From an uncultured Oscillospiraceae bacterium (GTDB lineage Bacteria > Bacillota_A > Clostridia > Oscillospirales > Oscillospiraceae): a DNA stretch of 38,982 nt. Each line of letters opens with the position of its first letter. Position 1 is the stretch's first letter. The notes below the pieces were generated by a model, which did no database searches, was not told where the DNA came from, and saw only the letters and a program-made list of their open reading frames with translations. Made by a program: the position numbers and the translations under genes. This document shows, piece by piece, positions 1 through 38,982 of this stretch. The stretch is from the NCBI GenBank assembly GCA_947631215.1, contig CANRKN010000008.1:1-38982 (forward strand), in the 5' to 3' direction.

Positions 1-117
1 GCCCTTTTGAGCATGCTCAACTCCTGCGCCAGCGGCGTTTCCGTGGTCAACATCGACAACGGCTTCGGCGCCGGGTATCTGGCCGGCATGATCAACCACA
101 TGGAGGCGAAAAAATGA
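1..117 (+). CDS. larB: LarB C-terminus (partial), nickel-pincer cofactor carboxylase/hydrolase
   Basis: Only the last 38 codons are present and the gene runs off the left edge. The visible tail contains [16 protein letters not shown], which matches the conserved C-terminal segment of LarB (an AIR-carboxylase-like protein). LarB is known to carboxylate nicotinic acid adenine dinucleotide and hydrolyse it, the first step of nickel-pincer nucleotide synthesis for lactate racemase. The stop codon overlaps the larC start (ATGA at 114-117), so the two are translationally coupled. Because only the tail is visible, nothing can be said about its catalytic residues. Identification rests on the short motif plus the larC-larE context. 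Confidence 0.88.
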
Positions 118-1334
118 GGACGCTGTACATAGACTGCGCCATGGGTGCGGCGGGGGATATGCTCTCCGCGGCGCTTATTGAGCTCCTGCCGGACCCGGCG
201 GGGTTTGTAAATAAACTCAACGCCCTGGGCATCCCCGGGGTGGAGTATAAGCTGGAAAAGGCCCAAAAGTGCGGCGTCACGGGCAGCCACATGACCGTGC
301 TGGTCCACGGGGAAGAGGAGGACCATGCCCTGCACCACCATCATGAGCACGAGCACCATCACGGCCATGACCATGAGCACGAGCATCACCACCACAGCGG
401 CCTGCACGACATAGAGCACCTGGTCCGGGACCATCTTACCCTGCCGGAGAAGGTCCGGGAGGACGTGCTGGCGGTGTACGGGCTCATAGCGGAGGCGGAG
501 AGCCACGTCCACGGCGTGCCCGTGCCGGAGATACACTTCCATGAGGTGGGCACGCTGGACGCGGTGGCGGATGTGACGGCGGCATGCCTGGCCATGGCGG
601 AGATTGCCCCGGATGCGGTGGTGTGCTCGCCGGTGCACGTGGGCGCCGGGCAGGTGAAGTGCGCCCACGGCATCCTGCCGGTGCCCGCCCCGGCCACGGC
701 GTATGTTTTAAAGGATGTGCCCATCTATGGGGGAGAGATACAGGGTGAGCTCTGCACCCCCACGGGGGCGGCTCTCTTGAAGCACTTTGCCGCATCCTTT
801 GGCCCTATGCCCCTGATGCGCCCCACGGCGGTGGGCTACGGCATGGGCGGGCGGGACTACCCCGCCGCCAACTGCGTCCGGGCCATTCTGGGGGAGAGCA
901 TGGAGGGCGGCACGGATGAGATGGTGGAGCTATCCTGCAATGTGGACGACATGACCGCGGAGGCGGTGGGCTTTGCCATGGAGCGGCTTTTTGACGCCGG
1001 GGCGAGAGAGGTCTACACCGTGCCCATCGGCATGAAAAAATCCCGCCCCGGCACCCTCCTGCGGGTGATATGCGCCCCGGCGGCGAGGGGGAAGATGGTG
1101 GAGCTGCTCTTCAAATACACCACCACCATCGGCGTCCGGGAGGCGGAGACGAGGCGCTATGTGCTGGCCCGGCGGGAGGAGACGCTGGATACCCCCTTCG
1201 GCCCTGTCCGGCGGAAGGCATCGGAGGGATATGGCGTGAGCCGGGCGAAGTATGAATATGAGGACCTGGCCCGTGTTGCCCGGGAGAAGGGCGTGAGCCT
1301 CCGGGAGGCGGAGGCTATGGTGGAGGGCCGCTGA
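114..1334 (+). CDS. larC: LarC, nickel insertion protein of the nickel-pincer cofactor pathway (fused LarC1-LarC2)
   Basis: 406 residues, the length of a full fused LarC. LarC is a CTP-dependent cyclometallase that inserts nickel into the pincer nucleotide. The N-terminus ([13 protein letters not shown], residues 4-16) is the LarC1 signature, and the C-terminal half carries the conserved [12 protein letters not shown] segment of LarC2. Residues 71-98 form a very His-rich loop of [10 protein letters not shown] type, typical of nickel-handling proteins and probably a nickel store or sink. In Lactobacillus plantarum the two halves are joined by programmed frameshifting; here they are one uninterrupted frame. 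It overlaps larB by 4 nt at its start and larE by 1 nt at its end. Confidence 0.96.
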
Positions 1335-2134
1335 TGGACGGGCTGCACGAGAAAAAGAAGGCCCTGGAGGAATATTTGCATGGCCTGGGGAGCCTGGCGG
1401 TGGCCTATTCCGCCGGGGTGGACTCCACGTTTCTGCTGGCCGCGGCCCACGAGGCGCTGGGGGAGAAGGTCCTGGCCGTGACGGCGAGGAGCGTCCTCTG
1501 CCCCCAGCGGGAGACCGAGGAGGCGGAGGCCTTCTGCCGGATCCGGGGCATAGAACATATCGTTCTTGACTACGACGCCCTGGCCGTGCCGGGGGTGAAG
1601 GACAATCCCCCCGACCGGTGTTATCTGTGCAAAAAAGCCCTGTTCGGCGAGGTGCTGGACGCGGCCCATGAGCGGGGCATAGAGCACGTGGCCGAGGGGT
1701 CCAACGTTGACGACGAGGGGGACTACCGGCCCGGCATGAAGGCCGTGGCGGAGCTGGGGATATTGAGCCCCCTGCGCCAAGTGCGTCTTGCCAAGGAAGA
1801 GATACGGGCCCTTTCCCGGGAGATGGGGCTGGACACCTGGGACAAACCCAGCATGGCCTGCCTCGCCAGCCGGTTCGTCTACGGCGAGACCCTTACGCCG
1901 GAGAAGCTCGCCATGGTGGCGCAGGCGGAGCAGAAGCTGCGGGACTGGGGCTTTTCCCAGATGCGGGTGCGGGTCCACGGGGACCTGGCCCGGGTGGAGG
2001 TGCTGCCGGAGGAGTTCGCCCGGCTCATCGTCCACGCCGGGGAGCTGGACGAATACCTCCGCTCCCTGGGCTTTGCCTACGCGGCCCTGGACCTGGCGGG
2101 GTATAAGACCGGCAGCATGAACCGGACGCTGTGA
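1334..2134 (+). CDS. larE: LarE, ATP-dependent sulfur transferase for the nickel-pincer cofactor (three-cysteine type)
   Basis: 266 residues. The N-terminal PP-loop (AYSAGVDST, residues 24-32) adenylates the carboxylates of the pincer precursor, which LarE then converts to thiocarboxylates. Three cysteines stand at the positions relevant to chemistry: C96 and C99 in RCYLCK, and C176 in SMACLASRF. C176 falls at the same number as the sacrificial cysteine of L. plantarum LarE. The added C96/C99 pair matches the LarE subtype thought to hold a [4Fe-4S] cluster that carries a replaceable sulfide. The start ATG overlaps the larC stop by one base. No larA lies next to it, but a LarA homolog is present at 26727-28169. 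Confidence 0.95.
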   Translation: MDGLHEKKKALEEYLHGLGSLAVAYSAGVDSTFLLAAAHEALGEKVLAVTARSVLCPQRETEEAEAFCRIRGIEHIVLDYDALAVPGVKDNPPDRCYLCKKALFGEVLDAAHERGIEHVAEGSNVDDEGDYRPGMKAVAELGILSPLRQVRLAKEEIRALSREMGLDTWDKPSMACLASRFVYGETLTPEKLAMVAQAEQKLRDWGFSQMRVRVHGDLARVEVLPEEFARLIVHAGELDEYLRSLGFAYAALDLAGYKTGSMNRTL

Positions 2135-2145
2135 AAGGGAGACCT

Positions 2146-3060
2146 ATGAAAAGATATATGCTCTCCGCCATGGCGGCGCTTTGCATAGCCGCCCTGCTGG
2201 GCACATCGGCGTGGGCGGGGGACGGGCCCCGGCTCACGGCCGTGCGGGAATACGCGGACGGCGCGCTGGATGTGGAATATGACTTTCTCTATAAGGAGGG
2301 TCAGAGCCTGCCCTATAAGGGCCGGAAAAATGTATGGGGCGACCACACCATCGTGCTCTATGAGGGCAGCAGCCAGGAAAAGACCATCGACGGCATGCCC
2401 AGCCTGCAATGGACCTATGCCTATGACGAGGCGGGCCGCCTGACGGAGGAGACCGAGACCTGGCCCAGCGGCAATGCCTATATCGCCCGCAAGGTGTACG
2501 ATGAAAGCGGCCTGCTCACCCGGGAGGAATGGGTATCGCCCGAGACCGGGACCTCCGGGGCGGACTACACCTATGACGGGGCTGGGCGCCTCGTCAAAAG
2601 CGCCGCGGACGACGACGGCGTCGTCGGGGATGTGTACGAATACGACTGCGACGAGGCGGGGCGTATCACGGCCCGGCGGTTCTACAGCGTCACGGACTGG
2701 GACGGGGAGGGGCAGCCCACGGCCATCTGGCCGACGCCCGTCACCGAGACCCGCTAAGTCTACGACGACGCCGGGCGCGTGGTGAGTGAGACGTTCCTGT
2801 ATGACGGCGAACTGGACACGGAGACGGCCTATACCTACGTGGACGACCCCTGTTTCGTCATCCGGTGTGCTGAAAAGCGGGACTATACCAACAATGCGGA
2901 TGAGAGCCTCTGCGAGTTTTTCGTGAACGACAGCGCCGGGGAAGCGGTCTTGTACTTTTCCATGCCCGGGGAACCGGTGCTCACGCGGGACGAGACGGGC
3001 CGGCTGGTCCGGGCGGAGACGGGAGATAGAATGCTGGAGTTTATCTATGAGGATGAGTGA
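2146..3060 (+). pseudogene. Secreted YD-repeat (RHS-like) protein interrupted by an in-frame TAA
   Basis: The ATG at 2146 sits behind AAAGGGAG and starts a signal peptide (hydrophobic core then TSAWA|GDG), followed by YD-type repeats such as YDEAGRLTEE, VYDESGLLTRE and YDGAGRLVK. The frame stops at TAA 2755-2757. The very same frame then continues without shift as VYDDAGRVVSETF to 3060, with two more YD-like units. An earlier repeat reads ARKVYDESG and the interrupted one reads TR-stop-VYDDAG, so one substitution (for example AAA to TAA) would restore it. The intact protein would have 304 residues. It lies 11 bases behind larE and may be cotranscribed with the lar genes. A sequencing error or readthrough cannot be excluded. 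Function unknown; YD repeats usually occur in secreted or surface proteins. Confidence 0.75.
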
Positions 3061-3070
3061 ACGGAGCTAT

Positions 3071-3119
3071 CCCTCCCTCAGTCTCGCTCCGCTCGACAGC
3101 TCCCTCGTCTGAGGGAGCC
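3071..3119. repeat. Short intergenic palindromic repeat
   Basis: A 9-base arm CTCCCTCAG at 3073-3081 pairs with CTGAGGGAG at 3109-3117, enclosing an inner GTC...GAC hairpin. The form resembles MITE-like or REP-like palindromes common between genes of gut Clostridia (recalled, not searched). Only one copy was noticed in this window. Confidence 0.5.
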
Positions 3120-3130
3120 TTCAATAAGGA

Positions 3131-3167
3131 AAGGGCGCGTTTGAAACGCGCCCTTGATTTTTGCTTT
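3131..3167. terminator. Bidirectional intrinsic terminator between convergent genes
   Basis: A perfect 12-base inverted repeat, AAGGGCGCGTTT at 3131-3142 against 3144-3155, is followed on the + strand by a T-rich tail. It lies between the YD-repeat gene (+) and the ABC permease (-), so it can stop both transcripts. Confidence 0.85.
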
Positions 3168-4049
3168 TTACAGGTTGCTTTCTTTTTTGTTCCCGGTGCG
3201 GCGGAGGAAGTTTCCCAGCTCCGTGAGGCACAGCAGCGTCAGCACCAGAAACACCCCGGGGATGAGGATGATCCACCAGGCACCGGAGGTGAGGGCGCTG
3301 TTGGCCTGGGAGAGGAGACTGCCCCAGGACACGGTCTCCAAAGGCAGGCCCATGCCCATAAAGCTCAGGGTGGACTCGGCCAGGATGGCGCCGCGCACGG
3401 CCATGACGGCCATGAAGAGCACCGCGGGCATAAGGTCCGGCGCCAGGTGGCAGGTGAGGACGTGGAAAAACCCGCCGCCCATGGCCCGGGAGGCCAGCAC
3501 ATATTCGCTCCCGGCCAGGCGCCGCACCTCCGTGCGCACCACCTTCGCCATGCTCATCCAGCCCGTGGCCCCCACGGCCAGGGCGATGGAGAGGACGCTG
3601 GCCTTTCCCATGGCTGCCTGCAGGAGCAGCACCGCCAGCAGGCTGGGCACGGAGAGGAATATCTCCCCCAGACGCATGAGCGCCCTGTCCAGCCACCCGG
3701 GCCCCAGGCCCGCGACGGCCCCATAAATAAGGGCGATGGAGGTGGAGACGGCCGCGGCCAGAAGGCCGATGGCGAGAGACGTGCGCCCGCCGGAACATAT
3801 CATGGCGAACATGTCCCGGCCCAGGGTGTCCGTGCCGAAGGGATACGCCCCGCAGGGGGCGCGGGTGGCGTTTAAAAGGTCCATATACCCCGGGTCCCGG
3901 GGGGTGAAGAGCCCGCCGAAGAGGCAGCCCAGGACAATGATACCCAGAATGATCGCGGCCCAGAGGGGCGGTTTTTCCCGCCTTTCCAGGGTGACCGGGG
4001 TCGGGGGCGGGGCGGGGCGGAGGCCCGTAAGCTGGAAGCGCTCATCCAT
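3168..4049 (-). CDS. ABC transporter permease, nickel/peptide (DppC/NikC/OppC) type
   Basis: 293 residues with an N-terminal cytoplasmic tail, a first membrane segment (AAIILGIIVLGCLFGGLF) and the FGTDTLGRDMFAMI motif typical of DppC/NikC-type permeases. Several more membrane segments follow, with a permease loop around ASRAMGGGFFHVLTCHLAPD. It would form the inner-membrane channel with the permease encoded just upstream; the start overlaps that gene's stop by 8 bases. Family motifs do not separate nickel from peptide import. The divergent CsoR/RcnR-type regulator and the neighbouring lar genes favour nickel or a nickel chelate. No ATPase gene follows: the next gene is convergent. Confidence 0.9.
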   Translation of the reverse strand: MDERFQLTGLRPAPPPTPVTLERREKPPLWAAIILGIIVLGCLFGGLFTPRDPGYMDLLNATRAPCGAYPFGTDTLGRDMFAMICSGGRTSLAIGLLAAAVSTSIALIYGAVAGLGPGWLDRALMRLGEIFLSVPSLLAVLLLQAAMGKASVLSIALAVGATGWMSMAKVVRTEVRRLAGSEYVLASRAMGGGFFHVLTCHLAPDLMPAVLFMAVMAVRGAILAESTLSFMGMGLPLETVSWGSLLSQANSALTSGAWWIILIPGVFLVLTLLCLTELGNFLRRTGNKKESNL

Positions 4050-5031
4050 GGCCGGCCCCCTCCCTTCTCGCCAGGGTGCGGGGGTCGATGCGCCCGCCCA
4101 GGGCCTGGGCCAGAAGCCCGCAGACCATGACCACCGCCCCCGCCAGCAGGCACAGGGCCATCAGCAGGTCATAGTCCTGATACCGGGCGCTCTCGTAGGT
4201 GAGGGAGCCCAGGCCCGGATAGGAGAACACCATCTCCACGATGTAGGTGCTGCCCAGGATATGGGGCAGGTCCAGGGCCATAAGGCCGAGATAGGAGGGC
4301 AGGACATTCCTGAGACAGTGGCGCAGAAGCACCTGCCGGCGGCTCAGCCCCATGGACCCGGCCAGGAGCACATAGTCCCCGCGGACCTGCTCCGAGAGCA
4401 TGTTGCGAAGCATATAGGCGTAGTACCACAGATGCCCCGTCACCACCACCGTGAGGGGGAGGACAAGGTGCCGGGCCCGGTCCGCGGCCGCGCCGCCGCC
4501 GGCCCCCAACGACCAGGCCCCGGAGCTGGGCAGCAGGCGCAGGTACACGGAGAAAATGAGGATGAGCACCAGGGCCAGCCAGAACTCCGGGATGCAGCTG
4601 GTGACGGTGCCGAGTTTACATAATACTTTATCCGGCCACCGGTCCTCATACCAGACGCACAGCGCCGCCAGCGCCGGGGCCAGCAGGAAGATGAGGGCAA
4701 AGCCGATCCCGCCCAGCAGGAGGGTGTTTCCGGCTCTATCCTTTATGACTTGGCCCACATTTTCGCGGTACTTGTAGGACATGCCCAGGTCCCCGTGGAG
4801 GGTGTTTTTGAGCCAGTTCATGTATTGGACGGGCAGGGGCTCGTCCAAGCCCAGTTGCTCCTCCGTTTGTGCCCGCTCCTCGGCGGTCAGCCGCTCTGCC
4901 CGCTCCCCGTACCAGGCCGCCAGCGGGTCCCCGGGAGCCAGGTGGGCCGCCCAGAACACCGCCAGGGACAGCACGAAAAGGCTCCCCAGCAGCCCGGGAA
5001 GCTTTTTCAGGATGGCGAGCAGCGCATTCAT
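4042..5031 (-). CDS. ABC transporter permease, nickel/peptide (DppB/NikB/OppB) type
   Basis: 329 residues with the classical DppB/NikB layout: an N-terminal membrane segment (LLGSLFVLSLAVFWAAHLAPGDP), the extracytoplasmic QLGLDEPLPVQYMNWL region and GDLGMSYKYRENV. Then come the membrane core and the loop around AGSMGLSRRQVLLRHCLRNVLPS. It is the partner of the downstream permease and starts 9 bases after the stop of the binding-protein gene, so the three form one operon read leftwards. The substrate is inferred as nickel only from context. Confidence 0.92.
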   Translation of the reverse strand: MNALLAILKKLPGLLGSLFVLSLAVFWAAHLAPGDPLAAWYGERAERLTAEERAQTEEQLGLDEPLPVQYMNWLKNTLHGDLGMSYKYRENVGQVIKDRAGNTLLLGGIGFALIFLLAPALAALCVWYEDRWPDKVLCKLGTVTSCIPEFWLALVLILIFSVYLRLLPSSGAWSLGAGGGAAADRARHLVLPLTVVVTGHLWYYAYMLRNMLSEQVRGDYVLLAGSMGLSRRQVLLRHCLRNVLPSYLGLMALDLPHILGSTYIVEMVFSYPGLGSLTYESARYQDYDLLMALCLLAGAVVMVCGLLAQALGGRIDPRTLARREGAGHG

Positions 5032-5040
5032 GTGCGATCT

Positions 5041-6579
5041 TTACTCCATGGTCCAGTCTGTCACGTTCCAGAAGATGCCCACCCCGTGGTGGCCCAGGAC
5101 CGTGTCCGGGGCGACGCCGTGGATGGTGTCCTTCGCCACGTAGTCCGCGTCGAGGTAGGCGATGAAGGCATAGGCAGGGTCGTCAGCCAGGGCCTTCTGG
5201 AAGGCGGCATAGGCCTCCCGCCGGGCGGCGGGGTCGTCAGTTTCCCTGGCCTGTGTGAGATATTTATCCACCTCGGCGTTGGAGTAGCCGCTGTAGTTGG
5301 CGCCCTTGTCCGTGCCGAAGACCTTGTAGGTGTGGTCGTCGGCGTCAAAGGGGCTGCCCCAGCCGATGAGGTAGGCCATCTGGCTGCCCCAGTCCACCAC
5401 GGGGGGTATCTCCGCTGTCACGTCCAGACCCACTTCCCGCAGCTGCTGGGCGGCGGCCCGGGCCATGTCCAGGCGCACCTGGTCCCCGGCGGCCACGTCG
5501 ATGACGAAGCCCAGCCTCTCGCCGTTCCGGTAATAGAAGCCGTCCTCGCCTTTTTCTGCCCCGGCGGCCTCCAGAATGGCCCGTGCCCGGTCCGGGTCGT
5601 AGTCGTACCGCTCCACGTCCGGGCAGTTATATACGTTTCGCTGCAGGGGGCCGTAGGCCGGCTCCCCGTGGCCCAGGAGCACCGCCTGGACGATGGCCTC
5701 CCTATCGATGGCGCAGCAGACGGCGGGGATGATGTCCCGGTTTTCCGTCCAGCAGGGGTTTCGGAAGTTGAAGAGGATGCCACGGTAGTCGGAGGTGGTC
5801 ATGTCGTAGACCACATAGCCCTCCCGGCCCATAAAGCTCTCCGCGTCCCGGGGGGTGAGCCGGGCCAGGTCCAGCTCGCCGGCGCGCATCTGCATGGCCT
5901 TCACGTTGTCGTCCGGCATGATCTTGAACACGATGCGGTCGATGTGGGCGGGCGCGAGGAAATAGTCCTCGTTTTTCACCAGTGTAATGGCCTGACCCTC
6001 GTCCCACCGCTCCAGCTTATAGGGCCCGGTGCCGATGGGATGACGGAAGAAGCCGGAGGTCTGGAAGTCCTCACCCTCCAAAAGGTGTCGGGGCAGGATG
6101 GGCATGGTCATGTAATCCAGAAAGGCCGCGTTGGGCGCGGAGAGGGTGAAGCGGACGGTGAGGTCGTCCAGCACGTCGATGGCCGTCACGTCCTCATAGT
6201 TGGGGGCGTTTTCCGAGAGATTGGCCGGGTCCATAATGGCCCCGATGGTGAATTTCACATCCTCCGCGGTGAAGGGCGCCCCGTCGTGCCAGGTGACGCC
6301 CGGGCGGAGGTGGAAGGTATAGGCGAAGGTACCCTCGTCATAGTCCCAGCTCTCCGCCAGGGCGGGGACCACGCCGTTGTCCCCGTCATGGGCGGTCAGG
6401 CCGTTGAACAGCAGGATGTTGATCTCCCCGTGCTCGTCCATGGCGGGGTTTATCCGGGTATAGTCCGAGCTCGCGTAGACCAGCGTAGTCTCCCCGTCCG
6501 CCGCCAGAGCCACAGGGCAGAGGGACAGGGTCAGGGAGAGAAGGAGCCATATCAAAGCTGTTTTTTTCAGCGTCTTCAT
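5041..6579 (-). CDS. ABC transporter substrate-binding protein, nickel/peptide family (SBP_bac_5)
   Basis: Starting at the ATG ending at 6579, behind GGAAAG, the protein has 512 residues; the longer upstream open frame is not used because it lacks a signal. MKTLKKTALIWLLLSLTLSL followed by PVALA|AD is a signal peptide; the cysteine in LSLC does not fit a lipobox. Family marks include LAESW, FHLRPGVTWHDGAPFTAEDV, PIGTGPYKLERW and a late LIGWGSPFDADD segment. It should bind a peptide or a nickel chelate outside the membrane and deliver it to the two permeases. It is the first gene of its operon and diverges from the metal-sensor-like regulator at 6694, which supports a metal substrate. Promoter motifs upstream are weak. 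Confidence 0.9.
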   Translation of the reverse strand: MKTLKKTALIWLLLSLTLSLCPVALAADGETTLVYASSDYTRINPAMDEHGEINILLFNGLTAHDGDNGVVPALAESWDYDEGTFAYTFHLRPGVTWHDGAPFTAEDVKFTIGAIMDPANLSENAPNYEDVTAIDVLDDLTVRFTLSAPNAAFLDYMTMPILPRHLLEGEDFQTSGFFRHPIGTGPYKLERWDEGQAITLVKNEDYFLAPAHIDRIVFKIMPDDNVKAMQMRAGELDLARLTPRDAESFMGREGYVVYDMTTSDYRGILFNFRNPCWTENRDIIPAVCCAIDREAIVQAVLLGHGEPAYGPLQRNVYNCPDVERYDYDPDRARAILEAAGAEKGEDGFYYRNGERLGFVIDVAAGDQVRLDMARAAAQQLREVGLDVTAEIPPVVDWGSQMAYLIGWGSPFDADDHTYKVFGTDKGANYSGYSNAEVDKYLTQARETDDPAARREAYAAFQKALADDPAYAFIAYLDADYVAKDTIHGVAPDTVLGHHGVGIFWNVTDWTME

Positions 6580-6693
6580 GTTTTTTCTTTCCTTTTCGGC
6601 GGCCAGCCAGTATAATAGAGAAACAAACACATTAATTTTATCAGCCCCGTTCCCGGCCCGCAAGCCGGGTGGGGGGATAGAAAAGGAGCGGCT
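6580..6693. promoter_or_regulatory. Divergent regulatory region with candidate CsoR/RcnR-type operator
   Basis: This 114-base gap separates the importer (-) from the regulator (+). TGGGGGGATA at 6670-6679 is a G6 tract flanked by T and ATA, similar in kind to RcnR/CsoR operators built on G-tracts. It sits just before the regulator's AAAGGAG (6682-6688). A 6-bp GC hairpin (6652-6657 with 6664-6669) lies beside it. AT-rich sequence with a TATAAT at 6611-6616 may serve either direction. The operator call is inference. Confidence 0.5.
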
Positions 6694-7017
6694 ATGAGCC
6701 AGCAGCAGGACCACGAGTATATGCACGCCCACGGCATCGCCCACAGCCACGGCCATGTCCACGAGAACCAGAAGGCGGTGGTGAACCGCCTGGCCCGGGC
6801 CATAGGCCACCTGGAGAAGGTGAAGCGGATGGTGGAGGCGGGGGAGGACTGCTCCGAGGTGCTGGTGCAGCTGGCCGCGGTGCGCTCCGCCCTGGCCAGC
6901 ACCGGCAAGGTCATCCTGCAGGACCACATGCGCCACTGCATGGTGGACGCCATCAACGCCGGGGACCAGACCGCCGTGGACGACCTGTGCCAGGCGGTGG
7001 AGAAACTCATCAAATAA
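6694..7017 (+). CDS. CsoR/RcnR/FrmR-family metal-sensing repressor with His-rich N-terminus
   Basis: 107 residues. The core from about residue 25 is the all-helical DUF156 fold: LARAIGHLEKVKRMVEAGEDC, then EVLVQLAAVRSAL, then LQDHMRHCMVDA. The sensing positions are C53, H78 and C82, with H81 beside them, as in copper- or nickel-sensing members. The N-terminus adds seven histidines (H7, 11, 13, 17, 19, 21, 23) in an HxHxH pattern, which suggests nickel, cobalt or zinc rather than copper. It diverges from the nickel/peptide-type importer and probably represses it, and itself, through the G-tract site at 6670-6679. The metal is inferred, not shown. Confidence 0.92.
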   Translation: MSQQQDHEYMHAHGIAHSHGHVHENQKAVVNRLARAIGHLEKVKRMVEAGEDCSEVLVQLAAVRSALASTGKVILQDHMRHCMVDAINAGDQTAVDDLCQAVEKLIK

Positions 7018-7033
7018 CCGGAAGAAAGATACT

Positions 7034-7062
7034 TTGCGTTTTTTGAACGCATAAGCTATAAT
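7034..7062 (+). promoter_or_regulatory. Sigma-70-type promoter for the [FeFe] hydrogenase gene
   Basis: TTGCGT at 7034-7039 and a perfect TATAAT at 7057-7062 are separated by 17 bases. AAGGAGAGAG and the ATG at 7094 follow. The gene therefore has its own promoter and need not be read from the regulator gene. Confidence 0.75.
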
Positions 7063-7093
7063 ATCGCCAGCAATAAGCGCAAGGAGAGAGACT

Positions 7094-8545
7094 ATGGTAA
7101 CCAACGACGAGGCCATTGCCCGGGTAAAACATGAGGTCATGCGCCAGGTGTGCCACCTGGCCTGGGAGGGGAAGCTGGACGAGGAGCGGGAGCAGATACC
7201 CTACCGCATGTTCCCCGGCCCTCAGGCCACGTTCCGCTGCTGCGTATACAAGGAGCGGGAGATCGTCCGCCAGCGGGTGCGTCTGGCGGAGGGGAAGAGC
7301 CCCACGGGCGTCCACTCCACCAACATCGTCCAGGTCATCAACGCGGCCTGCGAGGAGTGCCCCATCGCGTCCTATATCGTCACGGACAACTGCCGCAAGT
7401 GCATGGGCAAGGCCTGCCAGAACTCCTGCCAGTTCGGGGCCATCTCCATGGGCCCCAACCGGTCCTACATAGACCCCAACAAGTGCCGGGAGTGCGGCAA
7501 GTGCGCCGCCGCCTGCCCCTATAACGCCATCGCCCACCTGGAGCGGCCCTGCAAGCGGGTCTGCCCCGTGGACGCCATCACCTACGACGAGTACGGCATC
7601 TGCCGCATCGACGAGAAAAAATGCATTCGCTGCGGTATCTGCATCCACAACTGCCCCTTCGGGGCCATCGGTACCATCTCCACCGTGGTCCAGGTCATCA
7701 AGGCCATCAAGGCGGGGAAAAAGGTGGTGGCCATGCTGGCCCCCGCCACGGAGGGCCAGTTCGGCCCGGACATCACCATGGCAAGCTGGCGCACGGCGCT
7801 TAAAAAGGCCGGCTTCGCCGACATGGTGGAGGTGGGCCTGGGAGGCGACCTGACCGCCGCCTCGGAGGCGGAGGAATGGGCGGAGGCCTACAAGGAGGGG
7901 AAGAAGATGACTACCTCCTGCTGCCCGGCCTTCGTGAACATGATCAAGACCCACTTCCCGGCCCTGGCGGCGAATATGTCCACCACGGTGAGCCCCATGT
8001 GCGGCGTCAGCCGCTATCTGAAGCAGCAGGACCCCGAGACCGTCACCGTATTCGTGGGCCCCTGCATCGCCAAAAAGAGCGAGGCCGCGGACCACGCCGT
8101 GAAGGGCAACGCCGACTTCGTCCTGACCTACGGGGAGATACGCTCCCTCCTCTACGGCAGGGACATCGAACTGGAGCCGGAGCCCGACGGCGTGCAGCAG
8201 AGCAGCGTCTACGGCAAGCGCTTCGGCGACGGCGGCGGCGTCACCGCCGCGGTGCTGCGCTGCTTCGAGGAGATGGGCGAGGACATAAAGCCGGAGGTCA
8301 TGAAGTGCTCCGGCGCGGCGGAGTGCAAAAAGGCGCTGCTCCTGATGAAGGCGGGAAGGCTCCCGGCGGATTTCATCGAGGGCATGGTCTGCGAGGGCGG
8401 CTGCGTGGGCGGTCCCAGCAAGAACATGACCGTGCTGGAGTCCAAAAAGGCCCGGGACGCCCTGATCGCCAGGGCCGACAAGCGGGGCGTGCTGGAGAAT
8501 CTCCGGGCCCTGGGCGCCGACAAGGTGCCCATGCACCGGGCGTAA
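7094..8545 (+). CDS. Monomeric [FeFe] hydrogenase, group B-type
   Basis: 483 residues. The N-terminal half binds several [4Fe-4S] clusters: cysteine groups at 100-112 (CRKCMGKACQNSC), 131-141 (CRECGKCAAAC), C153/C157, C170 and 177-187 (CIRCGICIHNC). The C-terminal half carries the H-cluster motifs in group B form: TSCCPA (274-279), GPCIAKKSE (322-330) and MVCEGGCVGGP (431-441). Classical group A enzymes have TSCCPGW, MPCxxK and MACPGGC instead. The enzyme should produce or oxidise H2 in the cytoplasm with ferredoxin as partner; the direction is not visible. No electron-bifurcating subunit or maturase (HydEFG) lies in the window. It needs no nickel, so its place beside a nickel-type regulator may be chance. 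Confidence 0.93.
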   Translation: MVTNDEAIARVKHEVMRQVCHLAWEGKLDEEREQIPYRMFPGPQATFRCCVYKEREIVRQRVRLAEGKSPTGVHSTNIVQVINAACEECPIASYIVTDNCRKCMGKACQNSCQFGAISMGPNRSYIDPNKCRECGKCAAACPYNAIAHLERPCKRVCPVDAITYDEYGICRIDEKKCIRCGICIHNCPFGAIGTISTVVQVIKAIKAGKKVVAMLAPATEGQFGPDITMASWRTALKKAGFADMVEVGLGGDLTAASEAEEWAEAYKEGKKMTTSCCPAFVNMIKTHFPALAANMSTTVSPMCGVSRYLKQQDPETVTVFVGPCIAKKSEAADHAVKGNADFVLTYGEIRSLLYGRDIELEPEPDGVQQSSVYGKRFGDGGGVTAAVLRCFEEMGEDIKPEVMKCSGAAECKKALLLMKAGRLPADFIEGMVCEGGCVGGPSKNMTVLESKKARDALIARADKRGVLENLRALGADKVPMHRA

Positions 8546-8598
8546 AAGCTGAATAAACGCAGACGGGCCCCCGGTTATGTCGGGGGTTCGAGCTTTTT
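8544..8598 (+). terminator. Composite hairpin terminator after the hydrogenase
   Basis: An inner stem CCCCCG/CGGGGG (8568-8573 with 8581-8586 region) is enclosed by AAAAGCTGAA and TTCGAGCTTTT, ending in a short T run at 8593-8598. The outer arm begins in the stop codon. The T run is modest. Confidence 0.6.
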
Positions 8599-8659
8599 GT
8601 GCAAAAACACAGAAAAACGAGGGGAAAACCGGAATAGGGCACAAAACGCAGAAAATCAC

Positions 8660-8688
8660 TTGCACTAAATAACAGAAAGTATTATAAT
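8660..8688 (+). promoter_or_regulatory. Promoter of the surface-protein operon
   Basis: TTGCAC at 8660-8665 and TATAAT at 8683-8688 are 17 bases apart. The start codon is at 8798, leaving a GC-rich leader of about 100 bases (GGGCGCCGGCGC and CCCCGGGCC segments) that could fold strongly. No known riboswitch pattern was recognised in it. Confidence 0.75.
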
Positions 8689-8797
8689 CGAACAGCACGA
8701 CTACACACAGGAAGGTCCGGGCGCCGGCGCAGGCCGGTCACCCCGGGCCGTACTGCGAGGGCATGCGCCCCAAGAAAGAAAGGCAGGAAACAGGAAG

Positions 8798-10486
8798 ATG
8801 AAAAAAGCCCTATTGGTTGTTTTGACGCTGACGGCGCTGATGCTGGCCCTGGGCACCACGGCCCTGGCGGCCGAGCCCTTCGCGGCGGCCGCGGAGGAGG
8901 TCTCCGCGCCCGCGGCGCCGGTGGCGGAGGAGGCCCCTACCCCGGAGGAGACGCCCGCCCCGGTAGAGACGGCTCCCCCTGTGGAGACAGAAGCCCCGGA
9001 GGAGACGCCCGCGCCCGACGTGACCGTGCCCCCCGAGGAGACGGAAACCCCCGAGGAGACGCCCCCGGTGGAGACTGCGCCTCCCGAGGAGACGGAGTCC
9101 CCGGCGCCCACCGAGCCCCCTGAGGACCGGGCCGACGGCTGGTACGGCAAGGACGGCGTCTGGTACTACTATAAGGGCGGCTATAAGGTCAAGTCCGACT
9201 GGGTCACGGACGGCGGCGAGCGGTACTTCTTCGACTGGGAAGGCCACATGGCCACGGGCATCTATGAGATCGACGGCCAGACCTTCCGGTTCAACACCAG
9301 CCACGACGGCGCCTACGGCGCCATGCGCACCGGCTGGTACGGCATGGACGGCGATTGGTATTGGTTCTCCAAGGAGGGCCCCATGGTGATAGCCGACTGG
9401 GCCACCGACGGCAGGGACGAGTACTACTTCGACGGCGAGGGCAAGATGGTCACCGGCCTTCAGGAGATCGACAGCCGGACCTATTTCTTCAACACCAAGC
9501 ATGACGGCGCCTACGGCGCCATGCGCACCGGCTGGCAGGGCATCGGCGGCTACTGGTACTGGTTCGACTCTCCCTCCGGCGAGATGGTCCGCTCTGACTG
9601 GCGCTATGACGGCGGCAACAAGTTCTTCCTGGATTGGGAAGGCCACATGGCCACCGGCCTTTATGAGGTGGAAGACGGCCAGTACTACTACTTCAACACC
9701 AACCACGACGGCACCTATGGCGCCATGCTCACCGGCTGGGTGAGCGTGGGCGGCTATTACCACTGGTTCGACACCACTGACGGGACCATGGCGGTTTCCC
9801 AGTGGGTCACCGACGGCGGCAAGCGCTACTATGTGGACGAGGACGGCCAGATGGTCACCGGCTACCAGGAGATAGGCGGCGTTACATACTACTTCAACGA
9901 AAAACATGACGGCACCTACGGCGCCATGGCGGACCACCAGACCTACATAAACGGCGAGATGTACATGTTCGCCCCCGACGGCACCCTTATGCGGGACGTC
10001 CAGGTGACCCTGCTGGGCAAGACCTGGTACGTGGACAGCAACGGCGTCATCATGGGCTATGTGACCCCGGCGGGCCGTCAGGCCGCGGCGGTCCTGGACC
10101 AGGTGGGCTGGAACCTGCGCAGCGCTTTCAACTGGGTCGTGCATCTCCGCTATGCCAACCGCTGGCTGCGGGCGCCCGCGGGCGCGGTGCACACAGAGTG
10201 GTACGCAAACTACGGCTTTACCAACCACTACGGTAACTGCTTTGTCATGAACTCCACCCTGTACCAGATGATCAAGATGATGGGCTATGAGGTCTACTTT
10301 GTGGAGGGCGGCGTGCTGAACTCCAACGGGTATCTGGCGCCCCACGGCTGGACCGAGGTCTATCACGACGGCGTGCAGTACGTCTATGACGCCAACTTCA
10401 CCAACGAGACCGGCATGAACGGCTTCCGCATCCGGTACGGCCAGTCCGGTACCTGGCGCTACGCTCAGTATAAGCGGGTCGACTGA
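8798..10486 (+). CDS. Secreted cell-wall-binding-repeat protein with C-terminal transglutaminase-like domain
   Basis: 562 residues. Residues 1-25 are a signal peptide ending in ALA. Residues 30-113 are a Pro/Glu/Thr linker of EETPAP-type repeats. Residues 114-420 hold choline/glucan-binding-type repeats rich in W, Y and G (DGVWYYYKGG, GHMATGLYEV, FNTKHDGAYGAMRTGW), in super-units of about 66 residues. These modules usually hold proteins to teichoic acid or glycan. The last 130 residues look transglutaminase-like, with a Cys-His-Asp set at C481 (YGNCFV), H516 (PHGWTEV) and D531 (YVYDANF). It could be a peptidase or crosslinker acting on the cell surface. First gene of a three-gene operon. The catalytic assignment is by motif pattern only. 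Confidence 0.85.
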   Translation: MKKALLVVLTLTALMLALGTTALAAEPFAAAAEEVSAPAAPVAEEAPTPEETPAPVETAPPVETEAPEETPAPDVTVPPEETETPEETPPVETAPPEETESPAPTEPPEDRADGWYGKDGVWYYYKGGYKVKSDWVTDGGERYFFDWEGHMATGIYEIDGQTFRFNTSHDGAYGAMRTGWYGMDGDWYWFSKEGPMVIADWATDGRDEYYFDGEGKMVTGLQEIDSRTYFFNTKHDGAYGAMRTGWQGIGGYWYWFDSPSGEMVRSDWRYDGGNKFFLDWEGHMATGLYEVEDGQYYYFNTNHDGTYGAMLTGWVSVGGYYHWFDTTDGTMAVSQWVTDGGKRYYVDEDGQMVTGYQEIGGVTYYFNEKHDGTYGAMADHQTYINGEMYMFAPDGTLMRDVQVTLLGKTWYVDSNGVIMGYVTPAGRQAAAVLDQVGWNLRSAFNWVVHLRYANRWLRAPAGAVHTEWYANYGFTNHYGNCFVMNSTLYQMIKMMGYEVYFVEGGVLNSNGYLAPHGWTEVYHDGVQYVYDANFTNETGMNGFRIRYGQSGTWRYAQYKRVD

Positions 10487-10509
10487 TTTAAAGAAAGGAA
10501 GAGCTATCG

Positions 10510-11190
10510 ATGATGAACACGATGAAAAAGCTGGGGGCCCTGTTGCTGGCCCTGGTGATGGTCCTGAGTCTGGGCGTCACTGCCTTCGCCGAGGCGGAGA
10601 CCGAACCCGCGGAGGAAGAGGACCTGTCCGCCCTGGCCCGCATCGGCGAGGAGACGGAGACCAGCCGCGCGGTCAAGGTCACCAACCTCACCGGCACGGA
10701 CATCATGGGCCTGAACATCCGCAGGAGCGGCGAGTGGGAATTCTCCGCTGAGCTTCTGGCCGAGGGCGACAACTTCGAGAAGGAAGAGGTGAGCCTCTTC
10801 TGCTACGAGCCCGAAACGGCAGAGGAGGCCACCGCCACCGACGCCGAGGCGGAAGCTGAGGAGGCGGAGCCCGTGCTCTACGACATCCAGATCGTCTGGA
10901 CGGACTGGACCGTGGGCGTGCTCTATAACGTGGAGCTGGACGACATGGACGAGGCGGAGCTCCAGCGCTCCTGGAACAGCCTGCCCTATATCGTCTACAA
11001 GAGCCTGGCCAGCGGCGAGGAAGTGAACACCGAGGAGGCCGAGACGGCTGCGTACCTGGCCGACCCTGCCAATAGTCAGTCCTCCGGCGGCAGCTCCTCC
11101 GGCAGCGGTTCTTCCTCCGGCGGCAGCTCTTCCGGCGGCGGTTCCTATGGCGGCGACTCCGGCTGCATTGATAACGGCCTGCTCTGGTAA
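10510..11190 (+). CDS. Small secreted acidic protein with Ser/Gly-rich tail
   Basis: 226 residues. A clear signal peptide (KKLGALLLALVMVLSLGV then TAFA|EAE) is followed by an acidic region with a core that includes VKVTNLTGTDIMGLNIR. A Glu/Ala-rich insert and a second core stretch (YDIQIVWTDWTVGVLYNVEL) come next. The end is a Ser/Gly linker (about residues 192-216) closing with GCIDNGLLW. There is no LPXTG or lipobox. A short cysteine-containing terminus after a flexible linker looks like a tag, but I know of no assigned function. It begins 23 bases behind the transglutaminase-like gene with AAAGGAAG as its binding site, so the two are cotranscribed. Confidence 0.8.
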   Translation: MMNTMKKLGALLLALVMVLSLGVTAFAEAETEPAEEEDLSALARIGEETETSRAVKVTNLTGTDIMGLNIRRSGEWEFSAELLAEGDNFEKEEVSLFCYEPETAEEATATDAEAEAEEAEPVLYDIQIVWTDWTVGVLYNVELDDMDEAELQRSWNSLPYIVYKSLASGEEVNTEEAETAAYLADPANSQSSGGSSSGSGSSSGGSSSGGGSYGGDSGCIDNGLLW

Positions 11191-11199
11191 CAGGAAGCC

Positions 11200-12228
11200 G
11201 TGAACGGCAAGCGAAACGCCGGCTTTGACTGCCTGCGGGCCACGGCGTGCCTTTTCATCATCCTGCTCCACACCAGCTACTCCACCGTCCTCATGTACCC
11301 CATCCAGTTCACCTCCCGGCGGGCGGCGATAGAGGGCATGGTGCAGCACAACCTGATGTGGGCCGTGCCCTGCTTCATCATGGTGACGGGAGCCCTGCTC
11401 CTGCCGCCGGAGAAGCGCATCACCTACCGGGATCTCTTTGGAAAGTACATCGCCCGGGTGGTGAAGGCCATCGTCCTGTTCGGCGTGCTGTTCGTGGCGC
11501 TGGAGATGATCTTTGACCCCACACGGCGGTCGGGGAGCTATTTCCTGAACGGCCTTTACAAGGTCTTTACGGGGGATTCCTGGTCCCACATGTGGTACCT
11601 GTACTGCCTGCTGGGCCTTTACCTGCTGATGCCGTTTTACAAAAAGGCGGCGGAGCTGGGGGAGCGGGACATGCTGTACCTGATGGGGCTGTACGCCCTG
11701 TTCATGTCCGCCATCCCGTGCCTGGAGGCGGTGGGGGTGCGCTGCGGGTTTTATATCCACGTGTCCAGTATCTACCCCCTGTACCTGTTCATGGGCTACT
11801 GGCTGCGGCGCTGGGGCGCAAAGCGAAGCCGCGCCTTTTACGCGGGGCTGTTTCTAGCCGCCACGGCGGCCATCGCGGCGCTGAGCTATGTGCGGGTGAT
11901 GGGCAATGTCCAGACCCTAGACGTGCTTTTTGAGTACAACTCTCCGCTGGTCATCGTCCAGTCCCTGGGCGTGGCCGGGTGGTTCTTCCAGATCGGGGAT
12001 GAGCCCTCGGCGGTGAAGAAGGTGCTGGCCAACATAGACAGCCACTCCTTCGGGATATATCTCATCCACATGGCCTATATCCGGCTGCTCTATAAGCACC
12101 TGCACTTCGATCCCTTCCGGTACGGCGGCCTGGCGGGTATATTGCTCACGGCGGTCATCGCTTTCGCGGCGGCGTATGTGACCGATATGGTCATGAAAAA
12201 GCTGCCTGTAGTTAAGAAAATCGTATAA
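11200..12228 (+). CDS. Acyltransferase family 3 membrane protein
   Basis: 342 residues from a GTG start at 11200, only 9 bases behind the previous stop; AGGAAG lies very close to it, so coupling is likely. The N-terminus RNAGFDCLRATACLFIILLH is the acyltransferase-3 signature with the conserved histidine. About ten membrane segments follow, with SHMWYLYCLLGLYLLMPFY in the middle and a lysine-rich end. Such proteins O-acylate extracytoplasmic sugars or polymers, for example wall glycan, teichoic acid or exopolysaccharide. In this operon it may modify the wall polymer that the first gene product binds; that link is inference. Confidence 0.88.
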   Translation: MNGKRNAGFDCLRATACLFIILLHTSYSTVLMYPIQFTSRRAAIEGMVQHNLMWAVPCFIMVTGALLLPPEKRITYRDLFGKYIARVVKAIVLFGVLFVALEMIFDPTRRSGSYFLNGLYKVFTGDSWSHMWYLYCLLGLYLLMPFYKKAAELGERDMLYLMGLYALFMSAIPCLEAVGVRCGFYIHVSSIYPLYLFMGYWLRRWGAKRSRAFYAGLFLAATAAIAALSYVRVMGNVQTLDVLFEYNSPLVIVQSLGVAGWFFQIGDEPSAVKKVLANIDSHSFGIYLIHMAYIRLLYKHLHFDPFRYGGLAGILLTAVIAFAAAYVTDMVMKKLPVVKKIV

Positions 12229-12235
12229 CGCACCC

Positions 12236-12268
12236 GTGCGGCAGGAATATCCTGCCGCACGTTTTTTA
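12236..12268 (+). terminator. Intrinsic terminator of the surface-protein operon
   Basis: A perfect 11-bp stem (GTGCGGCAGGA, 12236-12246, with 12250-12260) and a 3-base loop are followed by GTTTTTTATG. Confidence 0.93.
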
Positions 12269-12351
12269 TGCCACTGGGGTTTTCTTTTCGCCCTTCGCGC
12301 AGTATAATAGCGTTGTTCCGTCCCGAACCGACATATGACAAGGAGGTCCAC

Positions 12352-14295
12352 ATGCCGATGAAGATGAAACGAACGCTCTGCCTTGTATTGGCGCTGGTGA
12401 TGGCGCTGGCCCTGGCCCAGCCCGCCCTGGCGGCGGGGGTGACCTATATGCCCGGCGTGACCGCCGAGATGTCGGACCCCGCCTACTGGGCGGCCCTGGA
12501 GGAGAACCCTGATGAGGTCATACTCACCCCGGAGGAGATAGAGGCTTTCAACGCGGACACCGCCCTGCGGGAGGGGACCATGGTCATGGACCTGCGCCAG
12601 GCCCCGGAGGGCTTCGACGGCCCGGAGCGCAACGAGATGATCGCCTCCTCCGCGGCCTCGGACGCGGAGTATTACCTGGGCTGGACCTATAAGGGCAACG
12701 GCGAGCCCGCCGACCAGGCCTATTTCGACGCCATGATCGCTAACTGTACCGACCCCACCGCCACCGGCTGGATGCCCATCCGCTACGCCGTGGCCGTGGA
12801 GCGGACCCTTCTGCAGGTGTTCCCCAGCGACCAGCCTATATTGGATGACCCCAACGACGTGGACTTCGACTACCAGGCCCTCAGCGGCATCAAGGTCAAC
12901 GAGCCCATGATCCTCTACACCACCTCCGCCGACGGGCAGTACTACCTGGCCCGCATCGCCAGCTGCTCCGGCTGGGTGAAGGCGGAGGACGTGGCCATAT
13001 GCGCCGACAAGGAGGAGTGGCTGTCCGCCTGGGACCTGCCGTCGGAAAAGCTCCTGGTGGTCTACGGCAACAAGGAATATACCGACGAATCCATCTCCCA
13101 TCCCGAGACCGCCCGGCGGATGCTCACCGCGGGCACCACCCTGGAGCTGGTGACGGACCTGCAGCCCGACCAGCTCATCGGCAACCGCTCGCCCTACCAT
13201 AACTATGTGGTGTACCTGCCTGTGCGGCGGGACGACGGCAGCTACGAAAAGCAGATGGCCCTCATCCCCGAGACTGCCCACGTCAGCGTGGGGTACCTGC
13301 CCCTGACGGAGGAGAACATCGCCCTGGCGGCCCTGCAGAACCTGGGCGACGCCTACGGCTGGGGCGGCATGATGGACGTGGACGACTGCTCCGGCATGAT
13401 CAACACCATCTACCGCTGCTTCGGCCTGAGCATCGGCCGCAACGGCGACTGGCAGGCCAAAATGAACATAGAGAAGATCGACATGCACGGCATGTGCTTG
13501 GAGGAGAAGCGGCTCATCCTGGATGAACTGCCCCTGGGCGCGAGCCTGTGCTTCGACGGCCATGAGATGATGTACCTGGGCAAGGTGGACGGCCAGTACT
13601 ACGTGGTCAGCACCGTGAGCAGCATCGTCAGCCCCTATACCGGCAGCATCCTCCGGACCCGGGACGTGATGATCAACACCCTGGAGGTGAAGCGGGGCAG
13701 CGGCAAGACTTGGCTGGGGGCGCTGAACATGGTGTTCATGCCCTGTTACGCCAAGCTCGACGGCAAGAGCTACGACTTCCCCCGGACCCAGTGGTACCAC
13801 GACGGGGTCACCTGGTGCATCTCCAATGGCGTCATGCCGGGCCTGGATATAGACGACATCTTCGGTATCGGCATGGACGCGGACAGGTCGGACCTGGCCT
13901 ATGGGCTGTGGATGCTGGCCGGCGCGCCGGTGCCTGAGACGGCTCCCGAGCCTGAGACGGCCCCGGACGCCACCCCCGCGCCCACCCCGGAACCCACGCC
14001 GGAGCCCCCCTATCCCTTCACCGACGTGGCTGCCGACGACCCCGCCCGCATCGCCATCGCCTGGGCGGCGGAGCAGAGCCTCATGGCAGGGGAAAACGGC
14101 GCCTTTGACCCCAGCGGGACCGTAAGCGGCCAGGAGGCATATGAGGCGCTGGAGAAGCTGGCCGGGACTCAGAGCATCAGCTTGGACGGCACCGTGTCGG
14201 AGTATCTGGATGAGGACGCGGTGGCCCGGGAGGATATAGCCATGGCCTTCTACGGCTACGGGCAGATCCTTGACCAATCCCAGTCCGTGGGCTGA
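12352..14295 (+). CDS. Secreted NlpC/P60-type hydrolase with SLH-like segments
   Basis: From the ATG at 12352, behind AAGGAGG (12340-12346), the protein has 647 residues; a longer open frame upstream lacks a signal. Residues 1-24 are a signal peptide (ending ALA). The middle contains an SH3-like region (ITLYTTSADGQYYLARIASC-type sequence around residues 185-210). An NlpC/P60 core has catalytic C346 in DDCSGM and H404 in GHEMMYLG; it would cut peptidoglycan peptides. Residues 470-530 and 560-610 look like S-layer-homology segments (WYHDGVTWCISNGVM, YPFTDVAADDPARIAIAWA), separated by a Pro/Glu/Thr linker. The gene stands alone between two terminators, with a TATAAT at 12303-12308 but no clear -35. 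Confidence 0.85.
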   Translation: MPMKMKRTLCLVLALVMALALAQPALAAGVTYMPGVTAEMSDPAYWAALEENPDEVILTPEEIEAFNADTALREGTMVMDLRQAPEGFDGPERNEMIASSAASDAEYYLGWTYKGNGEPADQAYFDAMIANCTDPTATGWMPIRYAVAVERTLLQVFPSDQPILDDPNDVDFDYQALSGIKVNEPMILYTTSADGQYYLARIASCSGWVKAEDVAICADKEEWLSAWDLPSEKLLVVYGNKEYTDESISHPETARRMLTAGTTLELVTDLQPDQLIGNRSPYHNYVVYLPVRRDDGSYEKQMALIPETAHVSVGYLPLTEENIALAALQNLGDAYGWGGMMDVDDCSGMINTIYRCFGLSIGRNGDWQAKMNIEKIDMHGMCLEEKRLILDELPLGASLCFDGHEMMYLGKVDGQYYVVSTVSSIVSPYTGSILRTRDVMINTLEVKRGSGKTWLGALNMVFMPCYAKLDGKSYDFPRTQWYHDGVTWCISNGVMPGLDIDDIFGIGMDADRSDLAYGLWMLAGAPVPETAPEPETAPDATPAPTPEPTPEPPYPFTDVAADDPARIAIAWAAEQSLMAGENGAFDPSGTVSGQEAYEALEKLAGTQSISLDGTVSEYLDEDAVAREDIAMAFYGYGQILDQSQSVG

Positions 14296-14308
14296 AAAAT
14301 GAAGAAAC

Positions 14309-14343
14309 AAGCGGTCCTGCCGGCGACGGTGGGGCCGCTTTTG
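14309..14343 (+). terminator. Intrinsic terminator after the NlpC/P60 gene
   Basis: AAGCGGTCC (14309-14317) pairs with GGGCCGCTT (14332-14340, one G-T pair) and runs into a short T tract. The loop is 14 bases and may fold further. Confidence 0.6.
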
Positions 14344-14407
14344 TGAGATAGCCCAATAATAAAATGGCAAAAGGGGCGAATTTTGGGCTCGCTTTTTGGG
14401 TGTAATA

Positions 14408-14416
14408 TGTTATAAT
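14408..14416 (+). promoter_or_regulatory. Extended -10 promoter for the MFS-ligase-SpoIIE operon
   Basis: TGTTATAAT is a perfect TGnTATAAT element; no good -35 is visible at the normal distance. The leader of about 65 bases contains a GGACCG...CGGTCC hairpin, and GGCGGAGGG precedes the ATG at 14489. Confidence 0.6.
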
Positions 14417-14488
14417 CATAAAATGTGAAAAAGGCGGGACCGGCTGAGAGGGCGCGGTCCATGCCTCCCGGGCGGAGGGATATATCTC

Positions 14489-16381
14489 ATGCAGAACAAA
14501 AAGACAAGGCTGTCGCTGCTCGTGGGCTCCACGGCGGTCATCATGATCGTGCTGCTGTTTCTGTGGGTGCTGAACCTGAACGAGAGCGGCAGCATCCAGC
14601 AGATGCTGCACCTGTGCATCTTCCTTTTGGGCGGCGCCGCCATCATCACGGTGGCCGTGTTCTTCCTGAAGGGCCCGGCCCTGAACGTGGACGGGAAGGT
14701 GGAGACCGGCAACATCCTGGCCATGATGGTCTCCGTGCTGGTGGTCATATTGCTGGCCTTCTCCTTCGCCTCCTACTCCCAGAAGGACCAGCAGATACGC
14801 TATGAGATGTACGGCGACATGCGCCAGATGATAAGCCGCCTGGAGTCCGCCGAGAGCAGCAGCGAGTACGCCGATATCCTGAACGAGACGGTGGAGAATA
14901 GCCCCAGCTGCGAGGGCGCCTATATCCTGGACGCCAACGGACGGGTGTACGCCTCCTCCGGGGCCATGCTCCTGGCGGGCAGGGAGGGGATGGAGGAATA
15001 TGACTTTCCCTTCATCAATGACTCCAAGGTCGTCTTCTGGGTCAACGAGAGCTACCGCACCCACCAGATATTCGCCATCTGGCTGGAGCTTCTCACCACC
15101 CTGGTCATATCCATATTCTTCTCCGTGGAGATGGTGTGGGGCATGATCGGGCTGGTGACGCGAAAGAGCTCCGGTCACGACGGCCGGCCCGCCGCCCTCA
15201 ATTTCGTGCGGCAGACCGCGTTTTTGTTCTACTTCGCCTCACGGCTGTCCGCGGCCTTCATCCCCATCATGGCCAAGAACCTGAATAGCTCCCTGTTCGG
15301 CATGGACGCCAACATGGCCGCGGGCCTGCCTCAGTCCGCCGAGACGCTCCTGACCTGCGTGGCCATCTTTGCCGCCACAGAGCTGCTGACCCGCAAGGGC
15401 TGGAAGCTGCCCTTCATGGCGGGCCTGGGCCTGGTGGCGCTGGGGACGCTTATGAGCGCCTTTGCGCCGGATCTGCTTATCTTTATCGCGGCCCGGGCCG
15501 TGGTGGGCCTGGGGTACGGCTTCTGCTGGATGACCCTCCGGAATCTGGCCCTCTTCGGCCAGAACGAGAAGGAGAAGACATGGGGCTTTTCCATGCTCAA
15601 CGCCGGGCTCTACGCCGGCATGAACTGCGGCTCGGCCCTGGGCTCCATCCTGGCGGAGCGGTTCGGCTACCGCAACGTGTTCGTGATGGCCACGGTGCTG
15701 ACCATCCTGTGCAGCCTGTTCATTATCCGCATGGAGAACGCCGTCCTGCCCAAGAGCGAGCAGGCCAAGGAGAAGAAGGAGCGCACCCCCCTCAAGATGC
15801 GGGACCGGCTGCAGGTTGTGTCCTTCGCCATATTCATGATCGCCCCCTCCTGCATCGTGGGGTCCTACACCAGCTACTATCTGCCCCTTTATTACGACAG
15901 CATCGGCCGGGGCGTGTCCGACGTGGGCCGCGCCCAGCTCATCTACGGCCTTCTCATCGTCTACGTGGGACCGTGGCTGTCGGCGAAGATCATCGACAAG
16001 TCTGAAAACCTCGTCTGGGCGAACATCGCCTACAACGTCATCTTCTCCGTGGGCCTGCTCACCGCGGGGCTTTTGGGCGGCGTCATCGCGTCGCTCATCG
16101 CGGTGGTGTTCCTGGGCGTGGCGGACAGCTTTGGCTTCGGCGTGCAGAACAACTATTTCCTGGCCCTGCCGGCGGTGGCGAACATGAACTCCGGCAAGAG
16201 CCTGTCCTACTTAAGCTTTTTGAAGAAGATCACCGAGATGCTGGGCCCCACCGCCTATTCCATGGCCATTCTGCTGGGCTATGAGCGGGGTCTCGTGGCC
16301 ATGGGCGCGCTGTTCCTGGCGGCCATCGTGCTGTATGTGGTCACGGGGCTGCCCGGAAAGAAAAGGAGCGTGAGCGCGTGA
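14489..16381 (+). CDS. MFS transporter fused to an N-terminal membrane sensor-like module
   Basis: 630 residues. Three membrane segments (about 10-30, 38-60, 75-96) precede an extracytoplasmic stretch of about 96 residues (97-192). It contains GAYILDANGRVYASSG, which looks like a small Cache/PAS-type sensor, and a fourth segment closes it (193-222). From about 235 to 622 lies a complete major facilitator core with a typical intracellular loop (SILAERFGYRNVFVM) and a lysine-rich central loop (KSEQAKEKKERTPLKMRD). The sensor-like part is unusual for MFS proteins. The gene overlaps the ligase gene by 4 bases (GTGA), so transport, ligation and signalling are probably one system. Substrate unknown; an amino acid or small peptide is a guess from the partners. 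Confidence 0.83.
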   Translation: MQNKKTRLSLLVGSTAVIMIVLLFLWVLNLNESGSIQQMLHLCIFLLGGAAIITVAVFFLKGPALNVDGKVETGNILAMMVSVLVVILLAFSFASYSQKDQQIRYEMYGDMRQMISRLESAESSSEYADILNETVENSPSCEGAYILDANGRVYASSGAMLLAGREGMEEYDFPFINDSKVVFWVNESYRTHQIFAIWLELLTTLVISIFFSVEMVWGMIGLVTRKSSGHDGRPAALNFVRQTAFLFYFASRLSAAFIPIMAKNLNSSLFGMDANMAAGLPQSAETLLTCVAIFAATELLTRKGWKLPFMAGLGLVALGTLMSAFAPDLLIFIAARAVVGLGYGFCWMTLRNLALFGQNEKEKTWGFSMLNAGLYAGMNCGSALGSILAERFGYRNVFVMATVLTILCSLFIIRMENAVLPKSEQAKEKKERTPLKMRDRLQVVSFAIFMIAPSCIVGSYTSYYLPLYYDSIGRGVSDVGRAQLIYGLLIVYVGPWLSAKIIDKSENLVWANIAYNVIFSVGLLTAGLLGGVIASLIAVVFLGVADSFGFGVQNNYFLALPAVANMNSGKSLSYLSFLKKITEMLGPTAYSMAILLGYERGLVAMGALFLAAIVLYVVTGLPGKKRSVSA

Positions 16382-17313
16382 AAGTTGCCATCGTATACGG
16401 CGGGACGTCCAGCGAGGCGCATGCCTCCACGAAAAACGCCAAGAGCATCGAGAGCGTCCTGCGGCAGAAGGGCTACGACGTGTGCATGCTGGAATACGGC
16501 CGGGACATGGTCCACACCCTGCGGCAGGAGAAAGCCGACATCGTCTACCTCTGCGTGCAGGGAAAATACCACGGCGACGGCACATTGCAGGCCATGCTGG
16601 ACCACGAGGGCATCCCCTACACCGGCAGCCGCACCCACGCGGCCATGCTCATCAACGACAAGATCCTCTGCAAATTCCTCTTCGACCACTACGGCGTGCC
16701 CACGCCCCGGTGGACCATCCTGCGGAAAGAGGAGTACGAGCGGGGTGACTTCGATTATTCTGCTCTGGGCTATCCCTTCGTGGCGAAAGCGCCCAGCCAG
16801 GGCGGCAGCTTTGGCATCGAGCTCATCCGCACCCCGGAGGACCTGGACAAGATGGCACATGTGTTTGAGTTTGACGACCCCATCCTTTTGGAAGAGTTCA
16901 TCGACGGCGGGTTTTACACCGTGGGGCTCTTTGAAAAAGACGGCGAGCTCGTCACCCTCAAGTGCGTGGAGGGGGTGGAGACCCTGTCCGGCGCGCGGGT
17001 ACATAAGAAGAACGACCTGACGCTGTTCACCGGCGAATACGGCGTGGAGCCGCCGAAGCTGGACGAAAAGCTTTTACATGAGATGGAGCGGATAGCGGAG
17101 AAGGTATTTAAGATCACCGGCGCGAAGGATGTGGGCCGGGTGGACTTCATGGTGAGCCACGATAGTGGTAAGATATACACATTGGAGATCAACGCGGTGC
17201 CGGGCTTGAAACGGGAGAGCCTCATGCCCCGGGCGGCGGAGTATTCCGGCATAGCCTATGAGGAAATGGTGGAGGACATATTGCTGTCCGCGTGGAACAG
17301 CAGGGAGGGATAA
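16378..17313 (+). CDS. D-alanine-D-alanine-ligase-like ATP-grasp enzyme
   Basis: 311 residues from a GTG start that overlaps the MFS stop, with AAGGAG upstream. It aligns by motif with Ddl: VYGGTSSEAHAS (E13), YTGS (81-84), SQGGSFGI (ATP loop, 140-147), DVGRVDF (R254, D256), LEINAVPGL (E270, N272) and ESLMPRA (S281). The Ddl segment HGxxGEDG is changed to QGKYHGDG (61-68), and NTMPGFT becomes NAVPGLK, so it is a divergent member. Such enzymes join a carboxylate, usually an amino acid, to an amine using ATP. Its position between a transporter and a signalling protein, and not with mur genes, argues against a housekeeping wall role. The product is not predictable. Confidence 0.85.
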   Translation: MKVAIVYGGTSSEAHASTKNAKSIESVLRQKGYDVCMLEYGRDMVHTLRQEKADIVYLCVQGKYHGDGTLQAMLDHEGIPYTGSRTHAAMLINDKILCKFLFDHYGVPTPRWTILRKEEYERGDFDYSALGYPFVAKAPSQGGSFGIELIRTPEDLDKMAHVFEFDDPILLEEFIDGGFYTVGLFEKDGELVTLKCVEGVETLSGARVHKKNDLTLFTGEYGVEPPKLDEKLLHEMERIAEKVFKITGAKDVGRVDFMVSHDSGKIYTLEINAVPGLKRESLMPRAAEYSGIAYEEMVEDILLSAWNSREG

Positions 17314-17316
17314 AAG

Positions 17317-19845
17317 ATGTTTAAAAACATGAAGATCGGCATCAAAATACTGCTGGTGGTCCTGGTCATGTCCCTGGGCACCCTGCTGGTGGTGTTCATC
17401 AACTCCTACCTCTCTATGGGGAACCTGACCGACGAGTTCCAGAAGACCAACATCACCCTGGGACTCACCGCCTCCGATGACAGCCAGGAGGCATTGCAGG
17501 CCCAGGCGGAGGAGTACCTGGGGCGCATCGCTCAGAAGCAGGCCCTTTACTCCAACGCCCAGCTGGTGGAGATCAGCCGCATGGTCACGTCCCTGGCGGA
17601 CTACGTGGAGTATCTCTACAACAACGAGGACCAGTACGGCGGCCGGGAGCTGCCCCTGCCCGACGAGACCGTGGACGGGGAGGCCAGCTCCAAGTACATG
17701 CTGGCGCCGGGGGTGGTGAGGACCGCCGCCCTTTCCCGGGAAATAGAGCTTTTGTCCAACTGCGAGTCCATCTTCGGGCCCCTGCTGGAGGAGAACGACC
17801 TTCTGGACAACATCTACGCCGGCACCGTCAGCGGCATATCCTACCGGTATTCCCGTTCCAACTCCTACGACCCCACCTATGACCCCCGGGAGCGCGGCTG
17901 GTACAAGACGGCGTCGGAGCACCCGGGCAAGACCGTGTGGCTGGACACCTACCTTGACTCCTACGGCAACACCTGCATCACCGCCGCGAGGGCCTTCTGT
18001 GACGAGGACGGCATGGTCGTGGGCGTGGTGGCCTCGGACGTGAAGCTGCAGGCGCTGCTGGACGAGATCACCACCGCCAAGATCGGCGAGAGCGGCTATG
18101 CCTTCGTTATAGACAACAAGGGCACACTCATCGCCCACCCCCAGTACTTTGACGAGGGCTTTGATTCTGACCTGACCGCCCATGTGGGCCAGGACAGCCA
18201 GAGCGGCAACCTGGAGACCCTGGTGCAGGCCAACGCCGGCCTTGTGGGCCTCACCCTGGACGGGGTGGACAGCTACGTGGCCTGGCACTATCTGGGCCAG
18301 ACGGGATGGAGGCTCTGCATCAGCGTGGATAAGGCGGAGGTCATCCGCCCCGCCGTGGAGACGAAGCAGACCATCGACGCCATGACCGACGAGGCCCAGG
18401 AGACCACCCAGAACACCCTGTCGGACATCATGAAGGGCTTCATCATCTTCTTCGCCGCCGTGGGCATCGTGGTGATCATCATCTCCTTCGCCGTGGCCGG
18501 CAGCATCACCCGGCCCATCCAGAAGCTGGCCCGGAACGTGGAGCGCATCGGCAAGGGCGAGCTGGACAAGAAGGTGGAGGTGGAGTCCACCGACGAGATC
18601 GGCAACCTGGCCGCCACCTTCAATGACATGCTGGACGACCTGAACGACCACATCCGGCAGCTCACCGACGTCACCGCCGAGAAGGAGCGTATCGGCGCGG
18701 AGCTGGACATTGCCACCCACATCCAGAGCTCCATGCTGCCCAGCATCTTCCCGGCTTTCCCGGAGCGGCCGGAGGTGGATATATACGCCACCATGAACCC
18801 CGCCAAGGAGGTGGGCGGCGACTTCTACGACTTTTTCATGGTGGACGACACCCACCTGGCCATCGTCATGGCGGACGTGTCCGGCAAGGGCGTACCCGCG
18901 GCGTTGTTCATGGTCATCAGCAAGACCCTCATCAAGGACCACACCACCTCGGGCCGGGACCTGGGCGAGGTGTTCATGGAGGTCAATAAGCTCTTATGCG
19001 AGGGCAACGGCGAGGAGATGTTCGTCACCGCCTTCGAGGGCGTGCTGGACCTGGAGACCGGCGTGCTCAACTTCGTCAACGCCGGCCATGAGACTCCTTT
19101 CATCCGGCGGGCGGGGAAGTACGTCCCCGAGAAGGTCCGGGCCGGGTTCGTTCTGGCGGGCATGGAGACCACCCGCTACCGCATGGGCAGTATGCAGCTG
19201 GAGCCGGGGGACGCCCTGTTCCAGTACACCGACGGCGTCACCGAGGCCACCAGCGCGCAAAAGGAGCTCTACGGCATGGAGCGGCTGGAGGCGGTGCTCA
19301 ACAAGAACGCGGACGCCGCGCCCGACAAGCTGCTGCCGGCCGTCAAGGCGGACATTGACGCCTTTGTGGGCGACGCGCCCCAGTTCGACGACATCACTAT
19401 GCTGTGTCTGGAGTTTAAAAAGATGATGAATGTATCTGAACCCAACGAGATGACCGTGGAGGCCACGCTGGAGAACATCCCCGCCGTGACGGAGTTCGTT
19501 GACAGGCATCTGGAGGCCCTGGACTGCCCCATCAAGGCCCAGACCCAGATAGACGTGGCCATCGACGAGCTGTTCAGCAACATCGCCCGGTACGCCTATG
19601 ACCCCTCCGGCCCGGCCACCGTCCGGGTGGACGTGGACGAGGAGCCCCTGTCCGTGCGCGTCACCTTCATCGACCACGGCAAGCCCTATGATCCCCTGGC
19701 CAAGGCGGACCCGGACGTGACCCTGTCCGCGGAGGACCGGGATATAGGCGGTCTCGGCATTTTCATGGTGAAGAAGTCCATGGACGACGTGAAGTACGAG
19801 TACAAGGACGGCCAGAATATCCTCACCATCCGCAAGGACCTGTAA
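17317..19845 (+). CDS. dCache-HAMP-SpoIIE phosphatase with C-terminal anti-sigma-kinase-type ATPase domain
   Basis: 842 residues. The layout is TM 8-29, extracytoplasmic dCache about 30-370, TM 373-395, HAMP about 395-447, linker helix, PP2C/SpoIIE about 480-700, and an RsbW-like HATPase 708-842. Phosphatase metal residues are in GGDFYD (500-505), DVSGKG (520-525), YTDG (637-640) and FDDIT (690-694). ATPase boxes are DELFSNIARYA (750-760), DHGKPYDP and GGLGIFMVKK (811-820). The dCache part has RGWY (193-196), Y212-x-D214 and D241 spaced like the known amino-acid-binding dCache motif. Output would be a partner-switch on an anti-sigma-factor antagonist, not encoded here. It starts 3 bases behind the ligase stop. 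Confidence 0.92.
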   Translation: MFKNMKIGIKILLVVLVMSLGTLLVVFINSYLSMGNLTDEFQKTNITLGLTASDDSQEALQAQAEEYLGRIAQKQALYSNAQLVEISRMVTSLADYVEYLYNNEDQYGGRELPLPDETVDGEASSKYMLAPGVVRTAALSREIELLSNCESIFGPLLEENDLLDNIYAGTVSGISYRYSRSNSYDPTYDPRERGWYKTASEHPGKTVWLDTYLDSYGNTCITAARAFCDEDGMVVGVVASDVKLQALLDEITTAKIGESGYAFVIDNKGTLIAHPQYFDEGFDSDLTAHVGQDSQSGNLETLVQANAGLVGLTLDGVDSYVAWHYLGQTGWRLCISVDKAEVIRPAVETKQTIDAMTDEAQETTQNTLSDIMKGFIIFFAAVGIVVIIISFAVAGSITRPIQKLARNVERIGKGELDKKVEVESTDEIGNLAATFNDMLDDLNDHIRQLTDVTAEKERIGAELDIATHIQSSMLPSIFPAFPERPEVDIYATMNPAKEVGGDFYDFFMVDDTHLAIVMADVSGKGVPAALFMVISKTLIKDHTTSGRDLGEVFMEVNKLLCEGNGEEMFVTAFEGVLDLETGVLNFVNAGHETPFIRRAGKYVPEKVRAGFVLAGMETTRYRMGSMQLEPGDALFQYTDGVTEATSAQKELYGMERLEAVLNKNADAAPDKLLPAVKADIDAFVGDAPQFDDITMLCLEFKKMMNVSEPNEMTVEATLENIPAVTEFVDRHLEALDCPIKAQTQIDVAIDELFSNIARYAYDPSGPATVRVDVDEEPLSVRVTFIDHGKPYDPLAKADPDVTLSAEDRDIGGLGIFMVKKSMDDVKYEYKDGQNILTIRKDL

Positions 19846-19863
19846 AATCAACGCAAAACATTG

Positions 19864-19895
19864 ACCGGCTTGCCCATAACGGGCAAGCCGGTTTT
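19864..19895. terminator. Intrinsic terminator between convergent transcripts
   Basis: A perfect 12-bp stem (ACCGGCTTGCCC with 19881-19892) and a 5-base loop are followed by TTTT on the + strand. It ends the MFS-ligase-SpoIIE operon and probably also the DUF4838 gene from the other side. Confidence 0.9.
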
Positions 19896-19908
19896 CATGT
19901 GTGCCTGG

Positions 19909-21720
19909 TTATTCCGAAAAGCCGGTGTAGCGGGCCGTCACATCCCCCAGCCGGTACACGTCCAGCCAAGGCTGATAGGCGCTCTCGTTCTCCCGCAGGA
20001 AGGCCAGCATCTCCCGCCGGCGGGCGGCGGCCTCCTCCTCATCGCCCCGGGCGAGGCTCTCCAGCGCCCAGGCCAGGAGCCCGGTGTACCGGGCGTGGAA
20101 GCCCAGCCGGCCGGGGAAGGTATCCGGGGCGGCCTCGTGGCCCTGGGCGAAGCGCTCACACAGCGCCGCGGTTTCCGCCATCCGGACGGCCATGTCCGGG
20201 TCCGTGCGGGGGCCTTTGCCGTTCACATAGTCGCAGCGGCTCAAGTCTGACAGGGAGGAGAGGAACCCCAGCGCCTCCCGGGCGCTGTCGCCATAGGCGG
20301 CGTCGAAATACTCGCCGATGAGCTCCTCAATGTCCGCGTCAGCGTCCAGCAGGGCCCGGCCCATAACATAGTTGGGAAGATAATTGGGCATCCCGGCCCG
20401 CAGCTCCTGGCAGCTTATATAGCCGTTCAGGCCCATGGCCGCCAAGCGGCGGATATCCCCGTGGATGACCCGGGCGATGTGGACATAGCCCAAGTCTCCG
20501 TAGTGGGACCGGCCAAGGGGATAGTCGTAGACGAAGCTGTCCCCATTGAATACTTCCTGCCAGCCCCGGAGGAAGGCCATGTTTTCCCCCAGGTCCGCGG
20601 GGAGGGTGATGCGGTTGCGCCGGTAGGGGGGGATGGCCCGCCGGGGCGTATCCAGGTCGTATGACCGCTCGAAGGTCCGGCTGATGGGGGCGAACATGAG
20701 GGTGAAGCGCCCCGGGTTCGTAAGCCGCGCCTTTACCGGCGGCCATAAAAGCTCCTGATAGAGGAGGAACACGATCTTCGTGTCCAGGCCACGGTCCGTG
20801 AGGCGCTCATCGATGGCGTTCAGGAGGGCCACATACTGGTCCGTGGGCAGTTCCTTTTGGCAGGCAGGGCACTGGCAGACGTTGTTGTACTCATCCGCCA
20901 GCCACACGTGCAGGTAGTCCACGTCCCGGTGGGCGGCGGCATAATCCGCCACCGCGTCCGCGAAGCGGGCCACGGCCTCGGAGTTGGAAAGACACAGGTT
21001 GGTGTTGGTGGGCACGCCCTGATAAAGCCCCCGCACGCCGTCCACCAGGGCGGCGAGAGGGCGCTTATCCTCCGCCAGCGGCCTGGCGTCGGCGTCCCAG
21101 GTGAGGGCGTCATAGCCCAGCACCTGGCCGGTCCAGCCGTGGCCCACTTTGTGGAGCATCAGCCCCCGGCGGCGTATCTCCGCCTCCGCTTCGGCCATGA
21201 CCGCCTCCGCTCCGAAGGGCTCGGGGGGCAGGGAGGGATTTCCCAAATGCCGGTACCAGCGGTCCAGAAAGACATAGGGGGTCTTGAACTGGAGGAAGAA
21301 GGCGTTGAAGCCCGCCTTGGGCAGCCAGTCGATGAAGGTAAGGATGTTCTCCCGGCTGTCCGCCCCCTCGATGCACACGCCCCGGTGGCGGTAAGCGGCG
21401 GTGCGCTCATAGCGAAGTTGGGGCAGGGCGTCCAATTGGGGGACCACCTCATTGTCCTTCCCGGGGGCCAGAAACCGGCAGCCCAAGGCGTGGAGGGCGT
21501 CGTATACCCCCAGCAGCACCGCCCTCTCCGAGGAGCCGGCGATGGTCCCACCGGCGGGGGACAGGTCCACCGAAAAGGCATCGTTCCCCGGCGCAGGCCG
21601 GGTGACGAGGGCGATGGATAGATTTGCGTCCGCTGGCAGCATCCGGACGAGATAATCGTGCAGCTCCGCCCCGGCAAAGGCCAAGGTGCCGCCGGGGCCA
21701 TGGGTCACAGAAATGTTCAT
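19909..21720 (-). CDS. DUF4838-domain protein, glycoside-hydrolase-like
   Basis: 603 residues from the ATG ending at 21720, preceded by AAGGAC. The N-terminal 110 residues resemble the alpha/beta domain placed before GH20 or GH67 barrels (VLLGVYDALHALGCRFLAPG). The barrel part includes YRHRGVCIEGADSRENI and HVWLADEYNNVCQCPACQKE, the cysteine-bearing DUF4838 signature. No signal peptide is present, so it should act in the cytoplasm. Related proteins are presumed to act on glycans, but no catalytic pair can be assigned here. Its neighbour upstream is the ABC importer. The promoter and a strong hairpin directly in front of the gene are described separately. Confidence 0.78.
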   Translation of the reverse strand: MNISVTHGPGGTLAFAGAELHDYLVRMLPADANLSIALVTRPAPGNDAFSVDLSPAGGTIAGSSERAVLLGVYDALHALGCRFLAPGKDNEVVPQLDALPQLRYERTAAYRHRGVCIEGADSRENILTFIDWLPKAGFNAFFLQFKTPYVFLDRWYRHLGNPSLPPEPFGAEAVMAEAEAEIRRRGLMLHKVGHGWTGQVLGYDALTWDADARPLAEDKRPLAALVDGVRGLYQGVPTNTNLCLSNSEAVARFADAVADYAAAHRDVDYLHVWLADEYNNVCQCPACQKELPTDQYVALLNAIDERLTDRGLDTKIVFLLYQELLWPPVKARLTNPGRFTLMFAPISRTFERSYDLDTPRRAIPPYRRNRITLPADLGENMAFLRGWQEVFNGDSFVYDYPLGRSHYGDLGYVHIARVIHGDIRRLAAMGLNGYISCQELRAGMPNYLPNYVMGRALLDADADIEELIGEYFDAAYGDSAREALGFLSSLSDLSRCDYVNGKGPRTDPDMAVRMAETAALCERFAQGHEAAPDTFPGRLGFHARYTGLLAWALESLARGDEEEAAARRREMLAFLRENESAYQPWLDVYRLGDVTARYTGFSE

Positions 21721-21740
21721 AGAGAGTCCTTCTTCGTCTG

Positions 21741-21770
21741 AAAAAAGACCCCGGGGAAGTCCCCGGGGTC
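21741..21770 (-). terminator. Strong intrinsic terminator hairpin between the ABC importer and the DUF4838 gene
   Basis: An 11-bp perfect stem (21747-21757 with 21760-21770) is followed on the minus strand by TTTTTT (21746-21741). It lies only 20 bases before the DUF4838 start codon. Confidence 0.9.
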
Positions 21771-21778
21771 CCTTTTGG

Positions 21779-21807
21779 ATAATAGCATGTTTTGCGTCCC
21801 GGCGCAA
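21779..21807 (-). promoter_or_regulatory. Candidate promoter for the DUF4838 gene, overlapping the terminator region
   Basis: On the minus strand TTGCGC (21807-21802) and TATTAT (21784-21779) are 17 bases apart. Transcription would begin near 21772, that is, directly at the terminator hairpin. Confidence 0.55.
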
Positions 21808-21826
21808 CCGGGAGCAGGGCCAAATC

Positions 21827-22825
21827 TTACTCGGCGATCTGGTCCAGGGCCTCCTGCATGACGTCGAACAGGACCCATTCGCCTACGTCCTCGGCAGCCT
21901 CTTCCTCGGTGATGTTGCCGCCGGCGATCATGTCGTTCTGCACGCCCTCATAGTAGCCCTTCATGGTGCCGTCGGCCAGGGCGGCCTCTATGTCGGCGAT
22001 GTTGAACCAGTGGGCGTCGCCCCACTGCAGGAGGTTGATCTCCTTGTCGGTAGCGGTCTGCTCGGCGCACCACTGGGCGACCTCATCGGCATGGTCGGGA
22101 TCCGCGCCGTAATCCATGGCCTTGAACAGGGCCCGGCTGAAGCGGACCAGAGTTTCGTGGTTCTCCTCCGCGTAAGCGGGCAGGCAGATCCAGCTGGACA
22201 TGTTGGTGGAGCCGTCGGCGAACTCGATCTCATAGGAGCCCTCGCTCTGCTCCAGGCACATGGTGGTGTAGGGGTTCCAGGTCACGGCCACGTCGATGTC
22301 GCCGGAGATCATGGCGGGCACGATGTAGCCGGGATCCAGGGCGTTCAGGGTCACGTCGTCACGGGTCAGGCCCGCCACATTCAGGGCGTTGTCCAGGGTG
22401 GTCTCGGAGGAGGAGCCGGCGCTGTAGCCGATCTTCTTCCCGGCCAGGTCTTCCACGGTCTCGATGCCGGACTCGGCGGAGCAGACCAGCTTGTCGGTGG
22501 TGTGCACGGAGCTGGGGGCAAAGATGATGGCGTTGCCCAGGATGCACAGCCGGTGGGCGCCCTTGCCGATGTAGGCCAGGTCGATGGAGCCGCCCTCCAT
22601 GGCCGCGATCTCAGAGGGGCCGTCGCCGAACTCGGTCAGCTCCACGGTGATGCCCTCGTCCTCAAAGAAGCCGCCGTTGATGCCGGTCATGACCGCCCAC
22701 AGGGAGGCATAGTTGGCCATGTAGCCGACACGCAGGGTGATGGGCTCCTCCTCAGCGGCGAAAGCCACGGCGCCCAGACTCAGGACCATGGCCAGGGCCA
22801 GGATGATAGCGAGAAACTTTTTCAT
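21827..22825 (-). CDS. ABC transporter substrate-binding protein, NitT/TauT (SsuA-like) family
   Basis: 332 residues. A signal peptide (KKFLAIILALAMVLSLGAVAFA|AEE) without lipobox is followed by an NMT1/SsuA-type periplasmic fold: LRVGYMANYASLWAVM, GGFFEDEGITVEL, IAAMEGGSIDLAYIG, VEDLAGKKIGYSAGSSSE and DIDVAVTWNPY. Family substrates include aliphatic sulfonates, taurine, nitrate and pyrimidine precursors; the exact one cannot be read from the sequence. AGGAGG precedes the ATG. It is the last gene of a permease-ATPase-binding-protein operon and is followed by the terminator at 21741-21770. The lack of a lipid anchor in a Firmicute is slightly unusual. Confidence 0.9.
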   Translation of the reverse strand: MKKFLAIILALAMVLSLGAVAFAAEEEPITLRVGYMANYASLWAVMTGINGGFFEDEGITVELTEFGDGPSEIAAMEGGSIDLAYIGKGAHRLCILGNAIIFAPSSVHTTDKLVCSAESGIETVEDLAGKKIGYSAGSSSETTLDNALNVAGLTRDDVTLNALDPGYIVPAMISGDIDVAVTWNPYTTMCLEQSEGSYEIEFADGSTNMSSWICLPAYAEENHETLVRFSRALFKAMDYGADPDHADEVAQWCAEQTATDKEINLLQWGDAHWFNIADIEAALADGTMKGYYEGVQNDMIAGGNITEEEAAEDVGEWVLFDVMQEALDQIAE

Positions 22826-22886
22826 TGTGATCCTCCTAAAAATAATGATTACCTTATGTTTTCCGGCCTCGCCGGTCAGGTACGGT

Positions 22887-23678
22887 TTACTTGCGGACCT
22901 CCAGGTATTCCTGGTAGACCTCGTTCCAGACCTCGGTCTTCAGCTCCAGGAAGCGGGGGTCGTTCTTGGTGGCCTGGTCCCGGGGGTAGGGGATGTCCAC
23001 GTCCACGATGCGCTTGATGCGCCCGGGCCGGGCGGACATGATGACCACCCGCTGGGCCAGCAGTATGGCTTCGTCCACGTCGTGGGTGATGAAGAAGCAG
23101 GTCTTCTGCTCCTCCTCCCAGGTCTTCAAAAGCTCCGTCTGCAGCTGGGCGCGGGTCTGGGCGTCCAGGGCGCCGAAGGGCTCATCCATCAGCAGCACCT
23201 CCGGGTTGTTGGCATAGGCCCGGGCGATGGCCACACGCTGCTTCATGCCGCCGGACAGCTCCTTGGGGTAGGAGTTTTCAAAGCCCTCCAGACCCACCAG
23301 CTTTATGTACTTGCGGGCGATGGCCTCGCACTCCGCCTTGGGCAGGCGCTTCATCTGGGGGCCGAACATGACGTTTTTCAGCACCGTCTGCCAGGGGAAC
23401 AGGGCGTACTGCTGGAACACCACGCCCCGCTCCACGCCCACGTCGGTGATGGGCTTGCCGTCCAGGTAGCAGGTGCCGCTGGTGGCGTCATGGAGGCCGG
23501 CGATGATGTTCAGGAGCGTGCTCTTTCCGCAGCCGGAGGGACCCACCACGCAGACGAACTCGTTTTCCATGATGTCTAGGTCCACGCCGTTCAGGGCCAC
23601 GGTGGTGCCGTGTTCGCCCTTGTATTCCTTATAGACGTTTTCGATGTGGAGCTTTACTGGTCTCGTTTCTCCTGCCAT
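22887..23678 (-). CDS. ABC transporter ATP-binding protein, NitT/TauT (SsuB-like) family
   Basis: 263 residues with all ATPase motifs: Walker A GPSGCGKST (46-54), Q-loop region VFQQYALFPW (87-96), signature LSGGMKQR (141-148), Walker B VLLMDEPFGALD (161-172) and a switch histidine in CFFITHDVDEA. FGALD and the C-terminal YPRDQ-type end are common in SsuB/TauB proteins. The ATG overlaps the permease gene by 25 bases and has AAAGGAGG 8 bases upstream, so the start is well supported. It powers the importer formed with the neighbouring permease and binding protein. Confidence 0.95.
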   Translation of the reverse strand: MAGETRPVKLHIENVYKEYKGEHGTTVALNGVDLDIMENEFVCVVGPSGCGKSTLLNIIAGLHDATSGTCYLDGKPITDVGVERGVVFQQYALFPWQTVLKNVMFGPQMKRLPKAECEAIARKYIKLVGLEGFENSYPKELSGGMKQRVAIARAYANNPEVLLMDEPFGALDAQTRAQLQTELLKTWEEEQKTCFFITHDVDEAILLAQRVVIMSARPGRIKRIVDVDIPYPRDQATKNDPRFLELKTEVWNEVYQEYLEVRK

Positions 23679-24451
23679 GAGGTGAGCCTCCTTTCGATGA
23701 AGTTGACGAGCATGTTCAGAAGCATGCCGATGATGCCGATGATGATGATGTACATGAGCATGGGCGCCGACTCAAAGGTGCCGGACAGGGCCCGGATGCG
23801 CATGCCGAGGCCCGCCTGGGCGCCGGTGGATTCGGCGGCCAGCAGGGTGGTGAGCCCTGCGCCCAGGCCCAGCCGCACGGCGGTGATGATGAAGGGCACC
23901 GTGGCGGGCAGGGTGATGCGGAAGAAGATGTCCATGTCCTTGGCCCCCAGCACCCTGGCCGCCTTCACCAGGGTGGTATCGATGTTGGCGATGCCGCCGT
24001 AGATGGTGACGCACATGGTCATGAAGGTGCAGATCCAGATGAGGATGATGGCGGGAGTCTTGCCCACGCCCACCATGATGACGATCAGGGGCGCATAGGC
24101 CAGGGCGGGGATGTTCCGGATGAAGTTGATCCAGGGCATGATGATCTTCTGCACCGGGGTGTACCAGGCCATCAAAAACGCCATGGGGATGGCGGTGACG
24201 AAGCCCAGGCCGAAGCCGGCGGCCACGCAGATCATGCTGGAGCAGAAGTCCTTCCACAGCACCTTCCGCTCAAAGGCCATCTTGGGGAAGGATTCGACAA
24301 AGGTCTTCTGGATGAAGGGGAAGCTCCGGCCGGTGGCCTTTCCCAGGCTCAGGAGGTACCACACGCCGATGGCCACCACCAGGGAAATGAGAAGCCAGAC
24401 CTTATTGCTCAGGGGCTTCCGCTTGATCTTCTCGGGCTTTTTCTCGTTCAA
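23654..24451 (-). CDS. ABC transporter permease, NitT/TauT (SsuC-like) family
   Basis: 265 residues. A basic N-terminus (EKKPEKIKRKPL) leads into a first membrane segment (WLLISLVVAIGVWYLLSL). The coupling loop AARVLGAKDMDIFFRITLPA and about six membrane helices fit SsuC/TauC. The only start in this frame before an upstream stop is a TTG at 24451; an ATG at 24458 is in another frame. TTG is therefore the likely start, with AAGAG upstream. First gene of the operon, read from the promoter at 24522-24550. Confidence 0.92.
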   Translation of the reverse strand: MNEKKPEKIKRKPLSNKVWLLISLVVAIGVWYLLSLGKATGRSFPFIQKTFVESFPKMAFERKVLWKDFCSSMICVAAGFGLGFVTAIPMAFLMAWYTPVQKIIMPWINFIRNIPALAYAPLIVIMVGVGKTPAIILIWICTFMTMCVTIYGGIANIDTTLVKAARVLGAKDMDIFFRITLPATVPFIITAVRLGLGAGLTTLLAAESTGAQAGLGMRIRALSGTFESAPMLMYIIIIGIIGMLLNMLVNFIERRLTSWQEKRDQ

Positions 24452-24521
24452 GCGCCATCACTCTTTTCTCCTATAGATTCATCCCACAGCAGCCCCGCCG
24501 CGGGACGTTGTATACACCAGC

Positions 24522-24550
24522 ATAGTACCATAAATATACCATAGACGCAA
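24522..24550 (-). promoter_or_regulatory. Promoter of the NitT/TauT-type importer operon
   Basis: On the minus strand TTGCGT (24550-24545) and TACTAT (24527-24522) are 17 bases apart, within an AT-rich divergent region (24452-24709). A GC-rich CCCGCGGCGGGGC palindrome near 24494-24503 lies in the leader. Confidence 0.55.
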
Positions 24551-24652
24551 GAGATAAATGCCCTGATTTTTGTGAAAACTGCAATAATCGCGAAATCTTT
24601 ACCGAAATAAAGCACAAAAACATCAAAATTTGGAACAGCCTTTTGGACTTTC

Positions 24653-24681
24653 TTGACAAAGAAGAGGGGCCTTGCTAGAAT
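24653..24681 (+). promoter_or_regulatory. Promoter of the nagB-nagA pair
   Basis: Consensus TTGACA (24653-24658) and TAGAAT (24676-24681) are 17 bases apart. A short leader leads to AAAGGAG (24697-24703) and the ATG at 24710. Confidence 0.85.
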
Positions 24682-24709
24682 TGAGAAAAAACGCGGAAAG
24701 GAGCCGCTT

Positions 24710-25525
24710 ATGGACTACTATGCTATCCCCCCCCAGGAGCTGGGGAAAGACGCGAAGATACCCGTGTGCCCCCTGGGGGACTCGGGAGAGGTATTTTATG
24801 AGCTGGCCTCACAGATGACGGAGGCCATCCGGGCCAATAACGCCGCTGGGAAAAAGACCGTGTTCATCTGCCCGGTGGGGCCGGTGGGCCAGTACCCGGT
24901 GTTCGTGCGCCTGGTGAACCGGGACAGGCTGAGCCTTAAAAACTGCTGGTTCATCAACATGGACGAGTATCTGAACGACGACGGGACCTATATCGACGAG
25001 GCGAGCCCTCTGTCTTTCCGAGGGTTTATGGCCCGGAACGTGTACGGGAGGATAGACCCGGACCTTCTCATGGGCCCGGAGCAGCGGGTGTTCCCCGACC
25101 CGGCGGACCCGGGGAAGGTGGACAGGCTCATTGAGGAGCTGGGCGGCGTGGATATCTGCTTCGGCGGCATCGGCATCAACGGCCATCTGGCCTTCAACGA
25201 GGCCCGGGAGGACATAACGGCGGAGGAATTCGCAGGGCTGGGCACGAGGATCCTCACCCTGAACCCGGAGACCCGGGCCGCCAACGCCATCGGCGACCGG
25301 GGCGGGGCCATCGACGCCATGCCCAAGATGGCCGTCACCATCGGCATAAAGCAAATACTCTCCGCCAAAAAGGTGCGCCTGGGTGTGTTTCGGGACTGGC
25401 ACCGGGCGGTGGTGCGCCAGGCGGCCTACGGGCCCGTGACGGCCCATTTCCCGGCGAGTTTGCTGCAAAACCACCCCGACGCGGTGATCTACACCAACGC
25501 CCTGGCCGCGGGCCGGCCCTTCTAA
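24710..25525 (+). CDS. nagB: Glucosamine-6-phosphate isomerase/deaminase-family protein (NagB-like)
   Basis: From the ATG at 24710 the protein has 271 residues; a TTG further upstream falls in the -35 box and is rejected. NagB converts glucosamine 6-phosphate to fructose 6-phosphate and ammonia. FINMDEYL keeps the catalytic aspartate (D85), and GGIGINGHLAFNE keeps H159 and E164. The aspartate before G-H in classical NagB (D141 in E. coli) is asparagine here (N157). This points to a divergent subfamily that may have altered activity or a different sugar phosphate. It is followed 1 base later by nagA, which supports amino-sugar catabolism. Family membership is sure; exact reaction is likely but not certain. 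Confidence 0.85.
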   Translation: MDYYAIPPQELGKDAKIPVCPLGDSGEVFYELASQMTEAIRANNAAGKKTVFICPVGPVGQYPVFVRLVNRDRLSLKNCWFINMDEYLNDDGTYIDEASPLSFRGFMARNVYGRIDPDLLMGPEQRVFPDPADPGKVDRLIEELGGVDICFGGIGINGHLAFNEAREDITAEEFAGLGTRILTLNPETRAANAIGDRGGAIDAMPKMAVTIGIKQILSAKKVRLGVFRDWHRAVVRQAAYGPVTAHFPASLLQNHPDAVIYTNALAAGRPF

Positions 25526-25526
25526 G

Positions 25527-26669
25527 ATGGAGGCGGTATTATTTCAAAACGGCCGGGTCTATACCGGCGGCCGGTTCGTCCGGCGGGACGTACTGGCGCT
25601 GGACGGGACCATAGCGCACTGGGGCGCGCCTGTGCCGCCGGGGTGCAGGACCTTGGACTTGGCTGGGCGGATGCTGGCGCCCGGCTTCATCGACATCCAC
25701 ACCCATGGAGGCGGCGGGGTGGACGTGAACGCCGCGGATGACGAGGGCTTTGCCCAAATATCCCGGTTCTTCGCCGCCCAGGGCACCACCGGGTGGCTGT
25801 GCAGCATTTTGACGGACACGGAGGAGCAGACCCTCCGGGCCATCGGATACGCCCGGGCCGCTATGGAGGGGTCTGCCGTGGGCGCGCGGCTCTTGGGCAT
25901 CCATTTGGAGGGGCCGTTCCTGGCAAAGGAGTATAAGGGCGCCATGCCCGAGAGCCTTCTCAGGACGGGGGACGCGGCGCTCTTCCGCCGGTATCAGCAG
26001 GCCGCAGGCGGCGCGGTGCGGTATATGACCGTGGCGCCGGAGGTGCCCGGCGTGGTGGATATGATACGGGAGATAGCGGGCGAGGTGACTGTGGCCATCG
26101 GCCACTCCGGCGCGGACTATGACACGGCCATTGCCGCCATCGACGCGGGGGCCAGGGCCGCCACCCACACCTTCAACGCCATGGGCCTTTTCCACCAGCA
26201 CCGGCCCGCCATCATGGGCGCGGTGCTGGAGCGGGACGTGGTCTGCGAGGCCATATGCGACGGCCGGCACCTGCACCCCGGCACGGTGCGGATGCTCCTG
26301 GCCTGCAAGGGCTGGGATAAAGTCGCGGCCATCACCGACTCCATCCAGGCCGCCGGCCTGCCCGACGGGCAGTATAAGCTGGGCGTGAATGACGTGGTGG
26401 TCCGGGAGGGCGACGCGGTGCTGGCGGACACGGGCGTGCGGGCCGGGTCCACGCTGACCACCGGTCAGGCGCTCCGGAACCTCGTCCGTTTCACGGGCCA
26501 GGGCCCGGAGAAAGTCCTGCCCCTGCTGACGGAAAACCCTTCCCGGCTCATTGGCCTTAAAGGCAAGGGCGCCATCGCCCCGGGCATGGACGCCGACATG
26601 GTGGTGCTGGACGAGGAGCTGAACGTGTGTGCCACCTATGTGGGCGGCACATGCGTATTCGAGGCGTAA
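25527..26669 (+). CDS. nagA: N-acetylglucosamine-6-phosphate deacetylase
   Basis: 380 residues, normal length for NagA, which removes acetate from N-acetylglucosamine 6-phosphate in the cytoplasm. Metal and catalytic positions are present: HTHGGGG (58-64), HLEGPF (E128), IGHSGADY (H193), ATHTFNAMG (H214) and catalytic D271 in ITDSIQAAG. There is no Shine-Dalgarno sequence before the ATG and only one base separates it from the nagB stop, so its translation should depend on nagB. The pair would feed fructose 6-phosphate into glycolysis. A terminator follows. Confidence 0.95.
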   Translation: MEAVLFQNGRVYTGGRFVRRDVLALDGTIAHWGAPVPPGCRTLDLAGRMLAPGFIDIHTHGGGGVDVNAADDEGFAQISRFFAAQGTTGWLCSILTDTEEQTLRAIGYARAAMEGSAVGARLLGIHLEGPFLAKEYKGAMPESLLRTGDAALFRRYQQAAGGAVRYMTVAPEVPGVVDMIREIAGEVTVAIGHSGADYDTAIAAIDAGARAATHTFNAMGLFHQHRPAIMGAVLERDVVCEAICDGRHLHPGTVRMLLACKGWDKVAAITDSIQAAGLPDGQYKLGVNDVVVREGDAVLADTGVRAGSTLTTGQALRNLVRFTGQGPEKVLPLLTENPSRLIGLKGKGAIAPGMDADMVVLDEELNVCATYVGGTCVFEA

Positions 26670-26683
26670 GAAGCACACAGAAG

Positions 26684-26714
26684 AAGGCCTCCCCGATGGA
26701 CGGGGAGGCCTTTT
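26684..26714. terminator. Bidirectional intrinsic terminator
   Basis: A perfect 12-bp stem (AAGGCCTCCCCG, 26684-26695, with 26701-26712) and a 5-base loop end in TTTT. It separates nagA (+) from the LarA homolog (-), whose stop is at 26727. Confidence 0.93.
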
Positions 26715-26726
26715 GCTGTGCGTTTG

Positions 26727-28169
26727 TCACTCTTTCATGCACAGATGGACCGCCGCGGTGGTGAAGGTCCGGGGCAGGGCCAGAATGTTGGGCTCGGGGC
26801 CCACGTATTTCTTCATAGCGTCCGCCAGGGCCTCCTCCACGGTGGCCCGGGTCTTCAGGCCCATGCTCCGGGCGATGCCCGGCTCCCGGGCGCCCACGAT
26901 GTAGATGGCGCTGGTGTGCTCCTCGGCCAGGTGGCCGCAGCTCATCATGGAAAAGCCGTGGAAGGGGTGGAAGGCGTTGGCGAAGCGGTACTTGTCCGTG
27001 TACTCCTTCCGGGTGGCGAAGTACTCCCCGTACCGGTCCATGTCCGGCAGGATGTTCATGCCGTCGTGCTGGAACATTTCATACAGCTCCCGCAGGTAGG
27101 GCCAGCGCTCGTCGTGGAACCACCCGTCGCATATGCTGGGCACGATGAACACGCAATGATCCGCCATCACCCGCTTGTGGCGGATGACCTGGGCGGAGAG
27201 GGCCTGCATCATCTGGATGGGGTTGGTGCCCATGCCGGCGCCGTAGTGGAAGTTGGTGGGCATGCCGAACACCAGCACGTCATATTTCTTTTCCGCCCAG
27301 TGGACATAGGTGCGCTTGTCCGCGGTGGCCCAGGCGATGGGCTGCATCTCCTTCGCCCAGCCGGAGTTTATCTCGATCTGCCGGCTCTTGGTGTCCAGCA
27401 CCGCGTCGCAGCAGAAGAACCTGTGGCCCATCTTCTCTTCCATGAGCATGCCCTGCTCGTCGAACTTGGAGCGCATGACGCTGTGGGTGGAGACGGGCAC
27501 GAAGTCGGGCTGGTGCATCACCCGGGGCACGTGGTGCCCGGCGATGGAGCGCCAGTGGGTGATGCCGGTGGCGCAGTGCTTGTAGCCGCCGGAGTAGCCC
27601 CCGTAGGGGTTGCCCTGGGTGTGGCCGATGAGGATGGGCACGTCCGCGTCGAAGACGTACTTGTTCATGATCACGTGGTCGCCGGAGGCGGTATAACCCA
27701 GGTCCACCAGGTGGTCGTAGTCCTCGCCGTCGTGGCTGGTGATCTGCCCGGTGGGATAGAACTCGCCGAAGAGCTCATCGCCCAGGATGGTGCGCATCTC
27801 ACCCACCGTGGCCCGGGGGTGCAGGCCGTTGGAAAACAGGAGCAATATGTCCTTTTTCTCCACGCCCACGGCGTACAGCTCGTCCAGGCACGCCCGGATG
27901 GCCACCTTCCGGTGGCTGGTGGGCTGGTTGCCGCCCTTGACGATGTCAGGGATGACGAATACCACCTTGTTTCCGGCTTTGGCGATGTCCCGGAGGGCGG
28001 GCATGCCGATGGGGTGGCGGATGGAGTCCAACGTGGCGGCGTAGAGGCTGTCCCAATCCTGGGGCAGGCAGGGGGGATCGGGGACGGTCTCGCCGGGGAT
28101 AAAAACGTCGGTGGTGTCGGGAAGCTCGGCGCTCATAAGGCCGTTTCCGTATTCAAAGTCCAGTTTCAT
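26727..28169 (-). CDS. LarA-family nickel-pincer-dependent racemase/epimerase homolog
   Basis: 480 residues of the lactate racemase family (DUF2088). SNGLHPRAT carries a His (H117) matching H108 of LarA. GGYSGGYKHCATG carries K197 at the place of the lysine that binds the pincer cofactor, and GHHVPR gives H213 at the place of H200. The segment between H183 and K197 is four residues longer than in LarA. Known members racemise lactate, malate and other 2-hydroxyacids or epimerise sugar acids; this one has no assigned substrate. It is the last gene of the aldolase-phosphofructokinase-isomerase operon, 3 bases behind the isomerase. Its cofactor would be supplied by larB, larC and larE at the left end of the window. 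Confidence 0.9.
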   Translation of the reverse strand: MKLDFEYGNGLMSAELPDTTDVFIPGETVPDPPCLPQDWDSLYAATLDSIRHPIGMPALRDIAKAGNKVVFVIPDIVKGGNQPTSHRKVAIRACLDELYAVGVEKKDILLLFSNGLHPRATVGEMRTILGDELFGEFYPTGQITSHDGEDYDHLVDLGYTASGDHVIMNKYVFDADVPILIGHTQGNPYGGYSGGYKHCATGITHWRSIAGHHVPRVMHQPDFVPVSTHSVMRSKFDEQGMLMEEKMGHRFFCCDAVLDTKSRQIEINSGWAKEMQPIAWATADKRTYVHWAEKKYDVLVFGMPTNFHYGAGMGTNPIQMMQALSAQVIRHKRVMADHCVFIVPSICDGWFHDERWPYLRELYEMFQHDGMNILPDMDRYGEYFATRKEYTDKYRFANAFHPFHGFSMMSCGHLAEEHTSAIYIVGAREPGIARSMGLKTRATVEEALADAMKKYVGPEPNILALPRTFTTAAVHLCMKE

Positions 28170-28172
28170 ATG

Positions 28173-29009
28173 TCACTCTCCCAGATAAAGGCGGATGATC
28201 TCCAAGTACTGCTCGGGGTAGAACCCGATCTGGCCGGTGAACTGCGTCAGGGCGATGAGGCCGCCGTCGATCTCGCCGATGGAGGCCAGCATGGCGGCGT
28301 TGTCCGCCTTGAGCCCGCCGCCGTAGACCACGTCCAAGCCCCCGGTGCGCTCCTTCACGAACCGGGCTATCTTCTGGATATAGGGCCCGTCCGCCGGGGT
28401 CTTCCCCGGGCCGATGGACCACACGGGCTCGTAGCCGATGACCACATGGGCTTTGTCCACGCCCGCCAGGCCCACGTCCAGCTGTCGGCCCAGGACCTCC
28501 TGCCAATTTGGCTGCTCCTCGCTTGTCTCGCCGATGCAGTATAGCACGTCCAGCCTCTGGGCCAGGGCGCATTTGATCTCCTGATTCAGGAGCCTGTCCA
28601 CGGCGGCCATATCAGAGCTCCCGCCCTCGGCCAGCACGCCTTTTTTGTCGTTTCGCTCCTCGCAGTGGCCGATGAGGGCGGCGGCGCAGCCCATGGCCTT
28701 CACGATGGAGGCGGGCCGGTTGGTAGTGAAGGCGCCGAAGCTGCCGCCCACAGCGGTATCCATGCGGTACACGCCTTGGCTGCCCAGCTTCACGGGGCTG
28801 TCCGCCGTGCGGGCCGCGGCGGCGGAGAGCAGATGGGCCTCCGGCAGGAACTGGACGAACTCCACCTTCGCGGGGTCATACTTTTTCAGGGCCTCCTGGG
28901 TGCCATTCACCACGGCGGCGCCCCAGTCCTTCACCGGGGCCAGCCGGTTCACGCCGCCGTATTCCGGCGGCACGTCAAAGCGCTTAAGGTTGAGATAGAT
29001 GTGTTTCAT
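28173..29009 (-). CDS. Triosephosphate isomerase-family protein, divergent paralog
   Basis: 278 residues. The TIM catalytic set is kept: N7 and K9 in YLNLKRF, H115 in IGHCEERND and E193 in GYEPVWSIGPGKTP, with a phosphate-binding end at YGGGL. It departs from housekeeping TIM in several places: LNLK instead of NWKM, GHCEERN instead of GHSERR, IGPGKT instead of IGTGKT, and GGGL instead of GGSV. It is also about 25 residues longer than usual. It may interconvert triose phosphates or a related substrate. It lies 6 bases behind the phosphofructokinase-like gene and 3 before the LarA homolog, inside a single operon. Confidence 0.88.
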   Translation of the reverse strand: MKHIYLNLKRFDVPPEYGGVNRLAPVKDWGAAVVNGTQEALKKYDPAKVEFVQFLPEAHLLSAAAARTADSPVKLGSQGVYRMDTAVGGSFGAFTTNRPASIVKAMGCAAALIGHCEERNDKKGVLAEGGSSDMAAVDRLLNQEIKCALAQRLDVLYCIGETSEEQPNWQEVLGRQLDVGLAGVDKAHVVIGYEPVWSIGPGKTPADGPYIQKIARFVKERTGGLDVVYGGGLKADNAAMLASIGEIDGGLIALTQFTGQIGFYPEQYLEIIRLYLGE

Positions 29010-29015
29010 AAAGTC

Positions 29016-30185
29016 TCACTTTCTCAGTATGGCGTACTGGGGCAGGTCCCCGCCGATGAGGGGCAGGGCGTAGTCGAAAAACGCCTCAGAGATGGCGTTG
29101 CCGTTCTCGATCCACTCCAGGGGGAACTTCTTCTCCGCGTTGGCCACTTCCGCCAGGGGCACGAAGTCCATGCCGCTCTGGTAGCTGGGCTCCCGGATGG
29201 CCTGGATGGAGACCATCAGGCCGCTCTTCCCGGCCAGGGCCGCTTTCACCGCCGCCCAGCCCACGGCATACGCCTCCTCCCGGTCTACCTGGGAGACGTA
29301 GGGGATGGAGGCCCGGCCCAGCAGGCCGGGCTTCTCCGCCCGGGCCTTCAGGCCCAGTTTCCGGATGATGGCGTCGGCCACGTGCTGGGCGGTGCCGCCG
29401 GGGACCGTGTGGCCGAAGCCGTCCACGATGCCCGTGTCGGCGAGGGGTTTCCCGTCAAGGCCGCATATGCCCTCGCTCACCGTCACCAGCAGGCCCTGGC
29501 CCTTTGCGTAGGCTGCCTCAATGTCCGCCAGCATCTTATCCTCGTCCACGGGAAGCTCGGGCAGGTAGGTCAGCACTTGGCAGTTGGTGAGCCGGGACGC
29601 CAGGGCGCTGGCCGCGGTGACCCAGCCGGCGTTGCGGCCCATGAGCTCCAGCACCACCACATGGATGGGCAGGGAGGAGGCGTCCAGCGCCAGCTCCGAG
29701 GCGCTCAGCGCCGCGTACCGGGCGGCGGAGCCGAAGCCGGGGCAGTGGTCCGTCAGGACCAGGTCGTTGTCCATGGTCTTGGGGATGCCGATGACCCGCA
29801 GGTCCAGGCCCTCCCGCTTGGCCAGCTCGTCGATCTTGTGGCAGGTGTCCATGGAGTCGTTGCCGCCGTTATAGAAGAAAGCGCCGATGTCGAACCGCTT
29901 TAGCGTTTCCAGCACGGCGGGGTAGTCCGCGTCGGTGAGTTTCCGGCGGCAGGAGCCGATGGCGGAGGCGGGGGTGTCGCCCAGGCGGGCGACGACGGCG
30001 GGGACGACGCTGGTGAGGTCCATGAGGTCGTCTTTGAGGATGCCCTCCGCGCCGAAGCGGGCGGCGTAGATCTTGTCCACCTTGCCCGAGTCCCGGGCCG
30101 CCTCGATGACGCCCTGCAGGGAGCGGTTGATGACGGCGGTGGGGCCGCCGCCGTGGGCCACCAGGATATTCATGCCCATGGTCAT
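29016..30185 (-). CDS. Phosphofructokinase-family enzyme, probably PPi-dependent type
   Basis: 389 residues. The start overlaps the aldolase stop (ATGA); in-frame ATGs at codons 3 and 5 are alternatives. ILVAHGGGPTAVIN is the N-terminal phosphate-binding loop. At the donor-selecting sites it has GGNDS (107-111) and PKTMDND (135-141). ATP-dependent enzymes have GGDGS and PGTIDND there, and pyrophosphate-dependent ones GGDDS and PKTIDND. So it resembles the PPi group, with an Asp-to-Asn change at the metal-binding position. D139 is the catalytic base. The substrate would be fructose 6-phosphate or another ketose phosphate such as tagatose or sedoheptulose phosphate. Its product would go to the aldolase encoded just upstream. 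Confidence 0.9.
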   Translation of the reverse strand: MTMGMNILVAHGGGPTAVINRSLQGVIEAARDSGKVDKIYAARFGAEGILKDDLMDLTSVVPAVVARLGDTPASAIGSCRRKLTDADYPAVLETLKRFDIGAFFYNGGNDSMDTCHKIDELAKREGLDLRVIGIPKTMDNDLVLTDHCPGFGSAARYAALSASELALDASSLPIHVVVLELMGRNAGWVTAASALASRLTNCQVLTYLPELPVDEDKMLADIEAAYAKGQGLLVTVSEGICGLDGKPLADTGIVDGFGHTVPGGTAQHVADAIIRKLGLKARAEKPGLLGRASIPYVSQVDREEAYAVGWAAVKAALAGKSGLMVSIQAIREPSYQSGMDFVPLAEVANAEKKFPLEWIENGNAISEAFFDYALPLIGGDLPQYAILRK

Positions 30186-31339
30186 ATCCCCTTCTTGCGG
30201 TAGTATTCCGCCATCTCGTCCAATGTCACGGGCTTGATGAGCGGGGCCTTGCCCACACTGTCAAACTCCACGATGAGGGTGCCCACGACCTCCTTCACGC
30301 CCCGCTCGATGCAGTCCACGATACGGGCCACGTCCCCGTCAGGCACATTGCCGTACATGACCGTGTCCATGATGGGCGGGAAAAACACCCGGGGGTCGAA
30401 GGCGGAGGGATTGGCCTGCAAAAGGGCGTAGATGCCGCCTATGGAGGCGCTGTCCCGGAGCTTGGGCTCGTCCCGGAAGAGCTCCCGGAGGTTTCTCGTC
30501 ACGGCCAGGCGTATATCCGTGTCCACGTTGATCTTGCGGATGCCCAGCTTGGAGACCTCTTTCAATTGCTCCTTCTTGATGCCGTAGGCGTCGTGGATGT
30601 CGCCGCCCAGGGCGTTGATCTCGGAGACGATGTACTGGGGCACGGTGGAGGAGCCGTGGCTCACCAGGGTGCCCTCGATGCCGGCGTGCATCATGCACTC
30701 CTTGGTGGCGATGGCGATCTCCTTGCGGATGACCGTGTCCTTGCCCTTGTTGGCGCCGTGCTTGGTGCCGTAGCTGATGGCCAGGGCGTCCACGCCGGTT
30801 TTGCGGAAGAACTCCACCGCGTCCAGGGGGTTGGTGTAGGTGCTGTTGGCGGCGAACACATGGTCCTCCACCCCCGCCAGCACGCCCAGCTCGCCCTCCA
30901 CAGTCACGCCCCGCTCATGGGCGTACTTGACCACCTCGCGGGTCAGCTCCACGTTCTCGTCAAAGGGCAGGGAGGAGCCGTCGATCATCACGGAGGTGTA
31001 GCCCCCGGCGATGGCCGCCTCGCAGGCCTCGAAGCTCTTGCCGTGGTCCAGGTGCAGGGCCACGGGGATGGGGCTGTGTTCGGCGTACTTCTTCACGGCG
31101 CCCGCGATGTTCAGAGCGCCCTTTTTCTTGTCCTCCAGGGTGCCGTTTTGAAAGTCCGTCCGGCCGCCCATAAAGGCGTTGGCCAGGTCCGCCCCCTGCA
31201 ATATGGCGGCGGAGCGGAACATCTCGTGGACTTCAATAACGGCCTTGGCCTGGCAGACGGCGTTGACGTTGAAGGCGCCCTGGGCGTAGTTATAGGTCTC
31301 GGTGGCGTCCAGAATGGCTTTCATGGGGACCAGTGGCAT
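30182..31339 (-). CDS. fba: Class II ketose-bisphosphate (fructose-bisphosphate type) aldolase
   Basis: 385 residues. Zinc and active-site marks are ALHLDHG (H96, D98, H99), VEGELGVLAG (E148, E150), GTKHG, SHGSSTVP and KINVDTDIR. It is longer than the common 285-residue bacterial form, with a C-terminal part running to MAEYYRKKGI. It splits fructose 1,6-bisphosphate, or another ketose bisphosphate, into dihydroxyacetone phosphate and an aldehyde. It is the first gene of the four-gene operon, has a strong AAGGAGG and a near-consensus promoter (31396-31424). Confidence 0.93.
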   Translation of the reverse strand: MPLVPMKAILDATETYNYAQGAFNVNAVCQAKAVIEVHEMFRSAAILQGADLANAFMGGRTDFQNGTLEDKKKGALNIAGAVKKYAEHSPIPVALHLDHGKSFEACEAAIAGGYTSVMIDGSSLPFDENVELTREVVKYAHERGVTVEGELGVLAGVEDHVFAANSTYTNPLDAVEFFRKTGVDALAISYGTKHGANKGKDTVIRKEIAIATKECMMHAGIEGTLVSHGSSTVPQYIVSEINALGGDIHDAYGIKKEQLKEVSKLGIRKINVDTDIRLAVTRNLRELFRDEPKLRDSASIGGIYALLQANPSAFDPRVFFPPIMDTVMYGNVPDGDVARIVDCIERGVKEVVGTLIVEFDSVGKAPLIKPVTLDEMAEYYRKKGI

Positions 31340-31395
31340 GGCGTTACCTCCTTGGTAAAGCGCTGACGCGCATTTTTTGTTAGATTTGTATAAAC

Positions 31396-31424
31396 ATCAT
31401 ACCTGTACGCCCTGTAAAAGTCAA
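31396..31424 (-). promoter_or_regulatory. Promoter of the aldolase-LarA homolog operon, with inverted repeat
   Basis: On the minus strand TTGACT (31424-31419) and TATGAT (31401-31396) are 17 bases apart. An inverted repeat GTCAA-CCCT-TTGAC (31420-31433) overlaps the -35 box and could be an operator. No terminator separates this promoter from the end of hsdR. Confidence 0.8.
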
Positions 31425-31447
31425 CCCTTTGACGATTGATTATATCT

Positions 31448-34396
31448 TTAGCTGGCAAGTAAATGATCCTTGATTTTCCGGATGATCGAGTTGCGGATCT
31501 GAATTAGTGCCGAGTGATTCTCACTTAGCTCTGTATAGAACTCAGCTTTTTCAGTATCACCGCTCACTGTCCCTTCAAACAAACCGTCCATGATCCGGGA
31601 TGAAAGGCGTTCCGCCACCGCAGCCTCATATGCGCCGGCACTGCTGTTTTGCACATTCGACTGTAGGTATTTATCGCTGCTTAGATCGGTGATTATTCCT
31701 CCTATCTCCTCATTGGCATATGCATAGCGAAGATTAAACTTTTCAATAATCTCATCAATTACTGACATGGTTCTGTCTGCAGCGGCAACATCCGTCGAGA
31801 TCCCATCAAACGCTTGATCTTTTGCTGAGAGGGTAATCGAGAGCTCATCCTGGGATAACTTCGTTGAATACTCAATTAACTCGACAAGCTCAGAGACATC
31901 GATATCCGGGGTTACCTCTCTTTCATAAAGCACATTATAGAGAACATTGAAAACAAGGGCCAATTGCTCCATGTCCGGATTCCATACATTGTACACAGCT
32001 GAGATATAGTAGAACAGTTTTCCAAACTTTTTCAGTTCAAGAGCGAAAGCGCTGCGTCTCTCTGCCGACATAGCATGATAATTACGCGCAATGCCGGCAA
32101 GAATTGAGGTCAATTCACCGCTGTTTTCTTCTTCGGAGGAAATCAGCTTATAAATCTTCTGTGCATCCAAAAGTGTGACAATGCAATAATCCAGAATGTG
32201 ATCCCGCTTTGCGAAGAGGATATTTGGATCGGTCTCGTTCTCAGTGGGCAGATACAGTTCGCCGCCGTAATACTCTGTGAAGAAATCCTGAATCGTCTCC
32301 GGATTGTTAACAAAGTCCATCACAAAGGTGCGCTTATTGCGAGCAGTACGATTCAAGCGGGAAATCGTTTGCACTGCCTTGACGCTGCTGTTCAGCTTTT
32401 TGTCGATATACATCGCACAAAGGGCGTCTTCATCAAAGCCGGTCTGCAGCTTGTCAGCGACGATTATAATCCGGCAGTTGTCATTCTTATGAATGATCGA
32501 CTTGATATCATAGGGTACGCCGTGTTCAAGATGATCCCGGTTCATCTGTTCTTCGGTGAACTTTATCCCGTTAAGCTCAATCGTTCCGGTAAAGGCAACG
32601 CACGAGAAAAAAGCGCAGCCATGTTTCTTCAGATACTCATCTACCGCCAGCTTATAGCAGACGGCATGTTTGCGGGATGGCGTGATGATCATGGCCTTCG
32701 CTCTGCCATCAAGCCAGGTTTGCCGCCGTTTGATGAAGTCGCTGAGTATTATTTCTGTCTTGGTCTGGATCACCTCATCGGAGGTCGTCACATAGTTTAG
32801 GATCGCCGCCTGCGCTTTGGCGCTGTCGTATTCGGTGCTGTCCTCTTTTTTCTTTTCAATGCGATAGAAGTCCCTGTACGAGGTATAGCAAAGAAGCGGG
32901 TTGAGAATGAAATGCTCTTCAATAGCCTGTTTCATGGAATACTTATCAAAATATGTTTTTCCGATCTCCGTGCGCGTACCGAAGAGCTCCATGGTCTCTT
33001 TTTTCGGCGTTGCAGTAAAAGCAAAATAGCTGACATTCCGAGTGCTCCGGATCGTCGCCCCGTCACGGATCAGCTGATTCTGCCCATCTTCCAGATCTTC
33101 GTATACATCGTCCAGTTCCACAGACTCCTTCAGGGATTTGCCGGTCAAAGTCTCTGAGGCCTTGGACATTGACTTCCCCGCGGTCGAGGAATGCGCCTCA
33201 TCAATAATGATCGCGTAATTCCGATTCTCATTCCGTCTGATCTCATTGAGGATCGGGTGGAATTTCTGCAGAGTGGTGACGATGATGTATCCGCCGTCAT
33301 TCAGCTTTTTCAACAGATCCTTGGATGTTGTATCAATGTGCTGCGCGACGCCTTTCTTTCCGTCGACATTCATCAGTTCAGCGCCAAGCTGCCCGTCGAT
33401 CACCGTGCGGTCGCTGATGACGATCACAGTGTTGATGTCCGGATGGTTGATCAGCCGCTTGGCGAGCCAGGCGATGGTTTTCGTCTTGCCGCTCCCGGCG
33501 CTGTGCCAGATCAGATAGCGCCCGCCGATGCCGTTTTTCTGCACATCCTGCTCACAGCGAAGGACAGCCCGGAGTTGATGGAAGCGCGGGAAAATCATGG
33601 TTCCCTCATCATCGATGAACATGAATTCCCGGATAATGCGCAATAGCATGTCTTTTTGGAGGATGCTTTCCCAGACGTAGCAGGAGCTATGCTTGCCCTG
33701 GATGACGGGATTACCCGCTCCCTCATCCTCTGACCCACGGTTGAAGGGGAGAAATTTAGTTTCTTTTCGGTCCAGACGAGTGGTAAGGAAAGCGGTAAAC
33801 TCATCCAGCGTAAAGTAAACGAGGGTACGGCGATTGAAGGAGAAAATCAATTCCTCTGGATTGCGCGTTGTCTGAAACTGCTTTGTGCCCTCAAAGACTG
33901 CTTTCTGCCCTGCTGTTTGCTTTTTCAGCTCGATCATCACAAGGGGGATGCCGTTTAAAAACAGCGCCAGATCTACCCGATAGGGCTCCGGCTTATCCTC
34001 AAAACTGAACTCTTTCCGAATCGAAAACACATTTTTCTCATAAAGCTCAAGCCCTTTGGACATGGTATTCATCCCTGACTTAAAAAAGGCGAGGCTGAAT
34101 TTCGTGCCGCTGGCATAATCCTCTACCCATTCGCTCAGAGAGGTCAGCAGGCCGCGGTTTTCGATTTTCTGGCACAGCAGCTCCACATAGCGCTCCTGAT
34201 AGCGGGAGCCGTATGTCGCTTTGAAGCGCTCAAGCTCTTCCGCTTGGGTGGCTTCCAGGAACGTAAACAGCTTGCCGACGTCCAGAGCATGCTTGTAGTC
34301 GTAGTCTTCCTTCTGCCCGGCCACATAGCCATGAGAGAGGAAATAGTCGTAGATCTCGTCCCGGAATGGGTTTTCCCGTAAATCTTTTTCCGCCAT
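31448..34396 (-). CDS. hsdR: Type I restriction enzyme R subunit (HsdR)
   Basis: From the ATG ending at 34396, behind AAAGGAGG, the protein has 982 residues; an upstream extension is not needed. The N-terminus carries the PD-(D/E)xK nuclease pattern (VDLALFLNGIPLVMIELKK). The motor part has Walker A HSAGSGKTKT, Walker B IIDEAHSS, motif III AFTATPKK and the later motif LQTGFDEDALCAMY. The C-terminal helical part binds the methylase complex. It moves along DNA and cuts unmethylated targets once assembled with HsdM and HsdS. It starts 13 bases behind hsdS. Base composition is clearly lower in GC than in the genes to its left. Confidence 0.97.
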   Translation of the reverse strand: MAEKDLRENPFRDEIYDYFLSHGYVAGQKEDYDYKHALDVGKLFTFLEATQAEELERFKATYGSRYQERYVELLCQKIENRGLLTSLSEWVEDYASGTKFSLAFFKSGMNTMSKGLELYEKNVFSIRKEFSFEDKPEPYRVDLALFLNGIPLVMIELKKQTAGQKAVFEGTKQFQTTRNPEELIFSFNRRTLVYFTLDEFTAFLTTRLDRKETKFLPFNRGSEDEGAGNPVIQGKHSSCYVWESILQKDMLLRIIREFMFIDDEGTMIFPRFHQLRAVLRCEQDVQKNGIGGRYLIWHSAGSGKTKTIAWLAKRLINHPDINTVIVISDRTVIDGQLGAELMNVDGKKGVAQHIDTTSKDLLKKLNDGGYIIVTTLQKFHPILNEIRRNENRNYAIIIDEAHSSTAGKSMSKASETLTGKSLKESVELDDVYEDLEDGQNQLIRDGATIRSTRNVSYFAFTATPKKETMELFGTRTEIGKTYFDKYSMKQAIEEHFILNPLLCYTSYRDFYRIEKKKEDSTEYDSAKAQAAILNYVTTSDEVIQTKTEIILSDFIKRRQTWLDGRAKAMIITPSRKHAVCYKLAVDEYLKKHGCAFFSCVAFTGTIELNGIKFTEEQMNRDHLEHGVPYDIKSIIHKNDNCRIIIVADKLQTGFDEDALCAMYIDKKLNSSVKAVQTISRLNRTARNKRTFVMDFVNNPETIQDFFTEYYGGELYLPTENETDPNILFAKRDHILDYCIVTLLDAQKIYKLISSEEENSGELTSILAGIARNYHAMSAERRSAFALELKKFGKLFYYISAVYNVWNPDMEQLALVFNVLYNVLYEREVTPDIDVSELVELIEYSTKLSQDELSITLSAKDQAFDGISTDVAAADRTMSVIDEIIEKFNLRYAYANEEIGGIITDLSSDKYLQSNVQNSSAGAYEAAVAERLSSRIMDGLFEGTVSGDTEKAEFYTELSENHSALIQIRNSIIRKIKDHLLAS

Positions 34397-34409
34397 GATG
34401 ATTCCTCCT

Positions 34410-35747
34410 TTACCTATCGGGGTCTGCACCCTCAGCGGCGTGGAATTGAGAATAGTTTATTTCTATCTTTCCGGTCACTGCCTCGCAGATCAGGCTCTGA
34501 CGGTATTCTTTTAGCAGTTTGATCGTGTTCTCGTTCTGCTTTATGATTTGATCAAGAGAAGAACACTTTGAATCGAGCGTTTCAACGATACAGTTTTGCT
34601 CTTCAAGCGGTGGTATAGCAACTGGAAAGTACAAAAACCAGTTCATTTCGATACTTTCAACAGTTGCGCCTATTTTTTGATAGAGAGTAACGATGGTGTC
34701 GTTCATTCCCTGCATGTAATAGAGCAAAAAAGCCGGGTTGACCTCATGGGTCAAAGCAAGTGCCCGGAGGTCCTGGTTGATCGTAACAGGAACTGTGGCT
34801 ACCGCAACCGGGAAAGTATGGCGCAGGATGCCGGATCGGACGCAAAAGATCAGCGTTCCCGGCTCAAACAGCGTAAGTCCGCATTCATCAACGGCTGCTT
34901 GTGTAATGTGGTCTTCTGAGTCCCGGAGATAATCCGTTTTCATATCCTTCGATGATACCCAGGGAATATTGCCGCCCCAATAATCAGAATTATCTTTTGA
35001 GGGTGTGGAGCCGGTCGCCGGCGTCCCCAAACGTTTCAGCACGACGATTTCCCACCCCCCCGGAATTTCCCCGATCCACTCAATACCGCTGTCTTTCATG
35101 GGTACCGTGGGATCGAGGCCTTTGGTGACCGCCTCATAGATGATACTCTTCCGCCGCTCTTTCAAAAGTGCGTTTGTTTTTTCTTTCGCCGCGATCAGGG
35201 CATCGATACCGGCGCATTTTTCATCAAGGTAGGAAGAGATCGCTCTCTGGGTGAGATAGTCGGGATATGGCAGCTTGAAGTTCGCAAATGTGTCTGCCGA
35301 GATCTCTTTAAAGGTCGTGCCCGATCCGAACAGGTCAAACTGCTCGCTGTAAATGCTCATGGCATAGTAATAATACTTTACATCGACGCCATCTTTTGGG
35401 ATACAGGACAAACAGCCCTGATTCGTGCAGAGCGGGTTCCTGTTGATCGCGACGAGCCCTACGGGGGCGCGTTTGGAAAAGATGATGCTGCCTTCCGGGA
35501 TCAGGCTGGTGGCACAGGACTCCATGCCCTTCCGGGTGATGCTTTTGTGGCCTGCCGAGACATATGCCTCCTCTGTTGTGTAGTCGGCAGGGGTGATCCA
35601 CGGAATGTCTCCATCCCAATAATCAGCCTCACCGCTCTTCGGCGTAGCTCCGGCGATTATGTCAAAGCTGGTCTTGATCCTGCGCATCTCCCAGCTTTGT
35701 GGGATCTCCCCGATCCACTCGATCCCGCTGTCCTTCATGGTTCTCAT
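34410..35747 (-). CDS. hsdS: Type I restriction-modification specificity subunit (HsdS)
   Basis: 445 residues with two target-recognition halves separated by the coiled spacer (ALIAAKEKTNALLKERRKSI). Each half begins with the same segment, MKDSGIEWIGEIP, at residues 4-16 and again around 218-230, and the DNA behind these is also repeated (35701-35738 and 35062-35099). HsdS sets which sequence is methylated and cut; the target cannot be read from the protein. The ATG overlaps the hsdM stop (ATGA), so the subunits are made in a coupled way. Confidence 0.96.
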   Translation of the reverse strand: MRTMKDSGIEWIGEIPQSWEMRRIKTSFDIIAGATPKSGEADYWDGDIPWITPADYTTEEAYVSAGHKSITRKGMESCATSLIPEGSIIFSKRAPVGLVAINRNPLCTNQGCLSCIPKDGVDVKYYYYAMSIYSEQFDLFGSGTTFKEISADTFANFKLPYPDYLTQRAISSYLDEKCAGIDALIAAKEKTNALLKERRKSIIYEAVTKGLDPTVPMKDSGIEWIGEIPGGWEIVVLKRLGTPATGSTPSKDNSDYWGGNIPWVSSKDMKTDYLRDSEDHITQAAVDECGLTLFEPGTLIFCVRSGILRHTFPVAVATVPVTINQDLRALALTHEVNPAFLLYYMQGMNDTIVTLYQKIGATVESIEMNWFLYFPVAIPPLEEQNCIVETLDSKCSSLDQIIKQNENTIKLLKEYRQSLICEAVTGKIEINYSQFHAAEGADPDR

Positions 35748-37483
35748 TTCAGCACCGCCTTCAGGGCCTGCTGCAGTTCTTCCTCATGGGCAATGATCTC
35801 TTCGAGGATATCCCTGCTCCTGCGGGGAGGAGTGTACTTGTAAAAGTAACGAGTGAAAGGGATCTCATAGCCGATCTTATCCTTGCTGCGGTCGGGAAAA
35901 GCGTCGGGCACATAGGGCAGGACCTCTGACCGGATGTAGGCGTCCACATTCTGCTTGAGGGGGATGATCTCCGTATCACGCCGCTTGGGATCCACCTGCA
36001 CTGCACCGCGTTTGATGAGCTTATTGCCTTTCTCATCGTACTGCGGACACTCCATCGTTACCTTGGTATAGCCGAAATCATCTGCGTCAAAGAGCTGGCT
36101 GATCTCAGAGGGGGCAAAGGCCGTGTACTCCGTCACGATCCTGCGGCGGTTTGTGTCGTCAATGAACTTACGCTTGTTGCCGAGAGATTTCGGCGTCTGC
36201 GGCACATAGAGCGCCGTTGCATCGATGAGCTGGATCTTGTGATTGCGGCGGGGGTTAGGAGTCTTTGAGAGTATCCAGATATAGGTGTAGATGCCGGTGT
36301 TGTAGAACATCTGGTCCGGCAGGGCGATGATCGCCTCCAGCAAATGGTTTTCCAGCACATAGCGGCGGATCTCGCTCTCGCCGCTGCCGGCGTCCCCGGA
36401 AAAGAGCGGCGAGCCGTTCAGGATGATGGCTACGCGGGCGTCATCCTCGGCCTTTGCCAACAGATTCTGCAGGAACAGCAGCTGACCGTCGCTGACCCGG
36501 GGTGTTCCAGCTACGAAGCGGTTGTTGGGCTGCTTAAGTTCTTTTTCCACGGCACTCTTTTCTGTTTTCCACTCCACACCAAAGGGAGGATTGGTGATCA
36601 GCAGATCGAACTTTTCACCGGGGAACTGGTCCTCCGTCAGCGTATTGCCCTCCCGGATATAGGAGGGATCATCGCCCAGCATCAGCATTTCCGCCTGGCA
36701 GACCGCATAAGCCTCCGGGTTGTTGTCCTGGCCGTAGAGCCGGATGTTCTCAGCGCGAATGTTGAAACCTTCTTCTGGATCGGTCAGCATCCGTTTTGCC
36801 GTAGTCAGCATACCGCCGGTGCCGCAGCAGCCGTCGTAGATGCGGATGATCTTGCCCTCTTTTTTTAAACTGTCCACGTTCTCGCTGAGCATCAGGTCGA
36901 TGCACAGTTCAATGACTTCACGGGGCGTGTAGTGATCGCCGGCTTCAGCATTGGCCTTGTAGGTACGGATGATTTCTTCAAAAATATAGCCCATGGCCAT
37001 GGGACTTGTGGTGGCGGGGTGGAAGTCCACCTCCGAAAAAGCCTTGACGACCTCGAAGAGGATACCCTTTTTGATCATGAACTCCGCTTCTTCACGGAAT
37101 TTCAGGCTCTGCAGAATACGCTGAATGCTGGGAGAGTAGGCTGCAATAAACTCCAAAAAGTTAGAATTCAGATTGTCGCTGTCACCTGACAATTGTTCAA
37201 GCGACACACATTTTGCATTATAGAACGGCACGCCGCACTGACGCTTGACCATTTCCTCCAGTTTTTCGGGGGTCATTCCTTTGACTTTGGAAGCAGCCTG
37301 CAGGATTTTACCAATGGCGGGATTTTTGTCAGCCAATATGCAGTCAAAACGACGAATGATTGCCATAGGGATAATAACGCTTCCGTATTTTTCCGGAGTA
37401 TACGGGCCGCGGGTCTTGTTTGCAATGCTTTTTACAAGGTTGACCTTGCTGTTTACATCCACTGTCAGCGTACTGTTATTCAT
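35744..37483 (-). CDS. hsdM: Type I restriction-modification methyltransferase subunit (HsdM)
   Basis: 579 residues. The N-terminal helical domain is followed by the amino-methyltransferase core: GDHYTPREV (182-190), SAM-binding DGCCGTGGM (217-225) and catalytic NPPF (298-301, in LLITNPPFGVEW). This is the N6-adenine methylase pattern. It protects host DNA and forms the M2S core with HsdS. It overlaps the fic gene upstream and hsdS downstream by 4 bases each. Confidence 0.97.
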   Translation of the reverse strand: MNNSTLTVDVNSKVNLVKSIANKTRGPYTPEKYGSVIIPMAIIRRFDCILADKNPAIGKILQAASKVKGMTPEKLEEMVKRQCGVPFYNAKCVSLEQLSGDSDNLNSNFLEFIAAYSPSIQRILQSLKFREEAEFMIKKGILFEVVKAFSEVDFHPATTSPMAMGYIFEEIIRTYKANAEAGDHYTPREVIELCIDLMLSENVDSLKKEGKIIRIYDGCCGTGGMLTTAKRMLTDPEEGFNIRAENIRLYGQDNNPEAYAVCQAEMLMLGDDPSYIREGNTLTEDQFPGEKFDLLITNPPFGVEWKTEKSAVEKELKQPNNRFVAGTPRVSDGQLLFLQNLLAKAEDDARVAIILNGSPLFSGDAGSGESEIRRYVLENHLLEAIIALPDQMFYNTGIYTYIWILSKTPNPRRNHKIQLIDATALYVPQTPKSLGNKRKFIDDTNRRRIVTEYTAFAPSEISQLFDADDFGYTKVTMECPQYDEKGNKLIKRGAVQVDPKRRDTEIIPLKQNVDAYIRSEVLPYVPDAFPDRSKDKIGYEIPFTRYFYKYTPPRRSRDILEEIIAHEEELQQALKAVLK

Positions 37484-38607
37484 TGTTCTTCCTCACTGTC
37501 GTAATCAAACAATTCCAATAGTTTGATGTTCTTATAGATATTGTCACGCCCGATGCGCTCCTTGCTCAACAGTCCCTGATCAACGAATTGATCGAGATAG
37601 GCGGCGGCTGTTTGCCGGTGGATGCCAAGATCCACGAGGTCCGCGACCCGGACATAAACCTTTTTGAAGATAACATTTACTGTGTTTTTCAGCGGTTCAA
37701 TCTGGCCTTTCAGCGTGGTGAGGTATTTCTCGCTGGAGTATTGAGTCAAAAGGGACTGAATGCTCTCGACGATCTTCAATGTTTGTTCTGCCGTTTCTTT
37801 GAAAGAACGGAGCATAAATTCTATAATTGGTTCATACCGCTCCGTTTCCTTGGATATTCGCAGCAAATCGTAATACTGGTTTTTGTTCCGGATGATGTAA
37901 GAACTTGCGTAAAGGATGGGCGCATCCAGAAAGCCCTTGTGACAGAGAAACAGGATGTTTAAAATACGTCCGGTCCTTCCGTTTCCGTCCCGAAAAGGAT
38001 GAATACTCTCAAACTGATAATGTGCCAAGGCTATTTTGATCAGTGGATGGAGATCATAGGTGTCATCGTCGTAGACAAAGTCCAGCATATCAATCAAAAG
38101 TCTCTGAAGAAGCTCTGCCCCGTGGGGCGGTGTATAGATGATCTCAAGTTCGCCGTTTGGCCTGCGGTTTGCAATTCTGGTCAAGTCAGAGAAATTTGAA
38201 AGATTTGTCCGGACGCCAGGTTGTTTCTGGTTGACCAGCTTATTGATCGCTTCAATGTCGCTCGTTGCAATCAGGCCCTTGTCCCGCATACGTGTATAGC
38301 CAACAAATAAAGCGTCTTTATAGCGGCTGACCTCTTTCGCTTCTGCGGTGAAATCTTCAAATATGACGCCGCGATAGAGATCATCGTTCGTAGTTACGAT
38401 GTTCTCTATATTGCTGCTGGCCCGTGCCTCTTGAAACGCAAGCGTATCAAGCAGAATGTTTGAATCCGGCAGCGCCTTAACGGCGTAATTCAGAATCTCA
38501 ATTGCGACACGGGTATCCTCTGCAAGCCTTCCCAATCCGGCCGAGGCGTCTATTTCGAGAGTGGAGATCAGCGGCAATATGTTATAAGGCTGTTTCGGAT
38601 CAAACAT
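37480..38607 (-). CDS. Fic-family protein (putative AMP-transferase) linked to the type I R-M operon
   Basis: From the ATG ending at 38607, behind AGGAGG, the protein has 375 residues; a longer frame upstream runs through the promoter and is rejected. The catalytic motif HPFRDGNGRTGR (203-214) is complete, so NMP transfer is expected. SSNIEN (64-69) matches the inhibitory (S/T)xxxE(G/N) helix in N-terminal position, so it is probably a self-inhibited class II Fic protein. The C-terminus (VADLVDLGIHRQTAAAYLDQ) looks like a winged helix. It is the first gene of the R-M operon and its stop overlaps the hsdM start, so it is made together with the methylase. Fic genes inside hsd operons are known, but their role there is unclear. 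Confidence 0.93.
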   Translation of the reverse strand: MFDPKQPYNILPLISTLEIDASAGLGRLAEDTRVAIEILNYAVKALPDSNILLDTLAFQEARASSNIENIVTTNDDLYRGVIFEDFTAEAKEVSRYKDALFVGYTRMRDKGLIATSDIEAINKLVNQKQPGVRTNLSNFSDLTRIANRRPNGELEIIYTPPHGAELLQRLLIDMLDFVYDDDTYDLHPLIKIALAHYQFESIHPFRDGNGRTGRILNILFLCHKGFLDAPILYASSYIIRNKNQYYDLLRISKETERYEPIIEFMLRSFKETAEQTLKIVESIQSLLTQYSSEKYLTTLKGQIEPLKNTVNVIFKKVYVRVADLVDLGIHRQTAAAYLDQFVDQGLLSKERIGRDNIYKNIKLLELFDYDSEEEQ

Positions 38608-38648
38608 GATTTGACCTCCTGAAGGCGGCGGTTTTTCCTGCGGTTCTA

Positions 38649-38677
38649 ATTTTACCATGGGAAGATGTTGAGCGCAA
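38649..38677 (-). promoter_or_regulatory. Promoter of the fic-hsdMSR operon
   Basis: On the minus strand TTGCGC (38677-38672) and TAAAAT (38654-38649) are 17 bases apart. The leader then contains AGGAGG before the fic ATG. No other promoter is visible before hsdM, hsdS or hsdR. Confidence 0.7.
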
Positions 38678-38755
38678 GCGGTTGACATGTAGAAAATTTT
38701 CATATTTTTCGACATATGCTTCTGACGAGGGAGGATGTTCTCTAAGGATAAGTAA

Positions 38756-38800
38756 CGAAAAACGGACCTGCTGATACCGAATCAGCAGGTCCGTTTTTCG
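38756..38800. terminator. Long bidirectional intrinsic terminator upstream of fic
   Basis: A perfect 20-bp inverted repeat (38756-38775 with 38781-38800) around a 5-base loop has A/T tracts inside each arm, giving a T run on either strand. It isolates the fic-hsd operon from whatever lies to the right. Confidence 0.93.
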
Positions 38801-38982
38801 CTCGGGCTGTCAGTGCAGACAGGCTTGGCCAGGTCATTGTTATCAAAGCGTTATCAAAACCGGGAGCGGGGGCAAAGAAACCTCGTGTTTTCAGGGCACA
38901 GAAGATTTCTTTCCTTATTCCCACTCGCAAAATGAAACTTAATTCTAAACGCTTTTGTTTGGGGGATTTGATACCATTTGAT
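38801..38982. other. Non-coding right edge, no gene recognised
   Basis: No convincing gene lies from 38608 to the end apart from the promoter and terminator listed. A direct repeat GTTATCAAA occurs twice (38838-38846 and 38851-38859). An open frame starting at 38931 reaches the edge but has no ribosome binding site, so it is not called. Confidence 0.4.

Follow-up and report, generated by a model that had tools for sequence, protein, structure and literature searches.

A single-His LarA homolog and a TIM paralog in a putative sulfo-sugar operon of an uncultured Oscillospiraceae bacterium

What could a nickel-pincer LarA homolog be doing in an operon with an aldolase, a phosphofructokinase and a TIM paralog? 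For single-His LarA proteins, the nickel-pincer field has had structures since 2025 but still seeks the function, with neither substrate nor reaction established (Gatreddi et al. 2025, PMC12611868). Those authors reported GPI, PFK, TIM, FBA and glucosamine-6-P isomerase as larA neighbors, gave no pathway and proposed carbohydrate metabolism only; the main text of their paper contains no word starting with "sulfo," "TauE" or "transaldolase." The original prediction for this locus, which knew of no described pathway with this gene set, was right in that no pathway had been given, but the neighbors themselves had already been reported. New here are a sulfo context, which the gene neighborhood points to and which was absent from that prediction, the strict pairing of LarA with the TIM paralog and the swap of the cleavage module for a transaldolase.

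RESULTS AND DISCUSSION

The core operon encodes specialized paralogs

In the window (the whole stretch of 38,982 nucleotides analyzed here), fba, pfk, tim and larA are co-oriented on the minus strand, from 31339 to 26727, with intergenic gaps of -4, 6 and 3 bases, as originally described (Table 1), and all four proteins score above their Pfam cut-offs (F_bP_aldolase, 239 bits; PFK, 169; TIM, 110; Lar_N, 114). With 2 promoter-like sites found versus 0.8 expected, and 5 terminator-like sites versus 4.2 expected, the flanking signals are to be read as consensus matches only.

Table 1. Features of the window
Feature	Position	Strand	Assignment and basis
LarC	3..1334	+	Nickel insertion for NPN cofactor; TIGR00299 201 bits (cut-off 90), NF052512 143 (cut-off 50)
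LarE	1334..2134	+	Sacrificial sulfur transferase for NPN cofactor; TIGR00268 326 bits (cut-off 150)
DUF4838 protein	19909..21720	-	Predicted cytoplasmic glycosidase, GH20/GH84-like fold; PF16126 50 bits
Substrate-binding protein (SBP)	21827..22825	-	NMT1/SsuA type; SsuA_fam 119 bits (cut-off 163.5)
ABC ATPase	22887..23678	-	Best matches of nitrate/taurine type; about 260 bits to ntrCD and to taurine ATPase, both under cut-offs
ABC permease	23654..24451	-	Taurine/sulfonate type by best match; TauC 121 bits, SsuC 80, under cut-offs
NagB-like	24710..25525	+	Amino-sugar-6-X deaminase paralog; TIGR00502 103 bits (cut-off 237 not reached)
NagA	25527..26669	+	N-acetylglucosamine-6-phosphate deacetylase family; TIGR00221 287 bits (cut-off 226), 2vhl 218 bits
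Terminator-like stem	26684..26712	-	12 pairs, after larA, before convergent nagA; consensus match only
larA	26727..28169	-	480 aa; nickel-pincer-nucleotide (NPN) LarA homolog, single-His (His to Asn) subfamily; PF09861
TIM paralog	28173..29009	-	278 aa; retains catalytic N7, K9, H115, E117 and E194; altered phosphate loops 7 and 8
pfk	29016..30185	-	389 aa; PRK14072-type (diphosphate-type) phosphofructokinase paralog; NF010675 436 bits (cut-off 273)
fba	30182..31339	-	385 aa; class II aldolase paralog, predicted sulfo-ketose-1-phosphate aldolase; PF01116
Promoter-like site	31396..31424	-	TTGACT-17-TATGAT, upstream of fba; sigma-70-like, 10/12; consensus match only

LarA matches solved structures over nearly its full length (808 bits to 9q3j, LarABw; 783 bits to 9q2u, LarASp) and passes no NCBIfam LarA model. 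Asparagine (N187) occupies the position of the second catalytic histidine, with the other catalytic histidine, the NPN-carrying lysine and the nickel-binding histidine retained (residue roles as in PMC12611868). Residues H117, N187, K197, H213, H308, Y309 and H404 are invariant across 10 aligned sequences, the window included, and at least 95% of a set of 80 sequences conserve H117, N187, K197 and H213. H117, N187, K197 and R434 match LarABw positions, and the protein is, judged by similarity and residues, a member of the single-His subfamily (LarABw, 9q3j; LarASp, 9q2u/9q3k; PMC12611868). LarC and LarE are encoded in the window, whereas LarB has no match there; at another LarA locus (L099), LarE, LarB and LarC come after TIM-LarA. 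LarC is present in 17 of the 26 LarA-holding genomes and was not found in the other 9, all MAGs.

The original prediction had LarA racemize or epimerize a 2-hydroxyacid, as substrate or product of the pathway, and so correct its stereochemistry. While this would fit Lar_N family membership, and while sulfoglycolysis does include a 2-hydroxyacid, sulfolactate (PMC12890257), the asparagine at the second catalytic histidine and the behavior of LarASp, a close relative that does not show lactate racemization (PMC12611868), argue against it, as does the fact that six compact, complete clusters (see below) contain no dehydrogenase making or using a hydroxyacid. We consider this role improbable.

The TIM paralog shares the common TIM Pfam family and the catalytic Asn, Lys, His and Glu with triosephosphate isomerase, but its loop 7 reads YGGGLK in place of YGGS and GGASL of loop 8 is rebuilt; in ordinary TIM, phosphate is bound by these two loops. 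It passes no NCBIfam tim equivalog (35 to 78 bits versus cut-offs of 131 to 883). Similarly, FBA falls under every NCBIfam FBA equivalog cut-off and barely exceeds that of the cbbA subfamily (217 versus 215.6). Changed residues in PFK were rejected as a sign of specialization, since the same positions vary among ordinary relatives too. That these are ordinary duplicated glycolysis genes, merely co-expressed with larA, would agree with all of them belonging to glycolytic Pfam families, but it is contradicted in the relatives: of the 26 LarA-holding genomes, 25 have a separate TIM (>300 bits), 26 another PFK-family gene and 25 a non-cluster FBA. Together with the TIM-LarA pairing and with tim and FBA scores that miss the curated equivalog cut-offs, this leaves ordinary duplication hardly credible, and the scenario of sole glycolytic copies, linked to larA in just one strain, fails in relatives of the window genome. 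The predicted dedicated pathway, with specialized paralogs phosphorylating a ketose derivative and cleaving it to trioses, is supported, minus the stereochemical role of LarA.

LarA is paired with the TIM paralog

We compared 81 loci, i.e., the window and the best 80 of 573 relatives (the closest ones), to which all counts out of 81 refer. The TIM paralog was found in 71/81 loci and directly upstream of larA (same strand, <300 bp separating the matched ends) in 67/81, so the arrangement is not a matter of chance. In 291 Clostridia genomes, drawn evenly and including one positive (G005) that had been a chosen center, 9 contained LarA (E ≤ 1e-100); these 9, and no others, also contained the TIM paralog (E ≤ 1e-50). 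The core recurs across loci.

The carbon-carbon-cleaving module comes in two forms. The window has PFK plus FBA, with a specificity not legible from sequence; FBA matches occur in 44/81 loci (at least 150 bits in 39/81) and PFK in 38/81. In 11/81 loci, a transaldolase replaces both genes: none of these 11 has FBA (at least 150 bits) or PFK, which 46 other loci have. The transaldolase of L029 matches BmSF-TAL (sulfofructose transaldolase, 8bc3) over its full length with 280 bits, the next best being 1vpx with 145. No cleavage module was found in 15/81 loci, many of which are cut by contig ends.

The neighborhood points to a sulfo-sugar

The substrate-binding protein of the window has weak and near-equal PDB matches to sulfonate-binding (2x26, 48 bits), nitrate (3e4r, 47) and taurine (6ssy, 42) proteins. 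Across the survey, the ABC ATPase was found in 33/81 loci, the permease in 31/81, the SBP in 25/81 and a TauE/SafE exporter in 33/81, the last without a match in the window itself. As a control, we took 20 housekeeping-TIM neighborhoods from 20 of the 26 LarA-holding genomes. These contained no TauE, SBP, ATPase, permease, NagA, PFK, FBA, DUF4838, GPI paralog, transaldolase or sulfatase match, and NagB gave a single short match (116 bits). In these 20 genomes, by contrast, the LarA loci had TauE, SBP, ATPase, permease, NagA, PFK, FBA, DUF4838 and NagB in 9 to 14 cases each, and the GPI paralog and transaldolase in 3 cases each.

Genes for sugar entry are varied. A NagB-like gene is present in 33/81 loci, NagA in 29/81 and a GPI paralog in 20/81. 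NagA and the NagB-like protein belong to the same two enzyme families as the N-acetylglucosamine-6-phosphate pathway but are linked here to a sulfonate-type importer. The window NagB-like protein (open from 24653, with the ATG at 24710 behind GGAG being the likelier start) has the loop CPVGPVGQYP. Unlike canonical NagB, it lacks both the PTGGTP-type loop and the lysine that aligns with the phosphate site. SftI-like sulfoquinovose-isomerase relatives stand in L058 and L065 (NF048012, 215 to 217 bits) and in L100 (166 bits), all far under the cut-off of 700. The DUF4838 protein, found in 18/81 loci, was assigned a start by eye, with no signal peptide seen by eye; its AlphaFold2 model (pLDDT 89) has GH20 N-acetylglucosaminidases as top Foldseek matches (TM about 0.5). 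Pfam identified sulfatases in L039, L060 (two) and L103, with tblastn matches of 64 to 108 bits in L041, L042 and L095; L103 also carries GH20C and GH2, and L073 a heparinase-like gene. Among the single locus proteins scanned with Pfam, a minority of locus ORFs, there was no GH31 or GH188 sulfoquinovosidase.

Could the substrate instead be an unusual hexose or amino sugar without phosphate or sulfate, the 6-phosphate grip having been lost for want of a charge at C6 and the trioses being DHAP and glyceraldehyde? NagB-like proteins occur in 18 of the 291 Clostridia, just 3 of these 18 being among the 9 LarA genomes. At 10 such loci, six ORFs on each side gave no match to a sulfonate-type importer, TauE, LarA or the TIM paralog, and the NagB-like proteins there also lack the canonical phosphate loop. 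Distant SftI-like relatives (22 to 26%) stand at three of them (L125, L131 and L132), and L131 carries a 29%-identical transaldolase. Because of these loci, NagB-like and SftI-like genes alone are not sulfo markers. An unsulfated substrate might also suit L057, where PTS genes lie beside FBA, TIM and LarA. However, the sulfonate-type importers and TauE/SafE at the clusters, absent from the control neighborhoods, a replacement module that is a sulfofructose-type transaldolase and SftI-like isomerases at some loci make it unlikely, and we regard a sulfo-sugar pathway as likely. Signs of a sulfonate (TauE, SF-TAL and the sulfonate-type importers) stand beside signs of an O-sulfate (the sulfatases and NagA/NagB).

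A candidate sulfoglycolysis-like route

The operon probably encodes the core steps, C-C cleavage and triose processing, by which a sulfoglycolysis-like route would break down a C6-sulfo hexose or hexosamine (O-sulfate or sulfonate), perhaps N-acetylglucosamine-6-sulfate from mucin. From the observed gene order, conservation, pairing, module swapping and sequence matches, we infer which substrates are used, how the steps follow one another and what the TIM paralog and LarA catalyze. The sulfonate-type ABC system would import the sulfo-sugar, which at some loci the DUF4838 glycosidase may free from a glycan. An N-acetylglucosamine-6-sulfo compound would be deacetylated by NagA and deaminated and isomerized by the NagB-like protein to 6-sulfo-fructose, to which a GPI-like or SftI-like isomerase would convert the glucose form. 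PFK would then phosphorylate C1 and FBA cleave the product to DHAP and a sulfo-triose (glyceraldehyde-3-sulfate or sulfolactaldehyde), both steps being covered at other loci by the sulfofructose-type transaldolase. The TIM paralog would work on the sulfo-triose aldehyde by the usual enediol mechanism, though lacking the usual hold on phosphate. LarA would then move a hydride internally within the product of the TIM paralog, sparing the sulfo-triose both NADH-dependent reduction and NAD-dependent oxidation; TauE/SafE would export the sulfur product. We give the action of LarA and the TIM paralog on the sulfo-triose about an even chance.

Within the same pathway, LarA might instead be an upstream sugar epimerase (e.g., from a galactose- or tagatose-6-sulfo to a fructose form), leaving the triose to the TIM paralog alone. 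Characterized LarA enzymes are racemases and epimerases (PMC7583248), L103 has a GH2 beta-galactosidase, and the LarASp ligand of 316.5 Da, whose identity is unknown and which was modeled as a linear phosphorylated aldose, exceeds the size of a sulfo-triose (PMC12611868). Nevertheless, the pairing with the TIM paralog is tight even at loci where NagA/NagB, GPI, FBA or PFK was not found, and the missing second histidine argues against simple two-sided epimerization (PMC12611868), which makes an epimerase a rather doubtful alternative.

A further, tentative variant, to which we attach a low probability, has the TIM paralog eliminate sulfite or sulfate via the enediol to give methylglyoxal, much as methylglyoxal synthase and leaky TIM eliminate phosphate. 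The single-His NPN enzyme would turn hydrated methylglyoxal into D-lactate. The hydride would pass from C1 to the cofactor and on to C2 via bound pyruvate, for which one catalytic histidine would be enough. If true, a common gut sugar would be stripped of its sulfur without sulfatase or oxygen, and the nickel-pincer cofactor would gain a new class of reaction.

The main proposed route would resemble the sulfo-EMP (YihSVTU; SqvD/SqiK/SqiA) and SftI/SftT pathways of sulfoquinovose in its isomerase, kinase plus aldolase or transaldolase, sulfo-triose, importer and exporter, and the transaldolase at LarA loci is related to BmSF-TAL of sulfo-TAL (SftI/SftT). It differs in its GPI-like or NagA/NagB-like entry and its PFK-A-type kinase, which is unlike YihV. 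SlaB and/or YihU are listed for the EMP, EMP2, TAL and ED pathways (Table 1 of PMC12890257); TIM and LarA stand in their place in the LarA cluster and would substitute for the usual sulfo-triose reductase or dehydrogenase. In the six compact, complete clusters (L016, L018, L021, L025, L078 and L080), every gene between the cleavage module and TauE is assigned, and none encodes an SLA reductase or dehydrogenase. Since these enzymes were not found in the six clusters, we class the cluster as working like sulfo-EMP or sulfo-TAL, not as either.

The sulfo-sugar link gives single-His LarA a short list of testable substrates. If true, a so far undescribed sulfo-sugar breakdown route in a gut bacterium gives the nickel-cofactor enzyme a job, sulfoglycolysis gains an amino-sugar route, plausibly for GlcNAc-6-sulfate, and a sulfo-triose is handled without reductase or dehydrogenase. 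This bears on feeders on sulfated mucin and on the origin of gut sulfite; Bifidobacterium bifidum frees GlcNAc-6-sulfate from mucin without assimilating it (PMC11186840).

Finally, some LarA loci carry other genes. A HIBADH-like gene is present in 4/81 loci, none with TIM, and at LarA loci without TIM or aldolase (L005, L006, L069, L071 and L098). Dehydrogenase-family genes adjoin LarA in L007, L035 and L096, and a transketolase is found in L050, L057, L061, L067, L070 and L096.

Operon structure and separate glycolytic copies

ORF calling on the window recovered four genes on the minus strand, separated by gaps of −4, 6, and 3 bases, where the original prediction had placed them, and profile matches bore out the families it had named: a class II aldolase (FBA), a PRK14072-type PFK, a TIM paralog, and LarA. 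Beside this operon, the window carries importer genes, NagB, NagA, and DUF4838; TauE had no match anywhere in the window. The upstream flank of the operon is a type I restriction-modification system.

Features of the window and of related loci (L numbers, gene neighborhoods in related genomes)
Feature	Location	Strand	Remarks
Operon fba-pfk-tim-larA	window 31339-26727	minus	
Promoter-like site	window 31424-31396	minus	sequence match
Terminator-like stem	window 26712-26684	minus	sequence match
HsdR, HsdS, HsdM, and Fic-type protein	window 31448-38715		directly upstream of operon; Hsd names are best NCBIfam matches, below cut-offs
MFS-type membrane protein and D-alanine--D-alanine-ligase-like gene	window 14489-17313		4-base overlap
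Iron-only hydrogenase-type protein	window 7094-8545		beside SBP_bac_5-type ABC transporter, 3168-7140
LarC and LarE	window 3-2134	plus	~25 kb from larA
TIM-LarA-LarE-LarB-LarC1-LarC2, single row	L099 4571-10358		TauE-like gene and NagA upstream
LarA split over two overlapping ORFs (397 and 176 aa)	L103 8146-9800		possibly frameshift or assembly error

The operon had been proposed to be a dedicated sugar pathway of specialized paralogs and not a copy of glycolysis, and its relatives agree with the latter point. Among 26 genomes of related loci checked for housekeeping copies, a second TIM (>300 bits) was present in 25 (the exception being genome G015), a PFK-family gene other than the cluster type in all 26, and an additional FBA in 25 (genome G026 having a single copy); the operon is therefore not glycolysis proper.

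Conserved pairing of LarA and the TIM paralog

In an unselected, evenly drawn sample of 291 Clostridia genomes (cut-offs, E ≤ 1e-100 for LarA and E ≤ 1e-50 for the TIM paralog), LarA was found in 9 genomes and the TIM paralog in exactly those 9 and no others. The two lie on the same contig, about 2 kb apart or less, in 9/9 cases; one of the nine, G005, was the chosen center. The pair is kept with more distant LarA proteins (47 to 64% identical) in genomes G136, G205, G146, G091, and G214, with the exception of L098, one of three LarA genes in G205, which adjoins a HIBADH-like gene and TauE instead.

A HIBADH-like gene accompanies LarA, with TIM absent, in L005, L006, L069, L071, and L098. For the L006 copy, the best NCBIfam matches, none of which reaches its cut-off, are to threonate dehydrogenase and reductases akin to it, sulfolactaldehyde reductase among them. 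Four of these loci (L006, L069, L071, and L098) have a two-permease ABC importer, L005 ending at a contig end, and TauE is present in L069, L071, and L098.

Composition of the wider cluster

A LarA scan of named genomes gave at least 573 relatives, of which the best 80 (81 to 95% identical) were used with flanks of up to 10 kb; locus genes were called with a codon model and clustered, and presence was scored by tblastn over 81 loci (these best 80 of at least 573, plus the window). On that basis, the TIM paralog was found in 71/81 loci, FBA in 44 (39 at ≥150 bits), PFK in 38, NagB in 33, TauE/SafE in 33, ABC ATPase in 33, permease in 31, NagA in 29, SBP in 25, GPI paralog in 20, DUF4838 in 18, ROK in 17, transaldolase in 11, transketolase in 5, and HIBADH-like genes in 4. 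Many of the 81 loci are truncated by contig ends; in the 33 that retain >6 kb on both sides, the counts were 29 for TIM, 21 for FBA, 18 each for NagB and ATPase, 17 each for TauE, NagA, and permease, 16 for PFK, and 15 for SBP. Cultured isolates with the cluster include Flavonifractor sp. An10 (L028), Bullifex porci NM-380-WT-3C1 (L074), and Parablautia sp. Marseille-Q6255 (L014).

As a control, housekeeping-TIM neighborhoods of 11.6 to 19.9 kb were taken from 20 of the 26 genomes. None of the 20 had a match to TauE, SBP, importer ATPase or permease, NagA, PFK, FBA, DUF4838, GPI paralog, transaldolase, transketolase, HIBADH-like, ROK, or sulfatase genes; a short match to NagB occurred in one. 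Counted out of 20, the LarA loci of these genomes gave ATPase 14, NagB 14, permease 13, NagA 13, FBA 12, TauE 11, SBP 11, PFK 11, DUF4838 9, GPI paralog 3, and transaldolase 3.

In L057 (3277-9113), FBA, TIM, and LarA adjoin PTS-like genes (EIIA by Pfam; EIIB and EIIC by eye); with a ketose brought in and phosphorylated by such a PTS, PFK would not be needed. Split transketolase genes lie near LarA, with TIM present or absent, in L050, L057, L061, L067, L070, and L096, possibly as a transketolase variant of the same pathway.

Markers of a probable sulfo-sugar pathway

The operon is likely part of a sulfo-sugar pathway, in sulfate or sulfonate form. In 11 of the 81 loci (best 80 of at least 573, plus the window), PFK and FBA are swapped for a transaldolase whose best match, over the full length, is the sulfofructose transaldolase BmSF-TAL (280 bits; best other transaldolase, 1vpx, 145). 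In the same set, this gene never occurs with PFK or FBA at ≥150 bits (0/11 versus 46 loci; Fisher P = 3e-5, kinship disregarded). Mapped on the LarA tree, the label requires three changes, at least two of them being forced by well-supported branches, and few independent events therefore lie behind the swap. Proteins related to the sulfoquinovose isomerase SftI fall into a single gene cluster found in L052, L058, L059, L065, and L068, and another such relative lies immediately 3' of LarA in L100; the three of these six that were scored against NF048012 reached 166 to 217 bits (cut-off, 700). By best match, the importer belongs with taurine/sulfonate/nitrate systems, although it scores below every curated cut-off. 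TauE/SafE exporters extend to distant loci as well (L098, L099, and L102).

Sulfatases were identified by Pfam in L039, L060 (two), and L103, and tblastn gave weaker matches for L041, L042, and L095; by both means together, 4 of the first 81 loci (best 80 of at least 573, plus the window) bear one. L103 further encodes GH20C and GH2 proteins and a fucosidase-like ORF (by eye), and L073 encodes a heparinase-like protein. The predicted structure of the DUF4838 protein has a fold like that of GH20/GH84 hexosaminidases (TM ~0.5); no signal peptide was seen in it by eye. A substrate such as GlcNAc-6-sulfate is plausible, since, according to PMC11186840, Bifidobacterium bifidum releases this sugar but does not assimilate it. 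Methylthioribose, erythrulose, and phosphonate routes were considered as alternatives, and genes of such routes were not noticed.

Proposed placement of the TIM paralog and LarA at the triose

TIM and LarA persist when the cleavage module changes, and the triose is therefore their natural place. In six compact clusters (L016, L018, L021, L025, L078, and L080), all genes from the cleavage module through TauE could be assigned: transaldolase or FBA plus PFK, TIM, LarA, permease, ATPase, SBP, DUF4838, NagB, NagA, and TauE, with a ROK regulator as well in L078 and L080. For the EMP, EMP2, TAL, and ED routes of sulfoglycolysis, SlaB and/or YihU are given in Table 1 of the review PMC12890257, the TK route yielding C2 products instead; in contrast, no sulfolactaldehyde reductase or dehydrogenase lies in the run of any of the six. 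Dehydrogenase-family genes adjoin LarA in L007, L035, and L096. The TIM paralog keeps N7, K9, H115, E117, and E194 in 9/9 aligned members, in which loop 7 reads YGGGLK and an insert in loop 8 replaces GGASL. In the proposal that we favor, LarA would act on the sulfo-triose, or on what TIM makes of it, by internal hydride transfer. Among the papers listed by searches of PMC, none linked LarA or TIM paralogs to sulfo-sugars.

LarA subfamily and cofactor genes

Among solved structures, the window LarA matches 9q3j at 808 bits and 9q2u at 783 bits, far ahead of the malate racemase Mar2, which is next at 65 bits. Gatreddi et al. 2025 (PMC12611868) present the first two as LarABw and LarASp and describe the subfamily as an octamer with Asn instead of the second catalytic His; LarASp showed no racemization of lactate and holds a covalent 316.5-Da ligand, the identity of which is not given there. 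Holo-LarA was obtained in that study by coexpression with larB, larC, and larE in Lactococcus lactis. We matched this mass to no compound. H117, N187, K197, H213, H308, Y309, and H404 are common to the window LarA and the subfamily in our alignment. The pairing of LarA with such genes, as distinct from its function, is already partly published, because the neighborhood passages of PMC12611868 list glycolysis-like neighbors: GPI, PFK, and TIM in one case and FBPase, TIM, FBA, glucosamine-6-P isomerase, and aldose epimerase in another.

LarB had no match within the window. LarC was present in 17 of the 26 genomes of related loci, the 9 lacking it all being MAGs.

Other enzyme pockets

In NagB, the PTGGTP-type loop has become CPVGPVGQYP and the lysine of the phosphate site has given way to part of an FR[DS]WHR motif; in the GPI paralog, SKSGTTTEP has become AKNFETLEP (kept in ≥95% of 20), and in NagA, HHREPG has become HQHRPA. 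These positions bind phosphate in the ordinary enzymes. The NagB loop change was nevertheless dropped as a sulfo-substrate marker, as NagB-like genes occur elsewhere without LarA or sulfo genes: such proteins were found in 15 further Clostridia genomes lacking this LarA, and six ORFs on each side of 10 LarA-free NagB-like loci contained no matched sulfo genes, distant SftI-like relatives being present in 3 of the 10. Only the FR[DS]WHR motif was particular to the LarA-linked NagB clade in that comparison. In the flanks of NagB-positive loci (a mixed set, 76/103 proteins), no family had more than two members among the 25 commonest of 116. A changed 6-phosphate pocket in PFK was likewise dropped after comparison with other PPi-type PFKs gave no clear signal, and FBA sequence changes in the alignment were uninformative.

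A wider family of NagB-like proteins (L125 to L134) lacks the usual phosphate loop; it occurs mostly with NagA-like genes, in some cases also with FucI/SftI-like or IolB-like (by eye) genes, and perhaps serves unphosphorylated amino-sugar catabolism.
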